A stretch of DNA of 64,000 nucleotides from Bacteroidota bacterium. GTDB lineage: Bacteria > Bacteroidota > Bacteroidia > 2-12-FULL-35-15. Shown here piece by piece: positions 1 through 64,000 of the stretch. The stretch lies in NCBI GenBank assembly GCA_947469885.1, contig CANIQT010000006.1, positions 62,001 to 126,000 on the forward strand, written 5' to 3'. Position numbers and translations under genes: made by a program. Each line of letters begins with the position of its first letter. Position 1 is the first letter of the stretch. Under the pieces are notes generated by a model. That model saw only the letters and a program-made list of their open reading frames with translations, was not told the origin of the DNA and did no database searches.

Positions 1-1
1 A

Positions 2-1297
2 ATGAAAATGATGAATGAAATGATGAAGATGAACGGGGATTTGGATGATATGGGAATGACAATGAGTTTAAACAAAATGGATATGAATTCGGTGATGTAT
101 CCAGAAATATCTGGAGAGGAAGAACCAGGAAAGAAAAAGAAGGAAGACAATATGAATATGGGCAATATGAAGATGGGAGATATGAAAATGAAGGATACAA
201 TGAATTTTGGAGTGAAAGAAGGAGAACAACACGAAACTGTTACTTTGAATTATGCAATGCTTAAATCTCCAACAAAAACAAACCTGCCCAAAGATGCACC
301 TGTAAAAGAATTAATGTTTGAACTTACAGGAAATATGAATAGGTATGTGTGGAGTATAGATAATAAAGTGGTTTCGGAAACGGATAAAATTTTAATTAAG
401 AAAGGAGAAAATGTAAGAATCATAATTCATAATAACTCCATGATGCGTCACCCGATGCACCTTCACGGGCACGATTTCCGTTTGTTAAACGGGGAAGGAG
501 ATTATGCACCATTGAAAAACATTGTGGATATTATGCCTATGGAAACAGACACTCTGGAATTTAATGCCAATGTATATGGCGACTGGTTTTTTCATTGCCA
601 CATCCTTTACCATATGATGAGCGGAATGGGAAGGGTATTTACTTATGAAAACCAACCTGGCAATCCTGAAATACCCAACTCGAAATTAGCACAACGAAAA
701 CTATTTGCTGATGACAGGAGATTTCATTTTATGACAAAAATAGGTATCGAAACGAATGGCAGCGATGGTGAAGCAATGTTTGCACAAACACGCTGGAAGG
801 TTAGCACGCTTTGGCATATGGGTTATCACGATGAACACGGGTATGAAAGTGAAACAATGATAGGAAGGTATTTTGGCAAAATGCAATGGCTTTATCCTTA
901 CATTGGTTTTGATTATCACTATAAAAAAGAAGGGATGCCGCAAAAAAATTTCTTTGACATTGAAGGAAGCCCTGAAAACATTTTTGGAAGTGAAAAAAAT
1001 AATTGGTTAGGGCAAGTAAGCAACAAAAACAACCGTCACACTGCTGTATTAGGTGTTGCTTATGTTTTGCCGATGCTGTTTGTTGCCGATGCGCGAATAG
1101 ATGGAGAAGGTAAATTCAGATTTCAATTAAGTAGAGAGGACGTGCCTGTTACAAAACGTTTACGTTTCGGGTTAATGATAAACACTGATAAGGAATATAT
1201 GGCTGGCTTCAGATATATAGCCACAAAATATTTGAGTTTGGGAACACATTATGACAGCGATATGGGATGGGGTGCTGGATTAGTTTTTACGTATTAA
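2..1297 (+). CDS. Multicopper oxidase, C-terminal part, with outer-membrane barrel-like tail (5' end outside window)
   Basis: The reading frame is open from the first bases, so the gene is cut by the window edge; the 431 visible residues are the C-terminal part. A Met-rich linker (about residues 45-67) precedes the last cupredoxin domain. That domain carries the copper ligands HPMHLHGH (about 150-157) and HCHILYHMMSGM (about 199-210), the type 1/3 site signature of CopA/PcoA-like periplasmic cuprous oxidases. After this domain come roughly 200 more residues with alternating aromatic strands ending in FTY, resembling a PcoB/CopB-type outer-membrane barrel. Role by family: oxidation of Cu(I) in the periplasm. 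The fused tail is read from sequence; its membrane placement is inference. It heads the copper island. Confidence 0.85.
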   Translation: MKMMNEMMKMNGDLDDMGMTMSLNKMDMNSVMYPEISGEEEPGKKKKEDNMNMGNMKMGDMKMKDTMNFGVKEGEQHETVTLNYAMLKSPTKTNLPKDAPVKELMFELTGNMNRYVWSIDNKVVSETDKILIKKGENVRIIIHNNSMMRHPMHLHGHDFRLLNGEGDYAPLKNIVDIMPMETDTLEFNANVYGDWFFHCHILYHMMSGMGRVFTYENQPGNPEIPNSKLAQRKLFADDRRFHFMTKIGIETNGSDGEAMFAQTRWKVSTLWHMGYHDEHGYESETMIGRYFGKMQWLYPYIGFDYHYKKEGMPQKNFFDIEGSPENIFGSEKNNWLGQVSNKNNRHTAVLGVAYVLPMLFVADARIDGEGKFRFQLSREDVPVTKRLRFGLMINTDKEYMAGFRYIATKYLSLGTHYDSDMGWGAGLVFTY

Positions 1298-1362
1298 AAA
1301 TATAAATGTGAAAAAAATTGGTTGAATATTTTAATCGCTATTTTAAAATAAATCCATATACG

Positions 1363-1473
1363 ATGGATAAGTGTATTGAAATAAGAATTATTTTATTAAT
1401 GTCTTTTATTGTTATTCTACTAATTTTGTTGGGATGGATGGTTTTAAGTATAGTTAATATGTTTTCGCAATAA
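1363..1473 (+). CDS. Possible 36-residue single-span membrane peptide
   Basis: A short frame encodes 36 residues that are almost entirely hydrophobic between residues 8 and 32 (start MDKCIEIR, then Ile/Leu/Val/Met-rich). It lies in the 350-bp gap after the oxidase gene. No clear ribosome site and no recognised family. It could be a genuine small membrane protein, as often seen in metal islands, or a remnant. Low certainty. Confidence 0.25.
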   Translation: MDKCIEIRIILLMSFIVILLILLGWMVLSIVNMFSQ

Positions 1474-1500
1474 AGCATTTTGAAGGATGAAGTTGCGCTG

Positions 1501-1587
1501 CGTTGTATTCTTATTAAACGTTTGTCTGTTTCGGCAAATTATGATTCACACTTTGGGGTTGGTGGTGGTTTGACTTTTACGTATTAA
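1501..1587 (+). pseudogene. Remnant of an outer-membrane copper protein C-terminus
   Basis: The 28 codons before the TAA at 1585-1587 translate to a tail that matches the last 28 residues of the preceding oxidase/barrel protein at 15 positions, including YDS, the Gly-rich strand and the terminal FTY. No start or upstream homology is seen. I read it as the surviving 3' end of a duplicated PcoB-like gene. This shows the region was duplicated and then eroded. Confidence 0.6.
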
Positions 1588-1648
1588 AAATAAAAAACAC
1601 ACGTGTACGATAGCGAAATGCTGGGCAGGTCAAATATATTTTTAATCT

Positions 1649-1942
1649 TTATTGCTGAAATCCTTCTATCAAAATCATTTTCGATGTTGCTGATTGATGT
1701 CGGATGCGTTTTGCAGGAGCATATTCCTCGGAGTTCCACCAGTGTTCAGCCTTTTCAGTAGTTGGAAATTCCAAAATCACTATTCTTTCCGGATTCCATT
1801 CGCCCTCCAGTGTCTTTGTTTTGCCACCTCGAACAATAAACTTGCCATCATATAAAGCAAGAGAAGCGGGTGTTAGTTTTTTATAACCTTCGTATTCTTG
1901 GGGATTATTAATTTTTATTTCAATGATGATGTATGCTGGCAT
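1649..1942 (-). CDS. DUF1330 family protein
   Basis: About 97 residues starting MPAYIIIEIKI, with the family features NPQEYEGYKK, a central GG-K-T-LEGEW and an ILEFP strand followed by a WWNSEEY helix. DUF1330 proteins are small dimeric ferredoxin-like alpha/beta proteins of unknown function. The start at 1942 is chosen because the fold begins at that Met; an in-frame Met at 1963 would add only seven poorly conserved residues. It is the only minus-strand gene in the metal island, with no obvious functional link. Confidence 0.75.
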   Translation of the reverse strand: MPAYIIIEIKINNPQEYEGYKKLTPASLALYDGKFIVRGGKTKTLEGEWNPERIVILEFPTTEKAEHWWNSEEYAPAKRIRHQSATSKMILIEGFQQ

Positions 1943-2195
1943 AACGTTTTTTTTGAATTGCAAATGTAATAATATTAATAAGGTATTTGCTTCAATAATT
2001 CACATATTGTATTTCAGGAAATGGTTGTCGGGTAACAGTGCGGTTGGTGAGCGGTCGGGCAAAAATAAATGTGGTGTTTTTTTGCGGTGTAATGTGCGGT
2101 GTGTTTGGATAAAAGCAAATGTGCAAGAAATTAGGGTGGGTTTGTCCTTTTTTTGCCTTTTTGGGCAATTCGGGACTTTTTAAAACGCCACTACT

Positions 2196-2437
2196 GATAC
2201 CGTTGTACTGACCCCACGATACCGTTATACTGACCCCACGATGTCGTTGTACTGACCCCATTATACCGTTGTACTGACCCCATTATACCGTTGTCCTGAC
2301 CCTATTATACCGTTGTACTGACCCTATTATACCGTTGTACGGATGGCATTATTACGGTTTACGGTTGTCATTATACCGTTGTACTGATGTCGGGATGGGT
2401 GGTAACGGTGTACATTATGGGGTTGTACTGTACCTAT
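2196..2437. repeat. 22-bp tandem repeat array, 11 units
   Basis: Eleven consecutive units keep an exact 22-bp period. The best-conserved core is ATACCGTTGTACTGACCCCA. Units 1-6 are nearly identical; unit 8 and the unit at 2394-2415 are strongly diverged, yet phase is never lost. The array sits in a gene-free stretch (1943-2877) and is followed at once by a strong hairpin. Function unknown; it is not coding, because frames crossing it have no recognisable protein. Confidence 0.9.
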
Positions 2438-2445
2438 TATAACGC

Positions 2446-2474
2446 CAAACTCCCCCAAATGTTGGGGGAGTTTG
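2446..2474. terminator. Perfect 13-bp hairpin after the 22-bp array
   Basis: CAAACTCCCCCAA and TTGGGGGAGTTTG form a perfect 13-bp stem with a 3-nt loop. There is no clean U-tract on either side, so it may be a processing or stalling hairpin or a factor site rather than a simple terminator. The rest of 2475-2650 shows nothing I can name. Confidence 0.55.
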
Positions 2475-2659
2475 ATGTAAATGTATGGGTAAATGATTGA
2501 TTTTTAACTACTTTATGCAGAAATTGTTACTTTTAACTTTGCGGAAACTGGTGTGTGGAATATGGAAGGGGTTTTGGAAATATTTTTTTTGTTATTATAT
2601 AAGCTCAACCTCAAGGGTTGCCCCTACTAAACTAAACTAAACACGGGTTATAAAAAAAC

Positions 2660-2693
2660 TGATAAATATCATATTCCAAACTGATAAATATCA
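2660..2693. promoter_or_regulatory. Paired FNR/CRP-like boxes upstream of the copper-storage gene
   Basis: Two identical palindromes, TGATAAATATCA at 2660-2671 and 2682-2693, lie 22 bp apart centre to centre. The TGAT-N4-ATCA pattern matches Crp/Fnr-family sites. The next start codon is at 2878. Sister pairs with the same spacing occur at 4042-4075 and 12483-12516. Confidence 0.6.
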
Positions 2694-2877
2694 TTGTGTG
2701 ACAATACTGATATGCGGATATTTGCTGTCTGAAAAGTATCGTAAAAAATATTCAAAACGTTTGATAAATCTGTGAACTATACAAATTGTTTCAAATATTA
2801 TGTAATGGCTGCCTTGAAAAAGTTGGAGATTTTTGTGCGGTTGTAAAAATTCATTTGCAACTCTAAATAAAATAAAG

Positions 2878-3228
2878 ATGAGCCACGAAAAATTTAAAGT
2901 TTGTATTGATGCCTGTAACAACTGTGCATCGGAATGTGAACATTGCGCTACTGCGTGTTCTAATGAAGCAGATGCTGCAAAGCAAGCGGAGTGTATTGAG
3001 CTTGACCGCTATTGTGCGGATATGTGCAGAATGGCTGCTGCTTTTATGGCACGTTCGGATAAGCATACGATTGGTTTTGTAAATAAGTTTTGCAACTTAT
3101 GTGCGGAGATTTGTAATGCTTGTGCTGATGAATGTGAAAAGCATACACAGCTTGAACATTGTAAAAAATGTGCAGAGGCTTGCAGGAAATGTGCTGCTGA
3201 ATGTGGCAAAATGAGTAAAGTGGCTTAA
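2878..3228 (+). CDS. Four-helix-bundle Cys-rich copper-binding protein (DUF326/Csp-like)
   Basis: 116 residues with about 20 cysteines in CxxC and CxxxC spacing on four predicted helices (CIDACNNCASECEHC, CADMC, CNLCAEICNACADEC, CKKCAEACRKCAAEC). This is the pattern of the copper storage protein family, which packs Cu(I) along the inside of a helical bundle. The start at 2878 (MSHEKFKVC) is preferred over an upstream in-frame Met at 2833 because the extra N-terminal residues are unlike the family and there is no signal peptide; a cytosolic location follows. It is downstream of paired FNR-like boxes and 70 bp upstream of the HMA chaperone, so co-transcription is likely. Confidence 0.85.
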   Translation: MSHEKFKVCIDACNNCASECEHCATACSNEADAAKQAECIELDRYCADMCRMAAAFMARSDKHTIGFVNKFCNLCAEICNACADECEKHTQLEHCKKCAEACRKCAAECGKMSKVA

Positions 3229-3298
3229 AACAAATTTCCTTTTCAGAGAGTTCCTGTTTTGGAATTTTCTGAATGGGGAATTTTTAAAGTGAAGGAAA

Positions 3299-3517
3299 AT
3301 GACAAGGGCATACGAAATAGAAGGAATGAGTTGCGGGGGTTGTGTGAACAATGTAAAGAGGGCATTGCTGCAAGTACCAGATGTTACAGAGGTGACAGTG
3401 CAACTAAATCCGCAGGGTGCAGTTATTACTATGAATAAATCTATTGGTATAGAAGTATTGCAAGCGGAACTTAACAAGGCCGGGCATTATACAATAAGGG
3501 AATTGGTTTCAAAATAA
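3299..3517 (+). CDS. Heavy-metal-associated (HMA) copper chaperone, copy A
   Basis: 72 residues forming one complete ferredoxin-like HMA domain with the Cu(I)-binding loop MSCGGC (residues 10-15). Family role: shuttling Cu(I) to P-type ATPases or sensors in the cytosol. A close paralogue lies at 14200-14418, sharing long stretches such as the segment after LNPQGAVIT. It sits between the copper-storage protein and a Lys-rich small protein, in what looks like one transcript. Confidence 0.9.
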   Translation: MTRAYEIEGMSCGGCVNNVKRALLQVPDVTEVTVQLNPQGAVITMNKSIGIEVLQAELNKAGHYTIRELVSK

Positions 3518-3567
3518 ACAGTGAATGAAAGCAAAAAATTATTAATAATAAATAAATACTAATGAAA

Positions 3568-3756
3568 ATGAAAAAAACAGAAATGAAAGTGCTAAAAGAA
3601 AAGCTTCTTATTGCAATTAAAAAAGTAATAAAGGACAATAAGGTTGACTTGACAACTAAAATGGAAAAGGTGGTTAAGAAATCAATTAAACAAATAGCAA
3701 AGAAGACTGCTCCTAAAAAGAACAGTGTTTTAACAAAAGTAAGTTCTAACAATTAA
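3568..3756 (+). CDS. Lys-rich 62-residue protein, copy A
   Basis: A very basic protein (Lys about one third of residues) with predicted helix LKEKLLIAIKKVIKDNK followed by a KKSIKQIAKKT tail. No family recognised; it resembles small histone-like or nucleic-acid-binding proteins in composition only. A paralogue at 5437-5628 is almost identical in DNA across the central 85 bp, which implies recent duplication. The start at 3568 aligns with the paralogue's start; an in-frame ATG lies two codons upstream at 3562. Confidence 0.65.
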   Translation: MKKTEMKVLKEKLLIAIKKVIKDNKVDLTTKMEKVVKKSIKQIAKKTAPKKNSVLTKVSSNN

Positions 3757-3782
3757 TTATTCACAATTTAAAATTAAAAAAT

Positions 3783-4004
3783 ATGTTATACGATGGTTAT
3801 CATTTTTGGGGAATGCACCTTGTTTGGTGGTTTGTATGGTTAATACTTTTGTTCTGGATTTTTGCAACGCCTTATGATGTGCCAGGGCAGCGGAGGAAAA
3901 AGGATTCTGCTCTTGATATTTTGAAGAAGCGATTTGCTTTGGGGGAAGTTACAAAAGAGGAGTACCAGGAAAGAAAAGCAATTTTAGAAAAGGATGAACG
4001 ATAA
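3783..4004 (+). CDS. SHOCT-domain small membrane protein, copy A
   Basis: 73 residues: Trp-rich transmembrane segment (about residues 8-28), a short basic linker, then a SHOCT motif (LDILKKRFALGEVTKEEYQERK, quoted here in part) typical of C-terminal oligomerisation tails. Function unknown. It is a paralogue of 15010-15231, and both lie in copies of the same duplicated segment next to an HMA chaperone. Confidence 0.8.
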   Translation: MLYDGYHFWGMHLVWWFVWLILLFWIFATPYDVPGQRRKKDSALDILKKRFALGEVTKEEYQERKAILEKDER

Positions 4005-4017
4005 TTCCTGGAATTGA
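3994..4017 (+). pseudogene. Seven-codon remnant of a small membrane gene
   Basis: Overlapping the end of the SHOCT gene, ATG-AAC-GAT-AAT-TCC-TGG reads MNDNSW and stops after one more codon. The intact counterpart behind copy B (15221-15328) begins MHDNSW and continues for 35 residues. This is therefore the truncated 5' end of that gene in copy A. Confidence 0.5.
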
Positions 4018-4041
4018 TTGGTCAGTGTGTTTGGTATTTAC

Positions 4042-4075
4042 TGATATAAATCATATTTCTGTTTGATATTTATCA
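4042..4075. promoter_or_regulatory. Paired FNR/CRP-like boxes upstream of the DUF4136 gene
   Basis: TGATATAAATCA (4042-4053) and TGATATTTATCA (4064-4075), 22 bp apart, separated by ATATTTCTGTT and followed by a T-run. This matches the layout at 12483-12516 almost base for base, so the two transcripts are likely co-regulated. The next start is at 4149. Confidence 0.6.
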
Positions 4076-4148
4076 TATTTTTTGGGTTGCAATCAGTCTA
4101 ATATTGTACCGTAAAAAATTAATTAAACGATTCTTAAAAACAAATACA

Positions 4149-4814
4149 ATGAAAAAGATAATTTTAAATTCAATTCTATCAGCTGGGCTGTTGGTAATTA
4201 TTTCTTTTGCGGCTTGTTCGGTTTACTATCCAAGCTATTCGGATTATGACAGGAGTGCAGATTTTAAAACTTATAAAACATTTGCCTGGCTGCCTTATAC
4301 CGATAGTGCAAGTACGCCTTACAACAATCAAATAATCCGCAATAACACACAAAATTATTTTACTCATTGTTTTGGACTGAGAGGTTATAAAATTGATTTG
4401 ACTTCTCCTGATATTTTGCTACAGATGATTATTAAAAGTGAAAAGCAGGAGAAGCTTGTAACAACCACTAATACTACATATCCGTCAGGGTATTACAATT
4501 CTAATAATTACAATTCTAATCCTTATTATTATCCGTATCCGAATAATTATTATTACAACGGGAGTTATAATTATCAGAACTATCAGCACCAGGGGTGGAC
4601 TACTACTACTACGCAAAAAGTGGAGTATATGAAAAGTTCGATAACGTTAAATGCGTTTGACAGGAAGCAAAATAAATTGGTATGGACATCAACTGCTGAA
4701 GGCGATATTTATGATGCGGATAATATAGAGGGTAATTTGCATCCTGCTGTATATGATATATTGGATAATTATCCGATTGCTCCTATTCATCCGCATAAAA
4801 AACCAACTCATTAA
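4149..4814 (+). CDS. DUF4136-like lipoprotein with Tyr/Asn-rich insert
   Basis: 221 residues. A lipoprotein signal peptide ends at the lipobox SFAAC (Cys about 21). The early YDRSADFKTYKTFAW is the hallmark of DUF4136 envelope lipoproteins, whose function is unknown. Between about residues 113 and 155 is an unusual low-complexity Tyr/Asn/Pro-rich stretch. The start at 4149 is chosen because it opens the signal peptide; an upstream in-frame Met at 4104 would bury it. First gene after the second FNR-like box pair and possibly the head of the cus transcript. Confidence 0.75.
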   Translation: MKKIILNSILSAGLLVIISFAACSVYYPSYSDYDRSADFKTYKTFAWLPYTDSASTPYNNQIIRNNTQNYFTHCFGLRGYKIDLTSPDILLQMIIKSEKQEKLVTTTNTTYPSGYYNSNNYNSNPYYYPYPNNYYYNGSYNYQNYQHQGWTTTTTQKVEYMKSSITLNAFDRKQNKLVWTSTAEGDIYDADNIEGNLHPAVYDILDNYPIAPIHPHKKPTH

Positions 4815-4831
4815 AACCTATCTTTTAAAAA

Positions 4832-5410
4832 ATGAAAAAACAAATTTGCGTTCTAAAAACAGTATTGTTTTTACTGATAGCACTGAATGCTGCAAGCCAA
4901 AATGAAAAAAGCGGAGTGTATCTGACTTTTAAAGATTATTTGAGTAATAAGTTGACGTATGAAATTAATTGTAAAACGGAAACTCATAAGATTAAATTGA
5001 ATGAGTTTCTGAATAAATCTTACATAACTGTGGTTCATAATGGTGAAAAATTCAATCTGAATAAAGACAGCATCTATGGATTTATTTCGTGTGATGAACC
5101 CCTTGCACGATTTCAAAATAAAGAACATTATTATTTGGATGAAAAAGGCGGGGTATGGATTTTCTTCAGGCTGGAAGGTAAATCTTCGGGTAAAACATTT
5201 TATACTGAAAAAATATATTATTTCAGTGTGAAAGGAGATGGAAAGTTGATGGAACTTTCGATAGAAAATTTGAAAAGTGCATTTCCGACTAATCATAAAT
5301 TTCACGATATGCTGGATGCTCAATTTAACAGTAGTGCAAAGATTGCAGAATATGATTCGTTTCATAAGATGTATAAGGTAAATCATCTTTTGGAAGAGGC
5401 AGGGAAATAA
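4832..5410 (+). CDS. Exported protein of unknown function
   Basis: 192 residues with a signal peptide (VLFLLIALNAASQ, cleavage near residue 23) and a mixed beta-rich mature part. No family recognised. It follows the DUF4136 gene by 17 bp and is co-directional with the cus genes, so an envelope role in metal stress is plausible but unproven. Confidence 0.6.
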   Translation: MKKQICVLKTVLFLLIALNAASQNEKSGVYLTFKDYLSNKLTYEINCKTETHKIKLNEFLNKSYITVVHNGEKFNLNKDSIYGFISCDEPLARFQNKEHYYLDEKGGVWIFFRLEGKSSGKTFYTEKIYYFSVKGDGKLMELSIENLKSAFPTNHKFHDMLDAQFNSSAKIAEYDSFHKMYKVNHLLEEAGK

Positions 5411-5436
5411 AAATAATTAACAATAAATAAAAAAAA

Positions 5437-5628
5437 ATGAAAAAAACAGAGAGAAAAGCGTTAAAGGAAAAACTTTTGACAGCAATTACAAAAGTAATTA
5501 AGGACAATAAGGTTGACTTGACAACTAAAATGGAAAAGGTGGTTAAGAAATCAATTAAACAAATTGCAAAGAAGACTGCTGGTAAAAAGAACATTGTGTC
5601 AGCAAATAATGGAAGGAAGCCGGAGTGA
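5437..5628 (+). CDS. Lys-rich small protein, copy B
   Basis: 63 residues, near-identical to copy A at 3568-3756 through the core KVIKDNKVDLTTKMEKVVKK and differing mainly in the tail (GKKNIVSANN). The two genes sit 1.7 kb apart in the same operon-like run. Basic, soluble, no signal peptide; function unknown. Confidence 0.65.
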   Translation: MKKTERKALKEKLLTAITKVIKDNKVDLTTKMEKVVKKSIKQIAKKTAGKKNIVSANNGRKPE

Positions 5629-5675
5629 TGCCTGCATAATTAAGTTAAACACATTGATAATTCCGGGATAAAAAA

Positions 5676-6953
5676 ATGATTGAAAAAATAATTTCGTGGT
5701 CAATTCATAACCGCTTTATTGTGTGGGTGGGAATACTTATGATTGTGGCGGGGGGTGTTTATTCTATTTATAAAACTCCGGTGGATGCACTTCCTGATTT
5801 ATCGGAGAACCAGGTTATTGTTTTTACGGAATGGATGGGTCGCAATCCGCAAATTATGGAGAACCAGGTTACGTACCCGCTTGTTTCTAACCTGCAAGGA
5901 ATTCCTAAAATAAAATCCATTCGTGCGGCATCAATGTTTGGTATGAGTTTCATTTTTGTTGTGTTTAATGATGATGTGGATATTTATTGGGCACGTACCA
6001 GAGTTCTTGAACGGTTGAATTATGCTCAAAAATTTTTACCTCCGGGAATCACACCTTCGCTTGGACCTGATGGAACGGGAGTGGGTCACGTATTTTGGTA
6101 CACTCTTGATGCACCTAATTATAATCTTGGTGAATTAAGAGCCTTGCAGGACTGGTATGTTAAGTTCGCTTTACAGCACGTGGATGGTGTGAGCGAAGTG
6201 GCTTCGTTCGGAGGTTTTCAGAAACAGTACCAGGTTTCCATTAACCCTTATAAACTTTTGTATTACAACATTCAGATGATGGATGTTGCTAAAGCTGTGA
6301 CTGCAAACAACAAAGATGTGGGTGGTAGTTTATATGAGTTTAATGATGCAGGGTTTATGGTGCAGGGGCTTGGGTATATTGAAAACATTGAGGACATTAA
6401 AAACATTGCAATAGGGAGTTATAAATCTATTCCAATAAAGTTGAGTGATGTTGCGACTGTTCAGATGAGCAGCGATTTGCGTTTGGGAATTACGGAAGAG
6501 AATGGTGAAGGAGAAGTGGTGGGTGGAATAGTGGTGGCGCGTTACGGAGAAAATGCGAAAGATGTTATTGAACGGGTAAAAATAAAAATGAAGGATGTGG
6601 AAAAAGGTTTGCCGGAGGGAGTGAAATTTAAGATTGCTTATGACCGCAGCAACTTAATTCTTGCGTCTATTGATACGCTTACAGAAGCCTTGTGGCAGGA
6701 AATTCTTATTGTGGCATTTATTGTGATTATTTTCCTGTTCCACGTGAGGAGTGGATTAGTTGCCATCATCTCTATTATTCTTTCTGTTTTAATTGGTTTT
6801 ATTTTAATGTATCTGTTTGGAATTACTTCAAACATTATGTCATTAGGCGGAATTGCTCTTGCAATAGGCGATGTGGTTGACCCAGGAATAGTGATGGCGG
6901 AAAATGCTTATCGGTCGTTAACAGATTATGCCATTAAAAAGAAAGCGGAATGA
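5676..6953 (+). CDS. cusA: CusA-type heavy-metal RND efflux pump, N-terminal half
   Basis: 425 residues covering TM1, the first porter domain and TM2-4 of an HME-RND pump. Family signatures are VDALPDLSENQVIVFTEW (about residues 31-48), the trimer funnel region, and the TM4 motif GDVVDPGIVMAENAYR, where most CusA proteins have a VDAAIVMIEN-like sequence. The frame ends at TGA 6951-6953 in the cytoplasmic loop after TM4, and the second half starts at the overlapping ATG (6950). Together they total about 1060 residues, the usual CusA length. This is either a genuinely split gene, a -1 frameshift site or a one-base error; the overlap is read directly. Confidence 0.85.
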   Translation: MIEKIISWSIHNRFIVWVGILMIVAGGVYSIYKTPVDALPDLSENQVIVFTEWMGRNPQIMENQVTYPLVSNLQGIPKIKSIRAASMFGMSFIFVVFNDDVDIYWARTRVLERLNYAQKFLPPGITPSLGPDGTGVGHVFWYTLDAPNYNLGELRALQDWYVKFALQHVDGVSEVASFGGFQKQYQVSINPYKLLYYNIQMMDVAKAVTANNKDVGGSLYEFNDAGFMVQGLGYIENIEDIKNIAIGSYKSIPIKLSDVATVQMSSDLRLGITEENGEGEVVGGIVVARYGENAKDVIERVKIKMKDVEKGLPEGVKFKIAYDRSNLILASIDTLTEALWQEILIVAFIVIIFLFHVRSGLVAIISIILSVLIGFILMYLFGITSNIMSLGGIALAIGDVVDPGIVMAENAYRSLTDYAIKKKAE

Positions 6954-8860
6954 AAGAGAGAATAGCAAATACCAAAGAACTTTCTGACGAAGAAAGAATT
7001 AAGATTGTAGAGAAATCAACCACTTCGCTTGGTCGGTCGGTTTTCTTTTCGGTCATCATTATGATAATTTCTTTTTCCCCGATTTTGTTTTTGACAGGAC
7101 AGGAAAGAAAATTATTTTCTCCGCTGGTTCTTACCAAAACATTTTCGCTCATTGGTGCTGCTATACTTGCCATCACTGTTTCACCTATGCTTGTAAGAAG
7201 TTTAGTAAAAGGAAAACTGATACCGGAAAGTCGCAATCCTGTTTCCAATTTTTTTGTTCGCCTTTATACTCCTGTTCTGCGAGTATGTCTTAATTGGAAA
7301 AAAACAGTTCTTATCATCTGTGCAGCCATTGTAATAGGAAGTATTCCGCTGGTACTAAATCTGGGAACGGAGTTTATGCCACCTTTGGATGAGGGTTCGT
7401 TATTGCTGATGCCAGTAACACTTCCTGATGTTTCCAACTCTGAAGCAAAACGGATTTTGCAGGTGCAGGACAAAATCATAAAAAGTTTTCCTGAAGTAGA
7501 AAATGTGCTGGGTAAAGCGGGAAGAGCTTATACAGCAACAGACAATGCACCTATCAGTATGATTGAAACAATTATTGTTCTCAAACAAAAATCAGAATGG
7601 AGGGAAGGAATGACAAAGGAAAAACTTATTGCTGAAATGAATGAGAAAGTGCAAATACCGGGAGTAACGATTGGATGGACGCAGCCCATCATCAATCGTA
7701 TCAATATGCTGTCAACGGGAATCAGAACGGATGTGGGTGTAAAAATATACGGGCAAAATCTTGATAGTATTTATGACATTTCATTGCGTGTGGAGAAGGC
7801 ATTAAAAGGTGTTGATGGTTTGGCAGATTTGTATGTGGAGCAACTTACAGGGGGAAAATATTTAACCATAAAAATTAATCGCAAAGAAATTGCACGTTAT
7901 GGGTTAAGCATAGATGATGTGAATATGCTGATTGAATCGGCATTGGGTGGAATGACACTGACGACAACGGTTGAAGGCAGGCAACGGTTTAATGTAAGTA
8001 TTCGGTTGGCACAGGATTTCAGAAACGATTTGTCTGAAATTAAACGAATCCCTGTTCAGACATCACAATACGGACCTGTGCCACTTTCTGCTTTAGCTGA
8101 CATTTCTGTAAAAGAAGGACCACCAATGATAAACTCTGAAAACGCCTTGTTGCGCGGAACTGTTTTGTTCAATGTAAGAGGAAGGGATATGGGCAGTCTG
8201 GTAAAAGATGCGAAGAAAAAAATTGACGAAGAATTTAAAAAATTACCTAAAGGATATTTTATTGAATGGAGCGGTCAATATGAAAATCAGGTGAGAGCGC
8301 AGAATCGTTTGAAGATAATTATTCCTATCGTTATTCTTATTATCGCCTTCATTCTTTATTTCACTTTTCGTTCGGCAAAAGAAGTGTTAATTGTTTTTAT
8401 CGGTCTTCCTGTTGCACTTGTTGGTGGTGTTTATTCACTCTATTTTTATCACGTAAATTTTTCAGTTGCTGTTGCAGTAGGGTTTATAGCGTTGTTTGGT
8501 GTGGCTGTGGAGGTGGGTGTTATTATGATTACCTACTTAAATAATTCAATAGGTGAATTAGTTCAGAAAAATTCCAACATCACATCTGAAGATATTAGAA
8601 CTGCCATTTTCAATGGAGCTACTCCACGGGTGCGGCCTATACTTATGACCAATCTTGCCAATATACTTGGATTGATTCCTGTTCTTGCATCGTCAGGAGT
8701 TGGTAGTGATGTGATGAAACCAATAGCTATTCCCTTTGTATTCGGGTTGATTACAGCTGTCTTTTTTGTACTAATAATTCTGCCTTTGATTTACGAAATA
8801 ATGAAGGAGCGCGAATTCAAAAAATATGGTAAGTTGAAAGTTTTGGATATTAAAGAATGA
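6950..8860 (+). CDS. cusA: CusA-type heavy-metal RND efflux pump, C-terminal half
   Basis: 636 residues continuing the pump from the cytoplasmic loop through TM5-12 and the second porter domain (EFMPPLDEGSLLLMPVTLP). The three Met residues that form the Cu(I)/Ag(I) relay in E. coli CusA appear conserved, in NMLSTG (about 252), GGMTLT (about 334) and PPMINSEN (about 393). This supports copper/silver rather than Zn/Co/Ni specificity. It starts in an ATGA overlap with the first half, and its own stop overlaps the start of the TolC-like gene, so translation is tightly coupled. Confidence 0.85.
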   Translation: MKERIANTKELSDEERIKIVEKSTTSLGRSVFFSVIIMIISFSPILFLTGQERKLFSPLVLTKTFSLIGAAILAITVSPMLVRSLVKGKLIPESRNPVSNFFVRLYTPVLRVCLNWKKTVLIICAAIVIGSIPLVLNLGTEFMPPLDEGSLLLMPVTLPDVSNSEAKRILQVQDKIIKSFPEVENVLGKAGRAYTATDNAPISMIETIIVLKQKSEWREGMTKEKLIAEMNEKVQIPGVTIGWTQPIINRINMLSTGIRTDVGVKIYGQNLDSIYDISLRVEKALKGVDGLADLYVEQLTGGKYLTIKINRKEIARYGLSIDDVNMLIESALGGMTLTTTVEGRQRFNVSIRLAQDFRNDLSEIKRIPVQTSQYGPVPLSALADISVKEGPPMINSENALLRGTVLFNVRGRDMGSLVKDAKKKIDEEFKKLPKGYFIEWSGQYENQVRAQNRLKIIIPIVILIIAFILYFTFRSAKEVLIVFIGLPVALVGGVYSLYFYHVNFSVAVAVGFIALFGVAVEVGVIMITYLNNSIGELVQKNSNITSEDIRTAIFNGATPRVRPILMTNLANILGLIPVLASSGVGSDVMKPIAIPFVFGLITAVFFVLIILPLIYEIMKEREFKKYGKLKVLDIKE

Positions 8861-10116
8861 AAAAAATAATGCAACATATCTGTACTGTTTTGCTGATGCT
8901 TTATTCGGTATCATTAATTGCACAGGATTCTTCGCATTTGAGTTTAGAAACTATTTTTCAAAAAATAGAAACATCGTATCCTGAAATTCTGATGTATGAT
9001 TCAAAAATCAAATCCATACAGGCACAGGCGGAAGGTGCGAAGAGTTGGATGCCGCCAACTGTATCATTCGGGCTGGACAGATTTCCTTATGATTTAATGA
9101 TGCTCAAATCAAAAGACGACCCGATGAACCAGGCAGGACTAATGTTTTCAGCAGAGCAAATGATTCCGAATAATGCAAAACTAAATGCGAAGAGGAATTA
9201 TATCAGTTCGCTTGCAAACGTTCAGCAGAATGATGCCGAATGGACAAAAAACATTCTTCGCAGCAATGCAAAGTTGCTGTATTACCAACGGTATGTGGCA
9301 GAGAAAAAAATGAAAACGGTGGCGGATAACCTGCAATTACTTTCTCTTTTTATAGCCACGGCTGAAGAACGTTACAAATACAATCAATCTGATTTGAGTA
9401 CCATTTACAAGGCACAGGCAAAAATTACTGATTTGAAAAATATGAAGTTGATGTTGCTTTCACAAATTGCAGAGAGCAATATCGGGTTGAACATTTTGAT
9501 GAACCGTAACATTAATGTTACCTTCAGTATTGACACAAGTATTGTAATTAATAATTATGAATTTATTTTGTCCATTGATAAAGCATCCATCAAAAGAAGT
9601 GATATTCTTTCGGTTGAAAGTTCAATAAATTCAATGAAATTGAATCAGAAATATATGTCAGCTTCTAAAAGACCAGACTTTGGTGTAAAAGCCCAGCATA
9701 TGCAAATGTTTGGTATGCCCGATGAATTTTCTGTTATGGGAATGGTGACAATTCCGATTGCCCCGTGGTCATCAAAAATGTATAAGTCGGAAGTGAAATC
9801 AATGGGGTTTGAAATTGAAGCGATGCAGAAAGAAAAGGAAACGATGCAACTGATGGCAGAAAAAATGGGTTCTGAAAAACTAACGATGATGAGATATGAA
9901 AAAGAACAATTGAAAAATTATGAGAGTGAAATAATTCCTTCGTATTATAAAAACCTTGAAACTTCATTGCTTGCTTATAAACAGAATACAGGAAGTTTTT
10001 TCATATTGCTGGATGCGTGGGATATGACATTGATGAAGCAAATGGAATATCTTGATAAGCTCAATAATGTATTGAAACTGCAAGCGGAATATGAATTTGA
10101 AACGGAGAAAAAATAA
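8857..10116 (+). CDS. TolC-family outer-membrane efflux channel (CusC-like)
   Basis: 419 residues with a signal peptide ending near SLIAQ and long coiled-coil-prone helices typical of outer membrane efflux proteins. LDRFPYDLMML and a Met-rich middle (MQMFGMPDEFSVMGM) suit a copper pump. It overlaps cusA by ATGA and is followed one base later by the first adaptor gene, giving a pump-channel-adaptor operon. Confidence 0.85.
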   Translation: MKKIMQHICTVLLMLYSVSLIAQDSSHLSLETIFQKIETSYPEILMYDSKIKSIQAQAEGAKSWMPPTVSFGLDRFPYDLMMLKSKDDPMNQAGLMFSAEQMIPNNAKLNAKRNYISSLANVQQNDAEWTKNILRSNAKLLYYQRYVAEKKMKTVADNLQLLSLFIATAEERYKYNQSDLSTIYKAQAKITDLKNMKLMLLSQIAESNIGLNILMNRNINVTFSIDTSIVINNYEFILSIDKASIKRSDILSVESSINSMKLNQKYMSASKRPDFGVKAQHMQMFGMPDEFSVMGMVTIPIAPWSSKMYKSEVKSMGFEIEAMQKEKETMQLMAEKMGSEKLTMMRYEKEQLKNYESEIIPSYYKNLETSLLAYKQNTGSFFILLDAWDMTLMKQMEYLDKLNNVLKLQAEYEFETEKK

Positions 10117-10117
10117 A

Positions 10118-11377
10118 ATGATTAAACTGATTTTCCATAGTATTATTATTCTTTTTTTTATTGTCGGTTGTACAAGCGATAAAAAAAAGGAGAGCAATAA
10201 AACTAATTCTATGGAAGGAATGGAGGGAATGGATATGAAGGAAATGCCGGGAATGACACATAAATCAGGAAATTCAGACACGGGACTTAAGAATGTTTTG
10301 GCTCCTGCAAACAAAATGGTTTTGTCGAATGCTGAAACGATTCATCCTTTGGTTAAAAACATTACGCAAACTATTCGCGCAGCGGGATATATTGCTTTTG
10401 ATGAAAGAAAAAATAATAAAGTGGCGGTGCGAACAGGAGGAAGAATTGAAAAACTGTATGTGAAATTGAATTATCAATATGTACATAAAGGGGATAGACT
10501 GCTTGAGTTATACAGCCCGGAATTGAATACTTACGAAGAGGAATTTCTACATCACCTGAAAACAAAAAGTGATTCATTCCTAATTGAAGCAACAAAACAA
10601 AAATTAAAATTACTTGGGCTTTCTGAAAAACAAATTAATGAGATTGAAACAACACGACAAACATTAAAATCAATAACTGTTTACAGCCCATATAGCGGAT
10701 TTATCTTTTATGATTTTCAACAACAAAAGAATGCTCCTTCTTCAACTGCTTCTACTGCGCCTTCGGGTATGAATGGAATGAATGGTGGAGGGAATGCACA
10801 GCAATCAATGGCTACAAATTCAATGCAGTCCGCTGCAAGAATAAGTGAAGGGGATTATGTAAGCAAGGGGCAAACATTGTTTGTGCTGAACGATTGCAAA
10901 GAAGTGTATGCGATAATTGCGATAGACGCAAATGAAGGGGCAGCACTAAAAGAGAATCGTTCTGTGAAAATAACCAGTCAATTGTTGCCTGATGATTCTA
11001 TTATCGCAAGTATCAATTTTATTGAACCTGCATTTAAAGAAGGACAAAAATTTATGCAGGCAAGGGTGTATCTGAAAAATGAATTGTTGAAATTAAAAGT
11101 TAATTCTATTGTTAGTGCTGAACTGGAAGTAAGCGGTGAATATCTTGTAGTTCCTTCTTCTTCGGTGTTGTCGCTTGGTAACAGAAAATTTGTCTGGTTG
11201 AAAAAAGAAAAAGCAGAGAAAGGAAATAAATTTTTGCAGGCAAAAGAAATTACTGTTGGGTTGGAAACGGATGGATACATACAAATAATTTCGGGAATTA
11301 CTGCAAAGGATGAAATTGCAAAAGATGCGGGATACCTGCTGGACAGTGAAAGTTTAATTAAACAGGAAGTGAAATGA
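10118..11377 (+). CDS. HlyD/CusB-type periplasmic adaptor, first of two
   Basis: 419 residues. Lipoprotein signal (FFIVGC, Cys about 17), then a Met-rich segment (MEGMEGMDMKEMPGM) of the kind that binds Cu(I), then barrel-sandwich/lipoyl halves, an alpha-hairpin and beta-barrel domains (YVSKGQTLFVLND; VVPSSSVLSLG). A second Met/Gly/Ser-rich insert lies near residue 220. The start at 10118 opens the lipoprotein signal; an in-frame Met at 10091 lies inside the channel gene. Role: linking the RND pump to the channel and handing over metal. Confidence 0.85.
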   Translation: MIKLIFHSIIILFFIVGCTSDKKKESNKTNSMEGMEGMDMKEMPGMTHKSGNSDTGLKNVLAPANKMVLSNAETIHPLVKNITQTIRAAGYIAFDERKNNKVAVRTGGRIEKLYVKLNYQYVHKGDRLLELYSPELNTYEEEFLHHLKTKSDSFLIEATKQKLKLLGLSEKQINEIETTRQTLKSITVYSPYSGFIFYDFQQQKNAPSSTASTAPSGMNGMNGGGNAQQSMATNSMQSAARISEGDYVSKGQTLFVLNDCKEVYAIIAIDANEGAALKENRSVKITSQLLPDDSIIASINFIEPAFKEGQKFMQARVYLKNELLKLKVNSIVSAELEVSGEYLVVPSSSVLSLGNRKFVWLKKEKAEKGNKFLQAKEITVGLETDGYIQIISGITAKDEIAKDAGYLLDSESLIKQEVK

Positions 11378-12480
11378 ATACTTCATTAAAAACAGGATAT
11401 GTGATTATGATGCTTTTGTTTTGGGGATGCAATAAACCAGAAGAAAAAAAAGATGAACACCAAGGGATGGATATGATGACAGAAATGGTACACCTTACAG
11501 CCCACGAAATGGAATTAATTCACCTTGGGGTTGATACAGCAAAAATCAAAACTATTTTTGAAACCTCCAATTTTGTTGGCTCTGTTGCCATTGATGAAAA
11601 TAATATCAGCAGTATTAATTCGCGTGTGAATGGAAGAATAGATAAATTATTTGCCCGCAATGCAGGTGAGGAAATTAAGAAGGGACAGGCACTTTATGCT
11701 GTTTACAGTGAAGAACTTTTGTCAGATGAAAATGAATTTCTGCTTGGGCTTGAACAACAGTTGAATTATAAAGAGCAATTGAATATGGTAAATACGCTTG
11801 TGGAAGCATCACGAAAAAAACTTTTGCTTTGGGGTTTGAGCGAAGGGCAGATAAAGGAATTGGCTCAAAATAAAAAAACATCACCAACTGTGAATTTTTA
11901 CAGTGATGTGAACGGGTATTTATCGGAACTAAATATAAGTGAAGGCGAATATGTAACTACAGGAACTCCTCTTTTTAAAATTGCTTCGTTGGAAACTGTG
12001 TGGGTGAATGCTGCAATTTATCAGAATGAAATTTCTTATCTGATGGAAAATCCTGAAATTGATTTGTCTTTTGAATCATTGCCTAACGAGGTATTTAAAG
12101 GAGAAATAATTCAAACTCCGCCAGCACTTGATGTTGCACAAAAAATTTCTTCTGTTAAAATTGGTGTGAAGAATAGTAATGGAAAAATAAAACCGGGGAT
12201 GATGGCAACGGTTTTAGTGAAACGCCAAGAGAAAAAAACATTGGTTATTCCGAAGTCTTGTATTATTTTAAGTAAATCATCTTCCTCTGTGTGGGTTCAA
12301 AATGCAACAGGGATGTTTGAAAAAAAAATGATTGAAACGGGAATAGAAAACAAAAATGAAATAGAAGTGATAATGGGCATTAACGAAGGGGAGTTGGTTG
12401 TTTCTTCGGGCAGCTATCTTCTGAACAGTGTCTTTATTCTGAAAAACGGAGCAAAGACTATGGGTGGGATGAAAATGTAG
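11374..12480 (+). CDS. HlyD/CusB-type periplasmic adaptor, second of two
   Basis: 368 residues with a lipoprotein signal (LLFWGC) and the adaptor order of lipoyl half (INSRVNGRIDKLFARNAGE), alpha-hairpin, second lipoyl half and barrel (VVSSGSYLLNSVFILKNG). Weaker Met enrichment than its neighbour (DMMTEM near the N-terminus, MGGMKM at the end). It overlaps the preceding adaptor by ATGA. Two consecutive, clearly different adaptors suggest a heteromeric adaptor ring or alternative partners; that part is inference. Confidence 0.85.
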   Translation: MNTSLKTGYVIMMLLFWGCNKPEEKKDEHQGMDMMTEMVHLTAHEMELIHLGVDTAKIKTIFETSNFVGSVAIDENNISSINSRVNGRIDKLFARNAGEEIKKGQALYAVYSEELLSDENEFLLGLEQQLNYKEQLNMVNTLVEASRKKLLLWGLSEGQIKELAQNKKTSPTVNFYSDVNGYLSELNISEGEYVTTGTPLFKIASLETVWVNAAIYQNEISYLMENPEIDLSFESLPNEVFKGEIIQTPPALDVAQKISSVKIGVKNSNGKIKPGMMATVLVKRQEKKTLVIPKSCIILSKSSSSVWVQNATGMFEKKMIETGIENKNEIEVIMGINEGELVVSSGSYLLNSVFILKNGAKTMGGMKM

Positions 12481-12482
12481 AG

Positions 12483-12516
12483 TGATATTAATCATATTTC
12501 TGTATGATAATTATCA
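12483..12516. promoter_or_regulatory. Paired FNR/CRP-like boxes upstream of the DUF2933/DUF5676 genes
   Basis: TGATATTAATCA (12483-12494) and TGATAATTATCA (12505-12516), again 22 bp apart, immediately after the second adaptor gene. A 200-bp leader follows before the next start at 12714; I see no gene in it. Confidence 0.6.
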
Positions 12517-12713
12517 TATTTTTTTTGTTTGGCTAATGATAATTTTGTTCCTTGAAAAACAATAATCATTTTTTTGTATTGAAGAATAATGAATTAGTAA
12601 ATAGAATGAATGAGGGGGTGTGAATGATGTAAGTGATATAAAAGATTATATAATTTCAACAAACATAGAGTGAATACTTTTGAGCAGAAATAATAGTTAT
12701 AAAAAGCTAAACA

Positions 12714-12935
12714 ATGAACAAACATACTTTCTGGATGATTATAGGTTGTACAGTGCCTTTGCTGCTTATTTTTATTTTGCCACTATTTGGTATTACGGGG
12801 AATTATTCCATTTTAATTTTTATTGTTGCAATGTTTGCGTGTCATTTGCTGATGCCGATGCACCACCACGGGCACGAACATAGGGAACATTCTGAAACCA
12901 TTAAAAAAGATAACGATGTATCACATAAGCATTAG
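12714..12935 (+). CDS. Small His-rich membrane protein (DUF2933-like)
   Basis: 73 residues: two hydrophobic spans (about 6-24 and 29-47) and a His-rich cytosolic or periplasmic tail (MHHHGHEHREH) likely to bind metal. Comparable small membrane proteins occur beside copper P-type ATPases and Cus systems. It overlaps the next gene by 20 bp. Confidence 0.65.
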   Translation: MNKHTFWMIIGCTVPLLLIFILPLFGITGNYSILIFIVAMFACHLLMPMHHHGHEHREHSETIKKDNDVSHKH

Positions 12936-13194
12936 GAAATTTGGATTAGCATTTGGAGTAACGGGTGGACTGCTTTACTTTGGCTGTGCATTGGTTATGC
13001 TACTGTCGGGCAGGGAGAGTAGTGTTAAGTTTTTCAACAACCTGCTTCACGGAATGGATGTTTCTTCCATAATAAGAATGGATATGCCACCTATAGAAAT
13101 GTTGATTGGTGGTATTGAAGCGTTTATTATTAGCTGGTTAATCGGTGCTTGCATTGCAGGGGTTTACAATGTGTCGCTATATAAAAAATCATAA
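12916..13194 (+). CDS. DUF5676-like small membrane protein
   Basis: 92 residues with two hydrophobic spans (about 10-31 and 64-84). The order (FGLAFGVTGGLLYFG, a loop with LLHGMDVSS, then GGIEAFIISWLIGACIAGVYN) fits the DUF5676 family of inner-membrane proteins found in metal-resistance and mercury/copper islands. Function unknown. Confidence 0.65.
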   Translation: MYHISIRKFGLAFGVTGGLLYFGCALVMLLSGRESSVKFFNNLLHGMDVSSIIRMDMPPIEMLIGGIEAFIISWLIGACIAGVYNVSLYKKS

Positions 13195-13230
13195 ATTCAA
13201 TTTAATTAAATCTTTTAAAAAATAAACAAA

Positions 13231-13689
13231 ATGAAAAAAATTACAATTACCCTATTTGCTTTTGCATTATTGTTTTCATTAACAGAATGCAACAATTCCC
13301 GACCTGAGAAAGTTTGCACTGATGCAGGTACACGCGGAAAATTAATTTCGGAGTTGATGAACAACGATGTTTATATGAAGGAAGTGATGGATTCGATGCG
13401 GACTAAACATCCTGACGTAATTCTGAATACTATTTTTATAATTGCGAAAGATGACAAACAGATGCAGGAAAGTATGATGGATAAAATGACTGAGGGGTGC
13501 AAAATGGATTCGTCTATGTGCAAAATGATGATGGGAAAAACTATGGATATGTGTGATATGGATAAATCGAAATGTGATATGATGATGGGTTCGATGCAAT
13601 CTCGTCCGAATGTGATGAAGTCTATGGAAGGTATGTGCGGGATGAAAGGGATGAAGATGGAAAAAAAGAAAGAGGAGCATAGGAAATAA
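13231..13689 (+). CDS. Met/Cys-rich envelope protein
   Basis: 152 residues with an N-terminal signal and a possible lipobox (LTEC, Cys about 20). The C-terminal half is dominated by repeated C-K/D-M-MM motifs (for example MCKMMMGKTMDMCDMDKSKC), a plausible Cu(I)/Ag(I) sponge in the periplasm. No named family beyond that composition. Confidence 0.65.
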   Translation: MKKITITLFAFALLFSLTECNNSRPEKVCTDAGTRGKLISELMNNDVYMKEVMDSMRTKHPDVILNTIFIIAKDDKQMQESMMDKMTEGCKMDSSMCKMMMGKTMDMCDMDKSKCDMMMGSMQSRPNVMKSMEGMCGMKGMKMEKKKEEHRK

Positions 13690-13706
13690 ATTGCTGATAA
13701 AACAAA

Positions 13707-14177
13707 ATGAAAAAGGAAAAAGGAAAAACAAATTTGAAAATACTTTTGGCAACAGATGGCTCTGCGCATAGCAAAGTAGTGCTGGAAAAGATTTCAAACA
13801 AAATATATCCACCTAAAACGGAAGTACGCATTGTTTATGTTTACGAAACCGTTCCAATGATAACGACTTTGGAAACAATGGGTGTGATGCAGGAATATTA
13901 TGTTGCAACAAAGAAAGATGCTTTAAAAACGGCAGAGAAAATAGCTAAAAATGCAGCAGGTATATTACGTAAGAAAAATCCATCGTTAACTGTAACGACT
14001 TTTGTGATTGATGGCTCTCCAAAGAGAGTTATCCTAGAAGAAGCTGAAAAATTTTGTGCAGATTTAATTATCGTTGGCTCTCACGGAGCGGGTGCTGTAG
14101 AACGTTTTCTTCTCGGCTCGGTTTCACAGGCTGTGGCATTACACGCAAAATGTTCTGTAGAGATTGTACGTAAATAA
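13707..14177 (+). CDS. Universal stress protein (UspA fold)
   Basis: 156 residues with the Usp core: ILLATDGS near the N-terminus and the ATP-binding signature GSHGAGAVERFLLGSVSQAV near the C-terminus. Usp proteins bind ATP and are induced by starvation, hypoxia and envelope stress. It lies 17 bp after the Met-rich protein and 22 bp before an HMA chaperone, inside the metal operon. Confidence 0.9.
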   Translation: MKKEKGKTNLKILLATDGSAHSKVVLEKISNKIYPPKTEVRIVYVYETVPMITTLETMGVMQEYYVATKKDALKTAEKIAKNAAGILRKKNPSLTVTTFVIDGSPKRVILEEAEKFCADLIIVGSHGAGAVERFLLGSVSQAVALHAKCSVEIVRK

Positions 14178-14199
14178 AAAAACAAAAACACTAGATAAA

Positions 14200-14418
14200 A
14201 TGACAAAAGCATACGAAATAGGAGGAATGAGTTGCGGGGGTTGCGTGAACAAAGTAAAGCTGGCATTGCTGCAAGTACCAGATGTTACAGAAGCGGCAGT
14301 GGAACTGAATCCGCAAGGTGCAGTTATTACTATGAACAAATCTATTGGAATAGAGGTATTGCAAGCTGAACTTAACAAGTCGGGACATTATACTATTAAG
14401 GAACTTGTTTCTAATTAG
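14200..14418 (+). CDS. HMA copper chaperone, copy B
   Basis: 72-residue HMA domain with MSCGGC, paralogous to 3299-3517 and sharing most residues and long runs of identical DNA. The start at 14200 matches copy A; an earlier in-frame Met at 14164 lies in the usp gene and is not credible. Two near-identical chaperones in one island point to segmental duplication. Confidence 0.9.
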   Translation: MTKAYEIGGMSCGGCVNKVKLALLQVPDVTEAAVELNPQGAVITMNKSIGIEVLQAELNKSGHYTIKELVSN

Positions 14419-14501
14419 AGTAATTAAAATATTAAAATAGGGCAACAGCGAAACTGAAGAACGGGTAACAGCGTTACTGAAAAAAATAAAAAATAATTAT
14501 A

Positions 14502-14888
14502 ATGAAAAACAAAAAATCAATTTCAGTAATATTAGCTACAATGCTAATGCTGGTAGTGTGCTTTACAGCAAGTAACTCTTTTGGACAAACTAAAACGGAA
14601 CCTGCAACAATGAAAAGTTGTTGTGGTATGAAGGATGGCGGTATGATGAAAGATGGCTGTATGATGCAGGACGGAAAAATGATGCAAATGAAGGATGGAA
14701 AAATGATGCCGATGGACAAAGAGATGACAATGAAAAATGGAACGAAGTGTATGGTAAATGGTGAATGTATGATGAAAGACGGAAAGAAAATGCAAATGAA
14801 AGAAGGGGATTGTATGGATATGAGCGGGAAGATGGAAAAATGCACAATGAAGGACAAAGACAGTAAAAGTACACCTGAAAAAAAATAG
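14502..14888 (+). CDS. Exported Met-rich DUF6799-like protein
   Basis: 128 residues: signal peptide ending SNSFGQ, then repeated units built on MKDGKMM / M-NGTKCMVNGECMMKDGKK, the Lys-Asp-Gly repeat of DUF6799 proteins, here loaded with Met and several Cys. Probably a periplasmic copper binder. It occupies the place where copy A carries the Lys-rich gene. Confidence 0.7.
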   Translation: MKNKKSISVILATMLMLVVCFTASNSFGQTKTEPATMKSCCGMKDGGMMKDGCMMQDGKMMQMKDGKMMPMDKEMTMKNGTKCMVNGECMMKDGKKMQMKEGDCMDMSGKMEKCTMKDKDSKSTPEKK

Positions 14889-14954
14889 GGTAAGTTAAAA
14901 CAATCATAGATGAAAAACCAGTATTCAAACTATACAGGTTAAGCCAACACTGAC

Positions 14955-15012
14955 TTTTAACAAAATAAGTTCTAACAATTAATTATTCACAATTAAAAAT
15001 TAAAAAATTATG
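14955..15012 (+). repeat. Scar copy of the end of the Lys-rich gene and its spacer
   Basis: This 58-bp stretch matches 3728-3785 with a 2-bp deletion and one substitution. In copy A the matching bases are the last codons of the Lys-rich gene plus the spacer to the SHOCT gene. Here the gene itself is gone, so the stretch records a deletion or replacement after duplication. Confidence 0.8.
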
Positions 15013-15231
15013 TTCTACGATGGTTATCATTTCTGGGGAATGCACCTTATATGGTGGTTAGTTTGGTGTTTTTTTCTTTTTTGGATTTTTGCAATACCTT
15101 ACGATATTCCAGGGCAGCGAAAGAAAAAAGATTCACCGCTTGATATTTTACAAAAGCGTTTTGCTTCAGGACAAATCACAAACGAAGAATATCATGAGAA
15201 GAAAAAAATAATTGAAAATGATGCACGATAA
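15010..15231 (+). CDS. SHOCT-domain small membrane protein, copy B
   Basis: 73 residues, same plan as copy A at 3783-4004: FYDGYHFWGMHL start, one Trp-rich membrane span and a SHOCT tail (LDILQKRFASGQITNEEYHEKK in outline). Function unknown. It overlaps the next small membrane gene by 11 bp. Confidence 0.8.
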   Translation: MFYDGYHFWGMHLIWWLVWCFFLFWIFAIPYDIPGQRKKKDSPLDILQKRFASGQITNEEYHEKKKIIENDAR

Positions 15232-15328
15232 TTCCTGGGGCTGGGGTATGGGTTGGGGTATGTGGATTATTCCACTTGCCATTGTTCTCATAATTGTATT
15301 TGCTTTAAGATACAGACGAAAAAAATAA
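15221..15328 (+). CDS. 35-residue single-span membrane protein
   Basis: Begins MHDNSWGWGMGWGMW, then a hydrophobic helix and a basic RYRRKK end. It overlaps the SHOCT gene. A truncated copy of its first codons lies at 3994-4017 behind copy A, which supports it being a real gene that travelled with the duplicated segment. Confidence 0.55.
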   Translation: MHDNSWGWGMGWGMWIIPLAIVLIIVFALRYRRKK

Positions 15329-15349
15329 ATAAAAAAACAGCAGTAAGAA

Positions 15350-16777
15350 ATGCAGAACACTTGGCTATCTATTTTACCACCTTTAATTACCATTGCTTGC
15401 GCAGTGTGGTCAAAAAAGATTTTGCCTTCGCTTCTGTTGGGTTTATTAGTTGGCAGCTACATACTAAATCCTTCTCTCATTGGAGGAGTTGAAACTGCAA
15501 TAGAAAACATCATAAAAATATTATCTGATAAAGATAATTTGCAGGTGTTGATGTTCCTTTATTTATTCAGCGGCTTAATTACACTGCTAAGAAAAGCTGG
15601 CGGCATCAATGCATTTTCAACTTTAGCTGGCAAACACATTAAAAGTGAAAAAGGAGTTTTTTATATTTTGTGGGCATTGATTCCAATTACTTTTATTGAT
15701 TGCGCGTTCAGGATTATTGGTGCAGGTTCAATTGTAAGTTCGCTTGCTGAAAAAAATAAAATCGCAAAAGAACGCCTTGCTTTTATGCTCAACAATACTG
15801 CAAGTCCCGTTGTTGAGCTTATTCCAATTGCCACCACTTTCGTGGGATTTAATATTGCAAATATCGGTCAGGGATTAAAAGTTGCCGGAGTTCAAAAACA
15901 ATCTGCTTACAGCACTTTACTTCATGCAATTCCTTTTGAATTTTTCAGCATTATAATTCTGATTATCACTTTTCTTTCCATCTATTTTCAATTTAAAAAA
16001 CCTTCCGCAGAAAAAGGAATGCACCACACAAAAATGGAAATGTCTGATGGAATGAATATGGATATGAAAGACGAAAAGCCCGAAATAAAACCACGGTTAT
16101 TTAACCTGATAATTCCAATGGTGGTTGTAATCTTTTTGAGTTTCTTTTTCTTTTGGTATTTCGGAAAAGACAAAGGCGGAGTGAATGGAACTGTTGCATC
16201 CGTAATTGCTACTACCGAACCAAACAAGGCAATGTTAGTGGCTTTGTTTATTTCAATGATGATTACTGGTGTCATTTATTTTTTCCAAAAATATTCACTG
16301 AAAAAAATGACCACAGACATAATTTCAGGAGGAAATGAACTCATGAATATTTTAGCAATTCTTATTGTTGCATGGGCATTAGGTGCTGTTACGCAGGATT
16401 TACATTTAAGTGATTTCATTAAGGAACAGTTGGGTTCTTTACCTGCATGGAGTATTCCTGTTTCGCTTTTCATCGTAGCATCTGCCGTCACATATTTTAT
16501 TGGTGAAGGTTGGGCTGCATCTTCTTTAATTATGCCTTTCGCTATTTCGCTTGCAGTAATCGCAGGTTCAGGAATTCCACTTTGTGTTGCAGCAGTAATC
16601 ACCGGGGGAACATTTGGAGACACTACTTCGCCTGTTGCAGGAATGACAAATATGTCATCAAACATTGCTCGTGCCGACCATACAAAATATTTAAGATATG
16701 CAAGCCCTTACAATTTTATTGCAGCAGGTATAGCAGCAGTTTTATTTTTAATAGCGGGATTTTTTTATCGCCAATAA
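15350..16777 (+). CDS. nhaC: NhaC-family Na+/H+ antiporter with Met-rich loop
   Basis: 475 residues, about 11-12 membrane spans. Conserved NhaC features are FIDCAFRIIGAGSI, NNTASPVVELIPI, FIGEGWAASSLIMPFAI and TGGTFGDTTSPVAGMTN. An unusual loop near residues 220-245 (MHHTKMEMSDGMNMDMKDE) is rich in Met, His and Asp and may sense or bind copper; that is inference. Family role: sodium or monovalent cation/proton antiport in the inner membrane. Confidence 0.8.
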   Translation: MQNTWLSILPPLITIACAVWSKKILPSLLLGLLVGSYILNPSLIGGVETAIENIIKILSDKDNLQVLMFLYLFSGLITLLRKAGGINAFSTLAGKHIKSEKGVFYILWALIPITFIDCAFRIIGAGSIVSSLAEKNKIAKERLAFMLNNTASPVVELIPIATTFVGFNIANIGQGLKVAGVQKQSAYSTLLHAIPFEFFSIIILIITFLSIYFQFKKPSAEKGMHHTKMEMSDGMNMDMKDEKPEIKPRLFNLIIPMVVVIFLSFFFFWYFGKDKGGVNGTVASVIATTEPNKAMLVALFISMMITGVIYFFQKYSLKKMTTDIISGGNELMNILAILIVAWALGAVTQDLHLSDFIKEQLGSLPAWSIPVSLFIVASAVTYFIGEGWAASSLIMPFAISLAVIAGSGIPLCVAAVITGGTFGDTTSPVAGMTNMSSNIARADHTKYLRYASPYNFIAAGIAAVLFLIAGFFYRQ

Positions 16778-16806
16778 TTCCATTCACTCATAGAAAAAAA
16801 TAAATA

Positions 16807-19218
16807 ATGAAATCAATAAAAAACTTCTCCGAAATCCGGCTCAGTGATTTACCTCTTGTGGGTGGTAAAAATTCTTCGCTTGGCGAAATGTTCAGCCAGC
16901 TATCGGCAAAAAGTATTGGTGTGCCGGATGGTTTTGCAATAACATCAGATGGCTATTGGCTATTTCTAAATGAAAATAAACTTGTTGCCCAACTCAATAC
17001 AATTCTTTCAAAGCTTGATAAAAATAAATTCAGTAATCTTTCCGAAATTGGTTTTGAAGCACGTAAGCTATTCTTGGAAGCTGCATTTCCACTTGAATTA
17101 AAAAATGAAATAATTAAGGCTTACCAACAACTTTTTGAAAAAGAAGGGAAAAATATTTCGGTTGCCGTTCGCAGTAGTGCCACAGCAGAAGATTTGCCCA
17201 ATGCAAGTTTTGCAGGGCAGCAGGAATCGTATCTAAACGTTAGGGGTGAAGAAAATTTAATCAAAGCCTGTCAGCGATGTTACGCTTCTCTTTTTACGGA
17301 CCGTGCAATAAAATACAGAAATGATAATGGTTTTGACCATAGCAAAGTTGCTTTGTCAATAGGTGTGCAGCTAATGGTGCGTTCTGATATTGCAAGTTCG
17401 GGAGTTATGTTTACAATGGAACCTGATTCGGGTTTTGAAAATGTGGTTTTAGTTTCAGGTGCTTGGGGACTTGGTGAAAATGTAGTACAGGGAACTGTAA
17501 ACACTGATGAGTTTCTTGTTTTTAAACCATTGATGAATAAAGCAAAACAACCAATCATTTCTCATCAGCTTGGGAGTAAAGCAAAAACGATGATATACTC
17601 TGAAAAAAGTTTAGATGAAATTAAGAAACCTGAAGATGCTATAATTAATCGTGATACTTCATTAGAAAAAAGAGCACAATTTATTTTAAATGATGAGGAA
17701 ATAATTCAACTGGCAAGTTGGGCTTGTGATATTCAGAAACATTACAAATGCCATATGGATATAGAATGGGCGAAAGATGGCAATAGTGGAAAATTATTCA
17801 TTGTACAGGCACGTCCTGAAACAGTGCATAGCAATAATAATAACCGCAAAATTTTCAGTCAATATCATTTACAGGAAAAAGGCAAGGTGCTTTGTACAGG
17901 AATAGGCTTAGGCAACAGGATTGTAAGTGGCAAAGCACGCATCCTTCATTCGCCATCTGAAATTTCAAAGTTAAAAGAAGGTGAAATTTTAGTTACGGGG
18001 CGTACTGACCCCGATTGGGACCCCATTTTGAAAAAAGCAGCAGCAATAATAACTGACCAAGGTGGTCGTACATCACACGCAGCAATTGTAGCTCGTGAAG
18101 TAGGTGCTGTTGCAATTGTCGGAACAGGTAATGGAACTCAAGTAATAAAAGACGGACAGGAAATTACAGTATCTGCTGCGGAGGGTGATACTGGTTATAT
18201 CTACGAAGGATTGTTGAAGTGGGACGAAAAAGAAATTGACATCTCGACAATTAAAAAGCCCGAAACGAAAGTAATGCTAATACTTGCTCATCCTGATGAA
18301 GCGTTTCGATATTCTTTTTTGCCGAATGATGGTGTTGGTTTGCTGCGAATGGAATTTATTATTAGTAACGCAATAAGAATTCACCCAATGGCTCTACGAC
18401 ATTTCAATGAACTTAAAGACATAGAAGCCAAAGAGAAAATTCAAAATATCATAAAGCAATTTTCGAATAAAGAAGAATATTTTATTTTGAAACTTGCAGA
18501 AGCCACGGCAATAATAGCTGCTGCATTTTACCCTAATGATGTAATTGTAAGAATGAGCGATTTCAAATCAAATGAATACGCCAACTTGCTTGGTGGAAAA
18601 CAATTTGAACCCAAAGAAGAAAATCCGATGATAGGTTTTCGCGGAGCATCTCGCTATTATCATCCGCTTTACAAAGAAGGGTTTGAAATGGAATGTAAAG
18701 CAATGAAAATAGTGCGTGATAAAATGGGGTTGACTAATGTGAAACTAATGATTCCATTTTGCAGAACTATAACCGAAGCGCAAAAAGTAATTGAAGTGAT
18801 GAATGAATTTGGTTTATCACGAGGAGAAAACGGATTAGAGTTATACGTAATGATAGAAATTCCGTGCAACGCTTTGCTTGCAGAAGAATTCGCAAAATAT
18901 TTTGATGGTTTTTCAATTGGTTCTAATGACCTCACCCAACTTACCCTTGGTGCTGACCGTGATTCGGAATTACTAAGCAAAATATTCAATCCTTTTGACC
19001 CCGCAGTTATGCAGCTGATTACTATGACGCTTGCTAAAGCAAAAAAATCAGGAACTCATACGGGCTTGTGCGGGCAAGCACCAAGCGATTATCCTGAATA
19101 TGCTCAATTTCTTGTTGAAAATGGAATAGATAGTATTTCATTTAATCCAGATGCTCTGATAAAAGGAATTGAAAACATAAATAAGGCAGAAAGTCAAAAG
19201 TTAATTAGTACCAAATAA
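16807..19218 (+). CDS. ppsA: Phosphoenolpyruvate synthase
   Basis: 803 residues, full length. N-terminal ATP-grasp domain (VAVRSSATAEDLPNASFAGQ), central phosphohistidine domain (GGRTSHAAIVAREVGAVAIVGTG, His phosphoacceptor) and C-terminal TIM barrel (GLLRMEF, IEIPCNALLAEEF, SNDLTQLTLGADRD, GLCGQAPSDYPEY). Converts pyruvate plus ATP to PEP. Its place between an antiporter and phosphofructokinase in a metal island suggests an energy module rather than housekeeping gluconeogenesis. Confidence 0.93.
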   Translation: MKSIKNFSEIRLSDLPLVGGKNSSLGEMFSQLSAKSIGVPDGFAITSDGYWLFLNENKLVAQLNTILSKLDKNKFSNLSEIGFEARKLFLEAAFPLELKNEIIKAYQQLFEKEGKNISVAVRSSATAEDLPNASFAGQQESYLNVRGEENLIKACQRCYASLFTDRAIKYRNDNGFDHSKVALSIGVQLMVRSDIASSGVMFTMEPDSGFENVVLVSGAWGLGENVVQGTVNTDEFLVFKPLMNKAKQPIISHQLGSKAKTMIYSEKSLDEIKKPEDAIINRDTSLEKRAQFILNDEEIIQLASWACDIQKHYKCHMDIEWAKDGNSGKLFIVQARPETVHSNNNNRKIFSQYHLQEKGKVLCTGIGLGNRIVSGKARILHSPSEISKLKEGEILVTGRTDPDWDPILKKAAAIITDQGGRTSHAAIVAREVGAVAIVGTGNGTQVIKDGQEITVSAAEGDTGYIYEGLLKWDEKEIDISTIKKPETKVMLILAHPDEAFRYSFLPNDGVGLLRMEFIISNAIRIHPMALRHFNELKDIEAKEKIQNIIKQFSNKEEYFILKLAEATAIIAAAFYPNDVIVRMSDFKSNEYANLLGGKQFEPKEENPMIGFRGASRYYHPLYKEGFEMECKAMKIVRDKMGLTNVKLMIPFCRTITEAQKVIEVMNEFGLSRGENGLELYVMIEIPCNALLAEEFAKYFDGFSIGSNDLTQLTLGADRDSELLSKIFNPFDPAVMQLITMTLAKAKKSGTHTGLCGQAPSDYPEYAQFLVENGIDSISFNPDALIKGIENINKAESQKLISTK

Positions 19219-19224
19219 GAACAC

Positions 19225-20205
19225 TTGTCAAACTTAAAAAAAATAGCAATACTTACATCTGGTGGCGATGCACCTGGATTGAATGCTTGTATAAGAGCTG
19301 TTGTAAGAACTTCCATATTTCATAAACTTGATGTCATTGGAATTCATAGGGGATACGAGGGAATGATTGATGGAGATTTTTTTAAAATGGATGCGACAAC
19401 TGTCAGTAATATTATTCAACGTGGAGGAACAATTCTTAAATCTTCAAGGAGTGAGCGTTTTAAAACACCGGAAGGTAGAGAATTAGCTTATCGGCAACTA
19501 AAAAAAGAAGAAATTGAAGCCATAATATTAATTGGCGGAGATGGTTCATTGGCTGGTTCAAAAGCCTTTACTTCTACTTATAATATTCCATGGATTGGGA
19601 TTCCGAAAACCATTGACAATGACATTATTGGTACAGATTTTACAATTGGTTATGATACCGCCACAAATACCGCAATGGAAGCGATAGATAAAATTCGGGA
19701 TACCGCTGAATCGCATAACAGAATTTATTTTGTAGAAGTGATGGGACGTGATTCAGGATTTATTGCTTACAAAACCGGAATTAGCGTGGGAGCTGAAGCG
19801 ATATATATTCCTGAAACAAAAACAGATTTACAGCGCTTGTTCTCCATATTTGAAAAAGGTTGGAATAGAAAAAAAAACTCATTAATCGTTGTTGTAGCGG
19901 AAGGAAATGAAGTAGGAGGAGCATTTAAAATATCAGAGAAAGTAAAAGAAAAATTCCCGGAGTATGATATGGCTGTATGTATATTAGGTCATATACAACG
20001 AGGTGGGTCACCAAGTTGTTCAGATAGAGTTTTGGCAAGTAAGTTGGGAGTTTCTGCTATTAACGCCTTATTAAAAGGTGAGAAAAATATAATGATTGGA
20101 GAAATAAAAGGTGACATTATATACACACCGCTTGAAAAAATAACAAAGAAACATTTAGAAATAACTCCTGCTATGAATGAATTAATAAATGTTTTATCAA
20201 ACTAA
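19225..20205 (+). CDS. pfkA: 6-phosphofructokinase
   Basis: 326 residues with the ATP-PFK signatures TSGGDAPGLNACIRAV, GGDGSL, PKTIDNDI, VMGRDSGFIA and GHIQRGGSPSCSDRV. The start is a TTG at 19225, six bases after ppsA stops; no ATG gives a complete N-terminus. Catalyses fructose-6-phosphate to fructose-1,6-bisphosphate. The pairing with PEP synthase is unusual because the two drive opposite directions of glycolysis. Confidence 0.92.
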   Translation: MSNLKKIAILTSGGDAPGLNACIRAVVRTSIFHKLDVIGIHRGYEGMIDGDFFKMDATTVSNIIQRGGTILKSSRSERFKTPEGRELAYRQLKKEEIEAIILIGGDGSLAGSKAFTSTYNIPWIGIPKTIDNDIIGTDFTIGYDTATNTAMEAIDKIRDTAESHNRIYFVEVMGRDSGFIAYKTGISVGAEAIYIPETKTDLQRLFSIFEKGWNRKKNSLIVVVAEGNEVGGAFKISEKVKEKFPEYDMAVCILGHIQRGGSPSCSDRVLASKLGVSAINALLKGEKNIMIGEIKGDIIYTPLEKITKKHLEITPAMNELINVLSN

Positions 20206-20215
20206 TTTTATAAAA

Positions 20216-21208
20216 ATGAAAGTCGCAGTTTATAGTTTTCACAAATTTGAGAAGGAGTATTTAACTAATTTCAATTTATCAAAACATGAGTTGAAGTTAT
20301 TAGATACACGTCTTACCCTTCAAACTGCTCAGTTAGCCGAAGGTTGTAAAACTGTAAGTATATTTGTAAATGACGATGCCTCTGCCCCTGTATTGAACGA
20401 ATTGAAAAAGTATGGAGTTGCGTTTTTGGCATTGCGTTCAGCCGGATACAACCACGTGGATTTAGTTGCAGCTAAAAAACTTGGTTTACGTGTTGCACGT
20501 GTACCTGATTATTCTCCATATTCAGTTGCCGAACATACGGTAGCCTTGATGCTTGCATTAAACAGAAAGCTAATTCGTTCTCATAATAGGGTTCGTGAAC
20601 TCAATTTTACTTTAGATGGTCTAGTAGGCTTTGATATGCAAGGTAAAACTGTTGGCATTATTGGAACAGGTAAAATAGGTTCGGTTGTGGCTAAAATAAT
20701 GAATGGATTTGGCTGCAATATAATTGCAACTGATTTATTGGAAAACAAAGAACTAAAAGGAAAATATGGAGTAACATATTCGGACGGCCAATCACTTTGC
20801 TCAAAATCTGACATTATCTCATTGCATTTGCCTCTTACTGCTGAAACCAAACACATTATTGATAAAAAGTATATTGATAAAATGAAGCGGGGGGTTATGT
20901 TGATTAACACAAGCCGGGGCGGATTAATTAATACAAAGGAAGTAATTGGTGGATTAAAGTCAGGTGTGATAGGTTATCTTGGTATTGATGTGTATGAAGA
21001 AGAAAGCGACTTGTTTTTTGAAGACCACTCAGAGGATATACTTCAGGACGATGTTATTTCAAGATTAATGACTTTTAATAATGTAATTATAACAGGGCAT
21101 CAGGCATTTCTTACTAATACTGCTTTAGAGAATATCTCGAAAACTACAATTTACAATATAGATTGTTTTGCCAGTTCCGATGATAATAAAAATGAAATTA
21201 AAATCTGA
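20216..21208 (+). CDS. ldhA: D-lactate dehydrogenase (2-hydroxyacid dehydrogenase)
   Basis: 330 residues: catalytic-domain start MKVAVYSFHKFEKEYL, NAD-binding GTGKIGSVVAKIM, active-site arginine in NTSRGGLI, GIDVYEEE and the catalytic histidine in ITGHQAFLT. Reduces pyruvate to D-lactate, regenerating NAD+ in fermentation. The start at 20216 is the first one giving the family N-terminus; an upstream in-frame ATG overlaps pfkA. Confidence 0.9.
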   Translation: MKVAVYSFHKFEKEYLTNFNLSKHELKLLDTRLTLQTAQLAEGCKTVSIFVNDDASAPVLNELKKYGVAFLALRSAGYNHVDLVAAKKLGLRVARVPDYSPYSVAEHTVALMLALNRKLIRSHNRVRELNFTLDGLVGFDMQGKTVGIIGTGKIGSVVAKIMNGFGCNIIATDLLENKELKGKYGVTYSDGQSLCSKSDIISLHLPLTAETKHIIDKKYIDKMKRGVMLINTSRGGLINTKEVIGGLKSGVIGYLGIDVYEEESDLFFEDHSEDILQDDVISRLMTFNNVIITGHQAFLTNTALENISKTTIYNIDCFASSDDNKNEIKI

Positions 21209-21216
21209 GGTTGGAA

Positions 21217-21792
21217 ATGAATGTTACCAATAAATATGAGCAGGAAGTGATAAATCAATCATCAAAACAATCTTTGCTGAAACTTGCAGAGATAAGCATT
21301 TTGCTTAGTTCTTATAACGATATATTTTCTTCATTTGACCCGAGTGAATATTCAGAAAGAACATTATCGGATGATTTTATTATGCAGGCAAAAAGTTTTT
21401 CGAAAAGTAAAGATGGAAATAAAATGTCTTTAAAACTTTTATTACCTGCTGTGGCAAGAAATGAGAAGGATGAAATAATAATAATTAAAAGACTTCACTC
21501 CCATTTCAAAGATGCCCATCAGCAGGTGGCAAGTGATGTGAGACAAACAAAAAAGAAAGGAATCATCTTAACTATGATAGGGGTAGGCTTGATGGTAACA
21601 GCAAGTTATTTATCTTATATGAAACGTGAGGAATACCATTTCCATTTTTTGATAGTTATTTTAGAACCGGCAGGTTGGTTTTTGCTATGGACAGGACTTG
21701 ACCATTTGGTGTATTCTTCAAAAGAAAGGAAAAAAGACCTTGAGTTTTATTCAAAAATGACTAAATCTGAAATTGAATTTTTTACCTATTAA
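21217..21792 (+). CDS. Membrane protein of unknown function
   Basis: 191 residues: soluble helical N-terminal part, then two membrane spans (about 115-135 and 142-162) and a basic tail (YSSKERKKDLEFYSK). No family recognised. A TTG at 21211 could start two codons earlier. It is 8 bp after ldhA in the same direction and presumably co-transcribed. Confidence 0.65.
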   Translation: MNVTNKYEQEVINQSSKQSLLKLAEISILLSSYNDIFSSFDPSEYSERTLSDDFIMQAKSFSKSKDGNKMSLKLLLPAVARNEKDEIIIIKRLHSHFKDAHQQVASDVRQTKKKGIILTMIGVGLMVTASYLSYMKREEYHFHFLIVILEPAGWFLLWTGLDHLVYSSKERKKDLEFYSKMTKSEIEFFTY

Positions 21793-21810
21793 AATTTAAA
21801 ATGTATTATA

Positions 21811-23094
21811 ATGCACGATTTATTAAATAAGCTTCTTACACCGTTTTTACTTAGCCTGCTAGTGTCATTGGGTATAGGATTAATTGTGGGAATGGAACGT
21901 GAGTTTGAAAACCTTTCGGGGAAAGAACATTTTGCAGGGTTGCGAGGATTTGCAATGATGTCAATATTAGGGTGCGTTGTTACTTTTTTAGCAGTTGAAT
22001 TAAATATAAATATTTTATTAGTGGTTATTCCAGGTGTATTTCTTTTTATCAGTGTATTTCACTTTTCAAAGATTCAGAAAGAAAATTTCGGAATCGTAAC
22101 CGAATTATCGCTGGTATTGGTGTTTTTTCTTGGTGTGCTTTCCGGTCTTCATTACATTAGAGAAGCTTTAGCAGTAGCTGTAATTGTTTCTTCTCTTTTA
22201 ACACTTAAAACTAAATTCCGTGAAACGATTGGTAGAATTACAAAGGAGGAATTGTTTGCTTTTATAAAATTCATTATTCTTTCTCTTTTGCTTTTGCCAT
22301 TTTTGCCCGACAAAAATTATGGACCAGACGGAATAATCAACCCGAGAAGTATAGGTTTTGTAGTAGTTATTGTGTCATCGCTGAGTTTTGTCGGATACTT
22401 TATAATTAAGTTTTATGGAGCGGAAAAGGGCGTGCTATTTACAGGTTTCTTTGGCGGTACATTTTCAAGTACGGCAGTAACGTGGGTGTTCAGTGCAAGA
22501 AGCAAAGAGAACGAAAATCTTTCTATGCAATACGCAACCGGAATTATCATTGCCTGTACGGTAATGTTTGCACGTGTATTAATTGTAGCCGCATTATTTA
22601 ATATAATTGTTTTTAAATGGCTCCTGCTCCCTTGTGGTTTAATGATATTAGGCAGTTCTGTTGTTGCCTTCATCTTAAAGCGAAAAACAGCATCCCAAAA
22701 AACATCAAACCTTATTCAACTTGGAAATCCGCTTGAGTTAAGCAGTGCTTTTTTGTTTGGTATTCAATACGTAGTGATTACCTTATTTGTCTATTATGCC
22801 AATATTTACCTCGGAACTAAAGGTTTGCTCATTACCGGATTTATATCCGGTCTTGCTGATGTAGATGCTATCAATATAAGTATGTCGAAACTCAGTTTAG
22901 TTCAAATTAATCCGTCAATGGCAGCTATTGTAATTCTATTGGCAATATTGAGCAATACTATTTTCAAATTAGGCGTATCGTATATAAAAGGGTCAAAAAA
23001 ATTACGCAAACAAGTATTAATTGGGCTTACGCCTTCCATTATTATTGCTCTTTTAGGCATAGCCGGAATATATTTAAAAGCAACTTTTACTTAA
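21811..23094 (+). CDS. MgtC/SapB and DUF4010 membrane protein
   Basis: 427 residues, about 12 spans. The N-terminal MgtC motif (GIGLIVGMEREF, then GLRGFAMMSILG) is followed by a DUF4010 half. MgtC proteins are tied to Mg2+ limitation and ATP/proton-motive-force homeostasis. It sits just ahead of a P-type ATPase, an arrangement known from Mg2+ transport loci. Confidence 0.85.
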   Translation: MHDLLNKLLTPFLLSLLVSLGIGLIVGMEREFENLSGKEHFAGLRGFAMMSILGCVVTFLAVELNINILLVVIPGVFLFISVFHFSKIQKENFGIVTELSLVLVFFLGVLSGLHYIREALAVAVIVSSLLTLKTKFRETIGRITKEELFAFIKFIILSLLLLPFLPDKNYGPDGIINPRSIGFVVVIVSSLSFVGYFIIKFYGAEKGVLFTGFFGGTFSSTAVTWVFSARSKENENLSMQYATGIIIACTVMFARVLIVAALFNIIVFKWLLLPCGLMILGSSVVAFILKRKTASQKTSNLIQLGNPLELSSAFLFGIQYVVITLFVYYANIYLGTKGLLITGFISGLADVDAINISMSKLSLVQINPSMAAIVILLAILSNTIFKLGVSYIKGSKKLRKQVLIGLTPSIIIALLGIAGIYLKATFT

Positions 23095-23106
23095 GGGAAT
23101 TCATAA

Positions 23107-25806
23107 ATGAACAATATTCAATATCCCGTAAACGATGCTCACTCCTTTTCAACAGAGGAAATATGCAAACAGTTGAATGCAAACATTGATAAAGGATTGT
23201 CGGCTGATGAAGTAAAAGGACGGCAAGAATCATTCGGTAGAAATGTTATCGAGCAGAAAAAAAAGAAAAATCCCTTCCTTATTTTTCTAGCGCAGTTTAC
23301 AAGCCCTATGGTTTATATGCTGATAGTTGCAGCGGGATTATCTTTCTTTTTTAAAGAGTGGCTGGATGGTATTGCCATTCTTGCTGTTATTTTAATAAAC
23401 GCAATCATTGGTTTCCTGATGGAATACCAGGCGGAGCGTTCGATGGAGGCATTAAAGCGGATGACACAGGTAAATGCAAAAGTTATTCGTGATAGCAGTC
23501 TTATTGAAATTCCTTCAATGGAAATTGTTCCAGGTGATATTTTATTTCTCGAAGCGGGTGATATGATTCTTTCGGATGCCCGGATTTTTAATCTCTCACA
23601 ATTTCAGGTTAACGAATCTGCAATGACAGGTGAATCAATGCCTGTTGAAAAACAGGATAAAATTGTTGAGAAGGACACTTCGCTTGCTGAACGTGTGAAT
23701 ATGGTTTACAAAGGAACTTTTGTAACTAACGGAAATGCAAAAGCAATTGTAACTGGAACCGGAATGAATACGGAGCTTGGCAAAATTGCTTCTATGGTTC
23801 AGTCGGCAGAACAGTCAGTAACTCCGTTAGAAAAAAAATTAGAAGAGTTCAGTAAGAAGCTCATTAAAATAACAGTCGCACTTGTTGTAATAATTTTTAT
23901 TGCAGGACTTTTATATGGAGACCCATTTGTTGAAATACTTGAAACGTCCATTGCTCTTGCTGTTGCTGCAATACCTGAAGGGCTTCCGATTGTTGCAACG
24001 CTTGCGCTTGCACAGGGAATGCTGAAAATGGCAAGGCACAATGTGATTGTAAAAAAATTAGAAGCTGTTGAAACACTTGGAGGAACAAATGTGATTTGCA
24101 CGGATAAAACAGGAACGCTAACACAGAATATAATTGAAGTAAGCACAATAGTTACCAGTGAAGGAAAACTGGAAATGAAATTAAATCCTGCGGAGAGAAA
24201 AATTGATTTTACTCCCCCCGATAATATTTCCAAGAGCAGAAGTTTTGAGATTATTAAACAAGTAGCAGTGTTGTGTAACACGGCTGAACTTATTTTTAAA
24301 GATAAAGTAATTGAAGAAGTAGGCGACCCGCTTGAAACAGGCTTGTTGAAATTTGCATACTGTAATGGAGAGGATATTTTGCCTTACCGGAATCAGTTTC
24401 CCAAAATCAAAGAAGAACCTTTTTCTTCTGAAACACGCATTATGGCTACGATGCATAAATCAGATGGAAAATATTTTGTTGTTGCAAAAGGTGCTGTTGA
24501 AGAATTGATTAAGCATTGCAGTTCTGTTCTTGTTAAAGAAGAAACAAGAACACTAGACGAAGCAACGAAAACAAAATGGATAGCTGATGCAGAAAAATTA
24601 GCTGCTGCGGGCTTACGGATAATTGGAGCAGCTTATAAAGAAGCAGATGAATCAACAACTTATTTGACAAACAATCTTGTTTTTGTCGGATTAATAGGAA
24701 TGTTAGACCCGCCAAGGGAAGAAGTATTTGAAGCAATAGGCGTATGTAAAGCAGCTGGTATTAAAGTAGTGATGATAACAGGCGACCATCCCGCCACCGC
24801 AAAAAATATTGCATCCAAACTCGGTATGTTGGATTCGGAAGATGAAATTGTAATTCACGGAAAAGAAATGAATGACTATGAAAAACTTTCAGCAGATGAA
24901 AAAAAGAAATGGTCGGAGGCAAAAATATTTGCAAGGGTAAGTCCGAAACAAAAGTTGGATTTGGTTTCAGTGTTACAGGAAAATAAATCTGTTGTCGGAA
25001 TGACAGGTGATGGTGTGAATGATGCTCCGGCATTGAAGAAAGCAGACATCGGCATTGCGATGGGTTTGCGTGGAACGCAAGTAGCACAAGAGGTTGCTGA
25101 TATGATTCTGAAGGATGATTCCTTTTCCTCCATTGTTCTTGCAATTAAACAAGGTAGAATCATTTTTGAAAATATCCGAAAGTTTGTTGTGTTTCTGCTA
25201 TCCTGTAATATTGCTGAACTTCTGATTATTTCTTTCTCCTCGATAATGAATTTGCATTTCAGTTTGTTTCCACTGCAAATTTTATACATTAATATTGTTA
25301 CTGATGTTTTGCCCGCCCTTGCCCTTGGCGTAACTAAAGGGAGTGATGCAATTATGCAACAACTACCACGAAATTCAAATGAGCCCATTATTGACAGGCA
25401 ACGGTGGATTTCAATTTTTGTTTACTCTGCTGTTATGACTGTTTGCACGCTTGGTGCTGTTTTATTTACTCATCTCTTTGAGCATAAAACGGAAATGTGG
25501 AACCCCGAATTATGCAACAACATTTTATTTATAACACTCATTCTTTGCCAGCTTTGGCATACATTAAATATGTCAACAGAAAAATCAAAATCATTTTTTA
25601 AAACCGATGTATTCAGAAATAAGTATGTATGGTATGCTACTGTAATTTGCCTTGTACTTACTCTGGGTGCGTATTTAATTCCACCCGTAGCAAAAGTGTT
25701 GTCATTGTATTCTCCAAGCTGGCAGGACCTCACAATTATGTTTGGATTCAGTTTGCTTTCGCTTGTGATTAATCAAATTTTAAAACGAACAAAAATTATT
25801 CTGTAA
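23107..25806 (+). CDS. P2-type cation-transporting ATPase
   Basis: 899 residues with the cation ATPase N-domain, TGES actuator motif (about 177), the TM4 ion site PEGLP, phosphorylation site DKTGTLT (about 336), TGDGVNDAPALKKADIGIAMG and the C-terminal cation ATPase domain. PEGLP and length indicate a Ca2+/Mn2+/Mg2+-type P2 pump rather than a copper pump. Inner membrane; the exact ion is not decided by sequence alone. Confidence 0.88.
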   Translation: MNNIQYPVNDAHSFSTEEICKQLNANIDKGLSADEVKGRQESFGRNVIEQKKKKNPFLIFLAQFTSPMVYMLIVAAGLSFFFKEWLDGIAILAVILINAIIGFLMEYQAERSMEALKRMTQVNAKVIRDSSLIEIPSMEIVPGDILFLEAGDMILSDARIFNLSQFQVNESAMTGESMPVEKQDKIVEKDTSLAERVNMVYKGTFVTNGNAKAIVTGTGMNTELGKIASMVQSAEQSVTPLEKKLEEFSKKLIKITVALVVIIFIAGLLYGDPFVEILETSIALAVAAIPEGLPIVATLALAQGMLKMARHNVIVKKLEAVETLGGTNVICTDKTGTLTQNIIEVSTIVTSEGKLEMKLNPAERKIDFTPPDNISKSRSFEIIKQVAVLCNTAELIFKDKVIEEVGDPLETGLLKFAYCNGEDILPYRNQFPKIKEEPFSSETRIMATMHKSDGKYFVVAKGAVEELIKHCSSVLVKEETRTLDEATKTKWIADAEKLAAAGLRIIGAAYKEADESTTYLTNNLVFVGLIGMLDPPREEVFEAIGVCKAAGIKVVMITGDHPATAKNIASKLGMLDSEDEIVIHGKEMNDYEKLSADEKKKWSEAKIFARVSPKQKLDLVSVLQENKSVVGMTGDGVNDAPALKKADIGIAMGLRGTQVAQEVADMILKDDSFSSIVLAIKQGRIIFENIRKFVVFLLSCNIAELLIISFSSIMNLHFSLFPLQILYINIVTDVLPALALGVTKGSDAIMQQLPRNSNEPIIDRQRWISIFVYSAVMTVCTLGAVLFTHLFEHKTEMWNPELCNNILFITLILCQLWHTLNMSTEKSKSFFKTDVFRNKYVWYATVICLVLTLGAYLIPPVAKVLSLYSPSWQDLTIMFGFSLLSLVINQILKRTKIIL

Positions 25807-25811
25807 CAAAA

Positions 25812-26351
25812 ATGGTACAAAACAAATTCACAGAGTTGCTTCAAAGCGAAGATGAGCATATCAGAAAACTTCATCAGATAGTTCTTGAATCCCTTAAGGA
25901 AGAGGAACTCATTGCGAGTAAAATTTATGGAAAAGAAGAAAGACTTTCTGTTGCCGCCCGGATGTCAGATAAAGTTGCGGAGTTTGGAGGAAGCTGGGGC
26001 TTTATTGTTTTCTTTCTTGTAATGATATTCATCTGGATTCTTTTGAATGTATATTTTTTGAAACAAAAACAATTTGACCCTTACCCTTTTATTCTTCTCA
26101 ACCTTATCTTGTCGTGCGTTGCGGCTCTCCAAGCACCAATAATTATGATGAGCCAGAATAGGAAAGAAATTAAGGACAGAATGCGTTCTGAAAATGATTA
26201 CCTAATAAATCTCAAAGCAGAAATTGAAATTCGTAATCTTCATCAGAAAATTGATTTGCTTATTGTCGAGCAGATGAAAAATCTTTTTGAGATGCAGAAG
26301 GTGCAAATGGATGTCTTAATAGAAATCAGAACTAAACAAAATAAAAAATAA
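25812..26351 (+). CDS. DUF1003 membrane protein
   Basis: 179 residues: N-terminal soluble part, then the DUF1003 core SDKVAEFGGSWGFIVFF and a second span with DPYPFILLNL, APIIMMSQNRKEIKDR, ending in a helical tail. Function unknown; the family often neighbours P-type ATPases and MgtC. Five bases downstream of the ATPase. Confidence 0.88.
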   Translation: MVQNKFTELLQSEDEHIRKLHQIVLESLKEEELIASKIYGKEERLSVAARMSDKVAEFGGSWGFIVFFLVMIFIWILLNVYFLKQKQFDPYPFILLNLILSCVAALQAPIIMMSQNRKEIKDRMRSENDYLINLKAEIEIRNLHQKIDLLIVEQMKNLFEMQKVQMDVLIEIRTKQNKK

Positions 26352-26356
26352 AAATT

Positions 26357-27727
26357 ATGAATAATAAAATCTTTATCCACTTCTTAGGTGCAGCAGGAAC
26401 TGTAACTGGTTCTAAATATTTAATTGAAACTCCTGAAAAAAAATTCCTTGTTGACTGTGGGCTTTTTCAGGGATTAAAAGAGTTACGATTATTGAATTGG
26501 GATTATCTTCCAATAGATGTATCGGAAATAGATTTTGTGCTGTTAACTCACGGGCATTTAGACCATACGGGTTATCTTCCTCGCCTTGTGAAATCGGGTT
26601 TTAAAGGAAAAATTTATGGTACATCTCCAACACTGGATGTTGCAGAAATAATTTTGAAAGACAGTGCTAAAATTCAGGAAGAGGAAGCGGAGCAAGCTAA
26701 CAGGCACGGTTATTCCAAACATACACCTGCAAAACCTTTGTATGATTTAAAAGATGTGGAAAAAACAATTCCTCATTTCACAGAAATAAAAACGGATGAA
26801 TGGGTTGATTTTGGTAATGATATTAAAGTTCGTTATCAAACGAATGGTCATATTATCGGTTCGTGTTTTATTGAAATACATATTGGAGAAAAGAAATTTG
26901 TTTTTAGTGGCGATGTGGGACAGGAAAATGATTTATTGATGTTTCCTCCAAAACGACCACAGGAAGCGGATGTTCTTTTTATTGAAAGCACTTATGGTGA
27001 CCGACTTCATCCAAAAGAAGATATTAAAGAACACTTGAAGAAAATTATTCTTGAAACAATTGAAAAAGGAGGGAGTTTAATCATTCCAAGCTTTGCGGTA
27101 GAGCGTACACAAACATTGATGTACCTGATTTGGCAATTGCGGAAATCAGGTGCATTACCTGATATTCCTTGTATTATGGATAGTCCAATGGGTGCAAATG
27201 TCCTGGAGGTATTTCATAAAAACAGGGAGTGGCATAAATTGCCAATAGAAGATTGTGATGAAATGTGCGAAATGTTTAAGGTAATAAGAGATTTCAAAGA
27301 AACGCTTGCCTGCATTGCCACCCCTTATCCTAAAATAATAATTGCAGGGAGTGGTATGGCTTCGGGAGGGCGTGTGCTGAGTTATCTTCAGCACTATGTT
27401 GGCAAACCTGAAACCACCATATTACTTGCAGGCTTCCAAGCGGAAGGAACAAGGGGAAGGAAACTTCAGGAAGGTGCAAATGAAATAAAAATTTACGGAA
27501 AATATTATGCGGTGAAAGCAAGGGTAGAAATGATAAGCGGTATTTCCGCTCACGGTGACCAGAAAGATTTACTTAACTGGATGAGTGAAATTAAAAACAC
27601 ACCTAAAAAAATATTTATCATACACGGAGAGAAGCAGGCAGCCGATACTTTCAGAGTAAAAATAAAAGATACTTACGGATGGGATTGTATTATTCCTAAA
27701 CTTTATGAGATACAGGAAATAGATTAA
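26357..27727 (+). CDS. MBL-fold beta-CASP RNA metallo-hydrolase
   Basis: 456 residues: metallo-beta-lactamase motif HGHLDHTG (about 67-74), further ligands in SGDVGQ, the beta-CASP domain and the RMMBL end motif SAHGDQKDLLNW. Homologues are RNA endo/exonucleases of the CPSF-73/YsmA type. Such genes are repeatedly seen near Usp, DUF1003 and cation ATPases in stress loci; the link to RNA turnover under stress is inference. Confidence 0.88.
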   Translation: MNNKIFIHFLGAAGTVTGSKYLIETPEKKFLVDCGLFQGLKELRLLNWDYLPIDVSEIDFVLLTHGHLDHTGYLPRLVKSGFKGKIYGTSPTLDVAEIILKDSAKIQEEEAEQANRHGYSKHTPAKPLYDLKDVEKTIPHFTEIKTDEWVDFGNDIKVRYQTNGHIIGSCFIEIHIGEKKFVFSGDVGQENDLLMFPPKRPQEADVLFIESTYGDRLHPKEDIKEHLKKIILETIEKGGSLIIPSFAVERTQTLMYLIWQLRKSGALPDIPCIMDSPMGANVLEVFHKNREWHKLPIEDCDEMCEMFKVIRDFKETLACIATPYPKIIIAGSGMASGGRVLSYLQHYVGKPETTILLAGFQAEGTRGRKLQEGANEIKIYGKYYAVKARVEMISGISAHGDQKDLLNWMSEIKNTPKKIFIIHGEKQAADTFRVKIKDTYGWDCIIPKLYEIQEID

Positions 27728-28273
27728 ATGAAAATAATTATGAGCAGAGTTTCAACAAACTGGTATGTTATAACAGGAGGTCCCAGTTCAGGTAAAACAA
27801 CAACGGTGAATTTACTTAAAGAGAGAGGATATTTAACAACTATAGAACACGCCCGACATTATCTCGATACGCAAAGACTAAAAGGCAGAACAGTTGAGGA
27901 AGTAAGGAATAAACAGAGAGAGTTTCAATTAGGAGTTTTGGAAATGCAGATAGAGCAGGAGAAAGAAATTTCTCCAGATGTTCTTGTCTTTCTTGACAGG
28001 GCAATTCCTGATGCTCGTGCTTATTATCGGTTTCTAAACCTTGAGGAAGATGTCAAACTATCGGAAGCAATGGAAACAGTGTATTACAAGAAAATTTTTA
28101 TTATGGACTGTCTTCCCTTGGTAAAAGATTATGCAAGAAGTGAAGATGAAATAGCACAAAAAAAAATCCATACATTAATTAGTGAAGTTTACGAATCTCT
28201 GCCTTTTCCTGTTCTTCACGTTCCTGTACTTCAACCAGAAGAACGAGTAGATTTTATTTTGAAAAACCTTTAA
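27728..28273 (+). CDS. AAA_28-type ATPase/kinase
   Basis: 181 residues with Walker A GGPSSGKTT (about 17-25), the EHARHYLD strand and FLDRAIPDARAYY, the pattern of AAA_28 (NadR-kinase-like) small P-loop proteins. Substrate unknown. It starts on the base after the preceding stop; an alternative ATG lies at 27740. Confidence 0.75.
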   Translation: MKIIMSRVSTNWYVITGGPSSGKTTTVNLLKERGYLTTIEHARHYLDTQRLKGRTVEEVRNKQREFQLGVLEMQIEQEKEISPDVLVFLDRAIPDARAYYRFLNLEEDVKLSEAMETVYYKKIFIMDCLPLVKDYARSEDEIAQKKIHTLISEVYESLPFPVLHVPVLQPEERVDFILKNL

Positions 28274-28284
28274 TTCAATAAACA

Positions 28285-28776
28285 ATGAAAACAAAATCAA
28301 AAAGTATCTTGATACATTCAACACCTGAAAAAGTGTTTCAACAGATGGATGATTTTTCTAAAACAGGAATGCATATGACTGAAAGTTCTATGATGATGAT
28401 GGGAAGTAAATTAAAGTTGGAACAACTTTCCGCAAACGCAAGCGGTGTTGGTGCTAAATACAGGTGGTTTGGAAAGATGATGGGAATGGAAATGGATTTC
28501 AACGAAACTGTTACGAAGTGGCAACCGCCTGAACTTAAAGAATGGGAGATAATAGGGGAGGCGAAAATTATTATTATGTCGTGGTACAGGATGTGGTTTG
28601 AAATTGTTGCTGTTGAAAACGGAACTTTGGCAAAAATTTCAATTAGTTATTTACCTCCTAAAGAATGGTATTATAAAATACTTTCTTTCTTTTTTGTAAA
28701 CTGGTACTGCAACTGGTGTTTGAATAATATGCTGAATGATACTAAAAAGAATCTTGAAAAAAATGCTAGTTCTTAA
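28285..28776 (+). CDS. SRPBCC/START-like protein with Met cluster
   Basis: 163 residues beginning with the polyketide-cyclase-like IHSTPEKVFQQMDDFSK. The fold would be a helix-grip cavity binding a hydrophobic ligand. Met-rich stretches (MTESSMMMMG; MMGMEMDF) are unusual for the family and fit the copper context. It abuts the next gene. Confidence 0.65.
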   Translation: MKTKSKSILIHSTPEKVFQQMDDFSKTGMHMTESSMMMMGSKLKLEQLSANASGVGAKYRWFGKMMGMEMDFNETVTKWQPPELKEWEIIGEAKIIIMSWYRMWFEIVAVENGTLAKISISYLPPKEWYYKILSFFFVNWYCNWCLNNMLNDTKKNLEKNASS

Positions 28777-29199
28777 ATGTTGAAATTAAAACCTTATTCA
28801 TCATCATTACTGGCTTTTGGAGGTTTTCTGCTTTGTGCAATGGGAATGTATTTTGTTTTTATTCGCCCTGCTTTATTGCCTGAAGATTATAAATACATTG
28901 GAACAATTTCTTCGGCTGCAAATGAAACTATTCCGCAATTATCGGATTGGTTGCAAAAAGTATTTTGGGTAATGGGCAGTTATATTTTTACAACAGGATT
29001 GTTGACTGTTTATATTGCTCTTACTTCGTTTCGCACACGTATACGGGGAGTCTTTACTATAGTTGTAATTACCGGATTGGGTTCCATAGGTTGTATGACG
29101 GTTGTGAATTTTATTATTAATTCGGATTTTAAATGGGTGTTGTTGGCTTTTACATTGCCTTGGTTAATTGCATTGATTCTTTACAGACTTCATAAATAA
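28777..29199 (+). CDS. Four-span membrane protein of unknown function
   Basis: 140 residues with hydrophobic spans at about 10-30, 62-82, 90-110 and 116-136. No family recognised. It starts immediately after the SRPBCC gene and ends 5 bp before the copper ATPase, so it is probably co-expressed with it. Confidence 0.65.
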   Translation: MLKLKPYSSSLLAFGGFLLCAMGMYFVFIRPALLPEDYKYIGTISSAANETIPQLSDWLQKVFWVMGSYIFTTGLLTVYIALTSFRTRIRGVFTIVVITGLGSIGCMTVVNFIINSDFKWVLLAFTLPWLIALILYRLHK

Positions 29200-29204
29200 A
29201 AAAA

Positions 29205-31247
29205 ATGGAACACGAACATACAGTACATAACCATTCGGAACATAGTATGAATGCGCCAATGGGAATGGCAGGACACAATCATCATAAAATGATGATTGAT
29301 GATTTTAAGAAAAGATTTTATGTTACGCTTATTATTACTGTGCCTGTAATGCTGCTTTCGCCAATGATTCAGCTATGGTTTCATTTTAGTATTTCTTTTA
29401 AAGGTTCTACTTACTTACTCTTTGCGCTTTCAACAATTGTATATTTTTATGGTGGATTGCCTTTTTTAAAAGGGCTTGCGGATGAATTAAAACAAAAGAC
29501 GTTAGGGATGATGACGTTAATTGCAGTTGCAATTACTGCGGCTTATGCTTATAGTGTTGCAACTGTTTTTGGTTTGGCGGGGATGGATTTCTTTTGGGAA
29601 CTGTGTACGTTGATTTTAATAATGTTGCTTGGTCATTGGATTGAAATGAAATCGGTGGCGGGTGCATCAAAGGAATTGGAATTGCTTGTTCAGTTGATGC
29701 CTTCGGATGCTCATTTGGTGATGGGTGAAATGATTCACGAAGTGAAAACAGATTCATTAAAAGAAGGTGATTTGATTTTGATTAAGTCGGGTGAAAAGGT
29801 GGCTGCTGATGGAATAATTGCAGAAGGTGAAAGTTATTTGAATGAATCAATGTTAACGGGGGAATCTGTGCCTGTGAAGAAACAGAAGGGTGATAAAATA
29901 ATTGCGGGTTCAATAAATGGTACTGGTTCGCTGAAAGTAAAAGTTACTCATTCATCAAAAGATTCTTATTTGTCAAGGGTTATAAAGCTGGTGGATGATG
30001 CACAAAAAACAAAATCAAAAACACAATTGCTTGCTGATAAGGCTGCAAAGATTCTTACAATAGTTGCGTTGGTTGCGGGTTTCTCTACTTTCTTTTTCTG
30101 GTGGTTGATTGCAAAAGAACCAATTGTATTTGCATTGGAACGGATGGTAACGGTGATTGTTATTTGTTGTCCTCACGCTTTGGGATTGGCTGTTCCGTTG
30201 GTTGTTGCTATTTCTACTTCGCTGTCGGCAAAGAATGGTTTGCTTATAAAAAACAGGACTGCATTTGAGAACGCAAGAAAAATTACTACTATTATTTTTG
30301 ATAAAACAGGAACGCTTACTGTCGGAAAATTTGAAGTAGTTAGAATAGTAAGCATCATTCGTAACCCTTCTTCAAAACATAGTGGAACGGATGAAAAAGA
30401 AATTATTCGTATTGCATCGGCATTGGAACAAAACTCTGAACATCCTATTGCTACTGGTATAATTGCGAAAGCAAAAGGATTTGGTGTTGCGATTCCGCAA
30501 GTAAGTAATTTTAATTCTATAACAGGCAAAGGTATTGAAGCGGTGGTGGAAGGAAAAAATATTAAGGTTGTTAGTCCAGGTTATTTGAAAGAAAATAAAA
30601 TTGCGTTGCCTGAAAATTATTCAAGTACGAATGCTGAAACAATTGTGTTTATCATTATCAATAATGAATTGGCAGGTTACATTGCGTTGGCTGATAAAAT
30701 AAGAAGTGAATCTGCGGAAGCAATTAAAACACTTCACGATAATGGAATTAAATCTATTTTGCTAACGGGCGATAATGCACAGGTGGCAAAGAGTGTGAGC
30801 GATGAGTTAAAGATGGATGGATATTTTGCGGAAGTATTACCACATCAGAAATTAGAGAAAATAAAAGAGTTGCAAAGCAAAGGTGAATTTGTGGCAATGA
30901 CGGGAGATGGCGTGAATGATGCACCTGCTTTGGCGCAAGCGGATATAGGTATTGCAGTGGGGAGCGGAAGCGATATTGCAGCAGAAACCGCAGGGATAGT
31001 TTTGGTAAACAGTAATCCGCAGGATATTACAAGTTTAATTTTGTTTGGCAAGGCGACTTATAAAAAAATGATTCAGAATTTAATATGGGCAACTGGCTAT
31101 AATGTAATTGCGTTGCCGCTTGCGGCTGGTGTTCTTTATAAATGGAACATAATGTTAAGTCCTGCAATGGGTGCTGTGCTTATGAGTTTAAGTACTATTG
31201 TTGTTGCTATTAATGCAAAGATGTTGAAAGTAAAATCAGTTTCCTAA
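29205..31247 (+). CDS. copB: Copper-translocating P1B-type ATPase (CopB-type, CPH)
   Basis: 680 residues. The His/Met-rich N-terminus (MEHEHTVHNHSEHS; HNHHKMM) replaces HMA domains; TGES, the metal-site motif CCPHALGLAVPL, DKTGTLT, HP (NSEHPIA) and TGDGVNDAPA follow. CPH in TM6 with a His-rich tail is the CopB/P1B-3 pattern, exporting Cu from the cytosol. Last gene of the island's long plus-strand run. Confidence 0.9.
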   Translation: MEHEHTVHNHSEHSMNAPMGMAGHNHHKMMIDDFKKRFYVTLIITVPVMLLSPMIQLWFHFSISFKGSTYLLFALSTIVYFYGGLPFLKGLADELKQKTLGMMTLIAVAITAAYAYSVATVFGLAGMDFFWELCTLILIMLLGHWIEMKSVAGASKELELLVQLMPSDAHLVMGEMIHEVKTDSLKEGDLILIKSGEKVAADGIIAEGESYLNESMLTGESVPVKKQKGDKIIAGSINGTGSLKVKVTHSSKDSYLSRVIKLVDDAQKTKSKTQLLADKAAKILTIVALVAGFSTFFFWWLIAKEPIVFALERMVTVIVICCPHALGLAVPLVVAISTSLSAKNGLLIKNRTAFENARKITTIIFDKTGTLTVGKFEVVRIVSIIRNPSSKHSGTDEKEIIRIASALEQNSEHPIATGIIAKAKGFGVAIPQVSNFNSITGKGIEAVVEGKNIKVVSPGYLKENKIALPENYSSTNAETIVFIIINNELAGYIALADKIRSESAEAIKTLHDNGIKSILLTGDNAQVAKSVSDELKMDGYFAEVLPHQKLEKIKELQSKGEFVAMTGDGVNDAPALAQADIGIAVGSGSDIAAETAGIVLVNSNPQDITSLILFGKATYKKMIQNLIWATGYNVIALPLAAGVLYKWNIMLSPAMGAVLMSLSTIVVAINAKMLKVKSVS

Positions 31248-31600
31248 AAACTGTAAATGAAAAGAATATATTTTGTAATCATTGTTATTTTAATTTTTAT
31301 TTCTGATTAGTACAATCAGCAGTTATTGTTTCAACTTCTTTGTGCTAATTTGTTAAGGAAAGATGCCTATTGAATTAAACCAAATTAGGCGTTAGACAAA
31401 AATTCGAATAAAAAGTGAACAAAAGGCTAAACAATTTGTGTAATAATGGGGATATTACTTTTTCAAACACTAAGGTAGGATAAACATGCTCTAACCCTGG
31501 CAGGGTAGTTTATTTGGTGTATACTACTGGAAACACTACCTGTGTTTCTTTGAGTAGAAGAGATACCATAAATCCAATTAATCGAATGTATATTCTAAAC
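31248..31600. other. Gene-free junction between metal island and mobile region
   Basis: I see no gene, tRNA fragment or clear terminator. The only structure is the short palindrome ACCCTGGCAGGGT near 31494-31506. It separates convergent transcription units and is a candidate left boundary of the island, but no copy of the tRNA-Ser 3' end is present. Confidence 0.5.
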
Positions 31601-32956
31601 TCAAATCTTATTTATTTTTTCCAGAATTTTTACCATTGCAAGAGTATCTAATTTGCAATATTCCAGCAGATTTTTTCTTTGGTGAATTTGAATTTCTTCT
31701 GTTTGATTTTTTAATTCAGAATACGTAAGACTTGCGCTACCTCCCTTCTGTATTGCCAAATCACTATAACTTAATTCTGGAACAAGAACTGGCAATACAT
31801 TTTTTATTGAATACGATTCATTAAAATCGGGGAGGTAGAACATTTTTTTTCTAAAAATAATCATTAGGTCAACCACTCTTTCAATCACCTCATAAATTTG
31901 TATCCGGTATTGTGGGAAATCTCTTGCAGTTTCTTTCAGTCGAGAAACTTCGAACGTTTTATTCCAACAAATTATTGTTCCTCTATTTCCAACAGACCCA
32001 AGTAAGCCCTTTATTAATGCTTCTCTTGGGTCACTAACTCCATCACCGAGAAATTCTTTGTGTTCAAGTTCCGAACCTTTGGTTCTCTGAATATGCAAAG
32101 AATATTGAAAAGGAATTTGTTGGTAAGGTCTGCTGATATTGAATTCTGGGACTGCTGGCATTATTGTTTCAAAGTCAAAATAAAATAAAGGATATTGTAG
32201 TTCGCTAAAGAATTCGTTCAAATATTCTTTGTTTATATACTCTTCACGTTCTGATTTTGTTTCTTGAACTTTCACATTCTTCCAACAATAGTCTGTAAAG
32301 TCACAAGGATAAGGGCTTTCGCAATGCTTACCAACTTCCACAACAGGCTCAATTCTGTCGGCAACTACTTTCTTTAATTCTTCAATCTTCGTTTCAATAA
32401 ATTTTTGTTGCTCCTTAACTTGAGTGTGAATAGATTGCTTCGTGAATAATTCCTGAACACTTATCTCTCCTCTTCTTACATATTGATTATTTAGATGAAC
32501 AATGAATATATCTTTAAGTTGTATTCCCGATTTTGTTATGACATGGTACTGTAATGCAGCATCCATAATATGTTGGCTCTTCACAGATGTAGTTCCTTTT
32601 ACTTCAAAGGCATACCATTTTTTACTGTTTTTTATAAGGACATCAATTGCACATAAAACACCGTTGTAGTTAAAACACGCTTCATATATAATGTTTGCGC
32701 CTTCTTTAATTAATTGCTGAGTTTTCGCAACAGAAAGATGATATGAAAACGCATCTGGTGGTTCTGCGTTAACGCCTCCACGGAAAAGTTCTTGCGCTAA
32801 AAGTCCTACATTTGTTCCTGAAGCAAAAATAGACTGCTGAGATTTATCTTCTTCATTTCGGACTTCAGGGCGAAACTTGTGCAGGTAGAGGCGTTTTGGA
32901 CACTGACACCCATAAACGAAGGTAGATTTTGAGAGTATGTGTTTTGTGTAATTCAT
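31601..32956 (-). CDS. DUF2779 protein: Cas4-like Fe-S nuclease plus RNase H-like domain
   Basis: 451 residues. The N-terminal CQCPKRLYLHKF (Cys 17, 19) and a later Cys group (CESPYPCDFTDYC) are placed as in Fe-S PD-(D/E)XK nucleases. Between them is a nuclease-like core (CAIDVLIKN then YAFEVKGTT). The C-terminal half starts with YFDFETIMP, a DEDD-type exonuclease motif, as in DUF2779 proteins. Likely a DNA-processing enzyme. A variant of the island's 26-bp promoter module lies 40 nt upstream (32997-33022). Confidence 0.75.
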   Translation of the reverse strand: MNYTKHILSKSTFVYGCQCPKRLYLHKFRPEVRNEEDKSQQSIFASGTNVGLLAQELFRGGVNAEPPDAFSYHLSVAKTQQLIKEGANIIYEACFNYNGVLCAIDVLIKNSKKWYAFEVKGTTSVKSQHIMDAALQYHVITKSGIQLKDIFIVHLNNQYVRRGEISVQELFTKQSIHTQVKEQQKFIETKIEELKKVVADRIEPVVEVGKHCESPYPCDFTDYCWKNVKVQETKSEREEYINKEYLNEFFSELQYPLFYFDFETIMPAVPEFNISRPYQQIPFQYSLHIQRTKGSELEHKEFLGDGVSDPREALIKGLLGSVGNRGTIICWNKTFEVSRLKETARDFPQYRIQIYEVIERVVDLMIIFRKKMFYLPDFNESYSIKNVLPVLVPELSYSDLAIQKGGSASLTYSELKNQTEEIQIHQRKNLLEYCKLDTLAMVKILEKINKI

Positions 32957-32996
32957 CAGATTTTATTTTTCAAAGATAGTTAGTTTTACTATATAT

Positions 32997-33022
32997 TATA
33001 GGTCAAAGAATGTAAAATAAAG
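32997..33022 (-). promoter_or_regulatory. Array promoter module, variant, before the DUF2779 gene
   Basis: GACCTATA replaces AACCTATA and the T-run is interrupted, but the 26-bp length and terminal C are kept. The start codon lies 40 nt downstream. Confidence 0.45.
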
Positions 33023-33076
33023 AAAACAAATACTTGAATATTCTCTTGTATTAGTAAACAAATCAAGGGCTTTGCC

Positions 33077-33820
33077 TTAAATACTATTTTGAATTAATTC
33101 ATTTGTTTGTAATGCTCTATTTAATAGCATCAGAACATTGCTTGGACGAAATAGTTTTCCACGACTACTTCTGAAACCTTCTGAATTTAGCTTATCTGCA
33201 ATTTGTTGAAGAGTGCTTCCCGAATTACGGAGAAGAATAATATACCCAGATGCCTTTCTATTATTATCATTTAAGGTTGCTAACTCTTTTCTTCTGTCTT
33301 TACCCTTTTTTATATTCTCTTCCGTTAATCCATGCTTGCTTGTATCACGCTTGAATCCTCTATCTTTAAGGGCTTTTAGAGCCGCCTTTGTTCTTTCTGA
33401 AATTCTCAATAATTCCTCCTCAGCTAAACTTGTTTTTAGTTTAACGATGAAAGCCGTATCGCTTGGTGCATCAGCAAATTCAAAGGTTATACCACTCTTA
33501 AGTAAAAATTCCATTAGTAGTGAATATCTTGTCAATCGTGAGCTTTCCTTTACTACTATTATTGCTCCATTTGTTTCTGCCAATTTCAAAGCATTAAGAA
33601 GAAGTGGACGTTTGGACAACAAACTTTCAATGCTTACTTGTTTGTCAACTGAAATTTTATCTTTTGAACCAGCTGTTTCAACTTCGGTGAAAGAATCAAT
33701 AATTTCTCCATTGACATTTTTGACATATTGCTCCACCGAAGATTTTTGCGCTTCGAGTCCAAGGTGAGAAATATTTTGTTTTACAGTTGATACCCGAAAA
33801 TAAGTGATGTATTTTTTCAT
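33077..33820 (-). CDS. Serine recombinase/resolvase
   Basis: 247 residues: resolvase N-terminal domain with YFRVS (nucleophile Ser 11), VVKESSRLTR and the long E helix region EEELLRISERTKAALKALKDRG, then a recombinase-type C-terminal helix-turn-helix (LRNSGSTLQQIADKLNSEGF). Could be a resolvase or an invertase of the island. No inverted repeats flanking a promoter are visible next to it, so its target is unknown. It carries the array promoter module 44 nt upstream. Confidence 0.85.
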   Translation of the reverse strand: MKKYITYFRVSTVKQNISHLGLEAQKSSVEQYVKNVNGEIIDSFTEVETAGSKDKISVDKQVSIESLLSKRPLLLNALKLAETNGAIIVVKESSRLTRYSLLMEFLLKSGITFEFADAPSDTAFIVKLKTSLAEEELLRISERTKAALKALKDRGFKRDTSKHGLTEENIKKGKDRRKELATLNDNNRKASGYIILLRNSGSTLQQIADKLNSEGFRSSRGKLFRPSNVLMLLNRALQTNELIQNSI

Positions 33821-33864
33821 TTCTTTAGTTTTACCAATAATAACTACGAACGTTATTATAATTG

Positions 33865-33890
33865 TATAGGTTTAAGAAACGAAAAAAAAG
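33865..33890 (-). promoter_or_regulatory. Array promoter module before the serine recombinase
   Basis: CTTTTTTTTC, spacer, AACCTATA. It sits 44 nt before the start, the longest leader in the set. Confidence 0.6.
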
Positions 33891-33915
33891 AAAGGGAATT
33901 AGTATTTTTAAGAAA

Positions 33916-33955
33916 TAAAAAAAACTGCAAATTTTATTTTGCAGCTTTTCTTTTT
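33916..33955. terminator. Bidirectional hairpin terminator
   Basis: CTGCAAA/TTTGCAG stem (33925-33944) flanked by an A-run on the left and a T-run on the right, so it can stop transcription in both directions. It ends the 34015-34158 unit. Confidence 0.6.
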
Positions 33956-34004
33956 AATAATTACTTCAATAAATTTATGTGAGTGACTTTTCTGAAATCC
34001 TAAA

Positions 34005-34141
34005 CAACTATCATTTATAGTTTATTTTGCTTGTAAATGACAGTTGGTATTTTTTTGATTTTCTCATTTACTCCAAAACCCCTGTCTTTGCTACATTCTT
34101 GTTTTTTGCCAACTATCATTATTGTAGTAAGTGATAGTTGG
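34005..34141. repeat. Two inverted repeats built on CAACTATCA
   Basis: CAACTATCATTTA (34005-34017) faces TAAATGACAGTTG (34034-34046) with one mismatch. CCAACTATCA (34109-34118) faces TGATAGTTGG (34132-34141) perfectly across a 13-nt loop. All four arms share the same core. They lie inside the small unit 34015-34158 and could form RNA hairpins or protein sites. Confidence 0.75.
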
Positions 34142-34158
34142 TCTTTTTGGATGTTCAT
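34015..34158 (-). CDS. Possible 47-residue protein or structured small RNA
   Basis: A frame of 47 codons (starts MNIQKDQLSLTT) begins 10 nt after a full array promoter module and is bounded by hairpin terminators on both sides, so the unit is very likely transcribed. The same stretch contains two CAACTATCA inverted repeats, which makes a structured non-coding RNA equally possible. No family recognised. Confidence 0.4.
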   Translation of the reverse strand: MNIQKDQLSLTTIMIVGKKQECSKDRGFGVNEKIKKIPTVIYKQNKL

Positions 34159-34168
34159 TTTTTAGGAT

Positions 34169-34194
34169 TATAGGTTGGAAAAATCCGAAAAAAG
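34169..34194 (-). promoter_or_regulatory. Array promoter module before the 34015-34158 unit
   Basis: Full match (CTTTTTTC, N10, AACCTATA); start codon 10 nt downstream. Confidence 0.6.
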
Positions 34195-34220
34195 AATTGT
34201 GTTCTTAAATTGTAAACAAA

Positions 34221-34252
34221 AAAAAGCAGCAAATTTTATTTAGCTGCTTTTT
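34221..34252. terminator. Perfect 10-bp hairpin terminator
   Basis: AAAAAGCAGC pairs with GCTGCTTTTT around a 12-nt loop; the A/T-runs make it work on both strands. It closes the gene at 34276-34809. Confidence 0.75.
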
Positions 34253-34275
34253 ATAAACTGAATGTAAAAATGTAA

Positions 34276-34809
34276 TTAGATGATTCCTGGACTTAACTCG
34301 AAAACAAATTTCCTATTTTCTTCTTCTCCCACCGATTTGAAATATCCTATCGGTTTTTCTTTGTCCTCAAAATAAACTCGGATTGGTTTTTCCTTTTTGT
34401 AGTCTAGAATAAATACATCAAGGCATGGACTTGTCTTGTAGCAGTAGTATTTACGGAGGTCAAATAAGTGATTGAAATCATATTTTTTATTATAAGTATT
34501 AATTACAAGCATTATTTCAGCGATATTTTTATACCTAAAACCCAATTGAATTAGATGTAATGCTTCAACAAAATATTTAATATTAAGGAGCTTGGAGTAA
34601 ATGTGGCACACACAATTTTCTGCAACTCTTCGATTCTTAACAAAGATTCTTCCTAATTTTGAGGAACGAGTATTTATCTCAATACCGTATCTGTTGCCCC
34701 TTCTGATAAGCATCACCCAGAGCTGTTCTCTCTCATTAAAATATAATTCTTTCTCTTCAATTATGCTTAATTCATCTGTCATACATTCTTTCATTTTCTT
34801 GTGGTTCAA
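34276..34809 (-). CDS. Unknown array protein, 177 residues
   Basis: Soluble protein with no recognised family; central aromatic/basic segment (KYFVEALHLIQLGFRYKNIAE) and acidic C-terminus. It lacks its own promoter module and starts 3 nt after the gene at 34813-35109, with which it forms a two-gene unit, one of the few real operons in the array. Confidence 0.6.
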   Translation of the reverse strand: MNHKKMKECMTDELSIIEEKELYFNEREQLWVMLIRRGNRYGIEINTRSSKLGRIFVKNRRVAENCVCHIYSKLLNIKYFVEALHLIQLGFRYKNIAEIMLVINTYNKKYDFNHLFDLRKYYCYKTSPCLDVFILDYKKEKPIRVYFEDKEKPIGYFKSVGEEENRKFVFELSPGII

Positions 34810-34812
34810 TTT

Positions 34813-35109
34813 TTATTTGAATTGGTTCAATTTAAAAAATCCAAAATCTAATATGGCCTCGTCATAGCATATCACAGATTTCATTTCTTTTGATAAGGGC
34901 TTCATTTCATTTTCAAGAGCATTTTCCCAATTCGTTTTCCTGTGTTTCCTATAAAACTCTACCGCCCATTTTCCAATTTCCTCAACCGTGGAAATGTAAC
35001 CCGTTCCTCTTTTTTGCATTTCTTCATACAGTTTTTCTGTGAAATGGTCTCCGAGGATAACCGCTATCATAGCTACTTCTGCAAGTTCCTGTGATTTTTT
35101 CATTTTCAT
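34813..35109 (-). CDS. Unknown array protein, 98 residues
   Basis: Helical, Lys/Glu-rich; contains EVAMIAVILGDHFTEKLYEEMQ and a YRKHRKTNWENAL segment. No family recognised. A promoter module lies 7 nt before the start, and the downstream 177-residue gene is coupled to it. Confidence 0.6.
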   Translation of the reverse strand: MKMKKSQELAEVAMIAVILGDHFTEKLYEEMQKRGTGYISTVEEIGKWAVEFYRKHRKTNWENALENEMKPLSKEMKSVICYDEAILDFGFFKLNQFK

Positions 35110-35116
35110 TTTCTAA

Positions 35117-35142
35117 TATAGGTTAGTGATTCCTGAAAAAAG
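35117..35142 (-). promoter_or_regulatory. Array promoter module
   Basis: Full match; 7 nt before the start at 35109. Confidence 0.6.
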
Positions 35143-35146
35143 AAAA

Positions 35147-35488
35147 CTATCTACCCTTCACTTCATCCCAAACTTCTTTCAAAGTTTTTTCTCCAACTGG
35201 AAAATGTATATCCCTCTCTATTTTCAATCCCAGTGGCAATTCCACATTCGCCAATTCCTCCAAAGATATTGTTCCAATCTCAGCATAGGCAGGGTCATTC
35301 AAAAGACAAAAAGCCATGTAAATATCTTCCTCAATATGTTCGTATATCCACCAAGTTGCCATTCCGCAAGGGTTGAAGAGCTTGCAGATAATTTTAATTT
35401 CGCTCATTGATTTATCACCAGTGTAACCTTGCGCTGCAAAAGCCTTCTCAATAAATGCTGGAATTAGTTTTTTGAGTTTGTCGTTCAT
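35147..35488 (-). CDS. Unknown array protein, 113 residues (DUF6908-like composition)
   Basis: Acidic alpha/beta protein; the stretch KLFNPCGMATWWIYEHIEED followed by DPAYAEIGTISLEELANVELPLGLKIERD resembles small plasmid and mobile-element proteins of the DUF6908/DUF2958 kind, which is a weak resemblance only. Promoter module 10 nt upstream. Confidence 0.6.
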   Translation of the reverse strand: MNDKLKKLIPAFIEKAFAAQGYTGDKSMSEIKIICKLFNPCGMATWWIYEHIEEDIYMAFCLLNDPAYAEIGTISLEELANVELPLGLKIERDIHFPVGEKTLKEVWDEVKGR

Positions 35489-35498
35489 TCTTTTAAGT

Positions 35499-35524
35499 TA
35501 TAGGTTATGGAGGTAGAAAAAAAG
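35499..35524 (-). promoter_or_regulatory. Array promoter module
   Basis: Full match; 10 nt before the start at 35488. Confidence 0.6.
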
Positions 35525-35526
35525 AA

Positions 35527-35805
35527 TTATCTGTATTGGTATTTACTTAGAACTTCATAATCTTCTTTTGAAATAGCTTCGCAAGTATTTAGTTTTACAG
35601 CCACTTCACCTCCATTGAATAACCACCATTTATCATCAGGAGAATATTTGAATGCCTTTCCTCCATAAAATTCTTTAGTGTATTTTTCTCCAAATACCTG
35701 TGTGCTTTTTCTCGTGGAAATCTCATGGACTGATTGAGATGAGTATTCATACTCGCCATTGCGAATGGTTAGGTTCAGGAATACATATTTAGTTTTTTGT
35801 TTCAT
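35527..35805 (-). CDS. Unknown array protein, 92 residues
   Basis: Beta-rich small protein (VFLNLTIRNGEYEYSSQSVHE, KWWLFNGGEVAVKLN). No family recognised. Own promoter module 18 nt upstream; its stop lies 2 nt from the next module, so genes and modules are tightly packed. Confidence 0.6.
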   Translation of the reverse strand: MKQKTKYVFLNLTIRNGEYEYSSQSVHEISTRKSTQVFGEKYTKEFYGGKAFKYSPDDKWWLFNGGEVAVKLNTCEAISKEDYEVLSKYQYR

Positions 35806-35823
35806 TCAGGATATTCTTTATTT

Positions 35824-35849
35824 TATAGGTTTGTGATTGTAGAAAAAAG
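35824..35849 (-). promoter_or_regulatory. Array promoter module
   Basis: Full match; 18 nt before the start at 35805. Confidence 0.6.
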
Positions 35850-35852
35850 ATT

Positions 35853-36119
35853 TTAGTAAGTAGTAGTAATCGCAATTGTAAAATCCCTTACTTCTTCTTC
35901 ACCCTCTACAACAAGGTTTGCAGTAAAATCCAGAGGGGCTTGGTTAGTCAGAACTTCATTGCTTGGCACAAATACGCTGTCTGCGTTGTAGTGCTCCTGA
36001 ATTGCTGTTTGTAACTTTCCTCTTATTTCATCTTTTGCTTTGCATTAAATAATTGCTATAATTTCACCTTCAGTACTTATCAGAACTGCGTTTGATTTTC
36101 CGAATAAATTTGTCGTCAT
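35853..36119 (-). pseudogene. Array gene interrupted by an in-frame TAA
   Basis: Reading from the ATG at 36119, 11 nt after a full promoter module, gives 24 codons, a TAA at 36045-36047, then 63 further codons without a stop, ending at TAC-TAA just before the next module. Composition stays protein-like after the stop (AKDEIRGKLQTAIQEHYNAD, and an IAITTTY end). No in-frame Met follows, so reinitiation is unlikely. One base change (for example from CAA, GAA or AAA) explains it. Family unknown; the second half resembles a small beta-rich protein. Confidence 0.7.
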
Positions 36120-36130
36120 TTCTTTATTGT

Positions 36131-36156
36131 TATAGGTTGGTGAATAAGAAAAAAAG
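36131..36156 (-). promoter_or_regulatory. Array promoter module before the interrupted gene
   Basis: Full match, undamaged although the gene it serves is broken; start 11 nt downstream. Confidence 0.6.
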
Positions 36157-36158
36157 AT

Positions 36159-36431
36159 TTATGATTTCACTGTTGTGCCTTGTTCTCTCAATGGAGATTC
36201 TTGTTGCCCATTCCTTACCATCAAATCAAATTTTGATTTTGCCTTTTCAAAAGTTGTGAAAAGTCCATTAGAGCAAAAGGGACTTTTGGTAGTTTCATGG
36301 ACTGCATAAGAAATTCCGTTTTTGTACGGTTTGTTCAATTTTATTAGATTCACATGGCTTCCGTCTACAAAATTCGCAAACTCAATCAAGGGGCTGTTAA
36401 AAACTCTTTTTGGTAATATTAGATAACTCAT
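36159..36431 (-). CDS. Unknown array protein, 90 residues
   Basis: Mixed alpha/beta, no family recognised; contains FVDGSHVNLIKLNKPYKNG and a short Gln/Arg/Ser-rich tail. Promoter module 17 nt upstream. Confidence 0.6.
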   Translation of the reverse strand: MSYLILPKRVFNSPLIEFANFVDGSHVNLIKLNKPYKNGISYAVHETTKSPFCSNGLFTTFEKAKSKFDLMVRNGQQESPLREQGTTVKS

Positions 36432-36448
36432 TTATGGTTTGTATTTAA

Positions 36449-36474
36449 TATAGGTTGTGTAATAGAGAAAAAAT
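36449..36474 (-). promoter_or_regulatory. Array promoter module
   Basis: Match with A instead of C at the outer end of the T-run; start 17 nt downstream at 36431. Confidence 0.55.
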
Positions 36475-36485
36475 AAAGTGAGAGG

Positions 36486-36809
36486 TTAAACCAAGCGAAG
36501 CTCCAATCTCATTTCCTCGAAAGAACGCTCTAAGCCAATCCAACAATTTGAACCTCCTGTGTAGTCTTTCATATCTTTGGCGGTACGAAACATCAAATTT
36601 TTATCACCATTGTGCCAACTGAAGTAAAAACATTTGTCCCCTTTGTAGAAAAAGCCAGAGAGGTAAAAATGCCCAGTATTAAAGTCCCGAAGTTCTGCAC
36701 CCACTTTCTTCAGTTCTGCCTTTATTTGCTTCTTAAAATCCTTTGCAAATGCAATAAATTCGGGTGTTTTGTAAGAACTTTGCTCAAAATTTGTTTTTGT
36801 GAATTTCAT
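36486..36809 (-). CDS. Unknown array protein, family A copy 1 (107 residues)
   Basis: Highly similar to 39038-39349: both begin MKF..TNFEQSSYKTPEFIAFAK and share HFYLSGFFYKG, YFSWHNGD and YTGGSNCW/FTGGSNCW. The fold is unknown; strands rich in aromatic residues suggest a compact alpha/beta domain. Promoter module 5 nt upstream of the start. Confidence 0.7.
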   Translation of the reverse strand: MKFTKTNFEQSSYKTPEFIAFAKDFKKQIKAELKKVGAELRDFNTGHFYLSGFFYKGDKCFYFSWHNGDKNLMFRTAKDMKDYTGGSNCWIGLERSFEEMRLELRLV

Positions 36810-36814
36810 ATTTA

Positions 36815-36840
36815 TATAGGTTGTCTTTTGAGATAAAAAG
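36815..36840 (-). promoter_or_regulatory. Array promoter module
   Basis: Match with an interrupted T-run (CTTTTTATC); 5 nt before the start at 36809. Confidence 0.55.
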
Positions 36841-36846
36841 AAATAG

Positions 36847-37107
36847 TTATTTTTTATTGCCCTTCACTATTGCATTTAATAACTTCAGAATGTTTTTATA
36901 AGTCTTTTTCATTTCAAAAGCGTTCATTTCCTCCCATATCTTTACCCTCACTTTACAGTCAAAATTGTTGTCCTTTTCAAAATAATAAATCAAATCTTTT
37001 AAGTCCCAAAAACGGTCATGTTTTTTGCTACTCGTTTGTTTTACTCCTTCAGTCATATACTTGGCTATTTTTTCTAAATCACTTGGTTTTTTAATTTTTA
37101 ATGCCAT
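36847..37107 (-). CDS. Unknown array protein, family B copy 1 (86 residues)
   Basis: Paralogue of 38362-38622; both begin MALKIKKP, share DRFWD-KDL, DYKVRVKIW-like and FEM-KTYKNILKLL, and end with EGNKK/KGNKK. Helical, basic. The frame stays open upstream to 37281, but the paralogue, and a promoter module 23 nt before 37107, fix the start at 37107. Confidence 0.7.
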   Translation of the reverse strand: MALKIKKPSDLEKIAKYMTEGVKQTSSKKHDRFWDLKDLIYYFEKDNNFDCKVRVKIWEEMNAFEMKKTYKNILKLLNAIVKGNKK

Positions 37108-37130
37108 TTCTTTGTATTTGTGTTTTGACT

Positions 37131-37156
37131 TATAGGTTGAAGAAAAAAAATAAAAG
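37131..37156 (-). promoter_or_regulatory. Array promoter module
   Basis: AACCTATA intact, T-run extended toward the box; 23 nt before the start at 37107. Confidence 0.55.
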
Positions 37157-37281
37157 AAAATTAAGATTTCACAGTCCTTTACCTTTATTGCTTCTTCATC
37201 GCATTGTTTTGAAAAACTGCAAATCATCTTACCATTTTCCAAGAATAGTATTTTGTACTTTTTATTTGAATTCATCTTCAA
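37156..37281 (-). other. Possible small frame coupled to the 79-residue gene and open into family B
   Basis: An ATG at 37281 overlaps the last codons of the preceding gene and opens a frame (MNSNKKYKILFLENGKM) that has lost any stop before the next module; it runs through the module into 36847-37107. About 40 codons look protein-like, then the translation becomes Phe/Tyr-rich as it crosses the T-run. Either a decayed small gene or a coding remnant fused by chance. Confidence 0.3.
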
Positions 37282-37501
37282 ATTGCGTTAAAATTAATTT
37301 CTCTAAATCTGCTGAATTGACTGGTGTTTCATCAATCCAAAAAACTTCTCTTGCAGATGAACCAGAGTTTGAATCATTCATTTCACACGCACAAAACATA
37401 AAACTTTTGTCGGCTTGTTTAACTTGACCATAGTGCCACGTCCAGCCAACACGAGTCCTCTTGTCTGAATTTTCTCTATCAAATTTTATTGTTGATTTCA
37501 T
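37262..37501 (-). CDS. Unknown array protein, 79 residues
   Basis: Acidic, with GWTWHYGQVKQADKSFMFCACE and a C-terminal ADLEKLILTQFEDEFK helix. No family recognised. Promoter module 5 nt before the start. Confidence 0.6.
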   Translation of the reverse strand: MKSTIKFDRENSDKRTRVGWTWHYGQVKQADKSFMFCACEMNDSNSGSSAREVFWIDETPVNSADLEKLILTQFEDEFK

Positions 37502-37506
37502 ATTTT

Positions 37507-37532
37507 TATAGGTTGGGTATTTTGAAAAAAAG
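37507..37532 (-). promoter_or_regulatory. Array promoter module
   Basis: Full match; 5 nt before the start at 37501. Confidence 0.6.
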
Positions 37533-37556
37533 AATTATCAGCTGTTGAAGATTTCC

Positions 37557-37820
37557 CTAAAACTGGATAAGTAAATACTTAAATCCTTTCAATTGCTTTC
37601 TGAGGTTATCCATCTTCAATCTGGTATCATAATTTATTCCTTTTCCACGGGTTTGAAGTTGGCTTACTTTGTAGAGCTTTACATTTTTATTGAAGTCAGT
37701 ATCGCCTATTTCATTTCCTGAAATATCTTCAAGAACATCTGATGGCAATTGCGATTCGTGCAGATAGGCAGTTGCTTCAAATCTGTACTTTTTGTTATAC
37801 CAAGTTGATTTCTTTGTCAT
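37557..37820 (-). CDS. Unknown array protein, 87 residues
   Basis: Basic protein starting MTKKSTWYNKKYRFEATAYL; acidic middle (DVLEDISGNEIGDTDFN) and a basic amphipathic end. No family recognised. Promoter module 5 nt upstream. Confidence 0.6.
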   Translation of the reverse strand: MTKKSTWYNKKYRFEATAYLHESQLPSDVLEDISGNEIGDTDFNKNVKLYKVSQLQTRGKGINYDTRLKMDNLRKQLKGFKYLLIQF

Positions 37821-37825
37821 ATTTC

Positions 37826-37851
37826 TATAGGTTATTTAATAAGAAAAAATG
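37826..37851 (-). promoter_or_regulatory. Array promoter module
   Basis: Near-full match; 5 nt before the start at 37820. Its T-run directly follows the hairpin at 37852-37881, so it may also serve as that terminator's U-tract. Confidence 0.6.
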
Positions 37852-37881
37852 AAGGGGCTGAATTGTTTTAATTCGCCCTTT
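37852..37881 (-). terminator. Hairpin terminator of the 137-residue gene, abutting the next promoter
   Basis: AAGGGGCTGAATT pairs with AATTCGCCCTTT (one bulge). On the minus strand the hairpin is followed by ATTTTTTC, which belongs to the next promoter module. Confidence 0.6.
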
Positions 37882-37911
37882 CAATTATAAAGAAACACAC
37901 AACTTAATAAT

Positions 37912-38325
37912 TTATATTTGATGGTTGCATCTAAGGTATTCCTCTGCATTCATCATTATTTCTCGGTACTTCTTTCCTCCATTCTTATAATAAACACCAT
38001 TAAGATTTGCAGGTGTTGAATGTGTATTCCGCTTATCAACTTGCGAAACGTGAACGTAGGAAACATCAGTGCATAGTGAATCTCCAGCCATTAATTCCTC
38101 GGCTATTTCATCTGTTATTTCTTTTTCAGCATAACTGTAAAGTGGAATCAGTGTGTACGATGGAGCAAGTTCGCAGCAGAAGGTTTGTTCGTTTGCATTA
38201 TACATATATACTCCGAATATCTTTCCACAAGCCTCGGCAATATCTTCTCTCCAGTTCCTTGTTTCCTCGATTGAAACAATTCTGAAGTCTGTCCTTTTTG
38301 CTTTATTTATTATTTCTGATTCCAT
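37912..38325 (-). CDS. Unknown array protein, 137 residues
   Basis: Acidic protein with two Cys clusters in the middle (QTFCCELAPSY, DSLCTDVSYVHVSQ) and a final EEYLRCNH. No family recognised. Promoter module 5 nt before the start. Confidence 0.6.
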   Translation of the reverse strand: MESEIINKAKRTDFRIVSIEETRNWREDIAEACGKIFGVYMYNANEQTFCCELAPSYTLIPLYSYAEKEITDEIAEELMAGDSLCTDVSYVHVSQVDKRNTHSTPANLNGVYYKNGGKKYREIMMNAEEYLRCNHQI

Positions 38326-38330
38326 GTTAT

Positions 38331-38356
38331 TATAGGTAAGAGAATCCGAAAAAAAG
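38331..38356 (-). promoter_or_regulatory. Array promoter module
   Basis: TACCTATA variant; 5 nt before the start at 38325. Confidence 0.6.
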
Positions 38357-38361
38357 AATAG

Positions 38362-38622
38362 TTATTTTTTGTTTCCTTCTACTATTTTTTCCAATAACTT
38401 CAATATGTTTTTATAAGTCTTCGGCATCTCAAATGCTTTCATTTCATCCCATATCTTTACTCTAACTTTATAGTCAAACCCATTGTCATTCTCAAAATGA
38501 GCAACCAAATCTTTCATGTCCCAAAAACGGTCAAGTTTTTTATTGCTTATCTGCTTTAATGCCTGTGCCATGAATTTGGCAATCGCTTCCAAGTCTTTCG
38601 GTTTCTTAATTTTTAGTGCCAT
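38362..38622 (-). CDS. Unknown array protein, family B copy 2 (86 residues)
   Basis: Paralogue of 36847-37107 (see there); helical, with FMAQALKQISNKKLDRFWD and FEMPKTYKNILKLLEKIV. Promoter module 13 nt upstream. Start supported by alignment with copy 1. Confidence 0.7.
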   Translation of the reverse strand: MALKIKKPKDLEAIAKFMAQALKQISNKKLDRFWDMKDLVAHFENDNGFDYKVRVKIWDEMKAFEMPKTYKNILKLLEKIVEGNKK

Positions 38623-38635
38623 TTGTTTTTTTAGT

Positions 38636-38661
38636 TATAGGTTAGAGTTTCAGAAAAAAAA
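38636..38661 (-). promoter_or_regulatory. Array promoter module
   Basis: Full AACCTATA with long T-run; 13 nt before the start at 38622. Confidence 0.6.
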
Positions 38662-38669
38662 CAACTATC

Positions 38670-39002
38670 TTAAAACGAATAACACTCCTTGTTTATTGAG
38701 AATGTAATATCCCCAATGGTATCAACTTTTTCATCTATTAAACGAACAAGGGAGCTTTGCAGTGTGGAAAGTGATTTGTATTTTTGGTACTTCATACCTT
38801 TGTTAGTCCTTGCCCAAAGATTAGCGGGAAATGAACTAATTTTACAATCTACCTCACTATGCGTTTTTAAAACAACGTGGAACCAATAACCTTTATCGGA
38901 TAAGTGAATATTGATTTGTGCGGTTTCTTGTTTGTATAAGTCTTCAAGTGTTACACCTAAAGAAGCTAAAGAATTAAGAATTTTTAGTTTTGTCTTTTTC
39001 AT
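38670..39002 (-). CDS. Unknown array protein, 110 residues
   Basis: Starts MKKTKLKILNSLASLGVTLEDL; has a beta-rich middle (INIHLSDKGYWFHVVLKTHS) and a helical end. An upstream in-frame Met at 39026 exists, but translating from it would read through the promoter box, so 39002 is chosen. No family recognised. Confidence 0.65.
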   Translation of the reverse strand: MKKTKLKILNSLASLGVTLEDLYKQETAQINIHLSDKGYWFHVVLKTHSEVDCKISSFPANLWARTNKGMKYQKYKSLSTLQSSLVRLIDEKVDTIGDITFSINKECYSF

Positions 39003-39007
39003 GTTCT

Positions 39008-39033
39008 TATAGGTAGGAGTTTCCAAAAAAAAG
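39008..39033 (-). promoter_or_regulatory. Array promoter module
   Basis: TACCTATA variant with an uninterrupted T-run; 5 nt before the start at 39002. Confidence 0.6.
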
Positions 39034-39037
39034 AATC

Positions 39038-39349
39038 TTATTTTAATCTCATTTGCTCAAACGAGTCTCCCAGTTTCATCCAACAATTCGACCCACCAGT
39101 AAAATCTCTAGTGTCCTTTGCTGTGCGATACATTAAATTGCTATCTCCATTGTGCCAACTGAAATAATAACACTGTTCGCCTTTGTAAAAGAAACCAGAA
39201 AGATAGAAGTGTCCAACATTAAACGAATTAAGTTCCGCACCGACTTTATTTAATTCAGCTTTAATTTGCTTCTTAAATTCTTTTGCAAACGCTATAAATT
39301 CGGGAGTTTTATATGAACTTTGCTCAAAGTTCGTTTGTGAAAATTTCAT
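39038..39349 (-). CDS. Unknown array protein, family A copy 2 (103 residues)
   Basis: Paralogue of 36486-36809 with roughly three quarters identical residues. Conserved features: NFEQSSYKTPEF, LSGFFYKG, SWHNGD and GGSNCW with one Cys. Promoter module 14 nt upstream. Confidence 0.7.
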   Translation of the reverse strand: MKFSQTNFEQSSYKTPEFIAFAKEFKKQIKAELNKVGAELNSFNVGHFYLSGFFYKGEQCYYFSWHNGDSNLMYRTAKDTRDFTGGSNCWMKLGDSFEQMRLK

Positions 39350-39363
39350 TTTTATTTTATTAT

Positions 39364-39389
39364 TATAGGTTGGCTTTTCGGAAAAAAAG
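39364..39389 (-). promoter_or_regulatory. Array promoter module
   Basis: Full match; 14 nt before the start at 39349. Confidence 0.6.
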
Positions 39390-39413
39390 AATTGGGAATA
39401 TTATTTCCCTTTC

Positions 39414-39983
39414 CTAAATTCTTGTATAATCAATCTTTTCCTTTCGGCTTTCCACTTTGTATCCTTGTTCCGTAAAACCTTTAATTATCTTGTTAATATT
39501 ACGGTTCGTTGAATTGTGGTTTCTTCCAGTTGATTGAATAAGTCCAGACAATTTGGTATCCGAAATAGCAATGTAAATCCCAACCTGATATGGTTGCGTA
39601 ACAATATTTATTTTATGATTTCCTTTGCGAATGCTTACTGTACGATACAATTTAATTGAACGGTCCTTGGCTGTTTTTTCTTTTTCTTCAATTTCTTTAG
39701 CCAACTTTTCCGCATCAGCAACAGCTCTTTTGTCCTGTGCGTATGCAATTGCCTTTGGCAACCACATTTCTATTTGCTTAATTTTGTTCTCAAGGAATTG
39801 TTGCATTCCTTCAATTCCTGCTTCATAAACTTTTGAGAATTTGTTAGTAAAACGAAGCCAGTCCCCTTCATAGTTATCAAGAGACACGCAGATTGTTTCG
39901 CTTCCAACAACAATCCAAGCAATGATAATTGTTCCATTAAAATTAAATCGGTGGTTTCCAGAAACAGTGTTTAAGTATGTCAT
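39414..39983 (-). CDS. Unknown array protein with central coiled coil, 189 residues
   Basis: N-terminal beta-rich part (NHRFNFNGTIIIAWIVVGS), a charged coiled coil (ADAEKLAKEIEEKEKTAKDR, about 88-107) and a C-terminal basic domain. No family recognised. Promoter module 17 nt upstream. The longest single-gene unit in the array. Confidence 0.6.
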   Translation of the reverse strand: MTYLNTVSGNHRFNFNGTIIIAWIVVGSETICVSLDNYEGDWLRFTNKFSKVYEAGIEGMQQFLENKIKQIEMWLPKAIAYAQDKRAVADAEKLAKEIEEKEKTAKDRSIKLYRTVSIRKGNHKINIVTQPYQVGIYIAISDTKLSGLIQSTGRNHNSTNRNINKIIKGFTEQGYKVESRKEKIDYTRI

Positions 39984-40000
39984 CTTCTTTCGTTTTATTT

Positions 40001-40026
40001 TATAGGTTGAAAGAAGGAGAAAAAAG
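40001..40026 (-). promoter_or_regulatory. Array promoter module
   Basis: Full match; 17 nt before the start at 39983. Confidence 0.6.
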
Positions 40027-40031
40027 ATGCC

Positions 40032-40490
40032 CTACTCAAAAGGGCTGGTGGCAAGGTGTTCCAGAATTACTTTAACAGTGTCGTTTTCTATTGTACAATG
40101 AATTACAACCTTCCTCCTTGTTGCCATTATTGAAGCATTGGAGTAGGTCAAAATTATTACACCATATTCTGTGTTGATGTTACAGAGGTTTCCAAGCACA
40201 TAATCAAACTTGAAATTAATTTTATAATAGCTCAATATTGTCTCCCTTCCATATTTATTAATGGTTTGAGATGCAGTAAACGCCAACATATTATTGTACT
40301 GGTTATTTCTGTATACGTTTTGAAAGAATTGCCTAGCAGAAGAACCAAATATCATTGCAGGATTTGAATAGGGCTTTACCGACACGTGCACTTGCTCTAT
40401 TGGAATATCTGTGATTGGCTGCTCTATTGTCTTGGTTGAGCAACCAAAGAAGAATAAGCATAAAATAAAAATGCAAGTTTTGAATTTCAT
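40032..40490 (-). CDS. Unknown lipoprotein of the array, 152 residues
   Basis: The only array product with an export signal: a hydrophobic start and lipobox FFFGC (Cys 17) followed by STKT. The mature part has no recognised family. Surface lipoproteins on mobile elements can act in entry exclusion; that is inference from location only. Promoter module 17 nt upstream, divergent from ardC. Confidence 0.65.
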   Translation of the reverse strand: MKFKTCIFILCLFFFGCSTKTIEQPITDIPIEQVHVSVKPYSNPAMIFGSSARQFFQNVYRNNQYNNMLAFTASQTINKYGRETILSYYKINFKFDYVLGNLCNINTEYGVIILTYSNASIMATRRKVVIHCTIENDTVKVILEHLATSPFE

Positions 40491-40507
40491 TTCGGAATTT
40501 TTTTTCT

Positions 40508-40533
40508 TATAGGTTGTGTTAATGCAAAAAAAG
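40508..40533 (-). promoter_or_regulatory. Array promoter module (left arm of divergent pair)
   Basis: Full match driving the lipoprotein gene, 17 nt before its start at 40490. Confidence 0.6.
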
Positions 40534-40547
40534 AATAGAAGTATTCT
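40532..40547. repeat. Palindrome between the two divergent promoter modules
   Basis: AGAATA, a 4-nt centre, TATTCT: the two oppositely directed modules abut this symmetric element at their T-run ends. Confidence 0.6.
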
Positions 40548-40549
40548 TT

Positions 40550-40575
40550 CTTTTTTTTCAAACAGCCAACCTATA
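40550..40575 (+). promoter_or_regulatory. Array promoter module on the plus strand, before ardC
   Basis: CTTTTTTTTC-N8-AACCTATA, identical in layout and 26-bp length to the minus-strand copies; 14 nt before the ATG at 40590. It shows that the module is oriented with the gene it serves. Confidence 0.65.
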
Positions 40576-40589
40576 ACCCAAAAAGAAAT

Positions 40590-41459
40590 ATGAAAACATC
40601 TGATGTATATTCAATGGTAACAGACCGAATTATTAGCAAGTTGAATTCTGGTATAGTTCCATGGGAGCGTGGCTATAGTTCAGTTGCTCCCCAAAACTTT
40701 ATTACAAAGAAACCTTATAGGGGAATTAATTACTGGATAACTGTGTGTAACAATCATAGCTCTCCCTTCTACCTTTCCTTCAAGCAGGTCAAGGAACTTG
40801 GAGGTTCTGTAAAAGCAGGAGAGAAGGGAACTCCCATTGTTTATTGGCAAATCCTCGAAAAACAAAATAGAAATGCCGATGGAATTCTTGAAAAGAAAAC
40901 TATTCCGCTATTGAAATATTACACTGTATTTAATGCTGAACAAACTACAGGTATTGATTTTCCAGTTATAGAAAATAAAGTTCCGAACATAACCTCGTTG
41001 GATAAAGTCCTTCAAAATATGTTAGATAAGCCAACCATCAGAGAAGGTCAAAGCTATTCCCCTTCCTATGTTCCAGTGCTTGATGAAATACGGATGCCTT
41101 TGAAAAATAATTATCACTCAGCAGGACGTTACTATAAAACATTATTCCACGAGCTTGCCCATAGTACTGGAGCCTCAAAGAGGTTAAATCGTGATGGGAT
41201 AGCAAAGTTTGACAGATTTGGGTCTGAGCAATATTCATTGGAGGAATTGATTGCAGAACTTGCTGCAAGCTTTGCTATTAATTATGCTGGGCTTGAAGAA
41301 GAAACAATTGATAATTCTGTAGCCTATATACAGGGCTGGCTTAAAGCATTGAAGAATGACAATAAATTAATTTTTACTGCTGCTAAACAAGCGGAGAAAG
41401 CGTGGAAATTTATTAATAACGAAATCGAAATAGGAGAATCGAAGAAGGAAGCAGCATGA
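40590..41459 (+). CDS. ardC: ArdC-like anti-restriction protein (ssDNA-binding domain plus zincin)
   Basis: 289 residues: N-terminal ArdC/DUF1738 ssDNA-binding domain (VPWERGY, KPYRGINYW, KEKGTPIVYW-like strand) and a C-terminal metallopeptidase domain with HELAH (187-191) and a likely third ligand in EELIAEL (about 223). ArdC proteins protect incoming conjugative DNA from restriction. It is the only array-type unit on the plus strand and shares the array promoter, linking the unknown genes to DNA entry. Confidence 0.85.
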   Translation: MKTSDVYSMVTDRIISKLNSGIVPWERGYSSVAPQNFITKKPYRGINYWITVCNNHSSPFYLSFKQVKELGGSVKAGEKGTPIVYWQILEKQNRNADGILEKKTIPLLKYYTVFNAEQTTGIDFPVIENKVPNITSLDKVLQNMLDKPTIREGQSYSPSYVPVLDEIRMPLKNNYHSAGRYYKTLFHELAHSTGASKRLNRDGIAKFDRFGSEQYSLEELIAELAASFAINYAGLEEETIDNSVAYIQGWLKALKNDNKLIFTAAKQAEKAWKFINNEIEIGESKKEAA

Positions 41460-41514
41460 TTATAAATTTAGAAAGCAGATGACAAGAAGGTAAAAGCAGC
41501 AATTTAATTAGGAT

Positions 41515-41580
41515 TTAAAAATAGCCAACAAAACAAAAGAGGACAAAGAAATGTCTGCTTTTGTTTATGGGCTATTTTTA
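41515..41580. terminator. Long imperfect hairpin terminator after ardC
   Basis: AAAATAGCC...GGCTATTTT with internal AACAAAAG/CTTTTGTT and GACA/TGTC pairing; T-runs on both strands. The rest of 41460-41716 shows no gene. Confidence 0.7.
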
Positions 41581-41716
41581 ACGTTTCTTTATTGTTAAAG
41601 GGAAAGTGCCATCAGGTTATTAATTAAACGAATTAGGGCTTCTAATAGCTTTTTAAAGGACGTTTTTACCTCAGATGGAATGACAATTAATTTAACCAAA
41701 TAAAAATTATTATTTA

Positions 41717-42007
41717 ATGCTCAAACTAAAACTACTTTATCTTTTTATCAGAACCATTAATTTCTTTTATTCAAATGTAGGATACCGAATTTTGCATTCT
41801 TTTTTCGCAGCTATATTTGGCTATTGTTTTGGGTACTGGAATTTCTATTACCTCTCCCTCAGAATGGTTTATTTCCTTTTTTGTTACTTTCTATTTTTAG
41901 AATTTGTAAGCATTTTATTTTTTAACCCTAAAATAAGTTACAGATTAGGCTTGCAAATATTAGAGGAAATTAAAGAACAAATTGAGAGAAAAAGGCAAAA
42001 GAATTAA
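41717..42007 (+). CDS. Small membrane protein of unknown function
   Basis: 96 residues, aromatic-rich, with about three hydrophobic stretches up to residue 72 and a charged helical tail (EEIKEQIERKRQKN). No family recognised and no array promoter module. It overlaps the opposing gene by 4 bp. Confidence 0.5.
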   Translation: MLKLKLLYLFIRTINFFYSNVGYRILHSFFAAIFGYCFGYWNFYYLSLRMVYFLFCYFLFLEFVSILFFNPKISYRLGLQILEEIKEQIERKRQKN

Positions 42008-42357
42008 CGGTTCGCATCAGATACTTTTCGCCAGAAGGAAAGACAAAAATCTGTCTGGTAATATGTTCTGTTTTTATACTTGTAAATCGGCACGTTATTT
42101 AATGTCTTTAACAGCCTGTGAAGGTTGGTAGAAGGAAGCATAGCTATTTCACAAAAGCTGCTCCAGTCAAAAAAATAGTCGGTTACAGTCCCATCGTTAA
42201 CATAAAGCATCGGAAAAGAACATTTCATTTGGTTGTTGGAATTTATTTCTATTGCCATTTTTTTATCTATAAATAGTATAAAAAATTCCCTTCCTGGCGA
42301 TTTTAGAATAATTTCGTTGGTTGAATTTTTAAATTTGAAACGGCTCCCAATCTCCAC
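42004..42357 (-). CDS. Unknown protein, 117 residues
   Basis: Beta-rich N-terminal half (FKFKNSTNEIILKSPGREFFI) and a helix-turn-helix-like stretch (SSFCEIAMLPSTNLHRLLKTLNN, partial). The latter could be a DNA-binding segment, but I do not recognise a family. Confidence 0.5.
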   Translation of the reverse strand: MEIGSRFKFKNSTNEIILKSPGREFFILFIDKKMAIEINSNNQMKCSFPMLYVNDGTVTDYFFDWSSFCEIAMLPSTNLHRLLKTLNNVPIYKYKNRTYYQTDFCLSFWRKVSDANR

Positions 42358-42412
42358 TGCGAGCTAAATACCATTTGGTGAGGAATGATTAATCTTTGAA
42401 TCAAGATATAGC

Positions 42413-42692
42413 AACTCTCCCTGTTACTCTATTTTTAGAATTGTAACTCTCCCTGTTACTCTATTTTTAGAATGGAAGGGAATGAACTATTCCTAAATTT
42501 GGTATCAAATACAAGCCACATTTCGTAACTCTCCCTGGACGATGGTTCTTAATTAAGGGTTTTACTGGCTTATTTTAGTAGCGACAATAGGAGGTCTAAA
42601 TTAGGGCTTAAATAGGGGGTCAATTAAATACAATAACCCCTCCCTATTCCTTTCAAGAAAACTACGTGTGGATTTTACTCTATTTTTAGAAT
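42413..42692. repeat. 32-bp direct repeats and TTACTCTATTTTTAGAAT boxes
   Basis: AACTCTCCCTGTTACTCTAT with following TTTTAGAAT occurs twice in tandem with a 32-bp period (42413, 42445). The left half recurs at 42527 (AACTCTCCCTG) and the right half at 42675-42692. They fill the gene-free stretch 42358-42735 upstream of the next gene and look like binding sites for a DNA-binding protein. Confidence 0.75.
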
Positions 42693-42735
42693 AAACTACT
42701 ATTTATTTATAAAAGAAATTAACCAGAAATACACT

Positions 42736-43305
42736 ATGAAAAAACAGAAGAAATACAGCCACCACCTATACCTAAGCCCAATAGAATTTAAAGACATTAC
42801 TGCGATGGTTGGGGATATTGAATTTGATATTAAATTACTTATTTCGTATCCAGAAAAAAGTTTTAATGCCGTTTATATAGATGAAGTAAATCAATCAAAA
42901 GAACTGACTCATTTAAACAGAAGGGGAACCATTAAGGACATTGTTTTAGCAATGGAAGAACACGGGCTATTAGTTTCAGAATATATTCTTGAGAACGAAT
43001 CACTGGCTATTAGGATACAATCCATTGTTGGTGGTGATTTGTTCTTTGAAAAATTTACAATAGCTGGAATAGACATGTGGGGCAAACTGGCTTCAAGCTA
43101 CCTCATTGAAACAGGAATAGAACTAAAACCTGGAGTAGTTTATGACATTCCAGAAGCAACAACGATACCCATTCCAATTAAGAGTATAGTAGATAAACAC
43201 TACTTATTTTATTACTTGCTTGACCTACAAAAACGTGAAATAGATGGAGAGATTAGCTCAGTGGATAAGGATAGGGTTTACTTCCACACCGTAAAAGTAG
43301 CTTAA
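42736..43305 (+). CDS. Unknown protein of the replicon-like segment, 189 residues
   Basis: Soluble alpha/beta protein (HHLYLSPIEFKDITAMVGD start; hydrophobic LASSYLIETGIELKPGVVYDIP middle). No family recognised. It lies between two blocks of direct repeats and 562 bp before the 612-residue protein, so it may be a regulator or accessory of replication (inference). Confidence 0.55.
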   Translation: MKKQKKYSHHLYLSPIEFKDITAMVGDIEFDIKLLISYPEKSFNAVYIDEVNQSKELTHLNRRGTIKDIVLAMEEHGLLVSEYILENESLAIRIQSIVGGDLFFEKFTIAGIDMWGKLASSYLIETGIELKPGVVYDIPEATTIPIPIKSIVDKHYLFYYLLDLQKREIDGEISSVDKDRVYFHTVKVA

Positions 43306-43408
43306 TAAACCCATCAGGGCTTAGGATATTTTTACTGGCAGGGGAATAGTACTTACTTTTTTCTTTCTCTTTCTTTCCTTATTGCAAAAAGACAAGTGGT
43401 TTAAAAGG

Positions 43409-43640
43409 TATAATCGCTTTCTTTCTTTTCTCCTTAAAAAAGGATAAGATGTGTATAAGGTATTAGCACTTTCTTTGTTTTCTCATTTAAAAAGGATAAG
43501 GTGTGTATAAGTTATTAGCACTTTCTTTCTTTTCTCTTTAAAAAAGGATAAGGTGTGTATAAAGTATAATCACTTTCTTCTTTTCTCCTTTAAAAAGGAT
43601 AAGGTGTGTACAAGGTATTACCACTTTCTTTCTTTTCAGC
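43409..43640. repeat. 52-bp direct repeats, about 4.5 copies
   Basis: Successive units of about 52 bp share ACTTTCTTTCTTTTCTC followed by TTTAAAAAAGGATAAGGTGT and GTATAAGGTATTA-like bases; the last unit is cut after the pyrimidine tract. Flanking 43306-43408 is pyrimidine-rich. Position upstream of a candidate replication protein makes these iteron-like, but function is unproven. Not a CRISPR: there are no unique spacers. Confidence 0.85.
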
Positions 43641-43751
43641 TGAAAGGAATTCACTTTCTCTATCATTCTTTGCTTATTACTTAAATAAATTTTGTTTTCA
43701 CTTCAGGTTTTTGTATATTAGTACATATTTATTAGAGGTTATATCGTTTTA

Positions 43752-43852
43752 AGAGGAACAGGGGTATAGCCATATTAGGGAATCGGATTAGTTTTACAAT
43801 TAATTATATAGCCCACCAATTATAGAAGTTCCTCTCTATTTTTTGGTGGGCT
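43752..43852 (+). promoter_or_regulatory. Structured leader of the 612-residue gene with possible pseudoknot
   Basis: AGCCCACCAA (43810-43819) pairs perfectly with TTGGTGGGCT (43843-43852), ending 16 nt before the ATG. The hairpin loop contains GTTCCTCT (43828-43835), the exact complement of AGAGGAAC at 43752-43759. The two pairings could coexist as a pseudoknot, resembling translational control of plasmid replication genes. Confidence 0.55.
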
Positions 43853-43867
43853 TATTATTTATACACA

Positions 43868-45706
43868 ATGGAAATAAATTTTAATAAAACAGAAACAATG
43901 GAATTGGGGTTAATGAACAACTTTAATGTGGGTTATGATATTACATATAACCCAAATAAACCTATTAAGGTTTTTAATAAATCAGCAAAAATGGAGTTGG
44001 ATTTAATGAACAACATGAATATTGGGAATAATCAAATCTATATACCTTGGGAATTATGTTCCGCATTTAATAAATCAGAAATATTAGAGAAAGAGTCAAG
44101 TAACAAATTTAATAAGGACTATAATGTCATTTATGAATCAAATGAAACTAAAGTTGTAGCAAATCAAATATCAAATCAATTAAGTCAATTTAATAAACTT
44201 AATACTAATTCAATGTTTTGTTTGCTCCCAAAAGAAGAAATTCCAATAATAGCAAGTATTGTAGAGGAAAATGATAGGGATGTTTCTGCGCAACTTGCGC
44301 TATTTTACGAAACCGATTACAGTATATTAATTCCTAAGAAAACCGAATACGTAGTAAGGAAATATCTTGACACTGATACTTTAGAATCAATACACCCAGA
44401 TGGAGAAACTGCAATTGAACTTTGCCTTTTAATGCTTAGTAATTTGACTGACACCTATTTCAGGATGCAGGGGCTTATCTATGAATCAGGGGATAATTAT
44501 TGGGAATACCGCAGCATTGAAACAGAACTGGATGGATGGAAGTCTCTTTACTCTGTAAATTTGAGGCAACAACTACTTTATTCAGATAATACTTATATAA
44601 AGGTGAGGGAAGCTTTATGTGAGGGAACAAATAATGGCCCGATAATGGAATGTGATTATGTAAAAGAAATTGATGAGAAGTGCTATTTATATCGCCTGGG
44701 AGACAATTATCGTGGCAGAGGAGTGGAAACCTATCAAATTAAGTCAGAGTTCGTCCAAGGGCTTTTTAAAAGGCAACATGACCATAAAATAGATGGATGC
44801 CTCAGAAATCCTATTGCCAGAAATTTATTGATAATGCAAGAGAGAATAACGCTCCCTACAAAGCAGGAAATTATCAAAGAAGCCAAAAGGTTAATAAAAT
44901 TAGGGCATAAGACAAAAAGCGGCAAGCGGCTTACATTCCTTAACAAACATACAAAAGAATATTTTAAAGACCATGAAAACAGGAGTTTTGTGGAAGACAG
45001 TCTAAAAATATTTGACTACTTAACCCAGAAGAATGGGCTCTGGACACCGCACATTGGTGGAGAAGGTAGTGGGGGAAGGATAGTTGATTCATTTACATTA
45101 ATGCCCTCTTGGATTCGTAACTTATGCCTGATTAATGGAAAAAAACTGACAGAAGTTGACTATTGCTGCCTTCACCCTAATATTGCAATAAATACATACG
45201 AAGGGAATAAAGGTTTCATCACTCATAAGGCTGTTGCTGAAGAAATAAAATTTAGGGAATTGCTTGAGAACGTTGAGTTAGCGATACTATTAGAAGAAGA
45301 CAATATCACTTTACCTAAAACAAAAAAAGAAATTGAGGAAGAAAGTGAATTCCTTGCTCTGATAAAAGGGGAGCACCTATCTTTTTTTAACAAGGAATGG
45401 TATCAAATGATGCAATCCCCTCTATTTGATTATTACTCAGGGACAGAGCCGACAATGATGTCAAACATATACTTTGATAAGGCAGAGAGCGAATTTGGAC
45501 ACAAAGCAACATGCAGAAGACTTTTTAAGAAAGAAGTAGAAATAATGAGCGATGTGGTTAGCAGATTAAACGAAAGGGGAATATATGTTGGATACATCTA
45601 TGATGCCCTCTTTTGCACTCCAGAAGAAGCAGAGATAGTTAAAAATGTAATGGATGAAGTAGCTATGTTACACGGAGTGAAGACGACAGCAAAATATAAG
45701 TTATAA
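43868..45706 (+). CDS. Candidate replication protein with three 31-residue repeats and palm-like motifs
   Basis: 612 residues. Residues 5-97 are three repeats of exactly 31 residues, each starting FNK and, in the first two, followed by MEL-LMNN. The middle is helical. The C-terminal part has LTEVDYCCLHPNIAI (about 437-451), reminiscent of polymerase motif A (D-x-x-S-L-Y/H-P), and GIYVGYIYDALFCTPEE (about 575-591), like a motif C Asp in a hairpin. I do not recognise a named family; replication enzyme is inference from motifs plus upstream iteron-like repeats and structured leader. Confidence 0.5.
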   Translation: MEINFNKTETMELGLMNNFNVGYDITYNPNKPIKVFNKSAKMELDLMNNMNIGNNQIYIPWELCSAFNKSEILEKESSNKFNKDYNVIYESNETKVVANQISNQLSQFNKLNTNSMFCLLPKEEIPIIASIVEENDRDVSAQLALFYETDYSILIPKKTEYVVRKYLDTDTLESIHPDGETAIELCLLMLSNLTDTYFRMQGLIYESGDNYWEYRSIETELDGWKSLYSVNLRQQLLYSDNTYIKVREALCEGTNNGPIMECDYVKEIDEKCYLYRLGDNYRGRGVETYQIKSEFVQGLFKRQHDHKIDGCLRNPIARNLLIMQERITLPTKQEIIKEAKRLIKLGHKTKSGKRLTFLNKHTKEYFKDHENRSFVEDSLKIFDYLTQKNGLWTPHIGGEGSGGRIVDSFTLMPSWIRNLCLINGKKLTEVDYCCLHPNIAINTYEGNKGFITHKAVAEEIKFRELLENVELAILLEEDNITLPKTKKEIEEESEFLALIKGEHLSFFNKEWYQMMQSPLFDYYSGTEPTMMSNIYFDKAESEFGHKATCRRLFKKEVEIMSDVVSRLNERGIYVGYIYDALFCTPEEAEIVKNVMDEVAMLHGVKTTAKYKL

Positions 45707-45707
45707 G

Positions 45708-46052
45708 TTAACTGTTGTCGCCAAACCCCAATTCAGTAGTAATAAATACAGATTGAATCACGTTTACAAATATGTTTAAGCTGGCTCCTTTGCTAACCAA
45801 ATCTTCGTATTCACGAAGAATATAATTCGGTCTATTGTTGCTAATTGCGCTGAAGATAAGCTTACCACTTTCTGAATAGAAAAAGTTGTCTGTCTCCCCA
45901 TCCTCAAAGAATTCCCATGTGAGCACCCTGCAAGGTTGTTTCTTCCCTTCCTGTGTCATAATAAAACCGTCTGATACTTGTCCAATCTTATAGATTTTTC
46001 CTCTTCTCAGAAGGGCTACACTCCCACCGTCATTGCTTAAAATTTCTATCAT
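45708..46052 (-). CDS. Unknown protein, 114 residues
   Basis: Begins with a beta-rich barrel-like stretch (SVALLRRGKIYKIGQVSDGFI) and ends with a helix. No family recognised. Convergent with the 612-residue gene, one base apart. Confidence 0.5.
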   Translation of the reverse strand: MIEILSNDGGSVALLRRGKIYKIGQVSDGFIMTQEGKKQPCRVLTWEFFEDGETDNFFYSESGKLIFSAISNNRPNYILREYEDLVSKGASLNIFVNVIQSVFITTELGFGDNS

Positions 46053-46304
46053 AATATTTTACTATAATTAGTTTGATTTTCCTTAAAAAGCAGAATTTGT
46101 AGGATTTTTTATAGTAAAACAATATATATTTATTGACGTACTTATTAATAGGGAAAAGATTGTCATTAACTGATTAAAATGGAGTGGGGGTTAAGGTAAT
46201 TTCAAAAATTATGCAAAATAATTAACCGTATTGCCATTTTTTTCTTTTTCATCCTTTCGGGAATAATATCAAAGCCCCGGAGAAAAATTCTGCGAAACTT
46301 ATCT

Positions 46305-46499
46305 TTAACCCAAATTTAATAAAACATACCAAATTATATCCTGAAATATTCCAATTTTAGTTTCATAATTGTACGTCAGTGAGCATAAGACTTCGCTTTC
46401 TATAGCAAGTTTCTCCGGGATAAACCCATATTCTTTTCTTAAACTTACAATCCCATCAATAAGTTTATCAAGATTCTTTCTCAATCTCTCTAAAAACAA
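46305..46499 (-). CDS. Possible 64-residue protein
   Basis: Short amphipathic frame (MFLERLRKNLDKLIDGIVSLRKEYG). No family, no promoter module, gene-poor surroundings. Could be spurious. Confidence 0.3.
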   Translation of the reverse strand: MFLERLRKNLDKLIDGIVSLRKEYGFIPEKLAIESEVLCSLTYNYETKIGIFQDIIWYVLLNLG

Positions 46500-46547
46500 A
46501 TAAAAACTGAAGATGTTTTGAGAAACAAGTAAAAGCCAACTTTAGGG

Positions 46548-46961
46548 TTATAGCCAACTTCCTTTCTCTTTCCTATTTTTTTTGACCGCTGACAAAAAAG
46601 ATTTAATATCTCCGCCTAGTTTTTGAAAAAGAACAAAGTGTTTTTCAATTTTTTCAGTAAGTGAAGCAGTTAATCCTATATTAATCAATGCCTTTAAAAA
46701 TTCCTCTTTTATTAGGAAATCAACAATTACTTCTCCAATAACTTCCACAAACGGATGCACATTGACACACTCAATCTTTCCATCAATCATAAACGGAAGT
46801 TTTCCAACTAAATCTTCGTAATCAAGTTTTGATAGTAATTCTAATTCCTCATTTGTTAGGTTAATCCCATCCTCTTTAAATTTAATTCTATCAATTAAAA
46901 ATTCGCTATTTGTTAATTTTGTTAAATAATAATCTACAGCCTTTAGTTCAATTTTTTTCAT
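46548..46961 (-). CDS. Unknown helical protein, 137 residues
   Basis: Acidic, largely helical (EELELLSKLDYEDLVGKLPFMIDGKIE, in part) with a basic C-terminus (KKNRKEKGSW). No family recognised. First of a co-directional run leading to the integrase. Confidence 0.5.
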   Translation of the reverse strand: MKKIELKAVDYYLTKLTNSEFLIDRIKFKEDGINLTNEELELLSKLDYEDLVGKLPFMIDGKIECVNVHPFVEVIGEVIVDFLIKEEFLKALINIGLTASLTEKIEKHFVLFQKLGGDIKSFLSAVKKNRKEKGSWL

Positions 46962-47005
46962 TTTTTTTATTTTTTTATTGTTGACAAATACTCATTTAAT
47001 TCGTT

Positions 47006-47257
47006 TTATCCAATAACGGAAAAGGAAAATACAATTCCATTATCTCTTTTAGTATAACATTTAATTTTTTTGCAGTTAATGCCAATGAGATTGTTTTCGG
47101 TGGTTCTGGTCAAGGAAATATTTTCAGAGAAAATATAATTTTCTTTAACACTACATATACGAATGTCAGTTTCTAAAGCAGAAATTTTGCCAGTACAAAT
47201 AAGTTCCAACAAATCCAGACTAATGGAGTAGGAGTGTTTTGATGTCTCAATTTTCAT
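47006..47257 (-). CDS. Unknown small protein, 83 residues
   Basis: Beta-rich, Cys/Lys-containing (NLIGINCKKIKCYTKRD). No family recognised. Lies 9 bp after the excisionase-like gene, in the same direction. Confidence 0.45.
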   Translation of the reverse strand: MKIETSKHSYSISLDLLELICTGKISALETDIRICSVKENYIFSENISLTRTTENNLIGINCKKIKCYTKRDNGIVFSFSVIG

Positions 47258-47266
47258 TTGCCTGTA

Positions 47267-47566
47267 TTACTTAAGGAGTGCAGGAACTAAATTGTTATTA
47301 AGGATGTCAATAATTTCCGCCTGTGGGTAAAAATAAGTTACTCCAAGTTTGGTGAATGGGATTTCCCTTTTGAATCTCATATCCTTTAATTTGTTTTCGG
47401 ATACGCCCAGAAATTTAAGAACTTCACGGGTTCTTAAATACTTTTTGGCTGGTGTTGCGGCTGGCTTGTATGCGGTTACAGCAGCCACTAATTGTTCAAC
47501 TTCTTTCCTGATTCTTTCTTCTGCCTGTTGCAGGTCTTGTTTTGTGGCAATTTCGTTTTGCGTCAT
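47267..47566 (-). CDS. Excisionase-like HTH protein with N-terminal coiled coil
   Basis: 99 residues: coiled coil (QQAEERIRKEVEQLVAAV), then a MerR/HTH_17-like winged domain (YLRTREVLKFLGVSENKLKDMR, in part, and ITFTKLGVTYFYPQAEIIDIL-like recognition segment). Proteins of this type act as recombination directionality factors beside Bacteroidetes integrases. It fits excision control here; function is inferred. Confidence 0.75.
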   Translation of the reverse strand: MTQNEIATKQDLQQAEERIRKEVEQLVAAVTAYKPAATPAKKYLRTREVLKFLGVSENKLKDMRFKREIPFTKLGVTYFYPQAEIIDILNNNLVPALLK

Positions 47567-47628
47567 AATTTTTTGTTTTTAAAAGTTATGAGCAAAGTTA
47601 TGACAGGGAAAAGGTAACTGTAGGGCTG

Positions 47629-47644
47629 TTACCTTTTGGTTACC
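47629..47644. repeat. Integrase-region direct repeat, copy 1
   Basis: TTACCTTTTGGTTACC, identical to 49704-49719. A further GGTAAC lies at 47613-47618. Candidate recombinase arm or regulator sites. Confidence 0.6.
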
Positions 47645-48251
47645 CTTTTTTTAGTTTGTCCTGTTCAATGGGTGCAGGCATATTTAGGTCATCTTTAATT
47701 AAGGTGATTTTTTCTTTTAAAAAATCAAGCCCTTTTTCTATTTCTGTAATAAGATGGTCCTTTTCTTTATCATAATAGAATTTTTGAGTTTTTCTTGTTG
47801 GGAGCTTTGCTCTCATTTTTGACAAAGCAATTTTCACATTCTTTATTTCAACGAATTTTCCAACCTTATAAGATTTGCAAGAACTTTCTAAAAACTCTGC
47901 AAAATTGGCTTGTTTATAAAAGTCTGTTATACCTGCATTTTGTAAACACCAAAAAAGAATTACTACTTCTATTTGACTTAAATTAAATTCTATTGGCAGA
48001 GGGGCATATTGCAATGGCATTTCATCAGCATGTATAACTAAAGGAATGGCGGAAACTGTATTTCCACTTTCTATTACCTGAACCATTGGCGTATCAAAAT
48101 GGTTCCTGTTGAGGTAATTAATCCCACATTCGCATTTATTAATTATACTGCTTAAAATTTGGGTAAGAAAAGAAATGAGAAACCTTTTTTTGGGTTCCTC
48201 ATTCTTTGGAATAAGTGTTTTGGGTATTTCAGTAGTTTGGTTGCTTGGCAT
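47640..48251 (-). CDS. Unknown protein with RteC-like C-terminal part, 203 residues
   Basis: The central SQIEVVILFWCLQNAGITDFYKQANFAEFLESSC, followed by a lysine-rich KMRAKLPTRKTQKFYYDK, loosely resembles the RteC regulator domain of Bacteroides conjugative transposons. The resemblance is weak and not decisive. Located directly downstream of the integrase. Confidence 0.5.
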   Translation of the reverse strand: MPSNQTTEIPKTLIPKNEEPKKRFLISFLTQILSSIINKCECGINYLNRNHFDTPMVQVIESGNTVSAIPLVIHADEMPLQYAPLPIEFNLSQIEVVILFWCLQNAGITDFYKQANFAEFLESSCKSYKVGKFVEIKNVKIALSKMRAKLPTRKTQKFYYDKEKDHLITEIEKGLDFLKEKITLIKDDLNMPAPIEQDKLKKG

Positions 48252-48353
48252 AACTTCATTTTGAATTTATACGAATTTGAGCCCCAACAGTTTCAGAAAA
48301 AGTGGCAAAAAGGGCTATTTTAGCCATTTTTTAACTTTTATTAACAAATAAAC

Positions 48354-49631
48354 CTAACCTGCAATAGCCGAATTTATCGGCAAAACTAGTGTTTGTGGTT
48401 TTTCTTTCTGCTCCATCCTTTCTTTTAGCTTTAACATTTCCTGACTAACAATATTATCTCTGATTTTAGCATAATGCTGTGTTTGTGTGATTCTTAAATG
48501 TCCCATCATTTTACTAACAGCTTCAAGGGAAACTCCATTGGCAAGAGTTACTGTTGTTGCAAAAGTATGTCTTGCAACATAGTGGTGTAACGTTTTATCT
48601 ATACCACATAAATCAGCGATTTCCTTTAAATATTCATTTACTTTTTGATTGGACTTCTTTGGAAATAGTGAGCCATTAACAATGCAATCGGGGTGATTTT
48701 TGTATTTTTCAATTAACTTTTTTGCCTCTGGCAAAAGTGGAACATTGGAATCCGTTTTTGTTTTTTTTCTCTTTGCAATAATCCACAACTCACCATCTAT
48801 ATAAGTTTGAACATTATTCCAGGTTAACTTTGCTACATCACACGGGGCGTAACCTGTGTAACAGGAAAATAAGAAAATATCCTTGATAGTATTTAATCTC
48901 TCGGTGCTGAAAACTTTGTTTTCAATCTTTTCCAATTCCTCCTGTGTTAAATAAACTGCATCCTCAACTATTAATTTCCCTTCATACTTTGCAAATGGGT
49001 CTTTACTCAACCAGTCATACTTAATTGCCAGATTTGTTACTTTTTTTGCTGCCTGACAATATTTAACGGTTGTGTTGTTTTTAATTTCTTTTTCGGTTCT
49101 TAAAAACATATCAAATCCATCAATGAACTCAAAATTGAGCTCGTCAAGGGCAATATCATTTGCGCCATACTTAGCTTGAATGAATGATTTTAAGTGTGTC
49201 TGTGTTGAATTAAACTTGGTTAAACTGGCTTTTGCTCCCTCTCCTCTTTTGATTTTATCAACAAATTTTAAATTGTGGTAATCGAATGCTTCCATGTAGG
49301 TTTTGGAGTTTGCTTTTGCAAAAGTTTCTTTTCCTAAAAAAACATTTTTCAGGTTCTCGGCTGTTAATTCAACTTCTGAATTAATCATTTCTTTGCCTTT
49401 GGAATTAATCTGAATTCTGATTCGGTTTAGCTCGTCCCGAATAATAACATCTGCGGGAATTCGGGCTAATTTTAGTTGTTTGGTTTCTTTCCATCTCTTT
49501 TCATCTATCCATTGAAGAGTAGAAAATGTTGTTTTTGTTCCCTCTGTGATAATGCGGGTATAAATTGGGACTTGTCCCAAAGGATTGATTTTGTCTTTTT
49601 TTACATAGAACGTAAGATTAATTTTTTTCAT
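48354..49631 (-). CDS. Tyrosine recombinase (site-specific integrase)
   Basis: 425 residues: N-terminal arm-binding domain, SAM-like core-binding domain and catalytic domain with HHYVARHTFATT, MGHLRITQTQHYAKI (nucleophile Tyr about 387). The usual first Arg motif (TGLR) reads TGYAPCDV, as in many Bacteroidetes mobile-element integrases that lack that Arg. It lies 284 bp from the 3' end of tRNA-Ser, the classical arrangement for integration into a tRNA gene. Confidence 0.9.
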   Translation of the reverse strand: MKKINLTFYVKKDKINPLGQVPIYTRIITEGTKTTFSTLQWIDEKRWKETKQLKLARIPADVIIRDELNRIRIQINSKGKEMINSEVELTAENLKNVFLGKETFAKANSKTYMEAFDYHNLKFVDKIKRGEGAKASLTKFNSTQTHLKSFIQAKYGANDIALDELNFEFIDGFDMFLRTEKEIKNNTTVKYCQAAKKVTNLAIKYDWLSKDPFAKYEGKLIVEDAVYLTQEELEKIENKVFSTERLNTIKDIFLFSCYTGYAPCDVAKLTWNNVQTYIDGELWIIAKRKKTKTDSNVPLLPEAKKLIEKYKNHPDCIVNGSLFPKKSNQKVNEYLKEIADLCGIDKTLHHYVARHTFATTVTLANGVSLEAVSKMMGHLRITQTQHYAKIRDNIVSQEMLKLKERMEQKEKPQTLVLPINSAIAG

Positions 49632-49703
49632 TGCTTTAAAATTCTGTTGTTAAACATTTATTTATTGCAAATTTCCTTCAAATAAAAAGTAATGAAAAGT
49701 AAA

Positions 49704-49806
49704 TTACCTTTTGGTTACCTTCTTTTGTAACCATTAATATTGTTACATTTCAAGAAAAAAGTTACCCTCGGAGCTGTTTTTTATGAGGGTAACTTTTTAG
49801 GGTAAC
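49704..49806. repeat. GTTACC-box cluster between integrase and tRNA-Ser
   Basis: TTACCTTTTGGTTACC (49704-49719), GTAACC (49727-49732), the inverted pair GTTACCCTC (49761-49769) and GAGGGTAAC (49785-49793), and AGGGTAAC (49799-49806). Together with 47613-47644 they form a set of identical hexamers around the integrase. Confidence 0.65.
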
Positions 49807-49854
49807 TCTAATAAGTGGATTTTGATATTTTTTGATGCTGTATTAAAAAACACA

Positions 49855-49884
49855 AAACCCAATGGTATTGATTCCATTGGGTTT
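49855..49884 (-). terminator. Terminator of tRNA-Ser
   Basis: AAACCCAATGG / CCATTGGGTTT is an 11-bp perfect stem with an 8-nt loop. On the minus strand it is followed by TTTTGTGTTTTTT. It lies downstream of the tRNA. Confidence 0.75.
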
Positions 49885-49915
49885 GATGTATTTTGCGGTG
49901 TTTTGATGTTGTATG

Positions 49916-50005
49916 TGGCGGAGAGAGAGGGATTCGAACCCTCGGTACCGTTTCCAGTACGACAGTTTAGCAAACTGTTCCTTTCGGCCACTCAGGCATC
50001 TCTCC
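49916..50005 (-). tRNA. tRNA-Ser (anticodon GCU), CCA encoded
   Basis: 90 nt on the minus strand. Acceptor GGAGAGA/TCTCTCC, D arm with GCCTGAGTGGCC, anticodon stem ACAGT-TTGCTAA-ACTGT giving anticodon GCU, long variable arm typical of Ser, T loop GGTTCGAATCC and genomic CCA. The 3' end faces the integrase, making it the probable attachment site (attR). No second copy of its 3' end is found elsewhere in the window. Confidence 0.95.
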
Positions 50006-50158
50006 AAAACCCCTTATTTTTTGGGAGTGCAAATGTAGAAAAAGATTTTATACTGATGGGATTATGGTGAGAATTATTTCGTTTTTTGTTTTTGTAAAAC
50101 GAAAACAGGTCAGACATTTTTGTTTGTCTGACCTGTTTAATAAATTTGATGGATAAAA

Positions 50159-51850
50159 TTATTTTACCCCATGCATCATTCTTTTTAACACTGGTTTTAG
50201 TGAAAATAAAATAATGGATGCTATGCCTGTTAGTACTACAAATACCATAAAAAATTCGTAGAGGTTATGAATTTCGAATCCAACAAACACAGGATTGGCT
50301 GCACTGATGTGGTTATCAGATAATAGCTGTAATTGGTCGGCTGATGGTGTTACTGTTTTGTCTAACACGGCTTGCAAATCAATTCCAAGTTCCTTTGCTT
50401 TCAAAAATTTGTCCCCAGTTGATGGTAGTATGGAGCCTAATGTTCCTGCTAATGCGTACCCTGATGCGTTTGATAAAAAGAATACTCCATATAATAAAGA
50501 TGCAAATCTTTTTGGTGATAGTTTTCCTACTAGTGATAATCCGATTGGTGATAAGCATAATTCGGCACAAGTTTGAATCAAGTATAATAAGATTAACCAT
50601 TTGATACCTAAAAGTCCGCTGTTGCCTAAATCTTTTACATTGTTTGCAATGATGAAATAACTCAAAGCAATTAGAATTAATCCTATTGCTTGTTTCATTG
50701 GAGAAATGGGTTCTCTGCCTTTTGCTCTAAGTTTATCCCAAAGCAAACTGAATGGTACAGCAAATATAACAACAAATAATCCGTTAAATATTTGAACCAT
50801 CGAAGGTGGCATGTCCCATCCAAAAAAGTTTCTATCGCATTGGTTGTCGGCAATAAAGGTAAGGGAAGAGCCTGCTTGCTCGAAAGCTGCCCAAAAGAAG
50901 ATAACAAAGAAAGCCACTATATATATAACGATGATTCTGTCGCGCTCTATTTTTGTTAACGAAGTGTCAGAAATAATTAATCCTGCCAATGTTAAACCAC
51001 TTGCATATATAATTGGGTAGATAATGGTTTTAACCACATTGGTTCCTGAAATGCAATAACGGATAGCGAAAAATAAAACGACAAACGAAATCAGTGCAAC
51101 TATTAATGAGGTGGGGCTAAATACTGCTTTTTCTGATTCTCCTTCTTCAAAATCAGATGAATCTCTTTTTGATGGCAAGCCTCCTAATGGTTTACCTTCC
51201 GGAGTAATCACATATTTGTTTTTAAGCAATGCAAATATAATTGTTCCTAAAACCATTGCAATTGCAGCTGCCAAAAAGCCCCATTTGAAGGCATGTATAT
51301 CTCTTAGTCCTCCGCTGTCTTTAACATCTCCAATTATTGGACAAATCAATTGACCTAAGAATGCACCTAAATTTATTCCCATGTAAAAAATGGTGAATGC
51401 GGTATCTAGTTTCGATTTTTCTTGTTTTGGATAAAGGCTACCTACCATACTCGAAATGTTTGGTTTAAAGAATCCATTTCCAAAAATGATGATACCTAGT
51501 GCTGTCCACATTAGCGATTGAGCCATGCCCATGTTAGTAGAAAACACGCTTGCACTAGCAAATAAAAATAATTGTCCAGCAGCCATCATTAAACCACCCA
51601 GCATGATACAGTTTCTGTTTCCGAAAAAACGGTCGGAAATAAAACCACCTAACATGGGGGTTAAGTAACATAGTCCGAGAAACCCTCCATATATAAGCGA
51701 AGCATCTTCTTCTTTCATTAAAAGAGAATTCACTAAGAATAGAGTTAATAAAGCCCTCATTCCATAAAAATTGAAACGTTCCCACATTTCTGTTCCGAAC
51801 AAAACCCAAAGTCCTTTGGGGTGTCCTGTTTTTACTGTTTCTGTTGTCAT
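50159..51850 (-). CDS. POT/PTR-family di- and tripeptide transporter
   Basis: 563 residues, about 12-14 membrane spans. The PTR signature is WERFNFYGMRALLTLFLV (about 23-40) and GGFISDRFFGNR; the C-terminal half has SPIGLSLVGKLSPKRF. Imports small peptides with protons. First gene on the chromosomal side of the tRNA. Confidence 0.9.
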   Translation of the reverse strand: MTTETVKTGHPKGLWVLFGTEMWERFNFYGMRALLTLFLVNSLLMKEEDASLIYGGFLGLCYLTPMLGGFISDRFFGNRNCIMLGGLMMAAGQLFLFASASVFSTNMGMAQSLMWTALGIIIFGNGFFKPNISSMVGSLYPKQEKSKLDTAFTIFYMGINLGAFLGQLICPIIGDVKDSGGLRDIHAFKWGFLAAAIAMVLGTIIFALLKNKYVITPEGKPLGGLPSKRDSSDFEEGESEKAVFSPTSLIVALISFVVLFFAIRYCISGTNVVKTIIYPIIYASGLTLAGLIISDTSLTKIERDRIIVIYIVAFFVIFFWAAFEQAGSSLTFIADNQCDRNFFGWDMPPSMVQIFNGLFVVIFAVPFSLLWDKLRAKGREPISPMKQAIGLILIALSYFIIANNVKDLGNSGLLGIKWLILLYLIQTCAELCLSPIGLSLVGKLSPKRFASLLYGVFFLSNASGYALAGTLGSILPSTGDKFLKAKELGIDLQAVLDKTVTPSADQLQLLSDNHISAANPVFVGFEIHNLYEFFMVFVVLTGIASIILFSLKPVLKRMMHGVK

Positions 51851-51976
51851 AGTTTTTGTATTAGGTTTAAAATTAGTAAATCAATTGGCGAATATAAATA
51901 AAATATCTTTCGTGCAAGAAATAAAAGAAACTTGAAAAAATTATTGCAGAAACAAAATTCATACGTATAATATTAT

Positions 51977-51984
51977 TATCTTTG
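51977..51984 (+). promoter_or_regulatory. Possible Bacteroidota -7 box before the toxin-antitoxin pair
   Basis: TATCTTTG matches TAnnTTTG, 26 bp before the antitoxin start. No clear -33 TTTG at the usual distance. The short palindrome ATACGTAT lies just upstream (51961-51968). Confidence 0.35.
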
Positions 51985-52010
51985 TCGTATAAAAAATAAA
52001 ACTAAAAACA

Positions 52011-52268
52011 ATGGACGCAAAAATAACACTATCATTTGACGAAAAAGTTATCGCAAAAGCCAAGAAATACGCAGAAACTAACAATATCAGTTTGTCTCGC
52101 TTGATGGAATTTATCCTAGATAAAATCACTCATCACCAATATCAATCTTTAGAAGACATGCCAATAGCGGATTGGGTGAATGCCGTTGCTGAAGGTGAAG
52201 CAGAATACATCAGCAAACCCAAAAACTATACAAAACAAAAACAAGAATTTAGAAATAGAAAGAAATGA
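52011..52268 (+). CDS. DUF6364-like antitoxin
   Basis: 85 residues: N-terminal ribbon-helix-helix-like stretch (KITLSFDEKVIAKAKKYAETN then ISLSRLMEFIL) typical of DUF6364 antitoxins, then an acidic/basic tail that would wrap the toxin. It overlaps the PIN gene by ATGA, giving translational coupling. Confidence 0.75.
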   Translation: MDAKITLSFDEKVIAKAKKYAETNNISLSRLMEFILDKITHHQYQSLEDMPIADWVNAVAEGEAEYISKPKNYTKQKQEFRNRKK

Positions 52269-52681
52269 AAATCTTTTTAGATGCCAATATTCTTGTTTCG
52301 GTTTTAAATAAAGAGTTCCCCTTATTTACATACAGTTCAAGGGTGGTAAGTTTAACCAACAACCCTAAATTCACTATTTATACTTCGCCTTTATGTTTGG
52401 CCATAGCTTATTATTTTGTTGAAAAAAAACATGGTAATACGCTAGCGCGAAGCAAAATTAGCTTGCTTATTCAGAATTTGAATATTACTGCTATCACTGA
52501 AAAAACAATTATTGAAGTGGAAAAAAATAGAAAAATCCACGACTTTGAAGATGGTTTGCAATATTATTCTGCGCTTCAAGATGGTTGTAAATGTATTATC
52601 ACAGAAGACCGAAATGGATTTTACTTTTCGGAAATAGAAGTGCTAACAGCCCGAAAATTTATGGAAAAATATATTCTATAA
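52265..52681 (+). CDS. PIN-domain toxin (VapC-like RNase)
   Basis: 138 residues: FLDANILVSV (Asp 6 first acidic ligand), a central Glu region, and DFEDGLQYYSALQ / ITEDRNGF carrying later acidic residues. PIN toxins cleave RNA with Mg2+. Partner of the upstream antitoxin. Its end overlaps the convergent DPP-IV gene by 6 bp. Confidence 0.8.
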   Translation: MKIFLDANILVSVLNKEFPLFTYSSRVVSLTNNPKFTIYTSPLCLAIAYYFVEKKHGNTLARSKISLLIQNLNITAITEKTIIEVEKNRKIHDFEDGLQYYSALQDGCKCIITEDRNGFYFSEIEVLTARKFMEKYIL

Positions 52682-54829
52682 ATTAGTTAATATGAAATCT
52701 GTCATTTTTGTATAAAGGTGTAATCGCGTGTTTCCTCCAGTTATTCCGTGATTTTTATCAGGATAAATAAATAAATCAAATTGCTTATTTGCTTTCACTA
52801 GTGCATTCACCATTTCCATTGTGTTTTGATAATGCACATTATCATCAGCACTGCCGTGTATCAACAAATATTTTCCTTTTAGTTTATCAACATAATTGAT
52901 TGGAGAATTATCGTCATATCCACTTGCATTTTCTTGTGGTAGCTGCATAAATCTTTCCGTATAAATGTTATCATAATAACGCCAGTTGGTAACAGGTGCC
53001 ACAGCAATTGCTGCTTTAAAATAATCTGCTCCCTTTGTTATACACAACGAACTTAGATAACCTCCATAACTCCAACCGAAAGTACCGATACGGTTTTTGT
53101 CAACATAACTTAAACTTCCAAAATATTTTGCTGCTTCTATCTGGTCTGTAACTTCAAATTTTCCAAGTTGTTTGTAAGTGCATTTTTTAAAGGAGGCTCC
53201 TCTGCTTCCGGTCCCTCTATTATCTACACATGCAATAATATATCCTTTTTCGGATAGTAGTTGGTACCAAAAATAATTTTTTATATCAAAGCTGTTCGAA
53301 ACCTGATTGCTTCCCGGTCCTCCATAAAAAGTAAGGAATACCGGATATTTTTTTGTTACATCAAAGTTGGCAGGTTTTATCATCCATGCATTTAATTCGA
53401 CATTCTCTGAAGTTTTGAAACTGAAAAATTCCTTTTTTGTAATAATGAATTCCTGCATCTTTTTTACCAACTTAGAATTATCTTCCAAAATCCTTATTTG
53501 TTTTCCATTTGCATCATTTATTGTTATTACTTCGGGGGTATTCGCATCGGTAAGGCGATTAATATAATATTTCATTCCACAACTAAAGTCAGGATTGTTT
53601 GTTCCTTTCATTATCGATATTTTTTTCTTCCCTGTTCCATCCATTTTTACAGAATAAATATCCTTATCGCTTGCAGTTGTTTCGGAGGCAAGGTAAAATA
53701 TTGTTTTATTTCTTTCATCCACACCTTTATATACCAACACATCCCAGTTGCCTTTGGTTATTTGGTTTACCAGTTTACCAGCTATATCAAATAAATACAA
53801 ATGATTGTATCCGTCTTTCTCCGATTGAATAATAAAGTTTTTATTATCAGGGGTAAAATAAACATAATCTCCTTGCCCTTGATGAATATCGAGATATGTA
53901 TCAGAAGTTTCGGTGTAAATAATTTTTGTCTCTCCTGAGGTAGAATTTGCAAATAGTAATTCTAATTTATTTTGAAGACGGTTCATTCTTAAAATAGAAA
54001 GTGTATTCGCTTCTGCTGTCCATTTAATTCGTGGAATGTATTGATTGATTTCTTTACCAATATCCATCAACTTATCTGATGCATTAGTTAAATCATAAAC
54101 ATGAATGGTAACAATGGAATTGTCTTCACCTGCTTTGGGGTATTTATATTTATTTTCCTTAGGATACAATTGGTTATTGAATTCGTTAAACGAAAACTCT
54201 TTTACTCTACTTTCATCAAATCTGTAATAGGCTATTTTTTTAGTATCAGGACTCCAGAAGTATGCCACCGAAAAAGAAAATTCTTCTTCGTGTACCCAAT
54301 CGGTAGCTCCATTTATGATGTTGTTTTGCAAACCATCATTGGTTACCTGTGTTTCTTTTCCCGAAATCAAATCTTTTATAAAAATATTATTTGCTCTTAC
54401 AAATGCTACTTTATTTCCATCGGGAGAAAATCGTGCATACTGCTGTTTGTCTCCTTCCGAAAGCTTTGTAAGGGTTTTTGTTTTTCTATCATACACAACA
54501 TAATTTTCCTTGGTCGAGTGTCTGTAAATATGTTCAACTCCTGAAGCAATCAATATTTTGTTTTCATCTTCACTGAATTGGTATGTTTCTATTGGGGTTT
54601 GGTGAGCAATAATTATTTCAGGTTTCGAATCTTTTGCATATTCATAACAAAAAATAGTATCGCCTTTTTGAGTGGAGTAGTGGAGTCCGTCTTTCATGGA
54701 GGTTAAGCCCGAAATTCCTTTAGCGGCAAATGTTCCATTCTTCCATATATCTTCTAACGTTATGTTTTTGTTTTGTGCAATCGTATTAATTGTAAAAACA
54801 ATAAAAGTAAGGACGAATAGTTTTTTCAT
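52676..54829 (-). CDS. S9 dipeptidyl peptidase IV family protein
   Basis: 717 residues: signal peptide ending TINTIAQ, DPP-IV N-terminal beta-propeller (about 25-470), and an alpha/beta-hydrolase with Ser in GWSYGGYLSS, Asp in HGSADDNVHYQNT and His in DKNHGI. Cleaves X-Pro or X-Ala dipeptides in the periplasm. The start at 54829 is chosen because it opens the signal peptide; an in-frame Met at 54898 would hide it. Confidence 0.9.
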   Translation of the reverse strand: MKKLFVLTFIVFTINTIAQNKNITLEDIWKNGTFAAKGISGLTSMKDGLHYSTQKGDTIFCYEYAKDSKPEIIIAHQTPIETYQFSEDENKILIASGVEHIYRHSTKENYVVYDRKTKTLTKLSEGDKQQYARFSPDGNKVAFVRANNIFIKDLISGKETQVTNDGLQNNIINGATDWVHEEEFSFSVAYFWSPDTKKIAYYRFDESRVKEFSFNEFNNQLYPKENKYKYPKAGEDNSIVTIHVYDLTNASDKLMDIGKEINQYIPRIKWTAEANTLSILRMNRLQNKLELLFANSTSGETKIIYTETSDTYLDIHQGQGDYVYFTPDNKNFIIQSEKDGYNHLYLFDIAGKLVNQITKGNWDVLVYKGVDERNKTIFYLASETTASDKDIYSVKMDGTGKKKISIMKGTNNPDFSCGMKYYINRLTDANTPEVITINDANGKQIRILEDNSKLVKKMQEFIITKKEFFSFKTSENVELNAWMIKPANFDVTKKYPVFLTFYGGPGSNQVSNSFDIKNYFWYQLLSEKGYIIACVDNRGTGSRGASFKKCTYKQLGKFEVTDQIEAAKYFGSLSYVDKNRIGTFGWSYGGYLSSLCITKGADYFKAAIAVAPVTNWRYYDNIYTERFMQLPQENASGYDDNSPINYVDKLKGKYLLIHGSADDNVHYQNTMEMVNALVKANKQFDLFIYPDKNHGITGGNTRLHLYTKMTDFILTNL

Positions 54830-54921
54830 AGTATTTTTATTTTGTGCTGCGAAAGTAGAAAAATTTGGTGTATAAAAAATGTATATTTTTGTTATCAAAA
54901 TAACCTTTAAAAATTAATATC

Positions 54922-55590
54922 ATGAAAAAAAATATTCTTATTGCTTCGCTCTTTTTATTTACAACAACACTTATGGCCCAAGGTACCATACAAGGGTTCA
55001 CCGTTTCTCCAGCATCACCAACCACTGCCGATTATGTCAAAGTGTATGTTGACTTGATGTTTTCATCTGGCGGATGTGCAGTTACCAACCAAGGAGCATA
55101 TACAAATGGTAATTATTCTGATGGTTGGGCATTGCACTGCCTTGGGATGCTGGCTTTTATTTGTACTTCAACCGACACATTCAACCTTGGCTATTTGCAG
55201 GCAGGTAATCATAGTTTTCGATTTACATTGAATACTGGTTTTGGCGGACCCAACTGCACTGCCGGTATTGTGCCTGACGATATTGATTCTACTCATTTTC
55301 TTGTTTCTCTGGCAACGGGTATAAATGATATCGAATTCATTTCTGAAAATGTTGTTGTGTATCCTAATCCTTCGGCACAGGTAGTAAATGTAAAAATTAA
55401 TCCTGCTCTTAAAATTAATAATGCCGAACTAAAAATAATGGATTACACGGGTAAAGCAGTAAAAATTATTTCTGGCATTAATTCGAACGATATCATTTTC
55501 GAACGAAACGAACTTGCAAATGGCATTTATTTTTATCAATTAACGGGGAGTGATAAAATGAAAGTGAATGGCAAGTTTGTTCTCAATTAA
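54922..55590 (+). CDS. Secreted protein with T9SS C-terminal sorting domain
   Basis: 222 residues: signal peptide to MAQ (about 20), a Cys-containing unknown domain and a type A sorting domain at about 140-222 (VVVYPNPSAQVVNVK ... LANGIYFYQLTG ... KFVLN). Exported across the outer membrane by the type IX system. Target unknown. Confidence 0.85.
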   Translation: MKKNILIASLFLFTTTLMAQGTIQGFTVSPASPTTADYVKVYVDLMFSSGGCAVTNQGAYTNGNYSDGWALHCLGMLAFICTSTDTFNLGYLQAGNHSFRFTLNTGFGGPNCTAGIVPDDIDSTHFLVSLATGINDIEFISENVVVYPNPSAQVVNVKINPALKINNAELKIMDYTGKAVKIISGINSNDIIFERNELANGIYFYQLTGSDKMKVNGKFVLN

Positions 55591-55666
55591 TACTATTCAG
55601 GTTTTTGTACGCATAGGTTGTGCCAACAAATGGCTTGATAATTGGTAGCCCACCTTTAATTTTTAG

Positions 55667-55674
55667 TACTTTTG
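55667..55674 (+). promoter_or_regulatory. Possible Bacteroidota -7 box before the MORN-like gene
   Basis: TACTTTTG fits TAnnTTTG; a TTG lies 22 nt upstream. The start codon is at 55762, giving a leader of roughly 80 nt. Confidence 0.35.
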
Positions 55675-55761
55675 TGCCTCAATTATACATTGTTTTTACA
55701 TGTTATTATTATAAATGCTGTATCTTTTTGGAGATATAACGTTATGATATAAAGCAATATT

Positions 55762-56547
55762 ATGAAATCATCCGTTCGCATAATTACATTTTTACTTCTT
55801 GTTCCTTTTGTGGCAAATGCACAAGATGCACCTAATAAAACAGATGCTACTGGCAAAAAACAAGGACATTGGATAAAATATGACGATAAGCACAAAAAGT
55901 TGTACGATGGCAATTTTGTTGACAATGTTCCGGTAGGAAAGTTTACTTATTATTACGATACAGGAACTCCTTGGGCGGTTACCACGTTTACTGACAACGG
56001 AAAAGAGGCTCGTACAAAAACGTATGATGCGGGTGGCAAAATAACTGGTGAAGGTAAATATGTGAATGAAAAAAAGGACAGTACCTGGAAATTTTATAAC
56101 GAAGAAGGTGGTGTTTTATCAATTGACCTTTACTCAAACGGTGCTAAAAATGGTATTTGTAAAGTGTTTTATCATAATGGCGATGTTGCGGAGGAAAAAT
56201 TATGGAAAGATGGGGTACCAAATGGTATATGGAAAAAATACTTTCAGGGTGGGGCTATAAAATACAACGGACAAACTATTAAAGATAAAGTAGAAGGTAA
56301 GGTTACATTTTATTACCCTACAGGACAAATTCAAGCAGAAGGCATTTACAAAGGCGATTTGAAAGATGGCGATTGGAAATATTACACCGAAGATGGAAAA
56401 ATTAAGAGGATTGATAAGTTCATCAATGGTGTAGACCAAAATCCCGACAGAGATGTAATTAAAAAAGAAAAGTTGGAAAAAGATAAAAGAGAACACGAGG
56501 GTTTTGAAATTAAAAATCCATACGAAGAAGGTTATACACCCCGTTAA
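55762..56547 (+). CDS. MORN/YwqK-repeat exported protein
   Basis: 261 residues: signal peptide (VPFVANAQ), then repeated G-K-Y/F-Y-G-W-K-Y-Y units (HWIKYDDKHKKLYDGNFV, GDWKYYTEDGKIKRIDKF), as in YwqK-type and MORN-repeat proteins of Bacteroidota. Probably envelope; function unknown. The TAA is followed at once by the mnmA ATG. Confidence 0.8.
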   Translation: MKSSVRIITFLLLVPFVANAQDAPNKTDATGKKQGHWIKYDDKHKKLYDGNFVDNVPVGKFTYYYDTGTPWAVTTFTDNGKEARTKTYDAGGKITGEGKYVNEKKDSTWKFYNEEGGVLSIDLYSNGAKNGICKVFYHNGDVAEEKLWKDGVPNGIWKKYFQGGAIKYNGQTIKDKVEGKVTFYYPTGQIQAEGIYKGDLKDGDWKYYTEDGKIKRIDKFINGVDQNPDRDVIKKEKLEKDKREHEGFEIKNPYEEGYTPR

Positions 56548-57648
56548 ATGAGCAAAAAGGGAAAAGTTTTATTGGCAATGAGTGGTGGAATTGATAGTTC
56601 CATTTCTGCTTTGCTGCTTCACGAACAAGGTTACGAAGTGGTTGGAATAACCATGAAAACATGGGACTATGCCTCGTCCGGCGGTTCTGGAAAAGAAACA
56701 GGTTGTTGTAGTTTAGATTCTATTAATGATGCCCGTTTGCTGGCTGTCAATCTTGGATTCCCGCACTTTATTTTAGATATCCGAAACGAATTTGGTAATT
56801 ACATCATCGATAATTTTGTGGACGAATACATGGCCGGACGTACTCCTAACCCTTGTGTATTGTGCAATACCCACATCAAATGGGAAGCATTATTAAAGCG
56901 TGCTGACATGCTCGATTGCGAATTTATTGCTACCGGACATTATGCCAGAATTCGTGAAGAGAATAATCGTTTTGTTGTGTCTCGTGGCTTAGATACTCAC
57001 AAAGACCAAAGTTATGTGTTATGGGGATTGACTCAGCAAAGTTTGAAACGCACTCTTTTCCCGTTGCAAAATTATCGGAAATCGGAAATAAAACAAATGG
57101 CAATTGACAATGGATATGCCGATTTAGCAGCCAAAAGCGAGAGTTACGAAATTTGTTTTGTGCCCGACAATGATTACCGTGGTTTCCTGAAACGCAAAGT
57201 AGATGGCTTAGAAGAGCGTGTGGCGGGTGGCAATTTTGTGGATAGAAAAGGAATGGTGCTTGGCAAACACAAAGGCTATCCGTTTTATACCATTGGGCAA
57301 CGCAAGGGGTTAGAAATAGCTATTGGCGAGCCGTTGCACGTGCTCGAAATTGTTCCTGAAACAAACACTGTGGTGTTAGGCTCAAAAGAAGATTTGGAAC
57401 AACAACAAATGACTGTCGGAAAATATAACCTTGTTAAATATGCTTCTTTGCCCGATAATATGCAGGCTTTAACAAAAATAAGGTACAAAGACCCCGGCTC
57501 TATGGCAACTATTTCTCAAAACAACGACAAGCTCAATGTTTTATTTCATAGTCCTGTATCGGCTGTGGCACCTGGTCAGTCAGCCGTTTTTTACGAAGGT
57601 GACGATTTGATTGGGGGCGGTATTATTGAGAGGCAAATTTTCCAATAA
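56548..57648 (+). CDS. mnmA: tRNA-specific 2-thiouridylase MnmA
   Basis: 366 residues: PP-loop AMSGGIDSS (about 10-18), catalytic Cys in NPCVLCN (about 102) and second Cys in SYEICFVPD (about 204), with the C-terminal barrel. Transfers sulfur to U34 of tRNA Lys/Glu/Gln. Housekeeping gene, consistent with chromosomal context. Confidence 0.95.
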   Translation: MSKKGKVLLAMSGGIDSSISALLLHEQGYEVVGITMKTWDYASSGGSGKETGCCSLDSINDARLLAVNLGFPHFILDIRNEFGNYIIDNFVDEYMAGRTPNPCVLCNTHIKWEALLKRADMLDCEFIATGHYARIREENNRFVVSRGLDTHKDQSYVLWGLTQQSLKRTLFPLQNYRKSEIKQMAIDNGYADLAAKSESYEICFVPDNDYRGFLKRKVDGLEERVAGGNFVDRKGMVLGKHKGYPFYTIGQRKGLEIAIGEPLHVLEIVPETNTVVLGSKEDLEQQQMTVGKYNLVKYASLPDNMQALTKIRYKDPGSMATISQNNDKLNVLFHSPVSAVAPGQSAVFYEGDDLIGGGIIERQIFQ

Positions 57649-57701
57649 AACTGCTGTTTCACATATTTTATTTAATTTAGCAGTGTAAAATAAATTCAAA
57701 A

Positions 57702-58472
57702 ATGAGAAAACTGCTTTCTTCTCTTTCTTTCGTAATCATCTCTTTACTTTTTTTATTCTCTTGTAAAAAAGATAATGATGCAGTTCCAAACATGGGCTAC
57801 AGATACTTTCCCGACAATGTTGGCAGGTATGTGGTGTACGATGTGGACTCTACTTTTTACGATGATAACGCCATGAATACCTTCACTCATATTTCGCCTG
57901 CAGTAAATTATAAATTTCAAATCAAAGAAAAAATAGAATCCATATATACCGATAATTTAAACCGCCCTACCATTCGTCTGGAACGATATGTAAAATATTA
58001 CAACGACACGTTGGCATATAATTTTATGCCTTGGACGTTCCGAAACGTTTGGACAGAAAACAAAACAGCCACCACTGCCGAAAAAGTGGAAGAAAACATT
58101 CGTTACACCAAACTTGCTTTTCCGGTTAAAGAAAGCCAGGTGTGGAACGGAAATGCACAGAACATAAATGCTGCTCAGAATTATTCTTACGCCTATTTCG
58201 ACCAACCGTTACAAATGGGTATTTTCGCTTTCGATTCCGTTTTGCAGGTTACTCAAAAGGATGAAAGCACATTAATCAACAAGCATTACGAAATCGAAAA
58301 ATATGCCTGCAATGCTGGAATGATTTTCAAACAATCTATCAATGTTGGGTTTCAGCCCAATGCCCTTTGGAACGATTCCACTACCAACTACTATTTCTCT
58401 CTTCCTATTTTACAACACGTAACCAGCGGAAGTCAATGCACCATGACCGTTGCTTATTACGGAACCGAATAA
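57702..58472 (+). CDS. Lipoprotein of unknown function
   Basis: 256 residues: hydrophobic signal and lipobox (LFLFSC, Cys about 21), then a beta-rich mature part. No family recognised. Eight bases separate it from the protease gene, so co-expression is likely. Confidence 0.7.
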   Translation: MRKLLSSLSFVIISLLFLFSCKKDNDAVPNMGYRYFPDNVGRYVVYDVDSTFYDDNAMNTFTHISPAVNYKFQIKEKIESIYTDNLNRPTIRLERYVKYYNDTLAYNFMPWTFRNVWTENKTATTAEKVEENIRYTKLAFPVKESQVWNGNAQNINAAQNYSYAYFDQPLQMGIFAFDSVLQVTQKDESTLINKHYEIEKYACNAGMIFKQSINVGFQPNALWNDSTTNYYFSLPILQHVTSGSQCTMTVAYYGTE

Positions 58473-58479
58473 TTTATAT

Positions 58480-60153
58480 ATGTCAAAAACTACTTTTCTT
58501 TTAGCTTTCTCTTTTTTATTTCAGCTTTCTTTCTCGCAAACATCTTCCACATATCTGGTTTATTTTAAAGATAAAAGCAATAGTGCTTATTCCATCAATA
58601 AACCCGCTGAATTTTTGTCCGAAAAATCCATAGAGCGCAGAATACGGCAGCATTTATCTATTGATGCAAGCGATTTGCCGGTGAATACAAATTATGTAAA
58701 TGGAATTAAATCGACAGGCGCAACTGTAATTGGCAAATCAAAATGGCTGAATGGGGTTGTTGTTTCTATTGATGATGCTTCAGCTCTTGATTTAATAAAA
58801 TCATTACCGTATGTTAAACAGTTGCAATTATTGGCTGCCCCAACAACTCAAAAAGTGCCTTCTAAATTTACTTCTTATTCTTCTTCCTCTTCAGCTTCGC
58901 TGGAAGAAGTAAATAGTAAAGCTATGAATTCCGATTTTTATAATTACGGTAATTCTTACAAACAGGCGCATCAGATAGGGGTGGACTGCCTGCATAATCT
59001 TGGCTTTCATGGTGAAGGAATCACCGTTGGTTTTTTAGATGCGGGATATTATTTTGTGGATACACTGCCTGCTTTCGATAGTTTGTTTGCCAACAATCAA
59101 ATTTTGGGCACTTACGATTTTGTGGCTCACAACACTTCTGTTTACGAGGATTTTCCTCACGGTATGGCAACTCTTTCTTGCGTTGCGGGTAATATGCCCG
59201 GTCAGTTAATTGGCACAGCTCCCAAAGCAAAATTTTGGTTGCTCCGCACCGAAGATGCCGGAAGCGAAACTTTGCAGGAAGAAACTAATTGGCTCATTGG
59301 GGCCGAATTTGCTGATAGTGTGGGGGTAGATGTCATTAATTCTTCGTTAGGTTACACCACTTTTGATGGTGGCATTGGCAACCATACCTATGCCGACATG
59401 GATGGGAACACTACTATTGTTACCAAAGCAGCCGACTGGGCAGCAAGCAAAGGCATCTTTGTAAATTCGAGCGCGGGCAATTCGGGTGGCGCACCTTGGT
59501 ACAAAATAACCGCTCCGGCTGATGCGGATAGTATTCTCACTGTTGGTGCTGTCGATTCGTTGGGCGATATTGTTTCCTTCAGTTCTCGAGGTCCATCTTT
59601 CGATGGTAGAATAAAGCCCAACACTGCTGCCAGAGGATATGCTGCTGTTGTGTCTTCTCCGTTTGGTTATGTCGAGTGGCAAAGCGGTACTTCTTTTTCA
59701 AGTCCTATTACTGCTGGTGCTGTGGCTTGTTTATGGCAGGCGCACCCAACAGCCACCAACATGCAAATGCTAATGGCTATAGAACAAAGTGCGAGTCAAT
59801 ATTTTTTCCCCGATTCGATGATGGGATACGGTATTCCTAATTTTTGCATTGCTCACATTATTCTCACCGATATTTTAAGTGTTGGTAATTTGCAAGCACA
59901 AAACCAATGGTTGTCTGTTTTTCCAAATCCTTCCACTGATGATTTTACTGTTTGTTTTTATTCAGAAAAAAAACAAACCATTAAAATTTCTTTGCACGAT
60001 ATTTCTGGCAGAGAAATAATAAATGAATCAAAAGCGGTAAACCAAAAGAATAACATCTTTCCATTACCCAACAACGATTTATCAGATGGAATGTATATTC
60101 TCAGCATAACCACACCCGAACAAACGTATTTCAAAAAACTGGTGAAACAATAA
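58480..60153 (+). CDS. Subtilisin-like S8 protease with T9SS sorting domain
   Basis: 557 residues: signal peptide to SFSQ, inhibitor-like propeptide, catalytic Asp in VGFLDAGYY, His in FPHGMATLS, Ser in GTSFSSPITAGA, and a C-terminal type A sorting domain (SVFPNPSTDDFTV ... DGMYILSITT ... KKLVKQ). Secreted by type IX. The start at 58480 opens the signal peptide; the in-frame Met at 58450 lies inside the previous gene. Confidence 0.9.
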   Translation: MSKTTFLLAFSFLFQLSFSQTSSTYLVYFKDKSNSAYSINKPAEFLSEKSIERRIRQHLSIDASDLPVNTNYVNGIKSTGATVIGKSKWLNGVVVSIDDASALDLIKSLPYVKQLQLLAAPTTQKVPSKFTSYSSSSSASLEEVNSKAMNSDFYNYGNSYKQAHQIGVDCLHNLGFHGEGITVGFLDAGYYFVDTLPAFDSLFANNQILGTYDFVAHNTSVYEDFPHGMATLSCVAGNMPGQLIGTAPKAKFWLLRTEDAGSETLQEETNWLIGAEFADSVGVDVINSSLGYTTFDGGIGNHTYADMDGNTTIVTKAADWAASKGIFVNSSAGNSGGAPWYKITAPADADSILTVGAVDSLGDIVSFSSRGPSFDGRIKPNTAARGYAAVVSSPFGYVEWQSGTSFSSPITAGAVACLWQAHPTATNMQMLMAIEQSASQYFFPDSMMGYGIPNFCIAHIILTDILSVGNLQAQNQWLSVFPNPSTDDFTVCFYSEKKQTIKISLHDISGREIINESKAVNQKNNIFPLPNNDLSDGMYILSITTPEQTYFKKLVKQ

Positions 60154-60186
60154 TCAGTTGAACTTACTTTATTTATAAAACCAAAC

Positions 60187-61443
60187 ATGCAAGCCGAAAT
60201 AATTACCATAGGTGACGAAATTTTAATAGGACAAATTGTTGACACCAATTCCGCTTTTATGGCCGAATTGCTGAACATGAACGGCATCAGTGTAAAACAA
60301 ATTTCTTCCGTTTCCGACAATGCCGAACACATCATAAAAGCACTGGACGAAGCAAAAACACGTGCTGATATTATTTTAATTACAGGTGGTTTAGGCCCCA
60401 CCAAGGACGACATCACCAAAAAAACACTTTGCCACTATTTCAACACCACCATGCGATTTGATGAACAAGCGTATCAGGATGTGGTTAATTTATTTGCACA
60501 GTACGGAAAAGAAGTAACTCCCATCAATCGTTTGCAGGCAGAAGTGCCTGCAACGTGCGAAGTAATTAGGAACTATAACGGCACTGCCCCTTGCATGTGG
60601 TTTGATGTGGAAGGAAAAGTGTTTGTGTCCATGCCCGGAGTGCCTTACGAAATGAAGGCATTGATGAAAAACCAAATTGTACCCAAACTAAAATCACGTT
60701 TCAACTTCCCATTCATTTTTCATAAAACAGTGCTCACACAAGGCATAGGCGAATCTGCGCTTGCCGAAATAATAAGCGATTGGGAAGACAGTCTTGCTTC
60801 ATCAAACATAAAATTAGCCTACCTGCCAGCACCCGGAATGGTGCGTTTGCGACTCAGTACAGCAGGGCAAGAAGAAGCGCCACTGCACACAGCAGTTGAA
60901 ACAAAAATACTAGAACTAACCAAAATTATTGGGGAATTTATTTATGGTTACGAAACCTTTGGACAAGAAAACGAAACCCTCGAACAAACCATTGGTAAAC
61001 TCTTAAAACAAAAAAATAAAACCATCAGCACAGCCGAAAGCTGTACGGGTGGATACATTTCTCACCTCATTACCAAAGTGCCTGGCAGTTCCGATTATTA
61101 TGTAGGCTCTGTAATTTCTTATTCTTACGAAATAAAAGAAACCGAATTGGGTGTGCCCAAAAATATTTTGGAAACACAAGGTGCCGTTAGCCAGCCGGTG
61201 GTAGAGCAAATGGCAATAGCCATCCGGCAAAAATATCATACCGATTATTCCATTGCTGCATCCGGCATTGCCGGACCCGGTGGCGGAACCCCCGAAAAAC
61301 CCGTGGGCACCGTTTGGATTGCCATTGCCACTCCCGAAAAAGTATTTTCTCAAAAATTTCAGTTTGGAAATCACAGAGAACGAAACATTCAGAAAACCGC
61401 AAACGCTGCTTTAAATTTGTTGAGGAAGGAATTAGAACAGTAG
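60187..61443 (+). CDS. cinA: CinA family NMN deamidase/ADP-ribose pyrophosphatase
   Basis: 418 residues: N-terminal MoCF-like domain (ITIGDEILIGQIVDTNSAF, TGGLGPTKDDITKKT) and C-terminal CinA domain (STAESCTGGYISHLIT, AASGIAGPGGGTPEKPVGTVW). Recycles pyridine nucleotides. Full length. Confidence 0.93.
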   Translation: MQAEIITIGDEILIGQIVDTNSAFMAELLNMNGISVKQISSVSDNAEHIIKALDEAKTRADIILITGGLGPTKDDITKKTLCHYFNTTMRFDEQAYQDVVNLFAQYGKEVTPINRLQAEVPATCEVIRNYNGTAPCMWFDVEGKVFVSMPGVPYEMKALMKNQIVPKLKSRFNFPFIFHKTVLTQGIGESALAEIISDWEDSLASSNIKLAYLPAPGMVRLRLSTAGQEEAPLHTAVETKILELTKIIGEFIYGYETFGQENETLEQTIGKLLKQKNKTISTAESCTGGYISHLITKVPGSSDYYVGSVISYSYEIKETELGVPKNILETQGAVSQPVVEQMAIAIRQKYHTDYSIAASGIAGPGGGTPEKPVGTVWIAIATPEKVFSQKFQFGNHRERNIQKTANAALNLLRKELEQ

Positions 61444-61456
61444 AGATTATTTTTGA

Positions 61457-62119
61457 TTAATCTTCAAATTCTGTTCTTTTATTTTTATACACATAAATAG
61501 CCAAAGCTGCCACTCCATTCAGGTTTAACTTTTCCATAATTTTAGCTTTGCGCGCTTTTACAGTTTGGATAGATTTAAATACTTTTTCTGCAATTTGCTG
61601 CTCGCTTAAATCTTCAATCATACCTTTGGTTATTTTAAAATCCAACGAGTCAAAACCCGGGTAAGCATCCGTATCCGTAGTTTTAAAACCGTTTTCAGTA
61701 TATTCTATTAATAAGTCCATTGTTACATCATGTTTTAATACATACTCATTGAGCATTACTTTACGTATGGCATCCACCAATTTTTCAAATTCAATATCTT
61801 TATGTAAAACTCCCTTCGCCCCGTTTCTCAATGCCTCCAGTGTTATTTTTCGTTCGCGAAATCCGGTAAGAACAATAAATTTAATTTCTGGATAACATTC
61901 GCCCAAAGCACGGGTGGTGGCGGGTCCGTCCAAACCGTCCATCTTCCAATCCACTAATGCTACATCCACGGTGTTTTTATTCAACTGCTGAAAAAAGTCT
62001 TCCCCTTCTTTTGCAATTATTACTGTTTCAAATCCAGGAATTTCTTTAAAACGAAATGCCAAAAGCTGGCTTTGCAAGGTGTAGTCGTCCACAATTGCAA
62101 TATTAATTTTTTGATCCAT
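61457..62119 (-). CDS. LuxR/NarL-type response regulator
   Basis: 220 residues: receiver domain with DD (11-12), phosphoacceptor Asp 57 (VALVDWKMDG), and a C-terminal LuxR-type helix-turn-helix (LSEQQIAEKVFKSIQTVKARKAKIMEKL, in part). Cognate kinase not in the window. Convergent with cinA. Confidence 0.88.
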   Translation of the reverse strand: MDQKINIAIVDDYTLQSQLLAFRFKEIPGFETVIIAKEGEDFFQQLNKNTVDVALVDWKMDGLDGPATTRALGECYPEIKFIVLTGFRERKITLEALRNGAKGVLHKDIEFEKLVDAIRKVMLNEYVLKHDVTMDLLIEYTENGFKTTDTDAYPGFDSLDFKITKGMIEDLSEQQIAEKVFKSIQTVKARKAKIMEKLNLNGVAALAIYVYKNKRTEFED

Positions 62120-62608
62120 TACTTTAAAAATTACTTGGGTTAGTTTTTAATCATCAAACAAAAATAACGTTTTAATAAATACGAAATTAATTTTAGTCCT
62201 GTTTTTTGCCCTTTGGTAGTTTATATTCGTTGATTGGTGGACCATTTATTTCATTGTCCTGTTTTTTGTGCTTCCCAAACCATTGAATTTATTGAGGCAA
62301 TATACTTTCGTCTATTTCAAAATAGCCGAAAGTATATTTTAAAGGGCTAAAAATATATACTAAAGTACATTCACTTTTATACTTTGGTATAACACCTTAG
62401 GCAGTTGGTAAAGGTAATTTTGAGCCATCATTTTAAACCCAAAAAACAGGTAACAAACGGACTTACCATCCACTATTTAATTATGAATTTGGAATTAGGA
62501 ATTGAAAAACCAAAACTAACAACAAATTAAAAAAAATACTAACCAACAACGATTATAGTCATACTGAGCTTGTCGAAGTACGATATTCGTTGTTTAATTT
62601 AAAAAAAA
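62120..62608. other. Gene-free stretch with hairpin and repeated upstream element
   Basis: No gene seen. It contains AATATACTTTCG (62299-62310) pairing perfectly with CGAAAGTATATT (62327-62338) around an inner stem, several AGTATA/TATACT words, GTCCTGTTTTTTG twice, the 17-bp element AATACTAACCAACAACG (62535-62551), and CTGAGCTTGTCGAAGTA (62565-62581), a word I know as a recurrent dispersed repeat in many genomes. Confidence 0.6.
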
Positions 62609-63313
62609 ATGAAGGAAAAAATCATCATTATTGGCAACAGGCGCGGGAAGCGACTGGCCGAAAGAAAATTAAAAACAGCAAAACACCGCAACACCAGCTT
62701 TTTGGTGTTGGCAGTAGTATTGCCAGTTCACGTTGTTCAGGGATTTATTAAATATCCCCAAGGCGGCAAATTAAGAATAGCTGCCCATGCAACTAACATT
62801 GTTACTATGTGCACTGCAAACACCAATGTAACCATTCCGGGTGCTGACATTACTGCTGTTACAGCAAAAGTAACAGCTTACAGCAATGCTACCGCTGCCA
62901 ATCGTCCTGGCAAGAAAAAAGAAATGACCCAATCGATTGAAGAAAAACTATTAAATCCGTTTCAAAATGCTGCAAATGCAAACCCTGTGGATGCAATTTT
63001 AATTTTAGAAAGTGGCGGATTTCATGTGAAGTTACAAGTTATTCCACAAATTCATCAGTTTGAAGTGGAGAATGGATTAACCGAAGGTATGGTTGAAATT
63101 AAAACAGCAGGAGGACCGCAAAAGAAAGCTCATCTTCACAACTGGTACAGTTCTACAGATGGGATTAAATTTGACTGGGAAAAGTCAACTAATGCGGCAA
63201 ACACGCAATTAGGTCCTTACAACAGCGGTTCCAAAATGTATTTCATGACCGAATTAAGTATTCAGGATGTGTTGCAAGGCATGAGCCAGGTAATCAACAT
63301 CAGGATTAAATAA
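62609..63313 (+). CDS. Unknown protein, 234 residues
   Basis: Basic N-terminus (GNRRGKRLAERKLKTAKHR), an Ala/Thr/Val-rich middle and a beta-rich C-terminal half (GGFHVKLQVIPQIHQFEVENG; HNWYSSTDGIKFDWEKS). No family recognised. The end resembles a fibronectin-like or binding domain only in composition. Followed by a 21-bp tandem array in what is probably its 3' untranslated region. Confidence 0.6.
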   Translation: MKEKIIIIGNRRGKRLAERKLKTAKHRNTSFLVLAVVLPVHVVQGFIKYPQGGKLRIAAHATNIVTMCTANTNVTIPGADITAVTAKVTAYSNATAANRPGKKKEMTQSIEEKLLNPFQNAANANPVDAILILESGGFHVKLQVIPQIHQFEVENGLTEGMVEIKTAGGPQKKAHLHNWYSSTDGIKFDWEKSTNAANTQLGPYNSGSKMYFMTELSIQDVLQGMSQVINIRIK

Positions 63314-63333
63314 TTTTGAACTAACAACTACAC

Positions 63334-63585
63334 ATGATACCTGTGTTCATATATATGATACCTGTGTTAAGGTGCATGATACCTGAGTTCAGATGTATGA
63401 TACCCAGTTTCAAGTGTATGATACCCGGTTTCAAGTGTATGATACCCAGTTTCAAGTGTATAATACCTGTGTTCAGGTACATGAAACCTGTGTTCAGGTA
63501 TATGAAACCAGTGTTCAAGTGTATGATACCAGTGTTCAAGTATATGATACCTGTGTTCAAGTGTATGATACCTAGTATCATGTGT
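63334..63585. repeat. 21-bp tandem repeat array, 12 units
   Basis: Twelve units of 21 bp, consensus ATGATACCTGTGTTCAAGTGT with variants such as ATGATACCCAGTTTCAAGTG. The last unit runs into ATGATAC-CTA-GTATCAT, a perfect palindrome. Because 21 is a multiple of three, several frames stay open across it as seven-residue repeats; these are not real genes. Confidence 0.9.
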
Positions 63586-63609
63586 CATCCCGATTTATTT
63601 TAGCTTAAC

Positions 63610-63648
63610 AAAACCTGTCTTCGGCTTTAAAACCGGAGGCAGGTTTTT
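63610..63648 (+). terminator. Rho-independent terminator after the 21-bp array
   Basis: AAAACCTGTCTTCGG pairs with CCGGAGGCAGGTTTT (including G-U pairs), followed by T residues. It ends transcription of the upstream gene after the array. Confidence 0.8.
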
Positions 63649-63713
63649 AAACAACAAATCATCAATTAAAAAAGGAGGTAAACGGCAAACAGAGTACAAA
63701 TTAAAAATTTCAA

Positions 63714-63730
63714 AATACTAACCAACAACG
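63714..63730 (+). repeat. 17-bp element shared by two upstream regions
   Basis: AATACTAACCAACAACG, identical to 62535-62551. In both places it is followed by ATTCGTT-type words and by a start codon 52-58 bp later. Confidence 0.7.
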
Positions 63731-63781
63731 GCTATTCGTTATTCGATAAGATTCGGTATTCGTTGCAAACAAACAAACAAA

Positions 63782-64000
63782 ATGAAAAAAATTATTACTT
63801 TAATTAAAAGCAGAATGGTAGAGTTCGCTTTTACAACAACAAAAATGATTACAATAACCATTATTGCATTTGTGCTTAATGGATTTAATGTTAACGCACA
63901 AAATGTAGCTGGTTACGATAATGGTTGCAATAATACATCAACAGGATGTAATGGAGAACTAGGCTCTCTACCTGCTGCTGGGGCTGGAAATGACAACACG
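63782..64000 (+). CDS. Exported protein, 5' part only (cut by window end)
   Basis: 73 codons are visible without a stop: MKKIITLIKSRMVEF, a hydrophobic segment and a probable signal cleavage after NVNAQ (about residue 40), then an Asn/Gly/Cys-rich mature start. Family cannot be judged from this fragment; large secreted cargo is possible. It shares the 17-bp upstream element with the gene at 62609. Confidence 0.65.
   Translation, partial: MKKIITLIKSRMVEFAFTTTKMITITIIAFVLNGFNVNAQNVAGYDNGCNNTSTGCNGELGSLPAAGAGNDNT

What the first reader, a model, noticed from the sequence alone, without database searches (positions are those of the whole stretch)
32997..40575. Array of small unknown genes, each under an identical 26-bp promoter-like module
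Seventeen minus-strand copies plus one plus-strand copy (and one variant at 32997) share the layout CTTTTTT(T)C-N8/9-AACCTATA, always 26 bp from the outer C/G to the last base of the box. Nearly every small gene has its own copy at its 5' end. A fixed length with two conserved elements and a variable spacer is what a sigma-factor promoter, or a single regulator bound to a promoter, would leave. It does not match the standard Bacteroidota promoter (TTTG, about 19-20 nt, TAnnTTTG). Dozens of bases identical in front of unrelated genes argue for a coordinated regulon on this mobile island. This is the strongest candidate for an undescribed system.
Basis: partly seen in the sequence, partly recalled or inferred. 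Interest (0 to 1): 0.92.

Follow-up and report, generated by a model that had tools for sequence, protein, structure and literature searches.

The report
Private promoter set of mobile island
A mobile DNA island in an uncultured Bacteroidota bacterium puts nearly every one of its small, mostly unknown genes behind a copy of one unusual start signal that the host's tRNA genes do not use and the rest of its genome hardly carries, and the same layout recurs in related gene clusters of six other genomes, which points to a transcription programme private to this family of mobile elements.

Summary
The repeated module is real: 19 copies (18 minus, 1 plus), rigidly spaced, almost absent elsewhere in the host genome. 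It spans about 29 bp (TTCTTTTTT-N12-ACCTATAA), not 26; cores are shared, spacers vary. I found it in seven genomes (66 sites; 60 genes in 44 sequence families). Two independent signs mark it as a promoter. The start codon never comes closer than 5 nt and piles up there (11 of 60), as leaderless transcription would leave; and in modules whose ATG lies elsewhere, the predicted start base is A in 44 of 53. With that start the elements fall at -33/-25 and -12/-5, as in Bacteroidota promoters, but the sequence is not the host type (21 of 29 host tRNA upstreams carry TAnnTTTG, none CCTATA). A second box, CTATTTATA, precedes all seven genes of a small winged-helix-like protein and 5 of 11 'A2' genes, hinting at two promoter classes. 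No transcript data exist. Likely role, inferred from ardC: establishment or anti-defence genes.

The parts
40548..40576 (+). module in front of ardC (plus strand), predicted +1 at 40581
40507..40535 (-). module of lipoprotein-like gene 40032-40490; back to back with 40548-40576 (12 bp apart)
40000..40028 (-). module of gene 39414-39983
39363..39391 (-). module of family A gene 39038-39349
39007..39035 (-). module of gene starting at ATG 39002 (5-nt class, predicted leaderless)
38635..38663 (-). module of family B gene 38362-38622
38330..38358 (-). module of gene 37912-38325 (5-nt class)
37825..37853 (-). module of gene 37557-37820 (5-nt class)
37506..37534 (-). module of gene 37262-37501 (5-nt class)
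37130..37158 (-). module of family B gene, ATG at 37107
36814..36842 (-). module of family A gene 36486-36809 (5-nt class)
36448..36476 (-). module of gene 36159-36431
36130..36158 (-). module in front of ATG 36119, whose frame meets a TAA after 24 codons
35823..35851 (-). module of gene 35527-35805
35498..35526 (-). module of DUF2958 gene 35147-35488
35116..35144 (-). module of gene 34813-35109, probably also serving 34276-34809 (A3 family)
34168..34196 (-). module of small gene 34015-34158 (47 aa, 89% identical in the G026 locus)
33864..33892 (-). module of serine recombinase gene 33077-33820; inverted repeat at 33837-33859 begins at the predicted +1
32996..33024 (-). variant module of DUF2779 gene 31601-32956; a host-type TAnnTTTG lies between it and the ATG
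40590..41459 (+). ArdC (ArdcN + MPTase-PolyVal)
42004..42258 (-). HTH: small winged-helix-like core protein, candidate reader of the modules
42268..42276 (-). box B (CTATTTATA), second promoter-like box, in front of the HTH gene
45708..46052 (-). A2 family protein, near HTH in related loci (its own upstream has only a variant, TAATTATA, of box B)
48354..49631 (-). tyrosine integrase next to tRNA-Ser 49916-50005
47267..47566 (-). HTH_17 excisionase-type protein

Best explanation
The modules are promoters of one non-host class that together form an element-wide regulon. RNA polymerase, directed by a specificity factor other than the host's usual one, contacts TTCTTTTTT at about -33 to -25 and ACCTATAA at -12 to -5 and starts at an A six bases after TATA. 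Nearly every cargo gene carries its own copy, so genes can be gained, lost or reordered without leaving the regulon; in about a fifth of them the start codon is itself the predicted first base (leaderless mRNA). The HTH genes, and part of the A2 genes, carry a different box (CTATTTATA), so the element probably has two promoter classes, the core controlling the cargo. Likely purpose: a burst of establishment/anti-defence products (ArdC is one) on entry or mobilisation. Shown by sequence: the motif, its geometry, its near-confinement to these loci, the A at the predicted +1, conservation of core over spacer, the second box. Inferred: that they are transcribed; that the HTH protein (about 40% likely) is the activator; timing and purpose.
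For: All 66 sites align without gaps (sites were found by a gapless matrix, so this is partly by construction; the variable-gap pattern, N8 to N12, returned one length only). Box-to-ATG minimum exactly 5, 11 of 60 there, none at 0-4 or 6 (4.8e-5 after correcting for 25 positions, against a uniform spread). A at predicted +1/+2 in 44 and 43 of 53 modules outside the 5-nt class, and 79/94 against 418/824 at other leader positions (these bases were not used to find modules). The positions match the -12..-5 element and 4-5 nt gap reported for F. johnsoniae (PMC6847099, passages). 23 related gene pairs keep 95% of the core but 46% of the spacer. Own genome: 12 of 13 relaxed matches in the array, reversed control 5. 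21 of 29 host tRNA upstreams have TAnnTTTG, 0 have CCTATA. For HTH: found beside a module pair met pattern-first in G305; of three new loci met HTH-first, two carry modules.
Confidence: 0.8

Rival explanations
1. Promoters, but read by a host-encoded alternative sigma factor (for example ECF) with no element-encoded factor; the elements simply use a host regulon signal.
For: The predicted geometry is that of a holoenzyme promoter; F. psychrophilum carries 7 ECF sigma factors whose promoters are not all assigned (PMC9723704, passages); no sigma factor turned up among the element proteins that I scanned (not all were scanned); HTH is missing beside the G022 modules.
Against: The host genome has almost no other copy: 1 outside the array against 5 reversed-control matches, and 1 against 1 with the strict pattern; a host factor would be expected to serve host genes. 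The six F. psychrophilum motif classes, as described in the passages seen, do not include it.
Confidence: 0.3
2. An RNA-level element: the module is transcribed and tunes translation or stability of each cistron from upstream promoters.
For: 47 of 60 modules lie 5-24 nt before ATG, pyrimidine-rich upstream of an A-rich leader.
Against: Distances run to 64 nt and the two recombinase copies sit at 44 nt; fixed spacing of two asymmetric blocks; A at the predicted +1; nothing else is conserved in the 20 bases further upstream of the 19 window copies to serve as promoter.
Confidence: 0.07
3. Single-stranded-DNA promoters of the Frpo type, active while the transferred strand is single-stranded.
For: Association with ardC and small unknown genes, as in plasmid leading regions (PMC9849209, passages).
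Against: No hairpin: mean folding z 0.10, 0 of 65 below -2; modules on both strands, back to back, whereas one strand enters.
Confidence: 0.04
4. Cassette recombination sites: the module is where genes are inserted or swapped, with the neighbouring serine recombinase as enzyme.
For: Array of cassettes mostly on one strand, each with one module, differing order and content between loci, serine recombinase at the end of the array in the window and G026.
Against: Related genes keep the core but not the spacer; I saw no recombinase among the frames of the G305 contig or of the 4.3-kb G022 contig (short, read by eye); promoter-like start signature.
Confidence: 0.06
5. An element-encoded polymerase-like protein (43868-45706) reads the modules.
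For: By eye its C-terminal half resembles a family A polymerase palm (recalled, no library match).
Against: No counterpart by tblastn at E 1 in the 15 loci searched, not even the G026 protein I first paired with it; no Pfam match at the cut-off, no NCBIfam and no PDB match.
Confidence: 0.02

Closest known systems
Establishment regulons of the pLS20 plasmid family (EGeRS1 and EGeRS2; PMC8708921: abstract, section 3 part 1 of 3, and passages seen)
   Same: Variable genes including ardC, scattered in several units on a mobile element, recognised as a regulon by similar sequences upstream of each; EGeRS2 holds a promoter and its plasmid encodes the regulator.
   Different: EGeRS1 is 420-750 bp, GC-rich and structured; EGeRS2 uses TTATCCCnnTTATCCC upstream of -35. 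Here 29 bp, unstructured, nearly one copy per gene, different host phylum, chromosomal islands.
Single-stranded promoters (Frpo) of F and ColIb-P9 leading regions (PMC9849209, passages seen)
   Same: Shared promoter-like sequence ahead of early establishment genes.
   Different: Frpo folds into a hairpin; the modules do not and lie on both strands.
Bacteroidota sigma-A promoter (-33 TTTG / -7 TAnnTTTG; PMC6847099 and PMC9723704, passages seen)
   Same: Predicted positions -33/-25 and -12/-5 and the gap to the start coincide.
   Different: ACCTATAA instead of TAnnTTTG; T-run instead of TTTG.
Phage middle promoters with an activator box near -30 (T4 MotA; recalled, no call)
   Same: Conserved upstream box near -30 replaces -35, element-encoded activator, set of co-regulated small genes.
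   Different: No relative of MotA or AsiA was looked for; no array was found in viral contigs.

Membership tests
Bacteroidota sigma-A promoter | TAnnTTTG at -12 to -5 | tested here: not met
   TAnnTTTG within -30..+40 of 4 of 66 modules, never at the box itself; random 99-mers 100 of 2000; host tRNA upstreams 21 of 29
Bacteroidota sigma-A promoter | two elements at about -33 and -7 with 4-5 nt to the start | tested here: inconclusive
   fits if the predicted +1 is right (PMC6847099 passages); no start was mapped
Frpo-type ssDNA promoter | stable stem-loop in one strand | tested here: not met
   DNA folding z mean 0.10, 0 of 65 below -2
pLS20-family EGeRS2 | dual heptamer TTATCCCnnTTATCCC upstream of -35 | tested here: not met
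   no match with 0 or 1 mismatch in the window; 10 with up to 3 mismatches against 5.97 expected, none at a module
pLS20-family EGeRS1 | 420-750 bp GC-rich structured conserved region | tested here: not met
   strong conservation ends at -20 and +8 of the box
establishment regulon (functional sense) | transient expression of anti-defence genes after transfer | not testable with these tools
   only ardC is a recognised anti-restriction family here
integron cassette array | integron integrase | tested here: not met
   the tyrosine integrase scores 22.2 bits against a cut-off of 265 for integron integrase
integron cassette array | attC sites with inverted-repeat structure | tested here: inconclusive
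   no folding signal in modules, but no attC model was run
MerR/excisionase winged helix (for HTH) | shared fold by structure comparison | tested here: inconclusive

The most novel reading that the evidence does not exclude
A family of Bacteroidota integrative elements carries its own two-tier, host-orthogonal transcription system: a core (HTH, with A2) expressed from CTATTTATA promoters makes a small factor that redirects RNA polymerase to TTCTTTTTT-N12-ACCTATAA promoters, nearly one per cargo gene, many giving leaderless mRNAs, so that any gene captured behind a module joins the regulon at once.
Probability: 0.3. Interest if true: 0.8.

Novelty: new variant of a known kind. Interest (0 to 1): 0.66.

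Why it matters
If right, it gives (1) a sequence tag that labels candidate establishment or anti-defence genes in Bacteroidota mobile elements, 44 sequence families already, most without a name, in a phylum for which my searches found no such regulon described; (2) a promoter specificity nearly absent from the host, of possible use as an orthogonal part; (3) a simple model of how mobile elements keep a modular gene set under common control. It is directly testable with a reporter and 5'-end mapping.

Tried and rejected
Polymerase-like protein as reader: dropped. Covariation of HTH type with the box's first letter: not clean, dropped. ssDNA hairpin: no signal. Viral contigs: 45 stretches with one exact match each; by matrix at 13 or more none has over two sites; HTH relatives none in viral contigs, plasmids or phages (one HTH protein as query in both). 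Attachment site: no word of 14 or more bases from the tRNA-Ser region recurs in the window in the same direction, and the only shared word of 10-20 bases between the presumed ends is 10 long, so the element's limits are not proven. The tRNA-Ser/transporter flank matches in 36 of 36 genus genomes (many only over the tRNA), but I did not follow it to an empty-site junction. Single-hit genomes: of 8, G305 proved to be a related locus; the G258, G401 and G409 neighbourhoods hold one module-like match each and no array; the other four were scanned only in 3-kb loci. Single hits in G036, G081, G084, G097 and G098 likewise, in 3-kb loci, no array. Weak HTH matches in G201, G265 and G496 (E about 4e-4, stops inside) I treat as chance. 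Literature: searches showed no description of this module in their listings; only open-licence PMC papers are searched.
Full report
What is there. Reading the minus strand, 32996-40576 is a run of small genes, nearly all preceded by TTCTTTTTT, a spacer and RACCTATAA. The strict form gives 11 matches against none expected; the matrix finds 19 sites in the 64 kb, all in this stretch. A first-order random sequence of island composition gave no site at 18 or more in 2 Mb on one strand, while the window's sites score 25.5-36.6 (the matrix was built from them). Strong conservation stops at -20 and +8 of the box; upstream there is nothing, downstream mainly A-richness.

Where it sits. The island has a tyrosine integrase (48354-49631) and an HTH_17 excisionase-type protein next to tRNA-Ser, a serine recombinase, ArdC, a DUF2958 protein and a DUF2779 nuclease-like protein. 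Its ends are not proven. The phylum follows from G026, same genus as the window, whose contig is a record titled Bacteroidetes bacterium.

Host comparison. In the 4.07-Mb genome the strict pattern has 12 matches, 11 in the array, reversed control 1; a relaxed one has 13, 12 in the array, reversed control 5. The relaxed pattern in four other module-bearing genomes: G026 9 matches, all on the array contig (control 1); G025 7, 1 elsewhere (control 0); G022 10, 3 off the array contig (control 9); G305 3, 1 elsewhere (control 0). Of 29 host tRNA upstream regions, 21 contain TAnnTTTG and none CCTATA. The module is therefore not the host's housekeeping promoter and is not spread among host genes.

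Other loci. Among 395 genomes of the class, 11 match the pattern: G000, G025 and G026 with 8-10 copies each, and eight genomes with one copy; by my count of that listing the reversed pattern matches in 20 genomes. One of the eight, G305 of another family, proved to be a related locus with a divergent module pair. G022, outside that draw, has modules on two contigs. A search of genome contigs with an HTH alignment returned three loci, one being G026 again; the two new ones carry 7 and 5 modules at score 17 or more. In all I use 66 modules from eight loci of seven genomes; sites below 17 were dropped. Recombinase genes lie in six of these eight loci, by Pfam or BLAST in three (window, G026, G022) and otherwise by eye. 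The modules precede 60 genes with an ATG frame of at least 40 codons, in 44 sequence families, 34 of them singletons; six modules had no such frame within 130 nt, one of them at a contig end and one being the broken frame in the window.

Promoter signature. The gap between the last A of TATA and the ATG is never below 5; it is 5 in 11 of 60, then 7 or more. If the first base of ATG is +1 in that class, the octamer ACCTATAA lies at -12 to -5 and TTCTTTTTT at -33 to -25, where the Bacteroidota elements lie (PMC6847099, passages). The prediction for the other modules is an initiating purine at the same place: it is A in 44 of 53 and the next base A in 43 of 53, against about 50% further downstream (of 66 sites one lacked flank and one was a duplicate, leaving 64, 11 of them in the 5-nt class). 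Counting only leader bases, the two positions are A in 79 of 94 against 418 of 824 (Fisher 1.3e-10). Sites share ancestry in part (23 related gene pairs), so the p-values are optimistic. In those pairs the core is 95% and the spacer 46% identical; in unrelated pairs 93% and 41%.

Back-to-back pairs. Divergent modules stand 10-12 bp apart in the window, G025, G022 and L099, and 77 and 33 bp apart in G026 and G305; I saw none in L098. Use of both strands argues against promoters that work only on one transferred strand, as does the lack of hairpins.

Second box. All seven HTH genes examined (six of module-bearing loci, one of G078) have [CA]TATTTAT[AT] 6-15 nt before ATG; of 11 A2 genes 5 have it and others only variants. 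Among 251 ATG frames of nine loci the box occurs within 34 nt upstream of 10, nine of them HTH or A2 (three of the seven HTH cases were missed there because a longer frame was kept). Only one of 60 module genes has TATTTAT there, and that is an A2 gene with a module, L020; the L099 A2 gene has GACCTATA without a T-run. In 12 box B sites the fourth and fifth bases after the box are A in 11 and 12. I read this as two promoter classes sharing a TATA core, imperfectly separated.

Function. ArdC is a known anti-restriction protein (PMC7213743, start of the abstract as listed), and conserved sequences ahead of ardC defined establishment regulons on pLS20-type plasmids (PMC8708921). The parallel is functional; by the sequence tests I ran this is not a member of those systems. 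I found no description of this module in the searches listed under Tried and rejected.

Noticed in passing
window 35855-36119 (-): The frame behind module 36130-36158 starts with ATG, meets a TAA after 24 codons and stays open for at least 63 more: a possibly decayed gene in the array.
   Followed up: partly
window 33837-33859: Inverted repeat ATAATAAC...GTTATTAT begins at the predicted +1 of the serine recombinase gene and is unchanged in the G026 locus: looks like an operator or recombination site.
   Followed up: no
window 43417-43637 and 43868-45706 (+): 52-bp tandem repeats (4.3 copies) just upstream of a 612-aa protein without Pfam match at the cut-off and without NCBIfam or PDB match; the G026 locus has 69-bp repeats (3.4 copies) upstream of a 545-aa protein with no BLAST similarity to it. 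Iteron-like replication modules?
   Followed up: partly
window 36486-36809 / 39038-39349 and 36850-37107 / 38362-38622: Two pairs of paralogous small genes within the array (80% and 73% identical), each copy with its own module.
   Followed up: partly
L107 9174-9524 and 9825-10079: G078: A2 and HTH with box B, directly followed by tyrosine recombinase-like frames (by eye), no module array.
   Followed up: partly
window 31601-32956 (-): DUF2779/RNase H-like protein with a weak Cas4-like stretch, behind a variant module and a TAnnTTTG at the array's end; G026 has an 82% identical copy with the same upstream layout, and L099 has a nuclease-like gene (by eye) behind a module.
   Followed up: no
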